NCBI GenBank assembly: GCA_950295325.1
Contig: OX485803.1
Span: 38,705,554 to 38,769,553, forward strand
Direction of reading: 5' to 3'
Source of the DNA: Polytrichum commune
Lineage: Eukaryota > Streptophyta > Polytrichopsida > Polytrichales > Polytrichaceae
DNA length: 64,000 nucleotides
This document shows, one piece after another, positions 1-64,000 of this stretch; position 1 is the first letter of the stretch, and the number at the start of each line of letters is the position of its first letter. A program made the position numbers and the translations under genes. The notes under the pieces were generated by a model that was not told the DNA's origin, did not search any database, and was given only the letters and a program-made list of their open reading frames with translations.

Positions 1-615
1 TGACGCTTGGCTCACATGAGGGCACTTCTTGAAGGCGTAGAACCAGGTGTCCAGGGGGTGAGGGGCGCAAAGATTGCAACATCTATCCAACCCCACTTTA
101 CGACTTTAAGAACCATTTAGGAATCTCTTCACTAGCAACATCCAACTGCAAATTTTTTTTTTTAAAAAAAAAAAAAAAACTCTTCCAAAGGAGCCAAGGC
201 CGACAAAATTTTATTAAGAAATTGGGCTTGATCCTTGTCAAAGAGTCCCATGTCCCATTGTTGGCCAAGTCCATCTATAAGAAGGTGAGAGATTTCAGCC
301 CACTTACCAAGATCTTGTTGGGAGATATATGAGTGAATTGAGTCCCATACGCTCATAATGCCCGCCCTAGCACATTAGGGAACCAAGCTTGATTCTTCGA
401 TGAAAGGGGGGAGGGGACACTTGAGAAATTGGGTAAGAGATAGGAGATAAGATGCTTAATATCAAAAACCGGTGGTATCTACAACATGAAAGACACATAA
501 TAAGCAAGCTCATCGCGTCTTGTTTCATGTCAACAAAGAGTTAAAGCGTTGATGACACAATCTGAGTTTGAAGGTTCAAAACCAAAGTAGCCAATACAGC
601 CAACAAAATTATGGG
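1..615. other. Intergenic tract with a short coding-like ORF
   Basis: No gene is supported here. A T-run followed by an A-run lies at about 153-179. On the minus strand, 356 down to 162 reads open for 64 codons and looks more protein-like than most frames in the window (it begins MSVWDSIHSYISQQDLGKW). It runs into the homopolymer at its 3' end. I do not recognise it; it may be a fragment of a transposon or gene, or chance. Confidence 0.3.
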
Positions 616-687
616 CGCCGCTGCCGGGGATCGAACCCGGGTCACCCGCGTGACAGGCGGGAATACTTACCACTATACTACAACGAC
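616..687 (-). tRNA. tRNA-Asp (anticodon GTC)
   Basis: A 72-nt nuclear-type tRNA on the minus strand that decodes GAC and GAU as aspartate in cytosolic translation. The acceptor stem is GTCGTTG (5') against CAGCGGC (3') with a G discriminator. The A box reads TAGTATAGTGG and the B box GGGTTCGATCC. The anticodon loop CCTGTCACG places anticodon GTC at 654-652, and all four stems pair. There is no intron, and CCA is not encoded, as expected for a eukaryotic gene. A short T-run at 608-605 just downstream is a plausible RNA polymerase III terminator. The sequence closely matches the plant nuclear tRNA-Asp consensus as I remember it; the acceptor stem has a T-G pair where a T-A pair is usual. Confidence 0.95.
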
Positions 688-2818
688 ACGTGGCTGAATC
701 TGGTTGGCAGTCAAGCTCCCAGGACGCAGTCAGATTGCTTTGATGACAGCTCCGTAGTCTAAACATTTTATATTCTCTTGGATAGTAGCCTCTCCAGTAA
801 CTACAAGTTGATTTTAATAAATCTTCTCCATTCTATCAGAAAGAACCAAGTCGTCTTGTTGGATAGCCCATTACTCGGCTCTAATTTTGCAAACAAAACC
901 ACGCTCCATGCCTTACTTACACAAAGGCTACCTTAATCACTACATTCGTTAAATTTGGGACTTTTTCGGCATTTTGAGACAGTTACAAATATAAGAACAT
1001 GGATAAAATCACACAGATGTTGGAGCATGGTGTAAGATGCAAATATTTTGAAGCGGGTGTTCATATCAAGAACCCAATTAAGAACTCACATCAAGATGGT
1101 TTAGGTAGGACGACCCAAACATTAGACCATGTTGTTGTGGTCCATATATTAATTTGAGACAAGAGAAAGTCTCAAATTAACGAATATAGTGATCTTAGAG
1201 TCCGATGAAATCTCAAGCCTTGCAATCTCTCTTGTTCACAAGAAATATGTGTCTGCCTCCATAAGAGAAATATGCCAGAGAAAAAATAAAAATAAAATAA
1301 AAATAAATAAAAATATCCCAGTGCAATGTGTGTCTGCTAGACAAACACACATGTCTTCATCAAAACTAGAATGGTATGTAGGTGATTGCATAGTATCAAT
1401 ACTTATCTCAATATTGGTATCAATGCACCTACCCAACTAGTATCAATATAGTAATATCACACATATATTGATACTTTGGTGGGTATTGAAAAATGAGTGT
1501 CTCTGTAATCCTGAGTAATTATTGAGTCAATATGTCAATACCATTTTAGTAGCATATCAATATCATGAGGATATTACTTAGTTATGGAGGTCCTTGGATG
1601 GTATAATGGTCCAAATCCAAATCAAAATTGCCCTCAAATACCCATACCCTATTGTTGTCAAAATTTTGAAAAGTGTTCATCATATATACCCGAGTGGTAT
1701 GAAGAGAATGTGATACTAGTTCAACATTGGTCTCCACAAATACGTTTGAAAACAATCAAAGTTCTCTGTGATATATATCAGAATATGAAGGACTAGATAG
1801 TATAATCCTTACCAAATGGTTTACCATGTGGGAGTTCCCAAATCGCATGTTGGATTTCATGTGTGGAGTGATGCCCATGGTGGGGAAATCATTTTGATAT
1901 TCCATGACTCGATGGGGGATGCTTGACAACGACTTCCATTGAGTTTTCCCCATGCATATTGTTTTAGTTGGTGCGGTATGAAGTTCCTTGTAGAAATATC
2001 TCGTCATGTGTTGAAGTAGATGTTGGTCCCAAATCATCTATAAGGGCTCTTTGGAGTTCCGCAATTTATGAATGTCCGAAGATTTGTACGCACCTTTAAC
2101 ATTCAAAGAATTCCACAGAGCAACGGTTGGCCACTTGGGACCGATTCCAAACTTTCCTAAGGGATTTCACATCAAAGTTAGCTTGTTCCACCTCATGGAG
2201 TTTTTGTTGTGATGTAATGAAGTGGGGCTATTGTACTGCAACAACCACAGCCAATCACATTACTCTAGGTGTCTTGGATGATCCTTTTGTTCAAATCTAT
2301 ATAGAGAATCATTACTCAATGTAGGTGGTTTTCATTATTTGAAAGTTACACTATCTATAGTTAGCTAACCATCTAATACGCAGTTTGGAAAGAGTGAATG
2401 GTAAGAATGCATAGACGTTGTCAAAGTCACCATTGTGCATGCATACAATGCCAACCCTAGTTTGTCATGGCCGCTTACCCTTTGATGTTTGGCAGCTTGT
2501 TGGAGGGGGGGGGGGGGATGTAGATATATATATATACAAATGAATGAATATGAGAATATCCTTTCCTCTTGATGGTTTTAAAATGAAGGGTCGAGTGAAT
2601 GAGCGTGGTAGCCCAAGTGACATGTCCCGAACTTTCCAGAAGGGTCACAAGGAGCTACCATTGTGGTCTCCTTTGCAAAGAACAAAATACGATATATGAT
2701 GCCAAATGATGGACAAACGTCTTCGAATTCAGAAGGCCCGTTGGGTGACACGGATCTGCACCTCCTGAGAATGCAGATGTGGACGTGGGAAGTCCTTCTT
2801 GACGAAAACGGGCAACTA
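688..2818. other. Intergenic tract, no gene seen
   Basis: AT-rich non-coding sequence. It contains a perfect short inverted repeat at 1149-1160/1169-1180, several ATCAATAT-rich stretches around 1395-1570 that form an imperfect inverted repeat (1433-1482), and a G-tract at about 2506-2517 followed by a short TA repeat. None of the short ORFs resembles a known protein. Confidence 0.6.
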
Positions 2819-3209
2819 AGGTAGGGGTGGCAATTTCCATGCGGGTCCTAAAGTCGACCCCTATGTCGGAAGCACCTATCTAGGTGCTTTTACCTGGGTC
2901 TACAAAAGCACCTATCAAGGTGCTTTTACCGTTCACAGCGCTGCCAACATTTCATTGGTTGCTAGCGGTCGGTTTTAGAAATCCACCTTGTGAATATACC
3001 ACGTACCCTATGTGCGAGTGTTGGTCACTCTACAAGGTTTCCTTTAAAAATTTGTAGGAAATCATAAACATGCTGGAAAATTTTGATTTTTCCATAGTTG
3101 CTCTTGCACCAGCTTTGCGGAGCGCTCAAAAATTTTTAAAAAAAAAAAAAAGTTTCAGCATCCCAACTAGGCACATCTGAAATTTGGACGGAAATTGCCA
3201 CCCCTACCT
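2819..3209. mobile_element. TA-flanked MITE, copy 1 (Tc1/mariner-type target)
   Basis: A 391-bp element bounded by perfect inverted repeats. It starts AGGTAGGGGTGGCAATTTCC and ends with the reverse complement, and it is flanked on both sides by TA (2817-2818 and 3210-3211). A second copy lies in the opposite orientation at 10202-10587. The interior has no coding capacity but holds two consecutive palindromes built on AAGCACCTATCTAGGTGC near 2868-2930. A TA target duplication is characteristic of Tc1/mariner-like elements (Stowaway-type MITEs). The termini are not the classic Stowaway consensus, so the superfamily is inferred from the target site only. Confidence 0.8.
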
Positions 3210-3700
3210 TAAATACGCATGGCAAAACTAACTTCGGTGAGGTGTTTCGGAACACGGAGGAAGAATACTTTACTCCTGACGGACGGCCGCCTGCCTGCCT
3301 GCTGAGGAGGTTGAGGTTGAAACCCCAGCAGCATTGAGCGGGAGAGAAGTCTCCGTCTGCACGGCCCTGTGTGTGATGTAGTACTTGGAAAGCAGGCAGC
3401 TGCTCGCTAGTCTGTGGGGGTGAGGGTGAGAAGGTAAACCCTAACGCCACGAAAGGGGTGGCAGAATGTGGGTGGGGAGGTTGATGAGAGCAGCCCGAGT
3501 ATGTACATGGAGCACTGACATGTATTATAATTGGAGTACGCTCATCTGCTCACTCTGTTGCAGGATGGACGATTCGCGTCAGCCAACATCAACACCACGA
3601 TTCAGAAGCCAAGCCAAGCCAAGCCAAGCCTGGCCTGGCCTGCCCTCGCCATTTCTGTCTCCCTATGTGTGCTGCATCGTGAATGAGTAACTTGGGTGTG
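3210..3700. other. GC-rich island, no gene assigned
   Basis: Locally GC-rich DNA in an AT-rich setting, with short direct repeats (CAAGC units at about 3609-3630, CTGGC just after). ORFs occur on both strands (minus 3450-3136, plus 3466-3690), but none resembles a known protein and the first is largely a shadow of the adjoining MITE. It could be a decayed gene 5' end or a transposon fragment. Confidence 0.3.
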
Positions 3701-4919
3701 CATGAATAAGTAAGTCCTCACAAAGGCAAGCAAAGCGTTTTGTCACGTTTTGTGACACTTTGTGCATGGGTGTCAAGTGACTTGACTTGTTTTTCGTGTC
3801 CTCCAACGTCTACCGATCGATATCGTGCGGAAAAAATTGTGCTTGGTTAGCAAACTTATGATGAAGCATTGATCAACAAAAATCGGATTTTCCTTCATTT
3901 TGTTATGATTATCAAGAGAGTGTGTGTGTGTGTGTGTTCACATGTGTCATGACAGTAATTACAACGTTGTAGATCTATAATGCTCAATTCTTTTTTGCAA
4001 CGAATGACATGTAATGTTAGGTTTACATTTAGTGTTGGTGACACTAACACGGAGAGTTTAAAATTAGTATTGAGCAAGAGAAATAGAACTGGTGACACTA
4101 AAGGCAATATTTAGTGTAGTGCCCACATAGGGCCACATATCTTACCTAGCCTGAACTGGTAGGAACTCCAGTAGACACTGAAATCCAAAATTAATGCACT
4201 CTATAATATTCCTATTGCCTAGAAAGACGCCAACACTTGATTAGTCTAGCAGGCGAGGCCGGTTGTAAGAGCCAAGGAATGGGAGTCCATCACGTACATA
4301 TATCTAAACTTTTGATTTAGCCAACAACTGTAAAATACATAAACAGTGATGTGTGCAATTAGGTTGCCCCATGCTGACATTCCACACTATTTTGAATATT
4401 TTATTATCATAGTAACAAAATGCAAGAATCCTTTTTCTACTTTAGTTGTTGTAAGGAAATACAAACAAGGTTATCATTTGTTTGTGATTTTGATTTTGAC
4501 CCAAGTTAAATTGCATGAGTAAAGAGGAAGCCTATTCGTAAAGGCAATTTAACTGCACATGTCAGTGTAGACGTTTGCGCATATAAATGGAATGCTTTTG
4601 GGTGTCAGACACTCGACCATGGCTTAAGATTCATGGCAACCTTGAAAGGGGGCCAATGAAAACTACCCCCTGGAGATCTATGGTTGACTCGTCTTAAATT
4701 GATCTAAGTAGACTAATTTGCGGTTTTTGAAGTTGGATTTCAGAGTCAACAAAGGAATTTCTAAGTTATAAGGGGTTGACGACAATGTCACTTGCAACTC
4801 TCATGGTTGTCATGAATCTTTGGCCGTTAGTCGTTCAGTTGAATGTTAAGTATGTTTGAACATCTAGAGACATATATGCTGGAGCATTTGAGCGAATTGG
4901 CTAGAAGTTCATAGGTTGT
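3701..4919. other. Intergenic tract with dispersed-repeat relics
   Basis: No gene seen. The stretch 3770-3920 is a diverged relative of sequences at about 16800-16970 and 17950-18120 (shared core around TTTGTTTTTC, then TTC[T/C]A[C/T]). The stretch around 4618-4800 is related to 63470-63610 (shared core TTAAGATTCATGGCAACC, with one C/T difference, then ACTACCCC). A short GT-type simple repeat lies at about 3918-3936. Confidence 0.5.
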
Positions 4920-5425
4920 TTATGCACACTCAGCGCAGAAAATACAACCGACTTGCGCATGCTCATAGTTTTTATCGCACAGTGCAAGAAACACTAAGAA
5001 TTGCATTTGGGACAGCGTCCTTCTCTTGAATTCTATGACGTAAACATGTGCAACGGACCACCCAAACCATGCCACTTCATCAAATGTCTCATTGTGAAAG
5101 CACGTCAATTTAATTCAAACATGTAGCCCGCAATTTGATCGATTAGCAGCAGTTTGCATGGAACGAGAGCCTCTTGAATGTCACGCCATTTCGGATTGGC
5201 CGTCATAGTTCCAAAAGTATCAGAGATGTTGATGGAACCTGGTGATAACCATGGAGTCTTGGAACAATCCAAACATGTTACTGGAGTTGCTGTGTGTGAA
5301 GAAGGTTCTACCAACATCCTGAATAGCTTCCCATGCCGATAACAATTTGCGAACTTTGGATTGCGCACAAAGGAAGCATTAATTGATACACTCTTCAAGC
5401 CAGAAAAATGCTCCACAATGCTCAA
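4920..5425 (-). pseudogene. Helitron Rep-domain pseudogene (decayed)
   Basis: Two minus-strand reading frames, 5425-5105 and 5108-4920, together resemble the rolling-circle Rep region of plant Helitron transposases. The first contains the diagnostic block MTANPKWRDIQEAL followed by a run ending MFELN. After a frame change, the second contains SVAHVYVIEF, KRRTLSQMQFLVFL and CAE. In functional family members the second block carries the HUH metal-binding histidines (pattern LPHxHxLVFL). Here both histidine positions are glutamine (SQMQ). The reading frame is broken by a stop and a frameshift near 5105, and the segment before the MTANPKW block looks interrupted by unrelated sequence. No helicase domain or Helitron ends were found, so this is a fragment. 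The family match is from memory. Confidence 0.7.
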
Positions 5426-5594
5426 AACTTACATCCATTCAGCCTAAGCAGTGCAAAACAACGTCCACATATTGTAGATCAACTAGACACCTCTTAAGGT
5501 TCGCCACCCATTTTCAGAATGGCACGCGCGCCCCCCAGCCAAACGCAACCTATGAATTTCTCATCCTCAACGGCTCATTCAGCGCTGGCTTCAG

Positions 5595-5895
5595 CCAATC
5601 GTCGTTGCCAAACCTTTGCATCTCCGCAGCGTGTTTCAGCGCAATGGCTCGCAAGACCTTGTTCCCGAAGTCCAGCATTCTTTGCGGCACATGCAACTCG
5701 ATCCACTGCGAGACGACATTCCCGAAGTACCACATCCTCAGCAGCATATTTTGCGCGATTCTCGGCAAATGGTGATCTCGAATTTCCACATTTCAGCGAC
5801 TCATTTTGCGCATTGGCCAGCTAGCTGATGTTTGCAAACTCCGACATCTTCACGATGATCGGCAAGATGAAACTCGTGAATTTCAACATTGGTAG
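5595..5895. repeat. Degenerate tandem repeat, period about 57 bp
   Basis: Consecutive units start at about 5607, 5660, 5720, 5781, 5831 and 5880, each opening with a TTCCCGAAG-like or TTTGCAAAC-like block. The period is about 19 codons and the local GC content is higher than in the surroundings. On the minus strand the frame 5789-5550 shows a recurring M-x-x-F-G-N motif every 19-20 residues. This suggests a decayed helical-repeat protein, but I cannot name a family. A GCGCGCCCCC block also recurs at about 5526 and 5908. It lies just upstream, in minus-strand terms, of the Helitron Rep relic. Confidence 0.45.
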
Positions 5896-5899
5896 CGGT

Positions 5900-7215
5900 A
5901 CATGCAGCGCGCCCCCTAGTAAAGCGATTCACAAATGTCGACCTCTTCAGCGGCACCTGCAGCACATTATATTGTTCAGCCTACCGTTGATTTTGTTTGC
6001 CCACATCATTTGCAATATGTGTTGCACGCCGTAAAGCCAAACGGCCTCCCAGCCATCATCGAATTCCCTGCAAAGTGGACGTTCTCGACGATTACGATGC
6101 ACTCGATAATCTTCACATATCTCCAACATCTCTTGTTCAGATTCTTCTGTCCGTCTATATTATAAAAACATCTGCTACCCAACAACCACAAAAATAAGCA
6201 TCTATGGTCACACAATCTACACACTCTTGCAAGTTGCAGTTATTCAAAACAAAAAGAAACTACTCACATGGAATCAAACCCCCAAGCGACTTTTCATTTA
6301 GAATAGTTGAACATTAAACAATCGCATGTGGGAAGGCAATGTATCATTGGGGGTGAAGGCCATGGATTCGTGGCACTCAAGTATTTTCATAGCTAAAGTG
6401 CTCTTCATACCCCTTCATCTCATCAAAGACAATTCCAATTTTATTACAAGCAACTTAAGCAATGAGATGGTCCCATGTTTCTTGCAAAATAATAATGCAT
6501 GTATGTTGAAAAATTCTAGTAAAATCTAAGCTAGCACACTAGGTTGTTGACTTTATAGTTCTGCTAACTCTTCATCCTTACCCTTTCATATTGACTACTT
6601 CTAGAGCTTTCCTTGGCTTCTCATCCTCTTTGTAATTGTCATGCCCAAGCTTTGCTCCAATTCTTCATTGTTTTTTTCCTTTCTTATGAGACCTTTCTTC
6701 TTCTTCTTCTTCTTCTTTGTTTCTCATTTTCAAGATCTACAGAGAAATTTGTTACTTTGAGATTATGTTCTCTTCTTTGCAAAAAAAAAATGCCAAATTA
6801 GATACCTACTTGTAATGGGGCTCATGCACCTCTTTGAGCTTACAACGCCCCCCCCCCCCCCCCAAACACACACACACACCCACCATAGTCTGCCACACAA
6901 CACATGAGAGAGAGGAGATCAAAATGACCCCTCCCCCCAACCCAACAAGGGTCAAGGGAATGTTTTTTCGTATTTCCCTAAGGGCTACCTTGAATGGATG
7001 AAATATGGATTTTTATAAATGAAATATGCCTCACTTGTTGGAATAGAGATTACTCTCATGAGATAAAGTTTATTTATATAAGGCAAAGATTGTAAGGTCT
7101 TCCTAAGGTCTAGACAATAATTTGGCCTTTGTTGGAAATCTTATAAAATATTATCTCAACCAACTTTGATTTTTCTCTCGAGATATTTGTACACGTGTGC
7201 CCCCCCCCCTCTCCC
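5900..7215. other. Intergenic tract, no gene seen
   Basis: Non-coding sequence containing CTT simple repeats (about 6694-6715), a C16 tract (6848-6863) followed by CA repeats, and a second C-run near 7200. A 33-bp stretch at 6358-6390 matches the terminal repeat of the 246-bp element at 57858-58103 and is listed separately. Confidence 0.5.
6358..6390 (+). repeat. Solo terminal-repeat relic of the 246-bp TIR element
   Basis: This stretch shares most positions with the left end of the element at 57858, including an uninterrupted GGATTCGTGGCACTCAAGTA. The sequence diverges after about 33 bp and no matching opposite end was found nearby. It is either a truncated copy or the end of a different member of the same family. 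Confidence 0.55.
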
Positions 7216-7639
7216 CGCTGTGGATGCACCTTTCACAAAAACCAAGAATCAAGTGTGTTCGCAAGATACTCTAAAAAAAACCCCTCGATACAAGTTTTTT
7301 TTAATTTAACAATACACGTACAATTTCAAAGATAAAAATACAAGTGACATTGTGTATACAAAAAAAGGTCACATTTATATATGGCCATTATGTAAATATA
7401 CTTGTGAATAACAATCAACCACTATCATTTGTATAATGCAAAACCCTAGCATTCATCAATAAAGTCATTGAAGACTTTTTCATCCCCCCCCCCCATGACA
7501 CTCATAAGCATCTAAGTTTGCACTATATGTCTTAGCAGATAAGGCAATTATTGTTTCCGAGTCTACCGTCAAATGATTAGTATGATCATACGTCCGCTTA
7601 TTTCTTGGTTCCCTTTGATACCAACATATGCCAATCTGC

Positions 7640-8353
7640 CTCGGGGGGTGCACTGTGCTAAACATGTACGAGTATACGTGAGTGCACAGGAGGGGTATTG
7701 ATTTGGACCTTGCCGTATTACGTATACATATGGTATACATGTTATAATTTATAGTTACGTACATATATGGAAGGCCTTTAAAAAATATACAATAATTGTA
7801 CTTGTATGGTACTGTTACTATACTACATATCATAAGTTTTCATATTGGATGCGGAGGAAGTTTTGTAATCGTTGGGTGGAGTATAGGGATCCAATTGACT
7901 TGATGGACCGTCCATCAAACGTGGAGATTGGTTTATGTTGGTATCAAAAAGGGGCTAACAACAAGTGGACATGTGATCTTATTGATCATTTGATGGTAGA
8001 CTTAGAGACAATAATTGCATTGGCTACAATGACATATATTGGTGAATCAAATGTTTATGAGTTACATCCAGGACATGAAAAAGTTTTCAACGACTTTGCT
8101 GATGAAAGCTAGGATATTTTGTTATACATATTATAGGGGTTGATTATTGTTCAAAAGTATATTTGTATACTTATGTTAATGACTATATATGAATGGATGT
8201 TTTTTTGTGTATACATATTGTCACTTGTATATTTATTGTTGCAATTGTGTGTGTATTACTTCATTTCACAAAAAATAACTTGTATATAGGGGGTTTTTTA
8301 GAGTATGCAGTGAACGCACGTGATTCTAGGTTTTAATGAAAGATGCACCCGAG
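7640..8353 (+). mobile_element. hAT-like element, short form, nested inside another copy
   Basis: A 714-bp element with ends CTCGGGGGGTGCAC and GATGCACCCGAG. It is flanked by 8-bp duplications CAATCTGC (7632-7639) and CAATTTGC (8354-8361) that differ by one transition. Eight-base duplications are typical of the hAT superfamily. The target is the interior of an older, oppositely oriented copy, so the order of insertion is certain. It carries an intact 87-codon ORF. The element is too short to encode a transposase and must be non-autonomous. Confidence 0.88.
7849..8112 (+). CDS. 87-codon ORF of the hAT-like short element
   Basis: Open frame inside the nested element, starting ATGCGGAGGAAG and ending TAG. 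The product (RWVEYRDPIDLMDRPSN near the start, GLCWYQKG in the middle, ending FNDFADES) is not a family I recognise. The same ORF occurs at 57690-57427 and, with an altered start, at 12664-12404. Longer copies show that it is the C-terminal part of a larger protein preceded by WFVGRVYKM, so the short elements keep only a fragment. The differences between this copy and the one at 57690-57427 are almost all amino-acid-changing. That argues against a conserved protein function, so translation is doubtful. Confidence 0.4.
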   Translation: MRRKFCNRWVEYRDPIDLMDRPSNVEIGLCWYQKGANNKWTCDLIDHLMVDLETIIALATMTYIGESNVYELHPGHEKVFNDFADES

Positions 8354-8954
8354 CAATTTGCATGTTTGATGGGTGGTCCACCAAGTCAATTGGACCCCTA
8401 CACTACACCCAACAAATACCAAAATTTCCATACGCAACCTATAAACCCTCCCAACAAACCAAATCTTAATTGGAGCTCACTTTCTTGCTCTACCTCATCT
8501 CCCTTTAAATTTGAGATTCACGTGTATTTAAAAAAATCACATCACATTTATAACAAAATTTAATATAGTATCATGGTTTGTAGTGGTAAGGAGTTTTTTT
8601 TCATATGTAAATTGGCAGCCTTAATCTAGGTCAATCAATCTTAAATAAAGTTGGATTTCCTTTCAATTGACTAACAAATGTACTTTTGATAATCAGGTAC
8701 CCCTACCTCTACATAAGCCACGATAAACTTCACATTATAAAAAATTAATTAAAAAAACTTATGTTTTAAATTCTAGTGGCACTACCATACAAGTACAAAT
8801 GTTGTACATGTTTTAAAGGTCTTCCATACATGTACATAGCTACAAGTTTTAATTTGGGTAGCATATGTATACATAGTACAACAAAGTTCAAATTAAAAAC
8901 CCTTTTGTGCACTCACATATAGTCATATGTGTTTAGGATAATTCACCCCCCAAG

Positions 8955-9945
8955 CATTTAGGTTCTAGGTTTTTCAAACTGCAGGCTCTTGGAGTTATAC
9001 TCTTCAGACTTATGGGTTATCAAGAAGTTCAAGAAAAGAGGACCACCTAAAAGTACAAGATTTCTAAGACTTGGTATATTGGAAGGGTTTATAGAATGAG
9101 TAATTTTTTTGGTAATAACTATGTAGAATATAGGGAACCTATTGACATAGTGGCCCATTCTATGCATATGGAAAGAGGATTATGTTGATATCAAAAGCCA
9201 AATGGGTTGCAATGGACTTATAATTTAATTAATCAAATGATGGTGTCTTTAGATATTGATATCGCCTTAGCTTCAATGATGTTTGTTTTAAGGTTAGAAT
9301 ATTATAAGTTACTCCCCTAAGGGTTGGACTCTTTATATCACACACAAATTAACATGAGTGTAGGAAGGGGTAATATTTGAAGCATTAGTGTACATAGTCT
9401 ATATAAGGGAGAGGTGTTATTTTTCCTTGGTGTGTACATTTAAAAAGGCTATTAAGAATCTCAAACTAAAGGTGGATGTACAAAGGGGCCCCTAAGGTTC
9501 AAAGGAGAATTGACAATATATGTGCTAGTTTCATCCAATTTACCTTAGTTCATCCAAATGAAGTGTGTTTTAAGGTCATATCAATATGAGTTGTATTCTA
9601 TGGATGAAATAAATGTTCACTGACTTTCTCGGTGGAAAGTAAAAGTGGATTATATATGTAGTAAAGGCCCATTTATTTCATGATTGTGTATGTAGTGTAT
9701 TCATTTTCTAGCCTACTCTTAGTATAATACTCTTTTTCTCTATAAATATTATGTATACAAGGGTCACCCACACACGTCATTTAGGTTCCAATGAAGAGTC
9801 CAACCCCCAGGATTACTCCTATGAATCATGGATTCTATGAATGAAAAATTGTTCGATGACTTCTCATTGGAAATTGAGATTGAATTGTACATGTAATAAA
9901 GGCCTATTTCCTACATGATTTATTATTTGTTGTAGCCCATGCAAA
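8955..9945 (+). pseudogene. Ancient copy of the hAT-like element's protein
   Basis: Translation from 9091 gives a diverged homologue of the 87-codon ORF: NNYVEYREPIDIV, then ERGLC, a stop where the family has W (TGA for TGG), then YQKPNG and WTYNLINQMM. The upstream sequence (about 9030-9090) reads KKRGPPKS, then WYIGRVYRM, which parallels KKHGRPKK and WFVGRVYKM in the long copy. Two further degenerate C-terminal tails occur at about 9595-9700 and 9825-9940. The element ends are no longer recognisable. Divergence is much greater than among the short copies, so this family has been active over a long period. Confidence 0.65.
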
Positions 9946-10201
9946 GTTTTCTAACTAAAAGTTGTCCACATTGGCCCCCAACTACCTACCCACCTTTCTA
10001 CCTCAACCACCAAACTAAAAGGCTTGAGTGTCTTGAGTGATATTATAGTGCACCTGATCTTAAGGAATTTGGCATATGCATGTGTTGTTATGTATGTAGG
10101 ATCTCTATACAATACATGGTTATGCCCACTTTGAATAAAAACATGTAGCTTGAATGTCTTGCTTACCGCAAGTGCATGAGGGTGTGTTGAAGATGCCATT
10201 A

Positions 10202-10587
10202 AGGTGGGGGTGCCAATTTCCGTTCAAATTTCAGATGTGCCTAGTTGGGATCCTGAAACTATTTTTTTAAAAATTTTGAGCGCTCCGCAAAGCTGGTGCA
10301 AGAGCAACTATGAAAAAACCAAAATTTTCCAACATGTTTATGATTTCCTACAAATTTTTAAAGGAAACCTTGTAGAGTGACCAACACTTGCACATAGGGT
10401 ACGTGGTATATCCACAGGGTGGATTTCTAAAACCGACCGCTGGTAGCCAATGAAATGCTGGCAGCGCTGTGAACGGTAAAAGCACCTTGATAGGTGCTTT
10501 TGTAAACCCAGGTAAAAGCACCTAGATAGGTGCTTCTGACCATAGGGGTCGACTTTAGGACCCGCACGGAAATTGGCACCCCTACCT
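10202..10587. mobile_element. TA-flanked MITE, copy 2 (inverted)
   Basis: A 386-bp element starting AGGTGGGGGTGCCAATTTCC and ending with a near-perfect inverse, flanked by TA at 10200-10201 and 10588-10589. It aligns end to end with the element at 2819-3209 in the opposite orientation, including the paired AAGCACCT/AGGTGCTT palindromes (about 10479-10534). No coding capacity. The ORF that overlaps it (minus 10651-10427) is incidental. Confidence 0.8.
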
Positions 10588-12160
10588 TACACCTATTTGT
10601 TGGTCGTTTCCTATGTTTGACACATTGATGATGTATGAGCACATTGTACATTAATTGCTCCTAGGGCACACTTCCATGTGCCGACCGTTCCAACAAAAAA
10701 TAAGACTTCGTTGACATCGGCTTGGAAGTTTTTGTCGGTCGTTTCAAGGATCTTGATTGTCGAGCACCTTCATGTGGAGTAGGGAGGTCAACATATGAGA
10801 GTGTAGATTTATCTTATTGTCAACAATGCAAATTGAAAGATGGTCATTTCTTACATTACCCATTTGGATGCTGCTTCATTTAATGGAATTTGCCGACTTT
10901 GTCAGCACATGAAAGGTGCCCTTAATCTTCCGTATAAGAGGGTCTTTGTACTTTGTTGAGCACGCAAATTCATTCACCCTCCATCACCAACTCTCCATCA
11001 TAATCAGTTGGTCATCCAAGTGGTGAGCACTTCCAACAACTCCCATGGTTTTTTCTGCCTACAGAATTAACAATTTATCCAAAATCTTTGGTTCAGGCGT
11101 AGTCATGTCCCATATTCAACTTGAGTAGGTGAATGTCATGCTATAGATGTTGCCACAACTCGCCATCCATTCTCCTCCCACGAGTTATGTAGTCTATGCT
11201 TAGCTCTTAAGGCACACATGTTAAAGAGTGATTTGCTCTAGCCACTCTCGCGCCGCCAAAAGGGAAGGGGGGGGGGGGTTCACTCAGTGTAGCCCGTGTG
11301 TAATCACATGTGTGTACAAAAGAGCATTTAATTAGATTTTGGCTTAATATGATCACTTAAAGAAGATCTTAAAGTTAATCCCCAACTGTCCAAGATGCCC
11401 AATCTTGACCTCTCCATGCACAAAAGATGTATTTGAGTTACAAATTTGAATTTAATTCATTCTTCAAGAGAAATTCCTATATTAATCTGATACATTACTG
11501 CTATCGAATAGTTGGGTTGAAATATACAAGGGTGCCCTTGGATGCAATCATATATTAGTATTTTGAACACCAATGTCACATATAAGTAAACTCTATTTCT
11601 TCCTTGACATAAAATTATGTGGTAAAGAAAGTATTGAACCCTTAGATTTTAAAATAAATTGATTTTAAGACTTATTGAGATTCATAGAGATTGTGTATAT
11701 AGGTTGTACATCGAGCCCTTGGTCCTTTGAGCGTTAACCACCCATAGCTTTTGCATGTGAACTTTCTTCTTGCATTTTAGACTGACAATTTGCTTGAAAC
11801 GTAATAATTACTAACCCAATGAGACAATTCCGTATTCGATCTAGCTGCCCAAATTGTTTGTGGAGCCCACACCTTTCTAGGCCTATGGAAACAAATATGA
11901 GTGCATAGGAGGTGGTCTTATTGGGGTATTGATGTACAAATATACTTAGCATGTACATAGTGTAAGAGAAAAATATACATGTATATGGGAGGGCTTACAA
12001 AACCTTCTCAGAAACGTAATAATATGGTAGGGTTTTAGACATTTATCTCAAAGACTACAACATACGGTAAACTTGAACTAAAAGGGTTGTAATGGAGAAT
12101 TTTAAATGGAAAATTATGGATGATTATTGGTGGATGTTTAGTGTTGGGACACGCAAACAT
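10588..12160. other. Intergenic tract, no gene seen
   Basis: AT-rich sequence without a recognisable gene. A G-tract followed by TTCACTC at about 11267-11285 resembles a terminus of the CTCGGGGGG elements, but no partner end was found. Confidence 0.5.
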
Positions 12161-12873
12161 CTCGGGGGGTGCACCTTTCATTAAAACCTAGAATCACGTG
12201 TGTTCAGTGCATACTCTAAAAACCCCCTATATACAAGTTATTTTTTGTGAAATGAAGTAATACGCATACAATTGCAACAATAAATATACAAGTGACAATT
12301 TGTATACACAAAAAAACATCCATTCATATATAGTCATTAACATAAGTATACAAATATACTTTTGAACAATAATCAACCCCTATAATATGTATAACAAAAT
12401 ATCCTAGCTTTCATCAGCAAAGTCGTTGAAAACTTTTTCATGTCCCGGATGTAACTCATAAACATTTGATTCACCAATATATGTCATTGTAGCCAATGCA
12501 ATTATTGTCTCTAAGTCTACCATCAAATGATCAGTAAGATCACATGTCCACTTGTTGTTAGCCCCTTTTTGATACCAACATAAACCAATCTCCACGTTTG
12601 ATGGACGGTCCATCAAGTCAATTGGATCCCTATACTCCACCCAACGATTACCAAACGATTTCATCCAATATGAAAACTTATGATATGTAGTATAGTAACA
12701 GTACCATACAAGTACAATTATTGTATAGTTTTTAAAGGCCTTCCATATATGTACATAACTATAAATTATAACATGTATACCATATGTATACGTAATACGG
12801 CAAGGTCCAAATCAATACCCCTCCTGTGCACTCACGTATACTCATACATGTTTAGTACAGTGCACCCCCCGAG
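12161..12873 (-). mobile_element. hAT-like element, short form, copy 2
   Basis: A 713-bp element with ends CTCGGGGGGTGCACC and GTGCACCCCCCGAG. Flanking 8-mers GCAAACAT (12153-12160) and ACAAATAT (12874-12881) agree at six of eight positions, both differences being transitions, consistent with an aged target duplication. It is in the reverse orientation to the copy at 7640 and very similar to it. The 87-codon ORF is present at 12664-12404, but its first codons differ (MKSFGNRW instead of MRRKFGNRW). Confidence 0.85.
12404..12664 (-). CDS. ORF of the hAT-like short element (variant start)
   Basis: An 86-codon version of the conserved ORF, ending FNDFADES like its relatives. The first codons have been replaced by an indel or substitution cluster, so the start may be fortuitous. 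I do not recognise the product. It lies entirely inside the transposable element. Confidence 0.35.
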   Translation of the reverse strand: MKSFGNRWVEYRDPIDLMDRPSNVEIGLCWYQKGANNKWTCDLTDHLMVDLETIIALATMTYIGESNVYELHPGHEKVFNDFADES

Positions 12874-13435
12874 ACAAATATGGACTAGGCATCCCAAAGA
12901 TAGGTAGGGGGGGATCCGACCTGGGATCCTAGATGCTAACAGAAGAGTGTTGGTAACAAATAAACCTATGATTTTAAGTGATCAATTGATGGGAGATTTA
13001 CACATTGTCATTGTGTTGGCTTACATGACATACATCTTGGACACGGATACCTACAATGTCATCTTTAATGGATTTAGAAACGAAATTAGATTTCATAGAT
13101 TATGCACATGAAGAAGGGGTCACTTTCCCCTCTTACCCAGTTCTCATATACTTATCCTATGACCTTCATTTTCACTGATTTTTCTACATGTGTACATATC
13201 TTAGGTTGATTTCTCCCACTTAAATATGTCTATACTTGTTCTTTCCACTGCAAAGAATGTTGAATAGAGAGGGGTTTTAGCAGGCCCTTTGAACCCACAT
13301 GTTTCCAAAAAACAAAGAGCGATTTATAAAATGGAAACCCCTCGAATTGTGAAGTTGGAAGTTCCCATAATAGAATCACAAGAATCAAGATAAACAAATG
13401 TTATGTTTACATTTTCAAAATCCACACACCAGCGC
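12874..13435. other. Intergenic tract, no gene seen
   Basis: AT-rich spacer between two hAT-like insertions. Around 12940-13075 there are weak traces (GATCAATTGATGGGAGATTTACA) that resemble the DHLMVDLE-coding segment of the element protein, so this may be another heavily decayed copy. Confidence 0.35.
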
Positions 13436-13724
13436 CTCGGGGGGTTCGCTGGCGAAAAATCGTAGAACAACGTGTGCGATAAAAAATAGGGTCTAATATA
13501 TTCATTGTAGATAAATTTTGTAAAAAACTTAAATATAATATAGGTGGTTTTTAAATAGTGAAAAATGATCACATGTAAAATACCATCACATGTAAAATAC
13601 CACCATACCTTTATTTTGAGAAATACCATACCTTATAATCTTTTCTACAAGGTAAATAGCCCCCCAGTTAATAGGTCCCGAACGCACGTGTATGCAAAAT
13701 ATAAGAGGGAGTGAACCCCCCGAG
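13436..13724. mobile_element. Small hAT-like MITE with CTCGGGGGG ends
   Basis: A 289-bp element beginning CTCGGGGGGTTCGC and ending GTGAACCCCCCGAG. It is flanked by ACCAGCGC (13428-13435) and ACAAGCAC (13725-13732), which match at six of eight positions. The interior is AT-rich, unrelated to the longer elements and non-coding. It shares only termini and target-duplication length with them, as expected for a MITE mobilised by the same transposase. Confidence 0.75.
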
Positions 13725-13845
13725 ACAAGCACTCATGATAACCTTACATAAATAAGAAATCCAAATTTTGATTCAATGTTTATTGATGTTTCATCGTAGA
13801 GTTGCTAATGCAACATAACTCTCAAGATGTAAGTCCAATCCATAG

Positions 13846-14040
13846 CATGGGGGGTGCACTCTACATAACAATGTATGAGTATATGTGACTACACAAGAAG
13901 GGTATTAATTTGAACTTTGCCGTACCATGTATACATATGCTACACAAATTATAGCTCACAGTTATGTACATGTATGAAGCACCCCTTAGAATATATACAA
14001 CACCTGTTCTTGTATGGTAGTGTCATTAGATTTTACGAAA
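13846..14040 (+). mobile_element. hAT-like element, truncated end fragment
   Basis: Begins CATGGGGGGTGCAC and follows the left-end sequence of the copy at 7640 (GTGCAC-flanked TATGAGTATA, GGGTATTAATTTG, TACATGTATG) before similarity stops near 14040. Only one end is present, so it is a truncated relic. Confidence 0.65.
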
Positions 14041-14246
14041 TGAGTGTTTAATATCAAATGAAACCAAGATGAATTATTTCCTTATTTCCTTATCTCATTC
14101 ATGCATGTATGGAAGAGGCAATATTAGGGTTTTGGAAGGGGTCATTAAGCTAAGAACACAGTCACTTCTTGCTTAGGGTTGCAAGAGGAACGGGCCATGC
14201 TTCTTTGCTTCATAGGGGATGGTTGATGCGGGTGGTTGATGTAGGC

Positions 14247-15517
14247 CCAGGGGATGCACCTTTCATCAGAAACCAAGAACCATGTGTGTTCGCAACATAC
14301 TCTAAAAAGACCCCTATATACAAGTTTTTTTTTTTGGGTGAAAGCAAGCAATACATGTACAATTTCAATGATAAAAATACAAGCAACAATTTGTATACAT
14401 GAAACAACACATTCATATATAGTCATTAATATAAATATACAAATAAAATTTTAAATAATAATGAACCCCTATCATATGTATAATGTAAAACCCAAGCATT
14501 CATTAATAAAGTCATTGAAGACTTTTTCATGCCCCAGATATAACTCATAAGCAACCTATAATATATGTCATAGAGGCTAATGCGATTGTTTCTAAATCTA
14601 TCATCAAATGATTTGTAAGATCATAAGTCCACTTATTGTTGGTTCCCCTTTGAGATGCCAACATAAACCCAATCTCCATGTTTGATGGATGGTCCATCAA
14701 GTCAATCGGATTCATATACTCCACCCAACAATTATCAATTTTTCTATGCATCTTATAAACCCTCCCAACAAACCAAACCTAAACTGGAGCTAATTTTTTT
14801 GGTCTACCATGTTTTTTGACAATTCTAGCTTCATGTTTGTTCAGAAAACACATTGCATAATCACAACCAAGATTTAACATAGTATCATCATTTATGGCGT
14901 TAAAGAGTTTAGGCTTCATATATAATATGCCAACCTTAATCCAAGTCAATTGATCTTTAGATATAGTTGGATTGCCATTAAATTGACTAATAATTGTACT
15001 TTTAAATGATTCTAGACTCCCCTACCTATACATAAGCCACAATGTACTCTACATTAGAGTGAGAGGCCATTTCAACAATTTTATGTTCATCAATTAAAAC
15101 ATCCAAGACATGTCGAAGCTCACTCTGCAACTTCATATCTTCATTGAAAATTATTTTCAACATGCGACTGCATCGATCAATTCCATCTTTATGACAACAT
15201 CCTTGCACATGTTTGAATTGTCTTCTCCAACACTGCAATATTCCTTGTCATCGCCTATGCACTAGAATCATCAATCAATAAGTGACCATAATCACACTCC
15301 TCATCCTCCTTCATACTTCCAAATAAACGAGCCTTGATAAGTGCCCTACCATGCAAGTGCAAAATGTTGTATATTTCTAGAGGTTCTCCATACATGTACA
15401 TAACTATGAGTTATGAGTTGTGTAGCATATGTATATTTAGCACCAAAAGTAAAAATTAAGACCTCTTTGTGCACTCATGCATACTCATACGTGTTATGAA
15501 AGGTGCACCCCCCGGGG
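14247..15517 (-). mobile_element. hAT-like element, long form (1.27 kb)
   Basis: Ends CCAGGGGATGCACC and GGTGCACCCCCCGGGG are flanked by ATGTAGGC (14239-14246) and ATGCAGGT (15518-15525), matching at six of eight positions with only transitions. Its terminal regions match the 714-bp copies, but about 560 bp of extra interior are retained. The short elements therefore look like internal-deletion derivatives of this form. It carries the longest coding remnant of the family on the minus strand. It is still too short for a complete hAT transposase. Confidence 0.82.
14530..15345 (-). pseudogene. Unrecognised protein remnant with AT-hook-like motif, in hAT-like element
   Basis: Reading the minus strand from about 15345 gives an interrupted coding region. 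In order it shows an acidic stretch (KEDEECDYGHLLIDD), a helical-looking segment (RMLKIIFNEDMK, then LRHVLDVLIDEHKIVEMASH), a segment containing QLTWIKVGILYMKPKLFNA, the basic motif KKHGRPKKL, and then WFVGRVYKM leading into the segment kept as the 87-codon ORF in short copies. At least two frame changes and several stops interrupt it. KKHGRPKK fits the AT-hook core (GRP flanked by basic residues), which would suggest minor-groove DNA binding. That is inference from one motif. I recognise neither a transposase catalytic domain nor a host family. It is homologous to the remnants at 8361-8720 and 9030-9325. Confidence 0.55.
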
Positions 15518-15879
15518 ATGCAGGTAGTGATTATAGGCATTAGGTGACTTAGAAGTCAGGTCTTGACACAAAGGCTAACATAAAAATTCATTAAAATTGC
15601 GAAGGTGCTCAAAGCTTCTCCTATCTTGATTCATTTCGTGTGTTTTACATCGCCCCTACCTCCTTTTGGGCGCTCTCATCACATTAGTGGATGTGTGTAT
15701 TTGATTATGGAAGCAACAATAAGTGTTTATATATTTATTTATTTTAAAAAAATCATCAATTAATATCTTGGATTTGAATAGAGAATAGAATGCTTGTCTT
15801 GTGTCCAAATTATGTTGTCCTTATGTAAGCAAAACATTAAGTTAACAAAACTAACTAACTAAACTAAACTAAACTTCAA
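15518..15879. other. Intergenic tract, no gene seen
   Basis: Non-coding spacer. Short AACTAACTAAACTAAAC repetition at about 15848-15874 abuts the next element relic. Confidence 0.5.
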
Positions 15880-16356
15880 TTAAGCTTTAGTTTGTTGGGA
15901 GGGTTTATAAGATGTATAAGTTTTTAGGTAATCATTGGATGGAGTATAGGGTCCAATTGACTTCATGAACCGTTCATCAAACATGGAGATTGGCTTATGT
16001 TGGTTCAAAAAGGACACCAACAAGTGGACTTATGATCTTACTAATCATTTGATGAGAAACTTCTTACGATCTCACTAATCTCTTGAAATAATAATTGCAT
16101 TAGCTTCTATGACATATATCGTAAACTTAATGCTAATGAGTTACATCCAGGGGATGAAAATCCTTCAACAAATCTATGATGAAAATGCTTAAGGTCTTGT
16201 ATACATTACATCTGATAGGGGTTGATTGTTATTCAAAAGTACATTTGTATGCTTATGTTAATGACTATATACATAAGCATCTGTATATAGGGGCTTTTTA
16301 GAATATCTTGCCAACGCATGTTATTCTTGGTTTTCAATGAAAGGTGCACCCTCGGG
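15880..16356 (+). mobile_element. hAT-like element, truncated right part
   Basis: From TTTGTTGGGAGGGTTTATAA onward this follows the family's C-terminal coding part: weak WMEYR, AYVGSK and KWTYDLTNHLM frames with small indels, then an extra ~35-bp repeat of the ACTAATC stretch near 16041-16085. It ends GGTGCACCCTCGGG near 16356. The left end and the upstream coding part are missing. Frameshifts leave no usable ORF. Confidence 0.65.
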
Positions 16357-18146
16357 ATGATGAATAGAAGATGGAGGACCAAAACATACCCCCACACACA
16401 CACACACAAAACAAAACAAAAAACAAAATGTATGTGAAGGCGGGCAAGTGATGAGAAGGGAGTTGAGCAACTTTGAAGTCAACCTGAGGACATCTGAGGA
16501 GCCAGATCAAAAGCATTGGATCGTCATTATGAATGATGGATGTAGGCCCCCAAGGACACTTGAAATGCACGGGATCTTTGGGCTTTCAAAGCTAAGGCAA
16601 TTGTTGTGAGTGATATGTATATATATAGAAATATGTGTGTGTAAGTTACAATGTATTTGTGGCTCCCAATACCGACACCACTTTTGGCTTGCCCACATTC
16701 CACGCCCAAAGCGAAAGAGGTGGTCAACCGTGACTTGCCTTATTCATTGTCTTGTCCTTGCCCCCCGAGTCCAATGAATAGGCTAGACGCTCAAAGGTAA
16801 GGTATGTGGGTATTACTTGGTTTGTTTTTCATGTTCTACAACTTCTACTAGTTGGATTTACACAAAAAATTCATGTTGCAGTAGTAAATCTATGTTGAAA
16901 CATATGTTAGAATCGCTTTGAAATTCGGACTTCCCTTGATTTAGTTATGCTTATTGGAAGTGCATGTTTGTTGATAGTTTAACTACACGCATAGGTCTTT
17001 CCTGTTGTGTTCATTATTGAGTAGTTATTAACATTTGAAGACATAGTCTAATCTTTTGTAAGCATGTGGGTTTATGATGTTTGTTGTTTGATCCTCACTG
17101 AACCACGTACCGATCAAATATAGGTGTCCGGGTAAGGAAATGAGTCACTTAAGACCCATGAACCTTGGACGTGTGTTGCTTGCGTCCTTTTCTCTCTACA
17201 CCCACTTCTTATAAGGTATGGAACATGCAATCGGTGCGAGATGGTATAAAACTCATATGGTATAAAATGATCAAGAAAGAATCCCCCCCCCCCCCACTTG
17301 TATTCTTCCTCTAGAAACATGGAGTGCTTCATCCATAACGCCCACATCCCGAAAGGGAAGGAAGTAACCTTACCTTATTGCTTGGTAACACATGACCAAT
17401 GTACGGTAGAACGGGCTCCCCTTCAGGCTGGTGTAAAAACTACAAAACACCAATGTTCTTCTTCTTTTCTTTCTCTAGTATATCATGGAAGAAGAAGTAA
17501 ACGATGCCCGTACAAGATGGGTGAGAATTTTCAATGATGAGGTCCGGAGTGTAAGCCATGCCTCAATCACTTGTCAAACATAGAGACAAACCAATATTTG
17601 CACACCTTTTGATGACCTTTGGGTTTCCAATAATAAGGGGGCCACCGAAATGCGCGGCCAAACCCCACAACATGGCATTATGAAACCCTTTACATATATA
17701 TATATATAGATATATATCTTGACTCCCAAGAGTCTTTTGGCACCATTATTTATCATCGTTTTGGAGTTGTGAATGCAAAGGGACATCACAAAAAGTGTGT
17801 ATGATGAAGGCTTCTCGGGCGTATATGGGGGATCGATGATATCCATATTTGCCCTTTCATTGTTCAGATTCTCACAAATAGGACATGTGTGTGGATTTTT
17901 TTAATCCAACAGGTGCACCAAGTGGCAGCGTGTGATTGGCAGCTTGCAGATGCACATAGGGTATGCGATGCGGGCATTATTTCGTTTGTTTTCCTTGTTC
18001 TCCATCTTCTATTGATCACATTTTACGTTTGTGTTGCACTAGCATGTCGATGATGGACCATCGTTAACGTCCAAATAGAATAGGGGAGCCGGACCTCCCT
18101 TTATTTAGTGTTGATTACCGGAAATGCACATTTGTTGATTCCTTAA
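16357..18146. repeat. Two diverged copies of an old dispersed repeat; otherwise no gene
   Basis: The stretch about 16800-17130 and the stretch about 17950-18660 are direct diverged copies of one sequence, sharing blocks such as TTGTGTTCA[C/T]TAT, CATTTGAAGA and TTGATCCTCACT[T/G]. The second copy is interrupted by the MITE at 18147-18489. A further relative lies at about 3770-3920. Simple-sequence features include CA and AAAAC repeats at 16392-16430, a C-tract at about 17283-17296 and a TA repeat at about 17696-17720. No protein is recognised. Confidence 0.5.
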
Positions 18147-18489
18147 CTCGGGGGGGGCAGTGTGTTAAAAAGTTAAGGATATAGGTGCAAACAACCACTA
18201 TTTTATAGGGGGATATTACTTTCAATTCTCTTCTTTTTTTCACATGCTATCATTATGTAATTTTCTACTTTGGGTTGATAGAAAAATGGCTTGCATTACT
18301 TATAATTCCAAATTACCTATTATTCCATACCCTATAGTACTTTAAAGATGTCCAGTGCCATTTTTGATACCCTATATTACTCTTAAGTCCATTTATAATT
18401 TTTTTGCCCCCATGTTTTTAAAATACCCTATCATTTGTTCGCATGTATATTGCTACTCCAACCAATGACTAAACCCCCCCCCCCCCAAG
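18147..18489. mobile_element. hAT-like MITE with perfect 8-bp target duplication
   Basis: A 343-bp insertion starting CTCGGGGGGGGCAGTG and ending in a C-tract plus AAG. It is flanked by identical TTCCTTAA octamers at 18139-18146 and 18490-18497. It interrupts a repeat whose uninterrupted relative at about 16990 gives the empty-site context, so the insertion boundaries are secure. The interior is AT-rich and non-coding. The termini place it with the other CTCGGGGGG elements in the window. Confidence 0.85.
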
Positions 18490-18497
18490 TTCCTTAA

Positions 18498-20990
18498 CAA
18501 AATGCATAGGTCATTTCAATTGTGTTCACTATCGAGTGTGGAGTAGTCAATAGCATTTGAAGATGTAATCCAATATCTTTTAAACATGTGCCTTTGTGGT
18601 GTTTGTTTCTTGATCCTCACTTGACCACACACCAATCTAATATATGTGTCTGATTTTAAAAAGTAACCAAATAACACCTGCATACCTTAGCCATATGGCA
18701 ACAATTGATATCAACTACACTTTACATCTGGTTTAGTGGGACCCGTCTTATTCATTATTGATCCAAGTAAATGATCTTGTAAACATTAGGTGGCAGTCAT
18801 AGAAGGTCACATGAGATTGTGAATCATAAAAGATTATCATTTTCAAATCTCATAATCAAATGTTAATATAAGGCAAAGTGAAGATTCTTATTTTCTTTAA
18901 ACGATCGTAGGCCCTCCAACCATTTGTGTAAACTACACTAATTATCCCAATTAGTGTGTCTGGCACTAATTCTTGTAGCACCCACTAGTTTACCAAATCT
19001 CAAAATTAGTGAGGGTTTTCACTAAGTGATACTCAATTCATGAATACATGTTCATTTAACATACATTTCAAGAAAATTAGTGTGTGCTCTAAGGTGTTTG
19101 TAGAATGCATTTTTTTTTGGTAAGCTCAAAGAGGCTTCTTCTTTTCAGTCAACGCCACTCACTCTTGAGGCATCCCTTAACACTGAGATACTGAAAAAAG
19201 CTTGCATTGAGAGTTACCAAAACTTTGACACTTTGGGCTCCCAAAACCCTAGATCTTTCTAGTAGCACTAATTTCATAGCATATAAAAAAAACATAAATA
19301 AATAAAAAGTAACACCTTCACTCCTTTCCAACACACACTATTAGCCCATCCTCGCTAAATGGGATGATAATCGTAGGTAACTTGAAATAGTGTCTTTGTT
19401 TTGAGCACACACTCCAATCTCATTGTAACAAGAGTCTTTTTGGTGTATGTTGTTAACTACAAGCCTTGTCATACACCACTCAAACACAAGTGTCCAATTA
19501 AGGAGAGTAACCACAAAAGGCCCACATACCTTAACGCAAATGCAAGAGAGATTGAAGTACTCTGTCTAGTTACAACAGTGCACTTCTTTTTGGATCCCAG
19601 GAAGTGCACTCGAAGCAACCACATAGGCCCTTCTTTAGACTTGTGCCACAAAGCCCATGACAAATTTTGTTAGGTTCCGAAGCTAGCTGACAATGAGTCC
19701 CTGGCAATGAATCTACATGCAATCATACTTGTAAGTGTGAGCGTTAAGGTTGCAACACACTTTTAAGGTATATTAATCGCACCTATTCCTGACATTTTGC
19801 CACATTTGGGTGTTTAGAGTATGCGGTTTATGTGGATTCCATAGCCTTTCAAATCGGATTTGGAAGTCCACCTACTCAGAACATTTGAATCTATCTCAGT
19901 TTCTTACATAACTTTGAAGCCACTATTTCAAAACCCAATGTGATGAATTAGTAGAGACGTATGTTTATGTTACCCATCCTGGTCACACCCAACCTTTTGC
20001 GTGGGATAAAGTGCTTCTTGACTAGCTTATTACGAAACCTCGTGATTGGGAGAATGCCAGCTTCGGCAAGGTTTCAAGCTTTGCGGGGGCTTGATTTACG
20101 CTTTGGCTGAGAAAATTGGCTTCCATGCTCATGAAGATGTAAGCTATAGCAAAAAAATAATTATAATCACAGCCTGTAAATGAAATGTTTTGCAACCATA
20201 TTACACTGTTGCACCTCAAGGACGATTGATGATACCTAGTTGCTCCGCGATAGGGCGAATTTGCACAAGGTACCCCTGGCATGTGAAGGTTGTGTGAGAC
20301 AAAACCCTCTTACTTGCAGCAGTACAAGGAACATGATTCCAGCCAACTCGTAAATGTCACAGGTGAATTCAATTCCAGCTCAGGTACCCTCCACAAGCAG
20401 GGGGTACACATCATTCATGTTCATCATCACCGCAAAAGCTTTTCATGTGACATGGCATGATGCCCACCATCAGAAGGACAAACACTGTATGTGGTAACAT
20501 GGCAGGACCACTATGCATTTATTGAAATGTGTTTGCGAGTGTTCAGTAAAGGTCCAAACCAGTACATCTGCAGCACCATAAGGCCGAGGATATGGCCACT
20601 GCAACCTGGTACACAGGTTTGTTTTACGAGCATTTATGCTACTTTTATACAGGTTGATGGAACATACTCACAAACGGAAGTCAGTCAAGATGCATTCATT
20701 ATCAGTGACAAAAGTGCTTGGAAACCTTACTCCATCTTCCTGAGGCGCCACATGTGTAACTTTGCAGCTGATCCATGTACGAAACTATCACAAGGATTGC
20801 ATTGACTTGAAAGTTTGCTCCCACATTAGCAATTTACACAGTACTCAAACGATGCAACACACTTTCCTTTCATACTCTTTAAATGGTTTGCGCTGGAGTT
20901 TGCAGACATGACTGCGAGCACCTAACAATAGAGATAGGACCAATAAGGGAGGGAGCTCCAAGGCGAGGGGAAGAAAATCTGTAAAATGCT
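18498..20990. other. Tract downstream of the kinase gene, no gene seen
   Basis: No protein gene supported. The stretch about 19400-19560 is a diverged relative of 29615-29780 (shared ACTCCAATCTC, GTCTTTTTGGT, GTGTCCAATTAA). The plus-strand ORF 20491-20805 has no recognisable similarity and may lie opposite the distal 3' part of the kinase transcript. A minus-strand AATAAA occurs at 20522-20517 and is one possible polyadenylation signal for that gene. Confidence 0.4.
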
Positions 20991-21419
20991 CGAATTAGTT
21001 CACAGAAGAAAGGGGCACCATGGCTCCTCCTCCTTTTGTATATGGAGTCCGTAACCTTCTTGTCCCCTACCGAAACCCGAAACTCCTATAAAAGTACAGT
21101 CAATGTATAATACTTACATCCACCTTACTGTCTCTTGAATTCCTCCTCCTTGCTAAAAGCGATCTACCCACCTCAAAACCGTAACATGAATTGGCAGCCC
21201 CCCTCCCTGGTGAGCTTCACGTGGTTAACTAAACTGCTCAGGCACAGCATGACAACACATTGTCAACACTTGCAAGAGACTTTGCCTCTTCCCCGTGAAA
21301 AGCATTAGATCATCCACAATAAGCACTTAACAACAGTGATGATGGCCTCCTGCAATGGTTGCAGGCCAGTCGTAGTTTCAGGAGCTCCATTGCCTCCTGG
21401 GAACAGGTGGCACCAAATA
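20991..21419 (-). other. Probable 3' untranslated region of the kinase gene
   Basis: Sequence immediately downstream of the kinase stop codon on the minus strand, richer in GC than the surrounding DNA and without repeats. It is inferred to be 3' UTR from position alone. The transcript end cannot be fixed from sequence. Confidence 0.35.
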
Positions 21420-24400
21420 TCACCCTTCATAACGGCGAGGGGAATTGATAGCTTGATTCTCATATGCCCGTGTGCGCCGTACAAAATTCCGGTTGGCAGG
21501 ACTTTCGTCAACAGAATTATCACTATCATCAGCCGACTGACCCTTTGACAATCTCTGCAACAACCGTTCCTGGTTTTGAGCTTCCGTGCGGTGTGACCGC
21601 TGATGATTACTAGATCCAGCTTTACGATCCTGCACAAAGACATCCATTCTTCTTATAAGTAACCTGTAAACACAAACACACTATACAACATGAATACACC
21701 ACGAAATGCAATGAAACAGAACGGGTGGATATCAGGAAAGTGAACGGGTACTATTCCCAATGTCAGTTGATTTTAGAGTTTACAATAAGTCAATGGGAAG
21801 AAATATGCAGGCAGGCTGTGACCATTTTCCTCCACTTTTGAAACCATTTTTCTATTGCTAGATTAGGTGGCTTAAACCATGTGACTGGATTTACTATGGG
21901 AAGAAGCAATTCTTGGAAAAAGGCTTTAAGTCAAAGGAGAAAGGGAGGATGAGAAAATGTTACATACATCACGGAAGGGAAACTCTTCTGCTTCGAGCAT
22001 GTGTACAACATGGCCCATTTTCGGTCTTTTTAGCGCATCTGGGTCAACACACCGCAGAGCCACAAGGAGAGCCCTCTTCAGGGCTCGAGAAGTTGGCTTC
22101 ACTTCCATACTTGGATCCGCCACTTCTTCCGAGCGTCTGTTGCCCACCATTTGCTTCAACCAATCTACTAAATTAATCTGCAATGCCACACAACCCCTTG
22201 TCATTTGAAACATATCTTGAGCCAAACCTTCAACATTCCCCTTGGCAATGATCAAAGCAATCACAAATTCTATATGCAACTGTCTTAGTTTATATCATCC
22301 AACAAATCCATGCAGCAAGCCACCTCACCAGATATGCTTAATTTTGTGAATGAGTAAATATCTACAATACTTTTTCCATCATATTTCACTAATCTGTTCA
22401 ATTCCTGGGTGGCATTTGGGCCTCGACCAATGTCTGCATCCATTACAAGGAGATCAGAAGCTTCAAAGCTAGGAAAAGAATAGTGTAATTATGGAGGAAG
22501 GGAATCACCTCTCCTGTAGCACGGTTGTAGTCTACAGGGTCCCGTCCTGTGATAATTTCCATGAGAAGTACCCCAAAACTATACACATCACTTCGCTCAT
22601 TGAGGAGGCCAGTGTTGGCATACTCAGGTGCTACATACCTGTACCCAAAACATCATTTCTCATAAATAAAAGGTCAACAAATGCAGAAATTGAAAAGGAT
22701 ATGATGGCACATATTGCAAACAGACTAATCAGTTTAGCAGATTATGAACAAATGCATGCTTAGCAGTACTTAGCAAACACTTACCCAAACGTTCCCATGA
22801 CACGGGTGGTAACATGACTCTTGCCCGAGCCAAGAAGTTTTGCAAGGCCAAAATCGGAGACCTTCGCATTCCATTGTGCATCCACAAGGATGTTGCTTGA
22901 CTTGATATCACGGTGTACAACCTTTGGTTCCAAAGCCTCATGCAAATATGCCAATCTGAAGAGGGTGGCAAACGACATACTGTAAGCATTCAGACAGTCA
23001 TAGATTGATGTCCATGAATGAGTTCATACTGTTGAATTTTAGACCACTGCTCCAATATGTGAATAGATTTCATGAATTTCCTAGAAATTCTTCACTCTGA
23101 AATGTTCTAAATGATCAGATTACACTATGAGGATGAGATACCTTGCAATCTGGCGGAGTCAATCTATTCACATAAAATTGACAAATCCAGATCCTCCAAT
23201 ATAAAACGTATAACTTCTCAATACTCAAAAACCTACCCTTTGGCAGTGCCCATAACAATCCGCATCCGTGCTTCCCATGGGAGTGAGCTTGATTGTGACA
23301 ACGGCCCATGTAGCCATTGCTCTAAATTCCCATTGTCCACATATTCATACACAAGCATTCTGCAAAATAATCATGTAAGGAGGTTCAATTCCCATACAAA
23401 TTGTATGGCAGCCTATTTAGAATCTCCAGAAACCTAGTGTAAAAGAATACTATCTTCAAATAAAATGTCCCAAACATTCTAGAACACCTGCCAATGCATG
23501 AGCGATCCATTCCTCTTCCCATTCATACAGATATCATTGTCAAGTTTCTGAAACATGTTAGTCCGGTACGTTGTTGTGATAGTGAGACCAATTAAGATAG
23601 CATATCACTGAAAATAAGGTTATTATAGAATTATGGTACTCATGCTTAACAGTTCACCTTCTTAATAAGACAGACATCCTCACCCAGATTCTTAGGAGGT
23701 AGAAAGACCCAAAGTGACATCTTCGGTATATCACTAAACCACAATATCTGTAGTGAAGAGAAAAAAGACCAACCCTTTGCTCCTACTGTGTGCTCTCATA
23801 GATCAGATCCACAGCTCTGACAGAAAATTGGAAAGGCTGGTGGTGTACCTGTGGGCGCCTTCTGCACAGTAGCCCAGCAACCGCACTAAATTTTTGTGCC
23901 GAACACGGCCAATTGCTTCTACTTCCACTCTAAACTCCTTTTCTGCTTGACCCCTGCAAGAAATCATCACAACAGATATCAGTCTTTGGAGGCCTACAGA
24001 TTAAGAAACGACATACAAATGCATGCAGAACTGCAAAACCACATACATATGCAGATCCACAGCATTAGTACCTGATTGTCCTCCATATTCAAAGTGCACA
24101 GTGAGGCGATTCTCATTTACAACAACTTCATGCAATTTTCAAGGACATTACACCACTAGAACAAGGGTAATACTGATGTAAAAGTAAATCTCTACAAGGT
24201 TCAGAGAAACCTAAGTTAAACACCACAGAAGAGTTCAAACAACCAAGCAAACCAAACAGGTTCCGCAACCTACTTCCATATTGTAAAAGTCTTCGTGTGA
24301 GAGCAGGCTAGCCATTGCTTACTGGAAAAGAGAAAACTTGTCACAATAAGTGGATGTCAGTGTGCAAGGGCATGGATATGGGACCTGTTATTGAGAAGAT

Positions 24401-25109
24401 TTTTGACGGCAATAAGAGTTTGGTCAGGCAGTTGGCCTCTGTAGACAATGCCATAGCCACCCTCACCAAGGACATTCGCATCAGCGAAGTTTTCAGTTGC
24501 AGCTTCGAGCTCCCGCAATGTGTACCAATGGCCCCAACCCAAATGGGAGACCTCCGGGGCTGAAGAGACCGGTGAATCCAAGCTTCTGGTAGATCCAGAT
24601 CCACCAGATAAGCTCAGAAATGAGCCTTTGTCCAGCGGTTCAAATTTGAGCGAACTCGGCTTCTCGTACTTATCCATGGAGCTTTCGTTGGTATGCATGA
24701 TGACTTCCTCCGGTTTCCCTGTTTCCACATAACCTGTCTTCTCCTTCTCCCCTTTCCACATTATGGGGTTCTTAAAGCTCGATGACTTGATGTCTCCCAC
24801 ATGCACCACTCCTTTCTCCATTGAATCCTTCTCCCCTGAGTTTTCACTGATGGTTAGCAGCACTGGGTCCGGTGGTGGCAGGTATGTGTTGCCCACCCTG
24901 TCTATCTTCACCTCCTTGATTTCCTTGGAACTGTCTGATACCTGGTGCAATGGGAGCTTGTCGTGCTTGGGACGTCGGCGTGATAGCAGCCATATCCACA
25001 GAAGGAAGAGGGTGGAAACTATTACTATGGCCACGCAGATGCCTATCACTGCCCATAGCTTCAGCCCGAAGATGCTTGTCGTCTTAGACAGCTCGCTTGT
25101 AATACCCAT
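21420..25109 (-). CDS. Receptor-like cytoplasmic Ser/Thr kinase (plant RLK, At5g18500-like), 7 coding exons
   Basis: Spliced CDS: 25109-24385, 23953-23849, 23359-23237, 22955-22785, 22638-22509, 22177-21968, 21629-21420; 1674 nt, 557 codons plus TGA. All six introns are GT-AG (146-489 bp) and phases agree. ATG 25109 aligns with the usual family start; upstream the frame closes at a TGA (25148-25146). Residues about 18-42 form one hydrophobic membrane segment followed by RRRPKH. There is no signal peptide and no ectodomain to speak of. A variable linker follows, then the family-typical [14 protein letters not shown] (189-202) and a complete kinase domain: glycine loop GEGGYG (215-220), VAIK-type Lys236, HRD 332-334 with Lys336 and Asn339, DFG 352-354, APE 378-380. 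It is an RD kinase with all catalytic residues present. The exon-1 linker is unlike Arabidopsis members; the tail after 488 is polar and ends RRYEG. Relatives are membrane-anchored kinases of incompletely known function; substrates are not deducible. A Tourist-like array lies 1.4 kb upstream. Confidence 0.93.
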
Positions 25110-26523
25110 TGCAGCCCCGAGTAGAAGATTCCCCAAACAACCTCTTCAAACTAAATACTAAACTAAACCGAACCGAACCAATCCCGCTGCCCTTCAAAAC
25201 ACCGTCACGCAGATCTGCAAACGCAATGCACCATTGCTGATGTCGTCGTTCACGAAATGATGATAATGCTTCCTATGATGTCACATACCCAATAATGCAC
25301 CTGTTTCCAAATCCTTATCCACCATGAGGACCAAGTGATGAGAGAACCAAGAAGAGGATGATGATGCCGCCGACCAACGTCCTGGAGTTGAGTTGAGTTG
25401 AGGTAAGGAGTTGTAGATCTAGAGGTTTAGTCAAGGAGGCCAGGTGGCCGTTGAGTTATAAGCATGCCATGCCCAAGACATCAACACTCTTTTAACACAA
25501 AAAATGGTGAGAGTTCAACGCTGTTAGAGTTCGGATGGTAACATAGTGAAGAATGAGAACCAAGACTCCCAAGAGAGGAGTCTACTACATTCATAGGCGC
25601 CCAAATCTCTTTTAAACCTCGACAGCCGCCCGGCTCTGTCTTCAGAAGCATTCAACTGAGTTCAACACAGAGTCGGCGTCCACAACCGGCCCACACGCAC
25701 AGAAAGCCGTAGCAAATGAAACATGAAGCAACAGCAGCAGAGTGTATGAAAGCAGGCTGGAGGTGTGGCAGGAGGCGGCTCGTATCGTCCTGCTTATGAT
25801 TTCACTGCTGACTAAAAACCAACCCAACAACACAATGTTCTCCCTGTCTGCAACAAACACCACAATGCAGCTCCCACTTACATTCAAAACTCCTCAAGCC
25901 CAGATCCAAACCCACTAGCAAGCCTCCTTCCCCCCTGTCCCCAACCCCCACACTCCCCCCACCCCCTACAACCTACAGGATCAACGCAGATTGAACCTCG
26001 AGGCTACGACACCCAGCCCACCACACCCACAATGCCACCTCCCCATCTCTCTCCCCCCTCTCGCTCCCTCCCCGCAAGGAGCAGTAGCAGAAACAGCAAC
26101 AACGATGCCCCCTGAGCCAAGGCAGCAGAGGAGAGGAGAAGTGAAAGAGAAGCAAAGGAGAGGGGAGGAGAGGAGAGGAGCAGAGGGCCGTAGCCTGGAA
26201 TGGAAGACGGAGGGAGGGAGGGAGGGAGGGGGAGAGGGAGGGAGGAATGATGAGGGAGAGAGACAAAGCTGGCACGAGAGTAAAGAGATGGCAAGCTTAG
26301 CTTGCTGCAAGGCCTGGGGGGGAGGTCAGCTCAAGAACTGCTACTGCTGCTGCAGTACACTCTACTAACTTAGTGTTGGCCACAGCGAGCGAGGAGGCAA
26401 AAGCAAAAGCAGGCAGCAGCACCAGCAGCACCAGCACCCACACCTCCACACCCCCCGCAACGCACACAGGAGGCTCCTCTGTCGCCAGCCACGCCGAGCT
26501 CCCTGCTGCTGGCTGCTGACGAC
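25110..26523 (-). promoter_or_regulatory. CT-rich 5' leader / promoter region of the kinase gene
   Basis: The region upstream of the kinase start is GC-rich and, on the gene strand, pyrimidine-rich: CCCT-type repeats at 26240-26207, CTCCTCTC runs at 26190-26130 and CTCTC near 26060-26045. CT-rich leaders are common around plant transcription starts. Minus-strand TTTGCAG ending at 25214 would be a reasonable acceptor for a 5'UTR intron, with a possible donor TGTAG|GTTGTAG near 25970. This is inference. Minus-strand TTTAAAAG at about 25614-25607 could act as a TATA-like element for a shorter transcript. Many overlapping ORFs here are low-complexity shadows. Confidence 0.4.
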
Positions 26524-27975
26524 CCTGGCCCCCTTCCCCCACGAGACTGAAGGCCCAGGCCCCCCCCATCGCCGTCTCTCTCTCAGACCTCTCCGTGGTC
26601 CACCCGGCCGGGACCATCCACCTTCACTTCACGCCGGGAGGTGAAGGCCTCAGGGGCCCACCAAACTATCAGGGACGAATCGTCTACGTGGAATCCTACA
26701 TGGCGGACTATGATTCGATAGGCCCGTCTCCATTGTTGTCTTAGACCTCTCGTTGGCCGAACACACCGGGCCCATGCAACTTCATTTCACATTGGAAGGT
26801 GAAGGTTTGGGGGGCCCAACAACTTATCATGGACGAATTGTCTACGTGGATTCCTACATGGCAGACTATGATTCGATAGGCCCGTCTTCGTTGTTGACTA
26901 AGACCTCTCATTGGCCGCACACGCTGGGGCCATGCAACTTCATTTCACACTGGAAGGTGAAGGTTTGAGGGGCCCAACAACTTATCATGGACGAAACGTC
27001 TACGTGGATTCCTACATGGCAGACTATGATTCGATAGGCCCGTCCCCGTTGCCCTCTAAGACCTCTCATTGGTCGAACATGCCGGGGCCATGCAACTTCA
27101 TTTCACACTGGAAGGTGAAGGTTTGAGGGGCCCCAACAACTTATCATGGACGGAAACGTCTACTTGGATTCTTGCATGGCAGACTATGATTCGATAGGCC
27201 CGTCCTTATTGTTGTTGAAGACCTCTCTTTGGGTGAACGGGTAGGGATCATGCAACTTCGTTTCACATTGGAAGGTGAAGGCTTGAGGGGCCCAACAACT
27301 TATCATGGATGAAACGTCTACGTGGATTCCTACATGGCACACTATGATTTGATAGGCCCGTCCCCATTGTTGTCTAAGACATTCTCATTGGTCGGACCGG
27401 CCGGGGCCATGCAACTTCATTTCACATTGGAAGGTGAAGGTCCGAGGGGCCCAACAACTTATCATGGATGAAACGTCTACGTGGATACCTACATGGCAGA
27501 CTATGATTAGATAGGCCTCTCATTGGTTGAACAGGTAGGGACCATGCAACTTCATTTCACACTAGAAGGTGAAAGCTTAAGGGGCCCGACAACGTTTCAT
27601 CCATGAAACGTCTATGTGGATTCATGCATGGCATATTATGATTTGGTAGGTATGTCCCCATTTCCGTCTAAGACCTCTCATTAGTCGAACAGGTCGGGAA
27701 CGTCCAACTTCACTTCACACTGGAAGGTGAAGGCCTCAGGGCTCAACAATGTATCATGGATGAACCATCTGCGTGGATTCCTACATGGGATACTATGATT
27801 TGATGGTCACAATAGTAATGTTTCAAGTCTGTCGGAATTTGCACCATGCCCGCCACTGAGAGATAAGCATGATGCACGTTCCAGCAGACCATGTCAAAGT
27901 CAAGGGCCTTAGACAACTAGTACGACCTTTGGACGAGAGTCAAGGACTCTCACAATTACATGAGATGGCCCAAAG
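26524..27975. mobile_element. Tourist-like MITE with internally amplified core
   Basis: The edges resemble the family seen at 44594, 46376 and 52690. The left edge has ACGAGACTGAAGGCCC (about 26541-26556), matching the subterminal part of those copies. The right edge (about 27880-27965) has CAAAGTCAAGGGCCTTAGAC and TCACAATTACATG, matching the copy at 44594. Between them, one internal segment of the ordinary ~330-bp MITE is repeated eight times. The outermost terminal bases and the target duplication are degraded, so exact ends are approximate. Confidence 0.65.
26586..27805. repeat. 158-bp tandem array, eight units
   Basis: Units begin at GACCTCTC-type blocks at 26586, 26744, 26902, 27060, 27220, 27379, 27515 and 27672. 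Spacings are 158, 158, 158, 160, 159, 136 and 157 bp. Each unit contains CAACTTCATTTCACA, GGAAGGTGAAGG, GGGGCCCAACAACTTATCAT and CCTACATGGCAGACTATGATT in order. The first three units are the most regular and GC-rich; later units show indels and transitions. The period is not a multiple of three, so the short ORFs inside it do not form a repeat protein. The unit is homologous to the interior of the single-copy MITE at 46376-46703. Confidence 0.9.
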
Positions 27976-30900
27976 ACTCTTCTTTCTTCCTTTGCCAGGG
28001 AGTGGGGTGATGGGCCAGGGCTCCATGTTATGTTTTCCTTCTTCATCTTTACTCAGGGTGAAAGGGCAGTTAAGTATTTTGTGACATACTAAATGCTTTC
28101 TATAGCAGATTTGACTCCAAGATTAGCATCTAAATAATACGGGGGTGGTTCACTAGAGCTTCATGTTTTGCTTATACCATTTCACACCATCGAATACCTT
28201 TTTGTAGGGTGAAAAGGGGGTCAACTATTATGTGACACGATGTTTGCTTGATTTAGCATACATGACCCCACATTAGGCTATTGGAGTGCATGTGGAATGA
28301 ATCACCTCACCAAAAATGCAAGGAGTGCATGTTTTACTGCCAAGGAGTGGGTGGTTGGCTAATAGCCCACTCACACTTATTGGTGTGGGCCATCAGGGAA
28401 CGGCTCCTGCCAGCATGGGTCACTTTTAGAGTTGGTTTAGCCAGTGAGAGCCACCGGATGTAACTAATGTTGGTAGGAACCGTTCACTGGTGGCCCGCAC
28501 AAGTAAGTGTGGGTGGACTATAAGGGTCCATGTTATGTTTCTATATTTGGACCTCGCCACTACCTTTATGAAAGGGAAAAGAGAGTCAACTATTTTGTGA
28601 CATTGTAGTTTTTTTTTCTTTAGCACATTTGTCCTTTTTTAGCACACATGACTCCATGATTGGCATTCGGGACCCCGAATTAGGCTATTGGGGCTTCGTA
28701 TATCGAATTAGGTCCTCCACCACAAACTTGTTGGGAGCATGTTATTAATAGAGTCTTACGCCAAGGAGTGGGGTGGTGGGTAAGGGGATTGTTTCTTGCT
28801 TGTTCAATCAATTGGGCCTTACCAAGCACCTTAGTAGGGTGGAAATGAGACTCAACTATTTGGTGACACTAGAACTTTCTTTTGTGAAGTTGGCCTTGTA
28901 ATTAGCATTAGAAACTCCGAAGTAGGTTATTGAGGCCATGTGGAATGAATAACCTCACCACGACTTATAGTTTTTATTTTCTTTACCTTTTTTTTGGCTA
29001 TGGAAAGATTGGTACGGATCCAATATGAGAGGATCACTCGGCCCTCGTAACCATGCAATTAGCCAAGATGACACCACCACCACCACAAAGAAGATGTGCA
29101 AGCCTCCACTCTTTCTTCCCATGTGCCAAGAAGCGAGGTGGTGAACTAAGGCTCCGTGTGTTTGTTTCTTTGGTGTTTAGGCCGGAATCATGTAATTGCA
29201 AGCCTATTCGGAGCAGGTTTGTAATTGTAATATGACATGTTCACCTCGGTAAGATTAGCGGAGGTTCCAAAGTGAGTGCGGGATATTGGGTGGAAACAAT
29301 AATCATTCATTATGTGACGCATGACTTGGTTATTTAAGCCTGCTTCGACTATGAAAATAGCATGGAGACACCAAATGAAGATAGGTAGGTCTTAAGTGGC
29401 TACTTCCCATCTAGCCACTTCTCCTAGGATACGAAACATGTGATTGGTACGAGTTGGTTAGCAAATTTAAATCAAGGTCATAGCCACTTTTCTCATGTTT
29501 GTTTGAGCTCATATGAATATCTTATATATCATCAAAAGTGAGGATTCTTATTCTCATCAAATGGTCATAGAGGTCCCAAAAAGAGTATGTTCATTATTGA
29601 GCTTAGAATGGTTATCATAATTTGAGCACATACTCCAATCTCTTTTTAACTCGCGTCTTTTTGGTATCCATCCTTCGAGCCAAACCTAACCATTTATCAC
29701 TTGAATTTAGGTGTCCAATTAACATCGGTAACCAAATGAGGCATGTCTACCTTATGTCACCAAGGGGGATTCGATTACTTCGCCACGAACCTATCCATAA
29801 CATTATTAAGCAATGTGCATTCATTGATGTGGTCCCTGAGAATACAACCATATGATGCCCCGACCTAGTGGAAAGAGACTCAAATTAAGTTTGCATTTGC
29901 ACTAGGTTGAGGCATCCCATGGTTATATTCACATGGCCCACATGAACGAATGCACACATCTTAATAATGTTAAGTTGGGAGCATGGTCTCTACTATATAG
30001 TTGTTGCCATTGTAAGTTTGGTGAAATCCGTGCTGAAGAGCAAGACTCGCAGTCCTAGCCCCACTTGCAAAAATTTGCTTTCTTCGGTTGCCTTTAATCT
30101 TGAGTTATCATCATAGATTTCAAATTAGGCTAGTAGAGTCATAATGGGATGAATAGATAGATAGATAGATAGATTGGTTTCTTGAGGTAGCAAGCATATT
30201 TAAAGAGTCTCTTCAACCACATTCTATTGCTATATTTTGACAAGGAGTGTATTGTTTGAATGAATTTACCACAAGATTGGTGGAGGCATGCCTTTTTAGA
30301 CTTTTGTTCCAATAAGTTAGTTTGTGTATGTGTGTGGGGGGGGGCTTCTTGATTGAGTGCGTGAGGGATGGATCGGCCATGTCGATCTCACCTAAGGTGA
30401 TAATTTCAATCGATTGTATCATAACATGACTCAACTTAGTTATTAGCATCATAGGTTTTCAAATAAGCTATGAGGTCATTTTGGGATGAATTAAACACAA
30501 ACATGTATAGAGTAGTTTTTAGCCAAAGACTTGAGTTACCTTTGTAAGGTTGGCGAGGAGCCAACTCAAACAACAAGACATGTGGCCATGGACATAGTGA
30601 TTGAGCGAGGGGTGAGTATAACGGTAGGTGGATGGATGGGGCCCACATAAGATTAAATTTAATCACTATATTACAAAACTATTTATTTATTTAGTTGATG
30701 TGACTTTGGAATTAACATCATAAACCCCACATTACACTAGTGGATCATGTAGGATGAATCATCTACAAACATGTTGAAGGCATCTTCTTACTGGACCCCT
30801 CTACTTTGGTAATGTGGTGGGGCTCGACTCAAAAATAGCAAGACATGTAGCCATGGATCAATGATTTAGTGAGTGAAAGTGGATGGATGGATGGATGGAC

Positions 30901-31182
30901 ATGCTCACATGTTGGTTGCATACAATTACAGGTGTTGGCCATGCCACAAGTTGCATTTGTTGAGGCAACAACTTAAGTACACCATTTATGGTATTTAGCG
31001 TCACATGCGTAATAGGGCCACTTACTCTATTTTGAGGCGTATGCTAGGTTACACTTGTTACCAACAACTTCACGACTAGTGTCACACTCATGACACTTGA
31101 CAATCAAGTGCGGTGACCAATATCTTGGCATAAGTACGTTCAATAGTGTTATGAGGTGTATGCTTATGTCACACAATGGTCT
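27976..31182. repeat. Degenerate long-period repeats, no gene
   Basis: Blocks resembling 'CCCC[A/G]NATTAGGCTATTGG...TGGAATGAAT' recur at about 28265, 28675, 28915, 30118, 30455 and 30725. Blocks resembling CCAAGGAGTGGGGTGGTGGG recur at about 27998, 28342 and 28774. AGGGTGAAA...GTCAACTATTTTGTGACA recurs at about 28056, 28208, 28568 and 28840. This looks like several decayed copies of one dispersed or tandem repeat of a few hundred bp. Also present are a GATA repeat (30155-30174) and GGAT repeats (30882-30900). No protein-coding gene is seen. Confidence 0.5.
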
Positions 31183-31196
31183 ACAAGTTGAGTAAA

Positions 31197-31576
31197 GATA
31201 GATAGATAGAAACTCCGGTCCTCTGTTGAGGCCGGCGTGAATAGAGTGTCTGTTCGACTTGACAATGAACCATTGCCCACTGGGCAAAGGGACATTGGTG
31301 CAAGACTACTCTCCTCTTTCGAGAATAGACACTTTAGTAACCAGTAACATGTGAAAGGAAGCCCATTGTGGCTTTGGTAGGAAGTTGCGTTTCCGTATTA
31401 GTATAAGATGTGTTTTTGTTGTGTTGGTGATTGCCAAGTTATGTTTCTTTGGTTGGTTGAGGGAGTTTGTTTGTAACACTATAAGGCGGTCCGGGTTCGA
31501 TTCTCGTTGGGTCCGTCTGATCGTTTAGTAGTGTTATACATGACTTGGTGCTGCTAGTGAGTTATCATAGGCAGGA
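31197..31576 (-). mobile_element. Short retroposon with (TATC)n tail and 14-bp target duplication
   Basis: A 380-bp insertion flanked by identical ACAAGTTGAGTAAA at 31183-31196 and 31577-31590. Read on the minus strand it ends ACCGGAGTTTC followed by a TATC repeat, the same 3' end as the elements at 40529, 44978 and 60986. The ~150 bp next to the tail are shared with those copies (GACACTCTATTCACGCCGGCC), while the remaining 5' part differs. A simple-repeat tail plus a long variable target duplication indicates target-primed reverse transcription (SINE or 5'-truncated LINE). A plus-strand tRNA-like B box, CGGGTTCGATTCTCG (about 31491-31505), lies antisense within the 5' part. Confidence 0.85.
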
Positions 31577-31590
31577 ACAAGTTGAGTAAA

Positions 31591-34544
31591 AGTATACATG
31601 AATGACATTTGGCTTGAGTATGCTCAAGAATATCTTCCTCTTGCATATTAGAATACAAACACATACACTTGCCATTGGTATGCCCAACAATATCTTCCCC
31701 TTGCATACTAAAACGCAAACTATCATCTCAAGTATCCCAATGTTCTACACTAAATGTCATAATGTAAACATATAATCACTCTAAAAGTTCCTTCTGTTGA
31801 TGAATAGTATTATAGTTAGCAAACCTAATAGTTTGAGATATCTAGGCATCTAGTTTTAGGCCTTTTGCAAACAGTGTACATGACATTAAATAACATAAAC
31901 GGTATAGTATGATAGAGACAACCACAATTGTTGTGATCCTTATTTTGTTCCCTGTAAGCGCACCCATTACGAACAAATGTGAATTCAAAAATTGTCAGAC
32001 ACAAGTTGAAACAACCAAATCAACACGTGACACTACTTTAGATGGTTTATGGATCTAGAGGTGCCCATGTGGCTATGAGAAGTCCCTATGATTCTCAACT
32101 TCATAAATTTATAATAATTAAATAATAGTCTCAACATAATATTATTTAATTGTTACCAACCATTCCATTCTAATAATATTCAATGACAATGCTTCACCCA
32201 AGTCTATCAAGTTGAATATGCTATGGTAAGAAAATAACCATGGTATAGTTCCAAATATCAAAGGGACAAATTCCCACCATCCACACTCAGCTAGATAATG
32301 ATACGAGTTTGTGTCCAAACATTGCATATTTTTGAGGATATGAATTCCTTGTGTATATGTCTTAGAGCGTAAATTTGATCCCCGGTTGATTCAATATCTA
32401 TGTATGTACTCAAATTCTTATAGTGCTTAACCACACATAGTAGTGAGATTCATATGATAGAGAGTAATTATGGTGGTGGTTAATATTTTTTACGCATTTT
32501 TCAATTGAAAATACAATTGAAGAACCACAACCACCCTAATGAAAACAATCCTTGAATGAATGGGGATGGATGTAGTGTTTTTCAATACGGTAATCTATCA
32601 CCGTTGTGTGATTCTAAAAAATAAAACTGGAATATTATCCAAAATTTTATGTTACTTTATGGATATAGTTTCCAATAAAAATTTTAAAACATATAAACTA
32701 GATGAAACTAGCATTTGTTGGATGAGTATGTCAATATTGGATGAGAGTTTGTACAATCATCCAAATATGGCTTCATCACTTCAACGATTGTTGCCAATGC
32801 TCCTCTTTTGATTTGATTTGATTTTTAAAATCGTTGGTTATATGGGATAACAACATTTTGTAAAATTATTCATAAGAAGTGCCATTAGAAAAGTTACCAC
32901 AATGACATAGAGTACCATATGACACCGAATACAATATCTAGTGCAGTGGTTGGTTCTCCTATTCATTGAGTTCAAGTCATTAAAAAATGAAAAAGCCACA
33001 AACTTACTTGTATCAAAATGACAATAGTTAATTTCGTCAATTACACCCATTTTGCACAAAGTTGTAGTGGGAGTGAGTGTGGACGGGCTTTGTGGGGGGA
33101 TGATAAAACCGGTTTGCTATGTTAGGAGATCTTAATGCTAGTTATGTAGTATGGTGGGAGAGTTGTTAGGCATTTAGATATATGTGAGAAAAGTACACTC
33201 ATTCACTTCAATTTGTCCCACTCCCACTCATAGCCCTAAAAGCGAGCAAGCTTGAAAACAACAAAATTGTATACACGTCAAAATCTTCATGTCGAAGTCC
33301 TCCCCATCGCCATCACCTAGTGAAGGGAGTGAAAGGAAATAAGACAATGCGAATCCTAACCTTGTCTTTTGGGCCCCGGCTTTCGGGGTCGTCCCTTGGT
33401 GGGGTAGTCCTCTTTTGGCAAGTGAAGTTGTTTTCATTCGTTTCCAAAAAGAGAACATAAAGAAAGGATACATAGGTGATGTTTGGTAAAGGAAGCAAGC
33501 GTGGCAAGGCACATGGGAGACATTGAAGTAGTCCACTATATATTCCTATATATTCTTGAATCTCCATAATGTGTGACATTGATTCTTACACGAGGGTGAT
33601 CTTTGCCAAAATATTATACGTTGAACTCCAAGGGTGAAGCCACATTGGTATGACCCGAGGTTTGATGCTAGAAAGTCTCGGGTTCAAAGAAGTGGTGAAA
33701 GTCCAACATGTGTCATGTTCTTATTGGTAGGCCACCCCGATGCCAAAGTCTTGTTGGGTCAAGGTATTGTTTACCTTGAAATCAATATAATATGATTGAA
33801 GTGAGTATGATATTCTCCAAATGAAAGAACCTACCTCATGTTTTGATGTAAATAAACATTTTTAATCGATTTCCAACTAGGTTATCTCCATCAATTTGAA
33901 AAGAGAGAAATTTTTTGTTCATTGTGGTTGATTTTAATTGCATCACGTGATAATAATAGAAGACATGAGATTAAAATGAACATATTAGTGCACGCATGGC
34001 ATTCTTAAATGGGGAGAGCACACTCAATTTCCATGTGAGTAATCTTAGCTAGTTGTACTTTCTAGAATACTTAAAGTGTGTGATATAGGAGCTTGATTCA
34101 AATTTCAACCTAAAACTAAAACCTACAAAACAAACAAGAAAAGGTTTATTGTATATAGAAAGAGAACAAACGTCACTTTTAGATTTGACATAAAATGTTT
34201 TCATGAAGCATGATATCACGTGTCATTGCCACATTGGGCGGAGCCTTTGTAGAACACATGAATGAATATTATGACATTTTGAATAAAAGAATGTACTAGT
34301 ACAATATTGCAAATACACAATAAAGAAAAGGAAACAAGAAAACGGTAGAACCGTGAGGCTCTGTCCTTTGCTATGAAAGACTACAATTGTAGCTGATTAC
34401 TTTGCTCATGCCAATCCATGGCTATTCACTATACCAAACCTTTCTTGGATTTTGTGCACCTTCTTCTCAAATACGGGTCAAGGATTGAAGCTACTCATTT
34501 ATCACCCGAAAATCTTAAAATAAATAATCAAGAACTGCCGAAAT
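31591..34544. other. Intergenic tract, no gene seen
   Basis: AT-rich sequence without a recognisable gene or intact element. The ORF at 32560-32811 (plus) has no family resemblance. At about 31617-31725 there is a local near-duplication around ATATCTTCC[C/T]CTTGCATA. Around 33365-33400 lies a short GC-rich palindrome-like stretch. Confidence 0.5.
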
Positions 34545-34557
34545 AACTATAGTTAAC

Positions 34558-34606
34558 TAGATTTCTTTCAATGCATTTTAAGGAGCACTTGTATATATAA
34601 AAAAAA
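34558..34606 (+). mobile_element. 49-bp A-tailed insertion with 13-bp target duplication
   Basis: Identical AACTATAGTTAAC tridecamers at 34545-34557 and 34607-34619 bracket 49 bp that ends in TATATATAAAAAAAA. A long duplication plus a terminal A-run is the signature of a strongly 5'-truncated non-LTR retroposon. The insert is too short to assign to a family, and the duplicated motif is itself palindromic, so chance is not excluded. Confidence 0.5.
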
Positions 34607-34962
34607 AACTATAGTTAACATCCACATTACATAAAGTGGACCAAAAATAACAAGAACAAGTAACGTCCAAGTGTGAACACAAAGTGGTTAGGAAATTTGC
34701 TCTTGAAATGAAGAAGTTGATGCATAGTCTATGTCCTACAGACTGAGCCAACAAAAGCGCACGAGATTTCACAACTTCCATGTAACAACTTGCATGTATG
34801 GACAAGCAAAGGACGGCAAGTCCTAGCAACTATTCCTTCACTTAGAATGCACATATATAAATGCGATGTCTCTAAATAAGTAACATTTTGGTGTGCTTTG
34901 TGCCACAAGTCAACTTCATTAGATTAGTTTTAACAAATCAAATTGGATGTTGAATGTACTTA

Positions 34963-35530
34963 GGGTCACTCCAAGTTGAGAGGCCGTGGGATTGAATGGC
35001 CAAACTTTGTTGAGAGTCCAAAGACATGGGTTGATATATAATAAGATAATAGCCAATAAAAGATAGCCTTTCGGCCGAGCACAATGTGAAACCTCCAAAG
35101 CCAAAAGTCCAAAGTCCAAACCTTTGACCATGAACTCCCACGGCCTCTCGACTTGGATGACCAAAGTGTGAAGCCTCCAAATGCCAAACCCAAAGTCCAA
35201 AGGAAGAAGGAGCATCCCACTTTTATTCCATGTCCAAAACAACCCCTCCAATCTAACAGCCAAGAGCTTGTCAATTTTTGATTTTTTTAATAAAAAAAAT
35301 AATGTCCTCTCCACCATAGTTTGGGTTTCCATTATTGTCCGACCCAAACTTCCTTTGAGAGTCCATCGCCTTCGTAAAAAAATACTGCCATGTAGACATT
35401 TGGAAGAACGACAACCTTTGGACTTTAGCCTCTAATAGGAAGGACTGAGAGGCCAAGTTCTTGGTTTATTGCAATATGATGGGTGGAAATTGACAACCTC
35501 TCGACCTTCGGCCATAGTGTGAAGTGGCCC
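34963..35530. mobile_element. Tourist-like MITE, 568 bp
   Basis: Left end GGGTCACTCCAAGTTGAGAG and right end GTGTGAAGTGGCCC are flanked by TTA on both sides (34960-34962 and 35531-35533). The termini belong to the same group as the elements at 40932, 44594, 46376 and 52690. A strong internal inverted repeat, CCAAGTTGAGAGGCCGTGGG at 34972-34991 against its reverse complement near 35137-35156, makes a large hairpin. Similar GAGAGGCC/GGCCTCTC blocks recur in the right half. The ORFs across it on both strands are shadows of these repeats. Confidence 0.75.
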
Positions 35531-35533
35531 TTA

Positions 35534-38064
35534 GCTTCAAGAGCCCACATATTAAAAAATAGTCGTGACTTTGAGAAGAGAGGAAAATTCGGTACTTACT
35601 TGAGGCTCCTTGTCCAAACCCTAATCTAGAATGACAAGGACAAGTCTCTCTAACTACATACGGCAGAGTTTTTAAAGCTTGTGCCAAAGGAGGCAAGTCA
35701 TCGCTATACAAAAATCATCACATAGAGGGTCCTATATTTTCTTCCTCACTTGTACCCGAATGTGGTTCAACATTTAGGGTTTCTTGTACTGCACCATTTT
35801 CGGGATCTAGTGTCACGTACACTATTTGCAAAGGCTTAAACTAGATGCCTATAGGTCTCAAATTGCCATGTCCGCTAATTCCCAACAACATGATACTCTT
35901 CGTTAGCACAAGTAATTTTTTTGAGTGAGAAATATTTACATTATAACATTCAACATATCACGTTGCAATGCTCGAGATAACAATCTTGTGTTTTAGTATG
36001 CAAAGGGAACAATATTATTGAGCGTATTAATGGTATGTGTTATATTGTTACATTCTAATAAGTAAGAGGAATACAGTCTTAAACATACTAATGTCAAGTG
36101 TCGATTGTGTACACTTTATTCAGCTCGTGGACCATATTTTTAAGATGATCATACCTATCATAACACTATTGAACATAATGATGCCAAGATGTTAGTAAGC
36201 CCATTTGAACGTCAAGTGTGATGAGGTGAAACTAATGGTGAAGTTGTTGATCATTAACGTAACATGGCATATGCCTCAAAATAGGGTAAGTGGCACTATT
36301 AGGCATGTGACACTAAGTACCATACACGGTGTACTTCTTCTTGCACTTGGGACTAGTGAAGTTCTACATCACTTCAAATAAAATGCATCAACCTCTCTAT
36401 TTCAAACCATTTTGAGTGAACCTTGAAGTGGTTGGATCTTTAATTTATTTCTTGTGAATGAATAGTAAATTGAGAAAATGAGCAAGATAAGTGTCATGAT
36501 AGCTTTATTATTTATGGACATCAAGCAATAACACTCATATTCTTATCCCATCAAAACAAAACTCCAATGACTTTGATCATTCTATAAAGATATGTATTTC
36601 CAAACGAATGTTGAAGATCGATGATAGTGATATAATTCTAACTATGTGGATCTAGTCCAAACTCATACACACACCTTCTCTTCCATGTCAATGCCAAATA
36701 AGGTTTCCAAGTATATATCTTTTACTACATCTTTGTTTGAGTTGACAAAACCCCTAGAAAAGAAAGAAAGAAAGAAACGTCAATGTCTTTTTTAGAGCTG
36801 AAATGCCATGTCCATTCACCAAGTCCCATCCATGATTGCATGGCCATGGGGTTACTCCCTCCAGCATATAGGAGCTAAGGGGTATTTGATGTGCATGCCT
36901 TGTGTTAAAATTATGTAACCTAAGCAATGCCACTTAAGGTGTGTTCCATGCATATTCTAAATCAATCTCTCATCTTCTCAAGATGCACATTGGCATTTGG
37001 TTCTTTCATGTTATTGAGGCCTACATAAGGTAAGTGGGCTTAGTTTGGTTGCTTGCCTTTATCACACACCTATATTCAAGTGGTGTATGGTGCATTGAGG
37101 ATCTATGAACAATCATCGTAAAGAAAATATTGGACTATTTTAAAAAAAAATTGCTAACCGTTTAGTATCAATATTTAACATAATGAGGGAGAAGGGGCGC
37201 GGGGGGGGGGGGGAAGAAGACTCTATATCCTAATAACATGCATTGTATTCTTTTTGAAGAATGATTGCAAAAGTTCAAGTGTTTGTTTTGGGTCCACTCG
37301 AAGGCATATTGGTCCAAAGTCATGCCACTCAATAGAGCATCTCAGTTGCAAAAACCGAAACAACAAAAATCAAACAACTTTTAGAACGATACCTACCAAA
37401 GTGACTCAAAGTATGAAAGGGTTGTTCCATATGTAAAACCCAACTTTGAGTGAGCACTTAAAACATATGAACACGTCCCCTTCGTGTTCCAATTCCCTTT
37501 TGGGGACCCTAAGTGTTTCTAAGGATATTGGACTTCTTATCATCAATGTGGAAGAGTGGCCAAGGGGTTCCCATTACACTCTATTTTTCACTCGAGTTCA
37601 TTTTCAATGTTTGTGTTTTTTTGGGTGGGATACCTTGACCTCTCAAATGGTGGACCGTTGAGAGATGGGAGGTACTAGTAAAGTAACCTTTCATCATCCG
37701 CCCAATAGGATCACTCCACCCCCTCACCGGTACCAACTTAGCATCATCATACTTCCTACACCTCGGCTTTGGGGTCGAGCTTTGGAAACTCGGTAATCGA
37801 TTCGAGTAAAAAGTGTACCAAGTGCCACCAAACGTACTAGAAGTGCAATCAACGTAAGAAGGAAACAAAAGAATAAAACAAGTTGGTGGGTATGGCCATG
37901 GTGAACCCTAGCTTACCCTAATCGTCGGATGAATTCCGATGAATCGATATCTAACCAACGTTGGGGTTAGATATTAGGGTTCAATCCTTGAGTTGGAGTC
38001 CTTGTGAACCTTCCACTAACAAATGAGAGTCTTTATCGGCTTCGTCTTTCTTTGCGTCTTTACT
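35534..38064. other. Intergenic tract, no gene seen
   Basis: No recognisable gene. Contains an AAAG simple repeat (about 36759-36776) and a G-tract (37201-37213). The minus-strand ORF 37868-37581 reads plausibly as protein (FGGTWYTFYSNRLPSFQS), but I cannot match it to a family. Confidence 0.45.
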
Positions 38065-38475
38065 ATGAATTTTGCAAGCATGACAATTTAGTATGTATTT
38101 TTGGCCTTCCAATTAACCATTGATTAGGTCATTGCTTCCATATGTTTGTGAATATGGGACTCCCCAATAGCCGACAGTAAAATATTATATGATCGAGGCA
38201 TTGAGATCGACGTGTGCGTGTATCATTTTTGCACATACTAGTGGGTAAAGGATATTGAAAGGATATTGAGTTTTTGATACATGTTAGAGCATGGTATTGA
38301 ATACATTCAAAATTTTAAATATAGATGTGTAGATAGACAAATAGATAGATAAGCAACATCATGGATTATGAAACGATACATGTGTAAATGTCGAGTATCA
38401 TGTTATCGTAGCATGATATGACCAAGAATTTGTGTGCAACCATGTAAGTTGAAGATGAATATGATGGAAACCTCA
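38065..38475 (+). repeat. Diverged direct-repeat pair, left copy
   Basis: About 390 bp here align co-linearly with 43090-43450 (shared TTTGCAAGCATG, AATTTAGTATGTATTTT, CCATATGTTTGTGAA, CACATACTAGTG, AACCATGTAAGTTGAAGATGA). Divergence is substantial with several indels. Two direct copies 5 kb apart could be the decayed LTRs of a retrotransposon or two independent insertions. No LTR ends, primer-binding site or reverse transcriptase were recognised between them. Confidence 0.5.
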
Positions 38476-38479
38476 ACTG

Positions 38480-40517
38480 ATCTCGACATTCGTGTTGAGA
38501 ACCTATGATTGAATCGAGGGATCGAATTGGGATGATTTAACCATGAACCTATGCAGAACATTTCTTAACTGCACTTGCTTACATCGTTGCCATGAATCCT
38601 AAGCCAAACAATTCTTGCTAGTGTATGTGTGTATATATATACGCATATACCTTCTACATACCCATGTTCTTCCTACACAAACGTGCAAATTGGTTGCCTT
38701 CACCATGCAAATTACCTTGGGTCAAACCTAGATCAAAAAACTTGCGACTTTCTTCACTCATCCTCATAGGGACCATGGTAACAAGAAGAAGACAATTCAT
38801 GTAATTTGCTACCGTGGTTTTCAAATATTGACTTGAGACTCGTAATAAGCCCATGATGTACAAAGTATGAGTGCAAATCTGGGATACCCTAGAATTACGA
38901 AGCACTAACATTCATGATTGTGTACCACCTACGGTTAGAATAACATACATTGGGTCCATATATGACTGACACATTTCCAGTCCTTCCCAACAATTCCTTA
39001 ATGCCTAGCTATATGGCCTAAAACTGGTTGCCATGCTTGTTTATTCTATTGCCTGTCTGTGAGTATTTTTGACATATGCTTTCCAAGTTTTTCACATTTG
39101 ACACGCAAAAATTTACCCAAAAAGTAGAATGCATGTCACTTTACATGAATAATTTAGAAAATTGACACGTGGTGTGACATGTGAAAGAAAAAAATGTCAC
39201 GTCAATTAACATGTTAGAAACTAAAATGACACTTAATTAGCAATTGCAATTAGAAATTGATGTGACCTTTTTATTATAACAAAACCCGTAACAATTTGTT
39301 GCATGTGATTGTGGATTAAGCCTTTTCTAAAACAATAATTTGGGGGTTAGTTCGGTCATGCAGTATGGCCGCCCTGGGTCCTAAGCTTTTTCAACTCCAC
39401 CACCAAACATAGAGGAAGGAATTTTTTTATTTTTTTCCTTTTTAATCACAATGACCCCTTGCTCATGCTTCGATCACCTAACCATACATAACATTACTCA
39501 GTGACATGGCCCCTCGTAATATAACAATGGGAGGTTGGGAGTTAAGTCTAAATCTAAGTCTACATGCACAACTTTTTGAGCATCCCACTATTATATTTTG
39601 AGGGCCCACAAAACGAGAGCTGAGCATTGGGTAATGTCATGCACACCAATCAGAGGTTGCCAAAGTTCAAAGCAATTAAGGTTGATCAAAGCTAACGGGA
39701 CATACCCTAGAACTTGGTCGTGGTCCCCTCTACGGTGTTAGACCCGACATCAAAAGCTTGCAATTTCCGGATAATTGGGTAGTGGTCGAATAAAAAGTGG
39801 TATGAACAATCACAAGCCACTACACGGTTTTGTCTAATTACTTTGGGTTACCAACATAATCGTTTTCCACCAACTAAGTTACATCATATTCCTCGGTGTG
39901 CCTACTAACTACACTAAACAGGTACATAGTGTTACTTATTATTCGAATGTATGCACTATCAATGTATTTTCTCACCGAGTAAAGAGGCCATTGTTCTATG
40001 ATATCTGACAACCACCAATTCAACCTTTGTTGGTAAGAAAAAAAATGAGATGTATAGTAAAACAATAATAGCTTTGCGTGATTCCAAACGCTAGGTGACA
40101 CTAAATATCACATATTGTTAATGCACTCATGTTATTTAGGTAAACAATGATACCCCCGGTACAATATTATAGCAATGCATAACCCCAAATGGCAACCCAC
40201 ACTAATTAGACACAACGGTGCACCTCCAACCCATGGGAGTAAACCACGGACTACCTTGTGTTGTTTGCACAACACTAAACGCTCTCTTGCTTGATATGGC
40301 GCCTACCCTACCCCCCTTTCCCCGAGGCAGCCAAAGGCAACTGCATGCCACCGACGGACCTCCCAAAATCCGATTTCCTCACAAAAAGCACGGCTGCTCG
40401 ATCGCTCACGTGGCCCATGCCATTGCATGAAGAAACATGCATGTAAGGTAACCACCGCTCAAAATATTACTCTAAATCCACATGGCTTGTGGCAGCTGTG
40501 TCATTCTCACAAGTATA
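38480..40517. other. Intergenic tract, no gene seen
   Basis: Apart from the inverted-repeat element at 39487-39640 no feature is supported. A GC-richer stretch begins at about 40210. The plus-strand ORF 40218-40430 shows no family resemblance. Confidence 0.45.
39487..39640. repeat. Inverted-repeat element (foldback/MITE-like)
   Basis: Left arm CATAACATTACTCAGTGACA with GGCCCCTCGTAATATAACAA is answered about 95 bp later by an imperfect inverse (GAGGGCCCACAAAACGAGAGC, GCATTGGGTAATGTCATG). A related arm occurs near 53108-53165 (CATAACATTACTTAACACAC, GGCCCTCATAATATAACGG). No coding capacity, and the target duplication is unclear. Confidence 0.5.
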
Positions 40518-40528
40518 TAGCATCCCTA

Positions 40529-40839
40529 GTGGGTTCTATTCCCCATGCCGGCGTGGTGCTCACCACCTTAGTCCACCCAACTATGCTGGGGGGTCCTTGG
40601 ACCTTGTTGTATGGGTACCTCAAAGTCCTTTGGGGGGATACCATGTCCGGTATCTTCAAGGCACTTGTGGCTAGCTAGGAACTAGTATAGTGTGTTGCTA
40701 TAGTGCCCATCCTCGAAAGGGGAGAGTAGTATTGCCCCAACGTCCCCTTGTCCGGTGGGCATCGGGTCATTAACATTATGAACGGACACTTTATTCACGC
40801 CGGCCCCTTGCTAAAAAGTGACCGGAGTTTCTATCTATC
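40529..40839 (+). mobile_element. SINE-like retroposon with (TATC)n tail
   Basis: A 311-bp element flanked by identical TAGCATCCCTA at 40518-40528 and 40840-40850. It starts GTGGGTTCTATTCCCC, whose GGTTCTATTCC resembles a degenerate RNA polymerase III B box, and ends ACCGGAGTTTCTATCTATC. It is co-linear with 44978-45304. Both copies begin at almost the same base, so the 5' end is probably real rather than a random truncation. The short ORFs across it (plus 40427-40678 and 40489-40674) are incidental. Confidence 0.88.
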
Positions 40840-40931
40840 TAGCATCCCTACCCCCTCCCTCCTCTCCCTCCTTGGCCCGTCCCTAGCTCATGAAGCCTCC
40901 GTTCATATGTGTCATGGGACAACGGGCCTTA

Positions 40932-41405
40932 GGGCCGGTTCACACGGGGTCCCAAGTCCCAAGTCACTCGTGTTAACTTAGCATGTCCTAATTAACACGG
41001 AGGCAAAGCCTCAAGAACCCATTAAAATATGGTTAATTAATTACCGTACAAGTCGCATCTTGGTTATTTTATGCAAGATTAGTCACGGGACTTGTGTTGA
41101 GAGCTAGCCGGGTGCCTAGCTAGCTTTCTGCTCGACCGACCCAACTCTCGACACAAGTCCCGTGCCTCGCTCACCACCAAAAAGTGTTGCCCTCCATGTG
41201 GGCATCCACGTCATACTTGGGAGCCCGTGTGAAGTGGTAAGTCCCAATTTCCATGCTCGCTCTCGACGGCTGAGATTGCACGGATTGACCACAAGTGACT
41301 TGGGAGCCCGTGTGAAGTGGTAAGTCCCAATTTCCATGCTCGATCTCGACGGCTGAGATTGCACGGATTGACCACACGTGACTTGGGACCCGTGTGAAGC
41401 GGCCC
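40932..41405. mobile_element. Tourist-like MITE with internal 83-bp tandem duplication
   Basis: Ends GGGCCGGTTCACACGGGGTC and its near-inverse ACCCGTGTGAAGCGGCCC are flanked by TTA (40929-40931 and 41406-41408). A TTA/TAA target is typical of PIF/Harbinger elements. Inside, an 83-bp unit starting CTTGGGAGCCCGTGTGAAGTGG is repeated at 41216-41298 and 41299-41381 with almost no divergence, followed by the terminal CTTGGGACCCGTGTGAAG. The ORFs on the minus strand simply follow this duplication. The element is non-autonomous. Confidence 0.8.
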
Positions 41406-41408
41406 TTA

Positions 41409-42261
41409 AAACACCCAACATGCCACTCTTGGACTCGTGGACGGTGGGGTTGTGGCCATGGTGCCAGCGAAGCCTGGCCAAGTGAGCTGAGGTTGGGGCT
41501 TCACCGTTTGGTGCGACTGCAAGTGAGAAGGGAACGGTGAAGCCTTCTCAGCATTTGTTAACGCCCCCCCCCCCCCAACACACACACACATGCACTATTC
41601 TATGGCCGGGACCATGTGACAACATTTGCATCGTGTGTTGTCGAGGTGCCCGAGTTTGTGGGACATGTTGCGAGGTGAGGTGAGGGGGGGGGGGGGGGGC
41701 AATTGGGAGGATCCAAAAACGGGTTGCTAAACGAGCAACGGGGGAGGAGGCTCATGCCCCAACCACACCAAACTTTCCGTCCAATTCCCACCGTGAAATT
41801 GTTGGGGATTGTGATCAGAATTAGGTGTTGGTCCACAGTTTTTCACACTATTATAGCCGGAGATGTCGACGGATAGTGCCAGGACTAGCCGGTGTGATTA
41901 GCCTCTCACACAACGATGACGAAGATCCTAGGCTCACTCGCGAGGGCAACATCGCGGCTCCGACAATCTCGCGTGATTGTTTGACACCCTCTTTGGTTCC
42001 ACGTTTTGTGTGTTTACATGCACCATGCTTCACTATGAGCGTATGGGTCCTAGGCAATTGATCTATGTCACTGGAAAATTATCCTATGCAACTGGAAAAT
42101 TTGTCAATAAATAAATGCATAACGAACGTCGGGCAATCCAACGTGAATTTGAGCCTATTGGCCTTTCCTTGCTCAAGAATCATGTTGGTGCAGGGTGGGG
42201 TTTACTACCTACCTTACAGTGGATGGGCTCTTGGATTCCTACCTACCTACCTACCTAGTTT
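41409..42261. other. Intergenic tract with C/G homopolymers, no gene seen
   Basis: Relatively GC-rich, but no gene recognised. Contains a C-tract at about 41565-41577 followed by CA repeats, a G16 tract (41684-41699), and CTAC repeats at about 42240-42257. ORFs on opposite strands overlap one another and show no family resemblance. Confidence 0.4.
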
Positions 42262-42430
42262 GTTTCCGTCAAGTAGAAGAAGAAGAGAAGAAGAAGAGAA
42301 TAAGAACTCCGGTCCTTGTGAGGGGGGCTGGAGTGAATAGAGTGTATGTTCGTAGAACACCCTTGGCCATACCCCAGGGTAGTGGCGTTGGATGTAATAC
42401 TACTTCACCCTTTGCAGGGAGTAGACATTG
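42262..42430 (-). mobile_element. Short retroposon with GAA-type tail, 5'-truncated
   Basis: On the minus strand it reads CTACTCCCTGCAAAGGGTGA, ACCCTGGGGTATGGCCAAGG, GAACATACACTCTATTCACTCC and GACCGGAGTTCTTATTCTC, ending in a TTC-type repeat (plus strand 42262-42300). It is a close relative of the element at 60986-61126 and shares its 3' end with the TATC-tailed copies. I could not define a clean target duplication. Confidence 0.65.
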
Positions 42431-42497
42431 TATTAATAACTAGTGGTTTTACCGGTAAACCAGTACCATATGCTTTATTTTGATTTTTATTTAAAAT

Positions 42498-43089
42498 TTA
42501 AAAAAAAAATTGGGGGGGGGGGAAGAGAGTGTGTTGGGTTCGTAAGACTAAAACACGGTCTTGTAAGTCTATGATAGGTTGTCTATTTTCTATCCATCTT
42601 TTATGGACTAATATTAGGTGTGCGTATTGTATGGCGATTAGGTTGATTTGTTTAAATGTGTTCCAAATTTGTGAGGTAGGGAGTTTAAGCTTTGTTTCTA
42701 GTTCTTTCATTGATGGGATGTGAGTTGTAGCTGTGGCACCTGATGCTAGTACTGTGAGTGGAGTTACCAACCACTCCATTGGGAAATGAGTACCTCTTCA
42801 CTATCACCCATAAAATTTGTAAATCTAGCATTGTGGTAGATTTGCGTTGTTCTTTCATCGACGTGGGATGATTGCGTAGGACTTGTATGCTAGTAGTGCT
42901 TTGACGTGGTAGGGAGAACCAAAATGGCATGTAGGCGATGCCACATGCGTCCTCTATGACACATGTGGGCTCGATACTTTGATTTCGGTCAAATGTAGGG
43001 AGACCACCCCCTTGGTGGAAGACGAGGATCAAGGCTCCAACATGACTCGGGGCACCTACCCACAACCGAGGATCTACACAATCTATGTT
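42498..43089 (-). other. Coding-like stretch, unrecognised
   Basis: Minus-strand frames 43101-42685 (138 codons) and 42779-42498 overlap and give compositions closer to protein than most noise (for example GLPTFDRNQSIEPTCVIEDA and KELETKLKLPTSQIWNTFKQ). No motif or family is recognised. It lies beside the right copy of the 390-bp direct repeat and might be part of a decayed element bounded by that pair. It could also be chance. Confidence 0.25.
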
Positions 43090-43450
43090 TTTTGCAAGCA
43101 TGGCAATTTAGTATGTATTTTGGGTTTTTCAATCGATCGTCGATCAAGTCATTCCCTCCATATGTTTGTGAACCGTGGACTTCCCAATAGACAACAACAA
43201 AACACCATATGATTGCGATGTTGAGATCTATGTGTCATTTTTTCACATACTAGTGAGTAAAAGGACATTGAAAGAATATTGATACTTGACAGATCATGGT
43301 ACTGAGAACACGCAACAAATATATACAGACACAAATGCACTCTCATGAAATCTGAAATGGTGTATTTGCAAATGTGAAATGTCATGTTATCTAAACATGA
43401 TATCTCAAGAATCTATGACAACCATGTAAGTTGAAGATGAGATTGATGGG
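43090..43450 (+). repeat. Diverged direct-repeat pair, right copy
   Basis: Counterpart of 38065-38475 in the same orientation. Similarity starts near TTTTGCAAGCATGGCAATTT and ends near AACCATGTAAGTTGAAGATG. Flanking sequences on both sides differ from those of the left copy. Confidence 0.5.
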
Positions 43451-44590
43451 AAACCCCTCATAGCTCTTCAATAAGGACATGTCGGCGCATGGTGGCTTCA
43501 AGACTTGGCGTAAAACGATGCCAAGGCCATGGCGATTTGCGAGACCACCTTCTTCTTCAATCACATAATCATCAAGCGTGTGACGTCGTCCGAATTTTGG
43601 GCAGGATTGGTTTTGCGTGCACTTTGCCTAGCTAGCTATGGTGGGGTTGGCATCATGTGACGTGAGATGGGGAATACTATTTTATTTTGGACTGCAAAAG
43701 AATCTATGTTTTTGTGTGCGGAGTGGAATGGGTATCCATCAACTGCCCAGCTAATAAACTAGCTAGCTACTACTGCAAGGGCATCATGTCATCACTACTG
43801 CATCCCCACACGAAAGAGAGGAAGAAAATAATGTGAGAGCTAGCTAGGGAGGCCGGGCTTGCAATAATCCCCATTGACCAACTCATGCCCAAACATGAGT
43901 CCCCTTTTTGAGGGGACTTGAGAAAAGCGATTCGACTTTCCATTGCTCTCAAGCTATTCAAAAGGACGCATGGATGGCAAGGAAGCAAGCAAACAAGTGA
44001 ATTGGATTTGTGTTTTTCAAAACATCCATACTGGCGATGATTATTGAAGTGACGAAGCCACATGTATGGATGTTAATGTAAGTTGTCATCCAGTTGTGTG
44101 CACATTCATCCAAGAGTTGGCGATTTCGTTGTGTTTGTATGGTTTTTGGTAGTTTCGTGGCGATCGAATGGATGAAATTGATCGAAAATTATATTATTTT
44201 CTATATCTAGCATCGCAGTGTGGCAATATATCGCCGAAACAAAAGATGTTGATGGGAAGTATCCAAAAATGGATTCATGTATACTTTCCCTCCAGTGGGC
44301 TTTCTGAGACCCAATATATGTAGGGTCCGGAATGAATCACTCCCAAACATAACAGTCTTTACTTGTGCTATTAAGCCTTGTGGGCTGAAAATTTTGTGGA
44401 CAATGATTCTCACTTTGAGAATCAACACACATGCACTTGTGGTAATCATAATTAAATCAAGGGAGGTCCAAGTTTTGTTGATGCTTCATCATACGTTTGC
44501 TGATGCAACACAAGTTTCGTTCTGTTACAAATCTCATTGGTAGGAGAAGTTGGGAAACATGGGAAACAAACCGAACAACACACACGTACC
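43451..44590. other. Intergenic tract, no gene seen
   Basis: No gene recognised. A small perfect hairpin GTCCCC-TTTTTG-AGGGGAC sits at about 43900-43919. The stretch about 44380-44590 is related to 55755-55965 (shared AATCAACACACATG, TTGTTGATGCTT, AACACA[A/C]GTTTCGTT), another dispersed-repeat pair. Confidence 0.45.
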
Positions 44591-44593
44591 TTA

Positions 44594-44873
44594 GGGTCGC
44601 TTCACTCATGGGACTAAAGGCGTGTGACCACTGCATTCTAAACTCGGCCATTGGTCAAGAAGGCCGAGACCATCCAAATTCGTTCCACACAAGAAGGGTG
44701 AAGGCCTAAGGGTCCAAAGAAATTATCACGAATGAGAAGCCTACACGGATTCCTACATGGCAAACCATGGCACAGTCAAGAGCCTTAGACAATTGGTACG
44801 ACCTTTTCAATGAGAGTCAAGAGCCCCCACAATTACACGGTCACAACCCCTTGGCTTTTGTGTGAAGTGGCGC
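44594..44873. mobile_element. Tourist-like MITE, 280 bp
   Basis: Ends GGGTCGCTTCACTCATG and GTGTGAAGTGGCGC lie between TTA trinucleotides (44591-44593 and 44874-44876). The interior contains one copy of the sequence that is amplified eight-fold at 26586-27805 (GAAGGGTGAAGGCCTAAGGG, GATTCCTACATGGCAAACCATG). It then continues into CAATTGGTACGACCTTTTCA and GAGTCAAGAGCCCCCACAAT, which match the right edge of the array. This copy links the array to an ordinary MITE. Confidence 0.82.
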
Positions 44874-44977
44874 TTAGGGGTACCAAAGTACCCACACATG
44901 CCAAGCACGTTCAACTCAACACATGAGCTCCCTCCAACCTCTGAAAGGTGTTGCGAATAGAGGGTTGTGAACGTTCA

Positions 44978-45304
44978 GGTTGTGGGTTCTATTCCCCATG
45001 CCGGTGTGGTGCTCACCACCTTAGTCCACCCAACTATGGTGGGGGGGGGGGTCCTTGGACCTTGTTGTTGTATGGGTACCTCAAAGCCCTTTGGGGGGAT
45101 ACCATGTCCGGTATCTTCAAGACACTAGTGGCTAGCTAGGAACTTGTATAGTGTCTACTATAGTGTCCATCCTCGAAAGGGGAGAGTAGTATTTGTCCCA
45201 ATGTCCCCTTGTCCAATGGGCATCGGGTCATTGGCATTACGAACGGACACTTTACTCACGCCAGCCCCTTGCTTGAAAGGGGTTGGAGTTTCTATCTATC
45301 TATA
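44978..45304 (+). mobile_element. SINE-like retroposon with (TATC)n tail
   Basis: A 327-bp element bounded by identical TGTGAACGTTCA at 44966-44977 and 45305-45316. It begins GGTTGTGGGTTCTATTCCCC, with a degenerate B-box-like GGTTCTATTCC, and ends GGAGTTTCTATCTATCTATA. Co-linear with 40529-40839 apart from small indels, including a G-tract near 45040. The duplication is still perfect, so the insertion is comparatively recent. Confidence 0.88.
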
Positions 45305-45316
45305 TGTGAACGTTCA

Positions 45317-46372
45317 TTCATCTTCACATGCAATAAAATGGGCAGGGGCCGTTAATGTATGTAATGAAGGCACTAAATAAGACCCTGCCCTGCCCTCCCC
45401 TTCTCTTTCTCATCTCTACCAGTGTTCTCTATTAGTGTTCATGGCTTCTTGTTGGACATGATGAGTGATCATTCCGGTGTTGAAATAATAACTTATCTCT
45501 CTTTGTCCACATCTCAATAATCTTGGTATTCATGCCCTCCCTCCCGCTCCAAGTCCTTGCTCTCTCTTTTCATCCACACTCCTCCGATCCCTCCAACCTT
45601 TGGTGCATGGGTTTGAGCTTTTGGGTGGCCGCCTTGTTAATAATTTGCGAAGGCTGCCTCGCCCCAAGCACAAGTGTCAATTTGGCATATATACCACCAT
45701 CTATAGGCGCGACTCATCATCATTCAATGGTCAAAAGCCTTCCATGCATGTGGGAGGACCCACCTTCACATGATTAAAACAAACACAATCGTTGTAAGTC
45801 ACTATCTCAAACTATGTAGGTGTTGTGAATAGAGATTGGGATTTGTGGTATTAGGGTTTCAAGACCTATTACGCACTCGAAGAAACCAAACATTGGTCAC
45901 TCTTCTTCATTTGATACATGTGTTTGAGGGGTACATATGGGAAGGCTTGTCGTTAAGAATGGACATTAAAAATACATATGTGATGATGAGATAGGAAAAT
46001 ATGCCCAACATGTGGATACAAAATTAGGTTCAATATTGTTCACGCATGGAAAGGCAATAATCTTCTAGGGCACTCTTATTCTCGTCATGTCTGATTTGAG
46101 ATTACATGTAGATTTATATATTCACGTTATGATCTTTTGAATCACAATACTTGGACGGCTAAACATTTGTGTGAACAATCCTAATTTTAGAACATTGTCA
46201 TCTGTATGGTCATATCCCCCATTAGAGATACAAATTTTCTTTGACAACTTGTGGTACTGGGATGAACTTTTCGAGGCAATTTTGGGTAGATTCTTCTTCA
46301 ATAGGTTGAATTAGGATGGGGTTCTTGTGAGACATGAAAGAAAGATCGATAAGTGGATACATCCATGAGCTT
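45317..46372. other. Intergenic tract, no gene seen
   Basis: No gene recognised. The plus-strand ORF 45523-45777 has no family resemblance. The rest is AT-rich, non-repetitive sequence. Confidence 0.45.
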
Positions 46373-46375
46373 CAA

Positions 46376-46703
46376 GGCCACTTCACACACGAGCCAAGGG
46401 CCGCGACCATGTAATTGTGAGGGCCCTTGATTCTCATTCAAAGGTTGTAACGCTGACATGGTATGTCATAATTTATGTCAAGCCTACCTTTTGCGGTGGC
46501 TTGACACAAATTCCGGCATACCATGAAACATGATTTATCAATTGCCATCTAATGTAGATTTTTCATCTATGATAATTTCTTTGGACCCTTAGGTCTTCAC
46601 CTTTTAGTGTGAAGTGAACTTGGACGGTATAAGTTTTTTCGACCAATGAGAGATCTTAGATTGTTATGGCCACGAGCCTTTAGTCTCATGTGTGAAATGA
46701 CCC
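46376..46703. mobile_element. Tourist-like MITE, 328 bp, single-core form
   Basis: Ends GGCCACTTCACACACGAGCC and CTCATGTGTGAAATGACCC; flanks CAA and TAA suggest a mutated TAA target duplication. The interior holds a palindrome (CATGGTATGTCATAATTTAT and its imperfect inverse, about 46458-46525). It also holds one copy, on the opposite strand, of the block amplified at 26586-27805 (TTCACCTTTTAGTGTGAAGT, GACCAATGAGAGATCTTA). Confidence 0.8.
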
Positions 46704-46706
46704 TAA

Positions 46707-49700
46707 TGTGTTGGGCACATGACCCATCTTTGTTGCCCTGCAATCGTTTTTAATCGTTGGGGAGGCAAGGTAGCCAAGCAAAAGGCTATACAAAGAATAA
46801 AAAAAATAAACGGCTACTACCAAGACAAGTCACCACACATGATGTAGAAAACATTAAAAATGCAATTTGCATTTTACCCCAACACATTAAACATATTGCT
46901 TATGTTTTACCCAACAATAACCAACTTTTTAAATCAAATTATTATTATTATTGCATTCACACATATATATATATATATATAATATTATTGCAGTCCAAGT
47001 CTTCAAGGGTTGCCCGAGTTGTGGAAGCCCAAGCCATGTCGTCCATCCCTTGAGTTGTTGATTGTCATGTGCCGCTTTGAGTCCATGAAACCGACCCATT
47101 TGGCTCTTGAAGTTGCCTTGGGAAGTGGCATGAAAAGCTTGGCCAATTTGTGACTTAAAGGCCTTTGTATGGTCGAATGAGACACAATTATGTGCTTGGA
47201 ATGGAGCACGACCTAGAACTATACTCTAGTGGGAACACTATCCTATGCATAGACTTTCCATGTGCCTACCCTCCTGCAAGTGAAACAAATTTTTGAGTCG
47301 GTGAAGCTTTGGACGGGTTCTCGTAACATGAAAATCCATTTATTTTGAGTAGCCTAGCTAGGGAGGTTCACATTTGAGGGAGTATTTTTGTCTTGTTGTC
47401 AAACATGCGGATAGGAATGTTGTCGTCATCCCATCTACCAATTTTTGAATGTCATATGACAGTGGATTTATTGAACTTCGTAGTTCAGAAATGAAAAATG
47501 AAACAAATCCAATGAATTATAGAATAATCTTCTTGTAGTCTAATATTCAACATCCACAACTTATGGTGAATATTTAAGCATGCCACTCAAATGCATATTG
47601 ATTGAAACCTTTATATAATTAATTAATTAATTTTTCATATCAATCATGTAGTTGTTGACGAGGTTTGTTCTTATGGCCTCCCTAGATGTTGACATTTGGA
47701 AGCCATGAAAATCCCTTCAAAAGCCAACAATGCCCATTCGTTGCACCATTCTCAACCTCAAAGTCCTTGTAAACCTGTGGATGTTTCCCATATAACACAT
47801 CTACCATATGTGTATTTCAAATTAAGCATAAATAGATTACATTCTCAAATGCTTTAACTCTCTGGGATTTTATTAATTTTCTTGAAAAGATAATAAGAAC
47901 GAGCTTAAATATTATTGATACATGTATCAATAAATAAGGAAGTATTCCTAATCAAACCATACACGTTAGATTGCTTGTAGAATGTCACCTAAATCTGCCA
48001 ACTTGCTTTCAAACGGTTCACACACTACCTATGCACATGTTCATCGTGTCCACGATTTCAACATCGTCAAGGAGTGTTTGAAATGCATAATATGCAAAAC
48101 AAATCCAACTTCACGTCCCCAAAATCTAGAATATTTTGCATGAGGTGTCTAAGGTAATAGCCAACACACTTTCCTATGGAAGAGACTTGGGTCTTGATCC
48201 AAGAAACTCGGGGTTCACAACACCACTCAACAACCTTCTTTTCATACTCAAGATCACACGCATACTCAAATCTTGATCTCTGAAGACAAAAGAGCTGGAA
48301 GTCCTCGTATTAGGTGAAAAAAGTGATGCCACGTTAACACCGCTACACTCTTTCATACCTTGGACATGGACCTTAATATAAACCCCTCGAGTCAAAATAA
48401 AAAATAAAAAACTACTTTCGACCAACAATATTACTCAACTTATTATAGATTCTTTGTTCTTGAACCCTAGTGTAACCTACCTTAGGCCACCTAGGTCTAA
48501 AACATCATAAATGTTGAGCAAAAACTTGCGAAGCTTACTCAAGCATACGGTTGGTCTCCGTATGCATTAAAAGCCCAAAGAAAAGTTAAGCCGATCCAAG
48601 TCCATATACGGAGTTGAAGTTCACTCATTGTCGTGCTTCATACTCGATCGAGGTGCAGAGTGTGATATAAATGTGTGTGGAATGCAATCATTAGGATTAT
48701 ATATTTGACGCTTGCATTGCAACCATTTGTTACTACTACTAGCTACTACTACTTGAAACTACCAATAAGTTAAGTGACACTAGGCCCCTATTCCACAAAG
48801 GCGGTGAAGTTTGAACGCCACAATATATAAGTTACTCCTCGTGTATGTCGCAACCATCAATGAATGACAATTGATGGGGGCTTTAACAAACTCATATTTT
48901 AGTGCGAAGAATGCTCCATGGTATATACGTATGCCAATCATCATTGGCTCTCATTGGATGGCTATACTATATATACACGTAAAGAACCAAGATGAATGAA
49001 CAATTGGGGTGCATCGAATTAATGCTTGTACATAAAACATGACAAGGTTTTGACATGTGTTTGATATATAAATAGAAAGGTGGTATGATTAAAGAGATGT
49101 TGTCTTATAGAAGCAACATGCGAATCTCGGCTTGGAAGGACAAGAGTCTTACTCTGGGTTTCTTGTCTTAACTGAAATATTCCCAAATCGCTTAGAAATG
49201 TTCATCCCCATTCACAAGCTCATGAAAGAAAATGTGTGTCTCTAGTGTTAAATTCGATTTGTTCACGCGAAATGTTAAGTATCCATGCATCTCAAATCAT
49301 ACTTGATCATAATGTCAACATGTGCATTGGGATGATCAAGTTGAACTGGTTGTCTCCACCAAAAAAAAACCTTCTTGACTTTTCAAGGTCGCCATAGTTA
49401 CTCATGGGAGTCGCAATTTTGCAGTTTTCCTCCTTTGTGGTTATCATTCCTTTATTCTCTTGCAATCATTGCCGAGGCTCCTTTGTACCATATAAATGAG
49501 AGCAAATTTTTGACTTTAATCATTTACAAAACTTATTGGAGTGTACAATACATTTGGGTCAAAATAAGCTAGTTTTTCTTAAGTATTGAATTCCTCGGTG
49601 ACTTAGGCATCTCACATGAACTATCTATAAGTCTCAGCTCGTCAATCTAGAGTTGTATGTTGAACTTTCAACACTTCATGCATTATTTGAAGATGTTTTA

Positions 49701-50435
49701 TTTTTGGACATGATGAACACGTCCATTGCAAGTTTGTAATTTTTTTGGAAGGAGGTTTGTGTTGTCAAGTAGTAATTTAAATCTACTTGTATTCCATTAG
49801 GTATTGTCGTATACATATATTTTACATATTTTATGAATATTGCTTCATCTGCAAAACAATCATGATATTGGGCAGAGGTTGTCTATAATTTCTTCAAGTT
49901 TGAAACAACAATTCTTTAGTTTGCTAAAATACAAAATTGGATTACAAAAACTTTTTTTTACCTAATTTAATCATGTCTAGTGTAGTCTTATGTTCTTAAC
50001 AAAAAAACCACATTGACTATAGTTCTTAAAGGTAAAGGATGCAAACACATTCTTACAAATGTATTTTTATGCATGAAGATACACAATTCCATCTATTTAC
50101 TCGTTTATTTCTATCCAATATTTGTCAACTTTATCCTCTTTTAAGCATATATTGTGAGTGCCATGATTGCTTTATCTATATGAAAAACAAATAGCTTGCT
50201 ACTAAACCATGATTTTTAAAAATTAAGGATATATTGTTACTTTCTACCATGTAGAAAAATGCCAATTGGCCCACAATGGCCAAAACAAACCATTTGTTTG
50301 CTTGTATCTGGTTAAATTTAGACATGTGAATAGCACAAAAATGTGAAACCATTCCAAAGAGCTCCAATTGAATTAAAATAATCACAAAATTGTTGTGTCA
50401 ATCTAAAAGGCGTTTTATACGCTCCACGCAAATAT
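46707..50435. other. Long AT-rich tract, no gene seen
   Basis: About 3.7 kb without a recognisable gene or delimited element. It includes an ATT repeat and a TA repeat (about 46938-46984), and AATT repeats near 47618-47632. The minus-strand ORF 48428-48174 and the plus-strand ORF 49375-49572 show no family resemblance. Confidence 0.5.
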
Positions 50436-50439
50436 CCGA

Positions 50440-52030
50440 ATTCCTACAAAAAAATCCCCCCACTCACTCCTCCCCTCATGCACCTGATACCCAAACACAT
50501 CCCCCCCCCCCCCCCGACACACACATTCACACATACCACCCACCAAAATTTCCAAAGCATGCATACAACCCAACCACCTTGCTACATTTCTCAACTACAC
50601 TTCGTAGTCGTCCACCAACATCCTCCCACTGCACTTCTTACCCTCCCAATCCTACTACACTAATGGCTCATTTACACCCCCCAAATGAAGAAGACTATGG
50701 CAACATCACAAGAGCCATAGCATACGATGGATCTTCATTAATTCACATAGTTGCATGACTACCCGGGTACCCAAACATCCTCCAAGCAAAATTTTATGTA
50801 CTACCACTCACCATGTAACAAACCAAAACACTCGCCACAAACATATTTACATCCACAGATAGTCTAAATAACATATACTTACTCCTCAACCACACCAGAA
50901 ACCCATCCTCCCAATAAAACCATCCGGACAAACTCCTCGTCGCAAACATAACCTCCCACCATAACACCACCATCCATAAAGTTAGAGCCCACACAAACAT
51001 TGTTGGCAACAATGAAGTCGACAAATTGGCCAAAAAGAGAGATGAGGAACACCATATCTTGGATGTCCCCTTCCACCTCATTAGACATCAATATTTGTCC
51101 ATCAATCCCACCCCCCCCCAACCTCCACACAATCTGCAACCTTAAAAGCTATCTTGACATAGAATATGAAAGCACACTCGTATCCCATGCAAAAAACACA
51201 ATACCAAATGTAAACAAAGGGCTCGCCAACACCGACATCCACCTAAAATGGTCCATCTATTGTGGGATGCCCCCTAGGTTATAGATGCACAAATCATGTA
51301 AGTTCAAAAATTCTGCCATGGCAAATACCTCAATAACTACCAAAGGAAACACATCTTCAAATAAGACATACCCTCAACATGCAATTTATGACCTTCTCAA
51401 CAAAAATGACACATGCCTTCACTTATTGTCATGTTGCATGAACAAACGCATAAACAACCTAAAGACCAATTGACATAAGTAAGTGGTTCACACACTAGCA
51501 AGCATGTTGTTAGCCTACCCCACAACAAGATGCTTCACATCCATCAAAGCCAAAAAAATCAATAACTACACATATGAAAACACTATACCTTTGTGGTTGC
51601 TCCCCTGCACATGCTACTTACCAAGATGTAATTGCCTAGCCCAATTAGACCAAATATATTTTTCCTACTTGATTACCCCACCAACAACCATACCAACCTT
51701 TACACCCAATCCATCAAAGTACAAATCATTAAAGTCACATATTGTAATAATAGATTCCCCACATAAGCTGCAACTCGAAAAATAAACAATTGCGCCAGTC
51801 TTAACCCAATTGTATCCCAATTGGGATGGGAAGTACTACCACCCATCATTATCACGATGGGGATAAGGGGTACTATACACACAACCTGCATTAAAAGCCT
51901 CCAAAACTTATTAGTCCTCACCCCCAAAATCCATAGATTAATGGGAAATTTCTTACAAATTGCCATATATTATCTAACAAGCATTATCCTAAACAAAAGA
52001 AAACTAGGAAAAAAACAAGCCCTAACCCCA
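50440..52030. other. Strand-asymmetric tract, A/C-rich on plus strand
   Basis: For about 1.6 kb the plus strand is rich in A and C and poor in G. It starts with CCCACTCACTCC-type sequence and a C-tract at about 50503-50516 and continues through several A/C-rich ORFs (plus 50390-50758, 51285-51473, 51483-51785, 51821-52039) and G/T-rich ORFs on the minus strand (51139-50879). I recognise no protein in either direction. The uniform skew suggests a single inserted unit rather than mosaic DNA, but no termini were found. Confidence 0.4.
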
Positions 52031-52039
52031 CTGGATTGA

Positions 52040-52686
52040 ATGTCATACTCACACCAACATGATAAATAGATTATGATATTAAAGGACTAACGATAACCAA
52101 TGGTTCACCTATAAAAATGAGAACTAAGCCACCCCCCCCCCAACCCATGTTCACACGGACATGGGTAGGAGAAGGTGAATGGACAACACACGTTAGTGTA
52201 AAAACCATTGATGTTCCTTTTTCTTTGTCTTTCTTTGCATATGTGTGTAGGCTCTAGCCTCGATGATCTTACATCAACCCAAACCAGTTGCACTTTATTG
52301 TCCTCACTAATCAACGTTAAATGTATGATTCTATCAATTTACCTTCATGATAATAAAAGTATGCTTATGGCAAATACTTCAACATAACATTATACTTGAC
52401 CTATAAGATGGAAGTTGGTTTGGTAGTGCGCCTCGAATCCAACCCAACATTGTTGGGACTATGGAGTAACTTGCATGCCGGCCAAGCCTATTTAAAATTT
52501 ATCAAAATCTAATTTTCATATTAGTTGGTTGCATAACCCCAGGCATTCCCCATTTGCATGTTCACCATTGCAGGGTGCACAATACTCATGTTGAATATTG
52601 GTCAATTTGCAAGGGTGACCCAATATAAGTAAGAGAAGAATTCTTCTTCCAAACTTTTTAACACTGGGGAGGCATCACCTTGATGC
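52040..52686. other. Intergenic tract, no gene seen
   Basis: No gene recognised. A C-tract lies at about 52132-52141. Confidence 0.5.
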
Positions 52687-52689
52687 TAA

Positions 52690-53025
52690 GAGCCACTTCG
52701 CACACGAGCTAGAAGCCATGACCATATGATTGTGAGGGCCCTTGACTCTCATCCAAAGGCCATATCGAGTGTTTAATTGACATCCTCTGCTAGAATTTGT
52801 GTCACAACCACCTCTTGTAGGTGGGCCTAAGGCAAATTCCAACAGACCATGAAACATTCTCTATCATCTACCATGTAGATGTTTCATCCATAATATCTTA
52901 TTTGCGCCCTTAGGCCTTCACCTTCTAATGTGAAGTGAGGTTGGATGGTCTCAACATTCTTGACTGACGAGAGATTTTTCGAATGCAACAGTCACGGGCC
53001 TTTACTCTCATGTGTGAAGTGACCC
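52690..53025. mobile_element. Tourist-like MITE, 336 bp
   Basis: Ends GAGCCACTTCGCACACGAGC and CTCATGTGTGAAGTGACCC are flanked by identical TAA at 52687-52689 and 53026-53028, the target duplication expected of PIF/Harbinger elements. Co-linear with the copy at 46376-46703, including GAGGGCCCTTGACTCTCATC and the GGCCTTCACCTTCTAATGTG block related to the 158-bp array unit. Confidence 0.88.
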
Positions 53026-53028
53026 TAA

Positions 53029-53300
53029 GTGATGTTATGAAACGTAATGTTACAAGTATATCACCAAAACAATGTTCATCGTACAATGTCAACGCCCCTT
53101 GACTTCCATAACATTACTTAACACACAACTCTCGTTCCATTGGCCCTCATAATATAACGGCAAGAGGAGTAATGTTATGTCGTTGTGCCTTAAAAGTAAC
53201 ATGAAAAAAAAATTATTAGGGGGAGGACATAATATTATTCAGATCCATAACAATGTTATGAGGGACTGACATTATTCCACATAATATTCTTATTTATTCC
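53029..53300. repeat. Inverted-repeat-rich tract related to 39487-39640
   Basis: Contains several TAATGTTATG / CATAACATTA blocks in both orientations, and an arm (CATAACATTACTTAACACAC, GGCCCTCATAATATAACGG) similar to the foldback element at 39487. The boundaries are not clear. Confidence 0.4.
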
Positions 53301-53423
53301 CACATTTAATCTTACATCACACAATTATGGACCTGAACATTGTTGGGGGGGGGGGGAGTCAAGACAACATTGTGGATGGCACTAGGGCCAATGGGGATCC
53401 GGGATTAAACTTCAAACTTTACC

Positions 53424-53625
53424 CTTTTTTTTCTTTTTTCTTTTTCTTTTGAGACAGAAGGTCGACAGGTCAGCGCCAGAACACAGGAGACAATTGACCA
53501 CTTGACAAGTTTTCTGGCAAGTAGAGAGGAGATTTCACAGCCGGGATTCGAACCGCCAACCTTTTCCTTGAGATTTGGGTATCTCTCCACCATCATCCAG
53601 TAGTCGAAGGTCATCTCGGACCATT
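53424..53625 (-). mobile_element. tRNA-derived SINE
   Basis: On the minus strand the head contains an A-box-like TGGATGATGGTGG and a good B box, GGTTCGAATCC, about 50 bp apart. A ~100-bp tRNA-unrelated body follows (TTGTCAAGTGGTCAATTGTC, GGCGCTGACCTGTCGACC). It ends in an A-rich tail, AAAAGAAAAAGAAAAAAG (plus 53424-53450). This head-body-tail order is that of plant tRNA-derived SINEs. The 5' boundary is approximate and no target duplication was identified. The minus-strand ORF across it is incidental. Confidence 0.7.
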
Positions 53626-56600
53626 CACCCAAGGTATCTTGCAAGGCCGGAAATTTGGAGTTGTGGACTTACCTTATTACCTTGGAGTCAAGGCTTGTGA
53701 GAGGCCTACCTAAAATATACTTGCTCCCTATGTTGACTAGAAGCTATTCAATTGGGCCTCACAACATATGTATTGAATATCACGTTTTAAACTAAATATG
53801 GAACATGCATGTTGTGCTTTCCTCAACGGAAAATAGAATAAGGAACATTATTATATTTAATGAAGGTGTCTACTACATACTCAACTCAAGTGTAAACTAT
53901 AATGTATGTTCCTAAAGTGGGTATTTAGTAGCTAGTAAAGGTGTCCCTAACCCTATATAGAATTTGGAGTTGAGTGCCTTCTTTAGTTGTTGCATGAATA
54001 GCATTTTGGCTTCCGTGGACTAAATTTGGTCCGAATTTGGAGGGCCGCCTTCTTATTAAATTGGTCCATTCTTTTCTTTATTATGTCAGGCCACACTTTA
54101 TTAGCCTAAGGGGATGGATGAGTCCTTGCCACGTTGTGCTCTCCTAAATGGATGTTGGATGGATGAATCAATGGATTTGGGGGGGGGGGGGGGGTCCAAG
54201 ATTGTCATGGCTAAAGTTCACAAGACCCCAACCTCAGTTAAGTGTCTGTCCTATTAGATGACACTTATCTAAGTACCTATGCAGTCAATGATCGAATGTA
54301 TCCAATATAACTTGCATGGGGGGTAAGGTAGATGAAGCTAATGTGGACACCTTTGGCTATGTGGAATCATCCAGCCGATGGATTTAAATAGTAAAATCTT
54401 GAACATGGTAGTAATTGCAAGTCATGACCAAAGAATTTGAAATTGTTGAAATCAGAGTTGAGGAAGGTGTTGATCTAGGCTCTGGAATCAAAGATATGTT
54501 TCCTTGCCGATCTGGTGTTACAAGAGGGGGGGTGGGGGGGGGGGGGGACGACTCTTTTATTGATCAATGTTGTGTAAGTGGATGACATCATGAGCATGTT
54601 CTACATGGGTCATTTGCCAATGAAAATCCAAGTTTAATACCAATATCAGTTATGTCGTGTCTCTAAAGTGGTCACATGTGTGATAAAATGTTGCCAAATT
54701 GGCTTTTCGTTATAGAATACCCATAATACAAGTTGGTCAGCACTCACAACCACATGTCGCCTCCTGATTTGCCCACCTCGCGCACAAAAATCAAGCACGT
54801 CATAGCTCAATGAATAGCACTCCTAGTTATGTAGGCTAGTGGATGTAGTTTTAACTTTTGCAAAGGTGACTAACCCAAATATCACCAAGGCGGTGGTTGA
54901 ATTCACCCACCAAATTAGAGCGAATGTACTGCCAATAACGAGCCAAAAAAAGGGTGCCCAATTAAGGAAGCTAATTGAATTGGCCTCGTCTACAATACTG
55001 GCCTTGGTGTCCTTGTACATGTGAACGACTACCAAGAACAAAGACCCAACATTAAGGTATGGGGTGTGACTATTCTCCCTCTTTATTAAGACACGCTTGG
55101 ATGCGCAAGAGAGTGTTGTATCATCCAAATGTTTTATTGCTGGTAATATGACATTTTGGCTTCATATGTCGTACTATCAAGTATTTTTAATAAAATGACT
55201 TATTTAATTTTTTTGTATACATGTGTATGAGTTGAACTAAGCGGGGAATGAGATATTGAGGGTGATAAAAATTGCAAAGGTGGACATCCAAGGCTAAGGA
55301 GCTTGGATGAAAATAAGTCAATGGATGAACATTTATATTCAAGAAATGTGCTCACAAGGTTCTCCTACATGTTCCAAAGTACTAATCACATGTGAGCCTT
55401 GAAATACATGTGGGTCCCATCACTTATGCCACATTAATTGCCTTTATTATAGGACAAATTGAATGTCGTATTATGAGCGTCATAGTCATAGTATGCAGGC
55501 ATATTAACACTAGAAAGTTTGATCGATGGGAAATGTGTTGTATAGTTGAGATGTGATATGATCAAGTGATGTAATAAGGAGGGTGGATTGTATATGGTTG
55601 CATTTCTTGATTGGACTCTTGTATTTGATTGGTGTGTTGTTCAGTGAAAATCAAAGGACAAACACCATGAAGACACATGTTTAAAGGAGATTGGACTACC
55701 TCTTGAATTCTTAAGAACCACTCCAAACTCAATAATGAACCCAATTGGAAGGACATGTGAATTCATTCAAAGAATCAACACACATGTATTTTCAATAACC
55801 ATAACTAAATCATGAGAGATTTGATTTCTTATCCAAGTGTTGTTGATGCTTTACCATAGTCTAAGATTTGTTAATGCAACACACGTTTCGTTGTGTGATT
55901 GTGTTTAGTAGAAGTTGGAGAACATCAAAAACAAATTGAATGACACCCGCATACCTTATAATTTAAGACGTGGAATGCACTACGACAAAGTGCAACATAT
56001 TGCATACTACACTCCAAGAAATCCTTTGGCAAATTTGTGTAAAATCATGCATGGAAAACTATGTTTTGGTTGATTTTCTTGAATTTAATATGCTAAATAT
56101 GATGATTGGAATCGCAATTAAAAACCTTGTGACTTGAAGGCTAGATTTTGAGATTCGTGATGAATTGTGTGAAGAAAAAAATGCTTATGAGTATGGCAAT
56201 TTTTCCACAACAATGGCATGGAACATGTAGCTCAAATTGGAGTGGTTTCCCACATGTTTGCGTAAGGTGAGCGGGCCTAACGTGATTACTCATGTTAATT
56301 GTATTGTATGTTTGGAGTATTTCAATCGTTCTATGTTTGATAGTCAACACAATTGGGGAGACTTATGTGGGCTTCTTCTCATGCTCAATGTTCAACGGAC
56401 TTTGTTCATTCACACCGATTGAAGATTAGCTCTAGAACTTGATTGGATTGATCATGGCTTTTTCATGTACATTCAAAACCCTTTGAATCCAAGTATAATG
56501 TAGCAAACAACAAAAAGTAACCAAATAAGGCATGTCTACTTCAAGTGACCAAGAATTGGATTTCTTGCATGTGTTCCATGCAAACTACTTAACAGAACCC

Positions 56601-57183
56601 ACACAAGCAGTTGGATAGAAATGATAGCATAATTGTGAAGCAACATTCATCCAAATCACAACCAAAGTTAACCCTTGATATACTGTACTAATTCTATAAG
56701 TCCTCACAAAGTCTTAAAAATATGTTTTTTTAGACAATTTCAAAATCTATATAGTATATCATCTTTTGACAAGGACAAAATAGAATAAATGCTTTATTAA
56801 TGATCAACACAATGCGTGTAGATAAATAGAAACACTAGCTCCTATTAAAGCAAGCATGAATGCAAAACCCCTTTGTACACATGGATGGGGCATGGATGAT
56901 TGATATACTAGCAGCGTAGTGTTTCCAAAAGGCAACCATGTCAAACATTGGAGCCAAACTTCTACCTACACAAAAAGTATCAAACGATTGGAAAAAGTAC
57001 ACTCGACAAGTGACCTAATTTACGATAGATTCATTTTTGACGTAATTAGCTAAAAATGAAGTCAAGTAGTTGAACTATACAATTACTATTTTTGCATGTC
57101 AAGGCTCATATAGTGTAGGGTTTCTTGAAAACTCATGGAGCAATGACAAAGAGATGAATCTTAAATTTACATGGCATTTGAGT
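53626..57183. other. AT-rich tract, no gene seen
   Basis: No recognisable gene. Contains G-tracts at 54179-54194 and about 54535-54547. The minus-strand ORF 55128-54823 is hydrophobic but unlike any family I know. About 55755-55965 is a diverged relative of 44380-44590, and about 56505-56560 is another copy of the AGTAACCAAATAAGGCATG repeat seen near 29720. Confidence 0.5.
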
Positions 57184-57426
57184 CTCGGGGGGTGCACCTT
57201 TCATTAAAACCTAGAATCACGTGCGTTCACTGCAAACTCTAAAAACCCCCTATATACAAGTTATTTTTTGTGAAATGAAGTAATACACATACAATTGCAA
57301 CAATACATATACAAGTGATAATATGTATACACAAAAAAACATCCATTCATATATAGTCATTAACATAAGTATACAAATATACTTTTGAACAATAATCAAC
57401 CCCTATAATATGTATAACAAAATATC

Positions 57427-57690
57427 CTAGCTTTCATCAGCAAAGTCGTTGAAAACTTTTTCATCTCCCGGATGTAACTCATAAACATTTGATTCACCAA
57501 TATATGTCATTGTAGCCAATACAATTATTGTCTCTAAGTCTACCATCAAATGATCAGTAAGATCATATGTCCACTCGTTGTTAGCCCCTTTTTGATACCA
57601 ACATAAACCAATCTCCACGTTTGATGGACGGTCCATCAAGTCAATTGGATCCCTATACTCCACCCAACGATTACCAAACTTCCTCCGCAT
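57427..57690 (-). CDS. 87-codon ORF of the hAT-like short element
   Basis: Intact ORF beginning MRRKFGNRWVEYRDPIDLM and ending FNDFADES, the same product as at 7849-8112 with six residue changes. Compared codon by codon, the two copies differ at six amino-acid-changing sites and about one silent site. This is the C-terminal remnant of the larger protein seen in the long element. It is a transposon-borne fragment of unknown function and may not be expressed. Confidence 0.4.
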   Translation of the reverse strand: MRRKFGNRWVEYRDPIDLMDRPSNVEIGLCWYQKGANNEWTYDLTDHLMVDLETIIVLATMTYIGESNVYELHPGDEKVFNDFADES

Positions 57691-57857
57691 CCAATATGAA
57701 AACTTATGATATGTAGTATAGTAACAATACCATACAAGTACAATTATTGTATACTTTTTAAAGGCCTTCCATATATGTACATACTTATAAATTATAATAT
57801 GTATACCATATGTATACGTAATATGGCAAGGTCCAAATCAATACCCCTCCTGTGCAC

Positions 57858-58103
57858 GGCCGGGGATTCGTGGCACTCAAGTAAAATCATCCGTGCGGAT
57901 GAAAAAAACACATGAATCATCTAAATGGCTATTTTTGGGCAAATTGATTCCGAAAATAGAGTCAAAGGCCCCGAATTAGTCTAGTGACGTCACATTCGAA
58001 TGAATCGGCCCTCAACCCCATAGGGGGGCTTTTTTTATTGGAGCCACTTCATCCACGATATCTTGGATGGATGATTTTACTTGAGTGCCACGAATCCCCA
58101 GCC
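57858..58103. mobile_element. 246-bp TIR element nested in the hAT-like copy
   Basis: Interrupts the hAT-like element with identical flanking CCTGTGCAC nonamers (57849-57857 and 58104-58112). Terminal inverted repeats of about 35 bp start GGCCGGGGATTCG and GGGCTGGGGATTCG, then run perfectly through GTGGCACTCAAGTAAAATCA. The interior is non-coding. A 9-bp duplication fits a Mutator-like MITE; 8 bp (hAT) is possible if one base is coincidental. The short copies at 7640 and 12161 serve as empty sites. Confidence 0.9.
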
Positions 58104-58162
58104 CCTGTGCACTCACGTATACTCGTACATGTTTAGTACAGTGCACCCCCTAAGATTTGAGT

Positions 58163-60633
58163 ATATTTAGACAACCCGCTTGTCCAAAAATAATAGGGGA
58201 TGTACACTTGTGGGGACATAAACATCAAACAACAACCACAATTTCGAATGTTTATATTCCATGCTCACTTAACCACCATATATGTGTACTTTTGCGATCT
58301 AATTTACATCATATTGACAGTTAGAATTGTCCATAATTCATCCACATATCCAAATATACCTAAAAACTAGTCATTTGTGGCTTACTTCAACGATTATCAT
58401 GTATACTACTACTTCTAGTAGAATTCAAAAGCACGTGTAGATAGTCACAATGGCCACTTGCCCTCAGGGCAATCTCATATAATACGTTTGCTCAATGCCA
58501 AGTCAAGGAAATGGTATATGTGGTCTTTCTTTTGTATTAAATTTGTAGAGGACAATGAATGTGATTTGCTTTATGTTGTCTGAATATTTATGAATTTATT
58601 GTGAAATCCACATATCCAGAAATCATGGCATGCATGGGGGAGGCAAGTGTGTTTGTAATACTACAAGTGCATTTTTATCAAATTATTATAATATTAATGA
58701 AAAAACACAAATTCATTGATATAATCATACACCAAATTCTTGGATGGGTGGGGGGAGGCATGGGCAAAAACAATTGTAGGGAACTACGTGTAATTTAGCA
58801 TGGATGGATAAGAATTGAGGAATGGATGAAATCACTTGTGAAATTATCACCCTAAATGGCTTCTAGATCATGCTGTTATTATTTGATGTCTTTAGAAGAG
58901 CTTCAACCCAATAAACAAGGCTCATAGTAAATAATGCACTTTAAGGGCTATGGGGAATTGGAGCCTTTTCTTATGTATAAAAAATATAAGGTAGGATTGA
59001 CTAAATCATTCAATAATTTAGAAATACCCATAGGGTGCTAATAGTCACAACAATTTATCATTATTATGAAAATTAGTATGCCGTATAATCCATTGTAGTA
59101 GATAAATAACCCTCCATAGAATATTGAGTTATCACTTATTTTAAGAGGAAATGCACCCCCCCCTCCCTGGAGATCAAAATACACAATGTTCTCCTACTAA
59201 ATGAACATGAAGGCTCGATCTTGAAGGATGCTATGCTCCCTTCTTCTCAGTATTTTATAATACTTATAGTATTTAATAGTTGGGAGAGCCAAAAACCACA
59301 CTCATAAAACAAGTTAACACATTTTGACATATGTGTGTGTTAGCAAGTTTTACCACTGTGTAGCATCTAAGCGCCTATTGGTTGTATTTTAGTTGAAGCG
59401 CAATGGCAGGAGAGGGATGATCCCAAATATAGGTTGGCATGAATAACTTACAAGAGATGCTATACCTCTAATCATAGCCACAAACTTTGGCATAAACTTG
59501 ATACGGATTTACATGGAATGGCCATGGAACAGGTGCTATTGCATTTTGGTCGGAGGTGCTCAATTTTGAAAGTGCAATTGACATCCATTTATTTCTTAAA
59601 ATATAACCAAAAAAAAATCTTAATGGATGGGAGATGATCATTCCATGGGACAATGATTCTCACAAGGTTCTCACTCCAAATCACAAGTTCATGTCGTGTT
59701 AATCTCAAATTCTATATTACAATATTATTGTGTCATGCAACATAAGTTAAAGAAGAACACAGTCTTGAAGAAGGCCTTCAAATAAAGAATATATGGAAGC
59801 CACTAAATTGCATGTAAATGATGCAATTTGAAATGGTTGGAGCATAGTTCATTTGATTTACATGACAATTAACTTTTGGAGTACATGTGGTCATTGCCAA
59901 CGTAGTTGAAGCTTTTGGTTCACTATTAGGTTATCGGGGAGGGGGGAGGGGGGTCATTGTATATGTATGGTATTATGTGGGTGTACATAAGGGTATGTGA
60001 AATGTTGGCTTACAAAGTATACATATGGGAGGGGTATTGTTCTATCTAGTTTTGTGTAAATGCAAAAGGTACTACGAAATTTGAGTGTGAGACAAGTATA
60101 CCCTAAGGTCCCTTTAAGGTTTCTCACAAACAATGTATAGTTCAACCAAAATAATACCTTATACTCCGCAAAGTTCATATGTGCTAATCCACAAGGAAAT
60201 ACTTGTCATCCCCCCTATGTCATGCTTTCATGACATTGTTATATATTGGAAAAAAACTAATTTATAAGCATACATCCATAAATTGTCAACCTTTTTTCCT
60301 CAATAGCTGAACACTATTGGGTTAGGTAAAGCACTATTGTGTTCAAAGTGTTTGTAATAAATGTTTGTACCTTAGTTGTGCTTTGGTATGTCCTCCTATG
60401 GGTTGGGGAGAGAGAGAGAGGGGATTATCATATAAAAACGTAACTCTCATCCATCCAACATTAAAACTTGACCCGTATAGGTTTGTTGCCGATACATCAC
60501 AAATGACACTAAGTAGACTAATTGAAGGTCTTCAAAGCTAATTCCGATGTCAAATCAACCAAAAAAAATGTGACCTCTAGGATGCTCACTATTTAAAGGC
60601 TTTCATGTTGGATAAATGAGAGGTACGCTTGCG

Positions 60634-60638
<5 letters not shown>
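58163..60638. other. AT-rich tract, no gene seen
   Basis: No gene recognised. A purine-rich GGGGAGGGGGGAGGGGGG stretch sits at about 59936-59953, and a short GA repeat at about 60409-60420. Sequence ending GCACCCCCCC near 59165 resembles a CTCGGGGGG-type terminus, but no partner was found. Confidence 0.45.

Positions 60639-60702
<64 letters not shown>
60639..60702. repeat. (TC)n microsatellite
   Basis: About 32 uninterrupted TC units. The serine/leucine-repeat ORF running through it is a by-product. Confidence 0.97.
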
Positions 60703-60705
<3 letters not shown>

Positions 60706-60985
60706 TTGGGGTAAACACATGCACGAGTGGTTAATATATTTACTCCAATTAAACCATCACCACTGGAATAAGAGAGATTACAAAGGGGAAATGGAAAAAA
60801 GGGAAGGAGCTAGGGAAGGGGGGGGGGTGGGATTTGGGCAGACCAACCCATACACTTGTTCCTTGTTGGATGCCCAAACTCGTGCCTTCAAAAAACCAAT
60901 GTACGGGCTGGTTCGCCCCAACCGAGGGATGGGATACCCGAAGAGGGCTCCCATCCTGTTTCATCTTTACATGTGTTGGAATGCA

Positions 60986-61126
60986 TCTACTCCCTGCAAA
61001 GGGTGAAGTAGTATTACATCCAAAACCATTACCCTGGGGTATGGCCAAGGATGTCCTACGAACAGACACTCTATTCACTCCGGCCCCTCCCTAGAGAGAC
61101 CGGAGTTCTTCTTCTTCTTCTTCTTA
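60986..61126 (+). mobile_element. 5'-truncated retroposon with (TTC)n tail
   Basis: 141 bp flanked by identical TGTTGGAATGCA at 60974-60985 and 61127-61138. It begins TCTACTCCCTGCAAAGGG and ends GACCGGAGTTCTTC followed by TTC repeats. The last ~60 bp (GACACTCTATTCACTCCGGCC) match the 3' ends of the TATC-tailed elements, while the tail unit differs. Its perfect duplication shows that the 5' end is a true insertion boundary, so this copy is truncated relative to the longer ones. Confidence 0.85.
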
Positions 61127-61138
61127 TGTTGGAATGCA

Positions 61139-64000
61139 GTTTCCACGTGGGATACAAGCGGGTCTTAGTCAATTTGGTGTGGGAACAGGAAACTCTCTAC
61201 TACGGTAGTGGGCCCCAACAACACCATAACTACAAATCCGGAGCTGACGGGGCACGCCGGAGGGAATGGGGGGGGGGGGTTGGCCCCTTCAATGAGAAAT
61301 ACACCCCCCCCCCCAACCCCAATTGCATTGCATATATATACATACACAGAGGCCAGACTGACTTGAAGCTACATTGTAGGGCAGGGCATTCAATCAACAA
61401 CAATAAGAAGTTGAAAGAGTAAACCCTTTGAAAGGCAAGGCAGGCAGGCAGGCAGGGGGGCCTTTAGATTCTCTGGCAGTTCAGGAATGTGTGAGGGAGG
61501 TCTGGCAATGAGAGATAAAACCCTTTCCTCTTGTTCCTGTATGCATGCATGTAAGTAAGTAAAGTATGTAAGCAGCAGCAGCAGCAGCTGCTTCAATTGA
61601 GTCAGTTTCGGAGTCCCAACACCCACTTGCGTCCAAACCCAATCTCCTTGTGCTGCAGGGATCGGAGGAGAATTGTTGACCGAACTTTGACAATCTGTCT
61701 TTAGCCCCTAAAGCCCCCCCCCCCCCCCCCCCAAAAAAAAAAATGGCCCCATGAAAGTGCATCCCATTACAACTACTTATGAAGAGGAAAAGTGTAAGGA
61801 GGTGGAATGACATCGGTTTTGAAGTTTGGAAAGCTAAAAGGCTAATTAATGGGACTGAAAGTACATCGTGATGGTTTCGAACTTGCCACTTCTGTAGCGT
61901 GGCGGAGTGCGGTAGCCTCTGTGAGATAGAGGCTACTATCAACTTGTTGGTCCGGTTGAAGGAAAGACTTGAGACTGCTTAACATTGTTATCTCTAGTGG
62001 GGTTGTATAGGGGACACTCCGACACAAAAGTGTGTGCCTCGTCTTCAACTGCATTCCCAGTTGCCTGTTGGTGGACTTGATAGGATGTTCGGATGACATT
62101 TTTATAGAGTTGAGATTGTTTGCATACAACTTTAGATGTCCATGTAAGGTAGTTGCACCTATTCCTAACATTATTTTTGGGCGAGTTTTGGGTGCTTGAG
62201 AATGATTTGATTTACTTATGTGCCAACTATCTCCTTTAATTTGCCTTTTAAAGTGTACCCAAAATCCATGTGGCTCGTGATAAGTTGTAAGCTTCGAGTC
62301 GGTCTAGAAGTGCCGCCAACAAGTAATATAACCATTATCACCATACGTTGACAACTTTCTTAAGACAATCACATCTGTAATCAACATTTTGGAAAATTAT
62401 GGTTTAGAATTTATGTAAGAGATTGAGATTTTTTTCTCCTTTTTTTCCTTTTTAAACGTGTTGCATGGTTTATTGATTCACTTGTAAAGGCTAAACCCAC
62501 TCAACACATGTAGTTTAGAAAGGTTTAAACTGGCAATACTATTACCCTACCTATGTTGGAACCTCCACTTGCTTGCCTTTCCCATGGTGTGCTACGGAGG
62601 CACAAACTTGTTGAGGTTATTCTATGCCTTCGTATTTCTGTTGATTTTGAAACCATACCATAACATCTAGTATGACTCCATAATATACTTAACTATGGGT
62701 GTTCATAATATGTCCTAAACCAATATAGGTGCACCTACATCATAAGACAAACCGACCTTTGAAATGATGTGAGTGAGGATCTTGTGAAGGATTGTCAATA
62801 AAAATGCTAGTTTTTGCCCTAACAAACAAAACATTTATATGTAAAAATGTATGACAACTTTGCATTGGAGAGAGGAAGTACACACATGGCGATGTACATG
62901 TACCACACCTTCATGTGAGCGTCAACACCCATGTGTCAAAATAGATCATTTTGGCCACTTTCAAAATAGGCACCTCAAATAAAGACATTTATGATTTTAA
63001 GCACGGTAAGTGGCATAATAGTGACCAAATGGATTCTAAGTTATTGAACTATGGAGTGCATCATTCAACACATGTGGATTTGATGTACTTGAGGATTTAA
63101 AGAACGAAATTATTCGTCTAGCAATACTTTGGATCTAGTGGTCAAATAAACAATGATTTAAACCCCAAAGTTTCATCTTATATGTAAAAGATGTTGTCAT
63201 GTGCCAGTTTAATTATTTTGTGCAACCCTTGATTTGTTTGACTAGGAATTCCCATTGGTATAGAAAGTATATAGTATACTATTTTAATTGAATGGGACAT
63301 GGATGTAGTAAACCATTTTTTAGGTTTTGAAATTTGGGGATTTGGACAATGTATGGCATTGTTGTTTGGAATATTAATAAAAATAAATTCAATCAAATAA
63401 TTTTCCAAAAATTCAACCTCTTGATTTATGCTTAGTCTGATCAAAGTGTTAAATCTTACTTGTGAGGATAACTTAAGATCCATGGCAACCATAGAAGGAG
63501 GTAGGCTAGGAAACTACCCCAATAGGGTCATGTGTGATTCAATTTATGCTCTCTCTCTCTCTCTTTCTCTCATGGGGTTCCTAACGTTTTCACCTTCAAC
63601 TTACATGGTTGTCACAAAGGTAAGTGGGCTTAATTTGGTCACTTTTCTTAATTGGACACCTTAAGCTAGATGTGTGTGGTTAGGTATAGGTTTAAAGGAC
63701 ATGGAACTATATTCTCAAAGTTTATTAACTACTCTACACTCAAAAGTCATCACAATTGACAAAGCCTATGTATTCAATTGAAATATTCAAAGCATATGCA
63801 CTTCACATAGCAATTTTTCCACATTGTTGGCATGCTTTGTGGGTCCAAAAACTATAAAAAGCTACGAGCGAATAATGGCCCCTAACACTCGTATTCAAGT
63901 TGAATACAAATTTATGTAGTGACTAGTTATGTTTATGAGGGTAGGTGTCTTGACTCTTGTTGCTCGTGATTTGACTTTGCATGGGTGTAGTAGGTTGTTG
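61139..64000. other. Mixed tract, no gene seen
   Basis: Contains G- and C-tracts (about 61268-61278, 61304-61313 and a C19 run at 61714-61732 followed by A9), GGCA repeats at about 61435-61455, and a GCA repeat at about 61573-61588. Minus-strand ORFs 61942-61481 and 62171-61842 are long for the window, but the first is driven by homopolymer and GCA-repeat translation and the second is unrecognised. About 63465-63640 is a relative of 4618-4800. A CT microsatellite lies at about 63550-63570. Confidence 0.45.

What the first reader, a model, noticed from the sequence alone, without database searches (positions are those of the whole stretch)
7216..18489. A family of CTCGGGGGG-ended elements with 8-bp duplications, in long, short and MITE forms
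Several insertions share the terminal motif CTCGGGGGG(T/G) and 8-bp flanking duplications: TTCCTTAA perfect at 18147-18489, ATTTGAGT perfect at 57184, CAATCTGC/CAATTTGC at 7640, and three aged pairs at 12161, 13436 and 14247 that differ only by transitions. Forms of about 1.27 kb, 0.71 kb and 0.29-0.34 kb coexist. The duplication length points to hAT, but no hAT transposase is recognisable in the window, and the G-rich termini are unlike the hAT ends I know. This could be an undescribed lineage.
Basis: partly seen in the sequence, partly recalled or inferred. Interest (0 to 1): 0.72.

Follow-up and report, generated by a model that had tools for sequence, protein, structure and literature searches.

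The report
Plant jumping-gene family with G-rich ends
This stretch of what looks like plant DNA holds a real set of small, disabled jumping genes that duplicated 8 bases of host DNA each time they inserted, sometimes into one another; the enzyme that moved them is missing, so their place among known transposons stays open and they are probably an ordinary kind with unusual ends.

Summary
Seven elements have recognisable ends and 8-bp flanking duplications (6 to 8 of 8 bases alike): 7640-8353, 9316-9811, 12161-12873, 13436-13724, 14246-15516, 18147-18489, 57184-58154. Two older elements act as hosts (about 7214-8954 and 13846-16359). Three insertions are nested in relatives; for two of them the joined flanks align with uninterrupted copies. 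Length 8 is specific: of 25 candidate end pairs, 5 match at 8 bp with at most 2 mismatches, 0.15 expected. The elements share a box, ACGTGYG, about 36 bases inside most ends. Several carry decayed pieces of one gene without a significant match in Pfam or PDB sequences. Pfam found no TIR-transposase domain in the window; no genome is held. They are best read as non-autonomous cut-and-paste DNA transposons. Duplication length and short inverted ends lean to hAT, but 0 of 16 assigned ends fit the hAT consensus, so membership is not claimed. A new superfamily is possible, not shown.

The parts
7214..8954 (-). E1o: older host element, left end eroded, right end CTTGGGGGG; carries decayed gene remnant; no recognisable duplication (2/8)
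   Evidence: profile matches at 1e-11 (right end, itself in the profile) and 1e-4 (left end, not in it)
7640..8353 (+). E1: 714-bp element nested in E1o, duplication CAATCTGC/CAATTTGC (7/8); A end left, B end right
   Evidence: joined flanks align with E4 and E2
7837..8109 (+). E1 copy of the gene remnant (91 aa, followed by a stop)
8955..9315 (+). D: diverged copy of the gene remnant (43% protein identity to E1 over 76 residues, one stop), interrupted by E7
9316..9811 (+). E7: 496-bp element, ends CCTAAGGGTTGGACTC / CCTGGGGGTTGGACTC, duplication GTTACTCC/ATTACTCC (7/8); part of it is 77.7% identical to 9829-9920 in D
9820..9930 (+). continuation of D after E7; in the same frame as the part before it once E7 and one duplication copy are dropped (an in-frame stop lies just past the junction)
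12161..12873 (-). E2: 713-bp element, duplication GCAAACAT/ACAAATAT (6/8)
12407..12676 (-). E2 copy of the gene remnant
13436..13724 (.). E3: 289-bp MITE-like element, duplication ACCAGCGC/ACAAGCAC (6/8); box 7/7 at both ends
13846..16359 (+). E4o: older host element around E4; possible duplication ATCCATAG/ATGAATAG (6/8, right boundary uncertain)
14246..15516 (-). E4: 1271-bp element nested in E4o, duplication GATGTAGG/GATGCAGG (7/8); longest gene remnant
14560..15021 (-). E4 gene remnant (154 codons, one of them a stop)
18147..18489 (.). E5: 343-bp MITE-like element, perfect duplication TTCCTTAA; a related repeat at 16931-17040 lacks it
57184..58154 (-). E6: 716-bp element (971 with a foreign insert and its duplication), perfect duplication ATTTGAGT
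57430..57702 (-). E6 copy of the gene remnant

Best explanation
These are non-autonomous cut-and-paste DNA transposons, in several sizes and ages, moved in trans by the transposase of full-length relatives that do not lie in this window. Likely course: the transposase recognises the G-rich terminus (CTCGGGGGGTGCAC in the best-kept copies) together with the ACGTGYG box about 36 bases inside each end, pairs the ends, excises the element and inserts it at an 8-bp staggered cut, which host repair turns into the 8-bp duplication. Shown here: the ends, the duplications, the nesting, empty counterpart sites for three elements, the shared box. Inferred: protein binding to the box, mobilisation in trans, cut-and-paste rather than replicative movement, plant origin. 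Superfamily: a divergent hAT is the single most likely reading (about 50%, lowered from 55% on re-reading the MULE passages), not a membership claim; the confidence given is for the first sentence.
For: Duplication length 8 specifically; 7 elements with 6 to 8 of 8 bases alike. Nesting: E1 in E1o, E4 in E4o, E7 in D. E1's joined flanks align through the site with E4 and E2, which have one copy of the target. E5's joined flanks align with a related repeat at 16931-17040 without the element, and less well with one near 55.7 kb. D without E7 aligns with the E6 protein over residues 3-90 in one frame, 41% identity, E=1e-23 for that short subject. Box: 11 of 14 ends score at least 5/7 at start 36/37; shuffling bases 15-60 gave mean 0.43, largest 4 in 2000; in one set without near-identical copies 7 of 8 (the 4 ends of the two host elements left out). 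Among the 6 ends of E3, E5, E7, 3 score 7/7 and 5 at least 5/7 at starts 35-37; random window 60-mers reach these in 0.032% and 5.0%. E1, E2, E6 are 96.6-97.6% identical to each other, as after a fairly recent burst.
Against: No full-length copy or TIR transposase seen. A profile of the ends does not find E3 (E=0.49) or E7 (E=7.9) when left out, nor E5 (no hit up to E=10); with the first 14 bases removed it finds neither E3 nor E7. So these three rest on terminal motif, duplication length, box and pairwise end comparisons (best z: E7R-E2L 10.3, E3L-E2L 4.1, E5L-E2R 3.9; E5R none). The box was noticed on all ends together, so the test on E3, E5, E7 is not blind. E5's right end scores 2/7 at the expected place (6/7 at 44, after a long G run). 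D without E7 still has two stops in frame, one just past the junction. E4's insertion site has no empty counterpart in the window. For hAT: 0 of 16 ends fit.
Confidence: 0.87

Rival explanations
1. An atypical Mutator-like (MULE) family with short inverted ends that makes an 8-bp instead of the usual 9-bp duplication.
For: Passages of PMC9168764 give MULE duplications as 7-12 bp, describe a barley MULE with GGG...CCC ends, and count 10 of 278 of its bounded copies with 8 bp; passages of PMC2528002 say that 40% of the grapevine MULEs lack inverted ends. A separate element with a 9-bp duplication lies in this window.
Against: In one search, 5 of 25 end pairs match at 8 bp and 0 at 9 bp (up to 2 mismatches); grapevine MULE duplications, where found, were always 9 and 267 of 278 barley copies had 9. 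Typical MULEs have long inverted repeats.
Confidence: 0.12
2. A member of another superfamily with 8-bp duplications (P element, Novosib, Zisupton/KDZ), or of a superfamily not yet described; the unmatched gene remnant would then be part of its transposase or of an accessory protein.
For: Ends do not fit hAT. The gene remnant has no significant Pfam or PDB-sequence match. P element and Novosib are listed among plant MITE superfamilies (passages of PMC5454002 and PMC10004981); Zisupton makes 8-bp duplications (passages of PMC12730594).
Against: No positive evidence. The remnant is short, decayed and from deleted copies, so a missing match says little. In the passages of PMC10741241 that I saw, which name seven TIR superfamilies of plants, hAT is the one described with 8 bp.
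Confidence: 0.3
3. About the gene remnant only: it is not the transposon's own gene but a host gene fragment captured once (Pack-type element) and carried along.
For: No significant match to a transposase family (the strongest hints, ANAPC2 E=0.043 and Agenet E=0.13, are below the Pfam cut-offs). No pair of copies shows a significant excess of third-codon-position changes (8 diverged pairs, p 0.10-0.93), so selection on the gene is not demonstrated.
Against: Pieces occur in E1, E2, E4, E6, both host elements and D, with protein identities from 96% down to 30%, so it is old in the family. D is recognised at protein level (E=1e-15) but not by the DNA self-comparison at E 1e-8, which suggests a protein-coding past.
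Confidence: 0.25

Closest known systems
hAT superfamily (Ac/Ds-type), plant non-autonomous members
   Same: 8-bp duplications, short inverted ends, subterminal motifs (PMC4763223, passages), internally deleted and MITE-size forms
   Different: Ends are mostly CTCGGGGG, none of 16 fits [T/C]A[A/G]NG or [T/C]AGNGNNG (consensus from passages of PMC6027215); no hAT transposase or hATC domain seen
Mutator-like elements (MULEs)
   Same: Plant DNA transposons; at least one family has GGG...CCC ends, and 8-bp duplications occur in a minority (passages of PMC9168764)
   Different: Duplications mostly 9 bp and typically long inverted repeats (passages of PMC9168764 and PMC2528002)
Zisupton / KDZ
   Same: 8-bp duplications for Zisupton and for the Dileera family Zisupton-1_PGr (passages of PMC12730594)
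   Different: Nothing else could be compared; Kyakuja makes 7-bp duplications and has CA..TG ends without inverted repeats
Plant MITEs filed as P element or Novosib
   Same: Both are listed among plant MITE superfamilies (passages of PMC5454002 and PMC10004981)
   Different: Their defining ends and duplications were not seen in any call; comparison not possible

Membership tests
Cut-and-paste (TIR) DNA transposon | Inverted terminal repeats | tested here: met
   Ends pair as CTCGGGGGGTGCAC-like inverted repeats, decayed in some copies
Cut-and-paste (TIR) DNA transposon | Target duplication of fixed length, with empty counterpart sites | tested here: met
   8 bp; empty-site comparisons for E1 and E5 and E7; none made for the other four
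Cut-and-paste (TIR) DNA transposon | DDE/D transposase in full-length members | tested here: inconclusive
   None found by Pfam in the window; no genome held
hAT | 8-bp target duplication | tested here: met
hAT | Short inverted repeats (5-27 bp; passages of PMC10741241) | tested here: met
   About 9-14 bp
hAT | Terminal consensus [T/C]A[A/G]NG (plants [T/C]AGNGNNG) | tested here: not met
   0 of 16 ends for either form (18 ends less the eroded left end of E1o and the uncertain right end of E4o). The plant consensus in PMC6027215 came from a search seeded with the older one, up to 4 mismatches, so exceptions may exist
hAT | hAT transposase with C-terminal hATC domain | tested here: inconclusive
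   No Pfam match in six frames, but the copies are deleted
MULE | Target duplication mostly 9 bp | tested here: not met
   0 of 25 end pairs match at 9 bp with up to 2 mismatches, 5 at 8 bp; a perfect 9-bp match by moving one boundary a base was seen for E5 only
MULE | MULE transposase domain | tested here: inconclusive
   None found; copies deleted
Zisupton/KDZ, P element, Novosib | Superfamily transposase and terminal sequence | not testable with these tools
   No transposase in the window; no repeat library or plant genome available

The most novel reading that the evidence does not exclude
The elements belong to a plant DNA-transposon superfamily not yet described, with G-rich ends, an ACGTGYG box about three and a half helical turns inside each end that the transposase needs, and a transposase whose C-terminal part is the unmatched protein remnant (...VWFVGRVYKM...WVEYRDPIDL...) seen in the copies here.
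Probability: 0.1. Interest if true: 0.7.

Novelty: new member of a known kind. Interest (0 to 1): 0.3.

Why it matters
If the ends and the gene remnant prove to belong to a transposase outside the known plant superfamilies, elements that are filed as hAT on duplication length alone would need re-examination. Otherwise the value is practical: a terminal motif, a box at a nearly fixed distance and an 8-bp duplication make a usable signature for annotating this repeat family in its host genome.

Tried and rejected
Chance motif matches: rejected. Long inverted repeats: the self-comparison at first suggested about 200-bp inverted repeats; they are pieces of different nested elements, and the two ends of one element are alike for about 9-14 bases.

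Identity of the gene remnant: Pfam, three pieces (ANAPC2 E=0.043, Agenet E=0.13, both below the cut-off); PDB sequences (best E 0.7, 0.88, 0.38); NCBIfam (best E 0.15). Two AlphaFold2 models had mean pLDDT 45 and 48, too poor for a fold search, so none was run. A scan of viral contigs: 2 stretches matched a pattern, none confirmed. A scan of prokaryote genomes: 30 stretches matched, 2 confirmed; in both the match lies in one long bacterial ORF (uncultured Clostridiales, Ruminococcus) resembling the remnant over 29 residues, which I take as chance. These scans find close relatives only, and neither collection is one of plant genomes.

Selection on the gene: third-position excess was seen by eye but is not significant in any of 8 diverged pairs (p 0.10 to 0.93); I dropped it as evidence.

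CTCGGGGGGTGCAC in viral contigs: 16 stretches, not examined further and given no weight. Text search for CTCGGGGGG: 48 papers, 20 listed, whose titles concern other subjects. Other literature searches: 420 papers, 25 listed; 104, 20; 99, 20; 8, 8; 25, 12; 114, 12. I saw listings, and for nine papers passages (PMC12730594, PMC6027215, PMC10741241, PMC6913007, PMC9168764, PMC2528002, PMC10004981, PMC5454002, PMC4763223). I recognised no such family in the listed titles; this does not show that none is published, as repeat libraries were not searchable.

The E4o duplication (6/8) is not counted because its right boundary is uncertain. An unpaired end-like match at 11273 (E=0.0012) was not resolved.
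Full report
What was checked. The motif is over-represented (17 matches with up to one mismatch, mean 4.6 in shuffles, 0 of 100 shuffles as high). The duplications are present at the reported places, with small corrections: a start at 14246 rather than 14247, an end at 58154 for the 57184 element, and one transversion besides a transition in the 13436 pair.

Is 8 the real length? Pairs of a start C[CTA][CT][AG]GGGG and its mirror within 3 kb were listed (25 pairs) and the flanks compared for lengths 4 to 12. Five pairs match at 8 bp with at most two mismatches (two perfect, one with one, two with two), where 0.15 is expected from random pairs of places in the window. No pair matches at 9, 10 or 11; with two mismatches there is one at 12, two at 7 and one at 6; at 5 one with one mismatch; at 4 two with one and six with two. 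The 7640 and 9316 elements are not among the 25 because one end of each does not fit the pattern; their duplications are 7 of 8. For the 18147 element a shift of one boundary by one base gives a 9-bp match; the pairing of its two ends favours 8.

Nesting. The 714-bp element E1 (7640-8353) sits inside an older element E1o (about 7214-8954). E1o's flanks joined with one duplication copy align through the site with E4 and E2, which have one copy of the target. The 1271-bp E4 (14246-15516) sits inside E4o (13846-16359); I have no uninterrupted counterpart of that site. With E7 and one duplication copy dropped, the two parts of D lie in one frame and align with the E6 protein over residues 3-90 (41% identity, E=1e-23 against that short subject); two in-frame stops remain, one of them just past the junction. 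E5 (18147-18489) lies in a repeat of which a related copy at 16931-17040 lacks the element. E6 (57184-58154) is itself interrupted by a foreign 246-bp element at 57858-58103 with a 9-bp duplication CCTGTGCAC; without it the sequence aligns with E2.

Shared anatomy. The larger elements have an A end (CTCGGGGGGTGCACTGTRCTAAACATG...) and a B end (CTCGGGGGGTGCACCTTTCATTAAAACC...), alike for about 14 bases. Most ends carry a box, ACGTGYG or close to it, starting about 36-37 bases in: 11 of 14 ends score at least 5 of 7 there, against a mean of 0.43 and a maximum of 4 in 2000 shuffles of bases 15-60 (the 4 ends of the two host elements were left out). E1, E2 and E6 are near-identical copies and not independent; counting only E2, E3, E5 and E7 (starts 36/37) it is 7 of 8. 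The box was noticed on all ends together, so what follows is not a blind test: among the 6 ends of E3, E5 and E7, 3 score 7/7 at starts 35-37, which 0.032% of random 60-mers of the window do, and 5 score at least 5/7 (random 5.0%); E5's right end scores 2/7 there and 6/7 at 44, after a long G run. Pairwise, E7's right end aligns with the B end of E2 at z=10.3, E3's ends with it at z=4.1 and 3.0, E5's left end with the A end at z=3.9; E5's right end shows nothing.

Results against one family. A profile of the ends still finds E4 and E4o when they are left out (E 2e-9 to 9e-6), but not E3 (E=0.49), E7 (E=7.9), or E5, which was in none of the profiles (no hit up to E=10); with the first 14 bases removed it finds neither E3 nor E7. 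So the small elements are tied to the larger ones by terminal motif, duplication length and box rather than by overall sequence. E7 has one further tie: part of it is 77.7% identical over 94 columns to the continuation of D at 9829-9920; as protein the match is weak (E=0.33).

The gene remnant. E1, E2, E4, E6, the two host elements and D carry pieces of the 3' part of one gene, read from the A end towards the B end where both ends are known; a further scrap lies at 12974-13084 (42% identity, E=3e-4). D is recognised at protein level (43% identity, E=1e-15) but not by the DNA self-comparison at E 1e-8. Nucleotide differences at codon positions 1, 2, 3 are 12,10,20 (E6-E4), 28,24,40 (E6-D), 24,25,33 (E4-D), 11,14,16 (E6-E1o), 6,3,6 (E6-E4o), 5,4,3 (E4-E4o), 12,9,16 (D-E4o), 18,18,20 (D-E1o), and 3,4,1; 3,3,1; 2,3,2 among E6, E2 and E1. 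None of the eight diverged pairs has a significant excess at third positions (p 0.10 to 0.93), so selection on the gene is not demonstrated. The remnant has no significant match in Pfam, NCBIfam or PDB sequences and gave no confident model.

What it is. Fixed-length duplications, inverted ends, nested insertions and empty counterparts make these cut-and-paste type DNA transposons. No copy holds a recognisable transposase, so they were presumably moved by an enzyme from elsewhere. Pfam scans of the whole window, six frames in pieces of about 6 kb with stops read as X (E up to 0.1, up to 0.01), gave protein kinase (4.5e-11), RNase H (0.0013), DUF3915 (0.0032 and 0.0065), Helitron_like_N (0.012), BPD_transp_1_N (0.062) and Atrophin-1 (0.089), but no hAT, MULE or other TIR transposase. 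By what it works like, hAT is nearest: 8-bp duplication, short inverted ends, subterminal motifs (for hAT ends see passages of PMC4763223; in the passages of PMC10741241 that I saw, hAT is the plant TIR superfamily described with 8 bp). By membership, one defining feature was tested and not met: 0 of 16 assigned ends fit [T/C]A[A/G]NG or [T/C]AGNGNNG (passages of PMC6027215). MULE is less likely because 9 bp is the usual length (267 of 278 barley copies, always in grapevine where found), but PMC9168764 allows 7-12 bp and many grapevine MULEs lack inverted ends (passages), so it is not excluded. Zisupton, P element and Novosib cannot be tested without the enzyme (passages of PMC12730594, PMC5454002, PMC10004981).

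Origin of the DNA. ORFs at 21926-22294 and 24357-25145 read like parts of a plant receptor-like kinase (recalled; those two ORFs alone gave no kinase match, while kinase matches appear among the frames of 18-40.5 kb). I treat the window as plant nuclear DNA, an inference. No species is claimed.

Verdict. The claim of an undescribed lineage stays open: it needs the genome and a repeat library. I score it as a new member of a known kind, of moderate interest.

Noticed in passing
57858-58103: A 246-bp element with inverted ends alike over about 35 bases (GGCCGGGGATTCGTGG... / GGCTGGGGATTCGTGG...) and a 9-bp duplication CCTGTGCAC, MULE-like by these two features, inserted in E6.
   Followed up: partly
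11273-11323 and 11850-12020: An unpaired end-like sequence (E=0.0012) after a long G run, with ACATGTGTG in it, and further on a decayed stretch that reads like an A end by eye (not significant); perhaps remains of another element.
   Followed up: partly
2817-3212 and 10199-10589: An inverted pair of repeats, 93% identical over 397 columns.
   Followed up: no
16798-17129, 18494-18673, 55591-55958, 44418-44593: Another dispersed repeat family, copies 68-75% identical; E5 is inserted in one copy.
   Followed up: partly
26565-27804: Tandem array with a period of about 158 bases, copies 75-83% alike, with related single pieces near 44.7, 46.6 and 52.9 kb.
   Followed up: no
21926-22294 and 24357-25145: Minus-strand ORFs that read like parts of a plant receptor-like kinase by recall; Pkinase E=4.5e-11 among the frames of 18-40.5 kb, exact place not given; no kinase match for these two ORFs alone.
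   Followed up: partly
612-688: tRNA-Asp (GTC) gene, minus strand (Rfam tRNA at 616-687).
   Followed up: no
60620-61422: Overlapping long ORFs on both strands next to a serine-leucine coding simple repeat; probably not genes.
   Followed up: no
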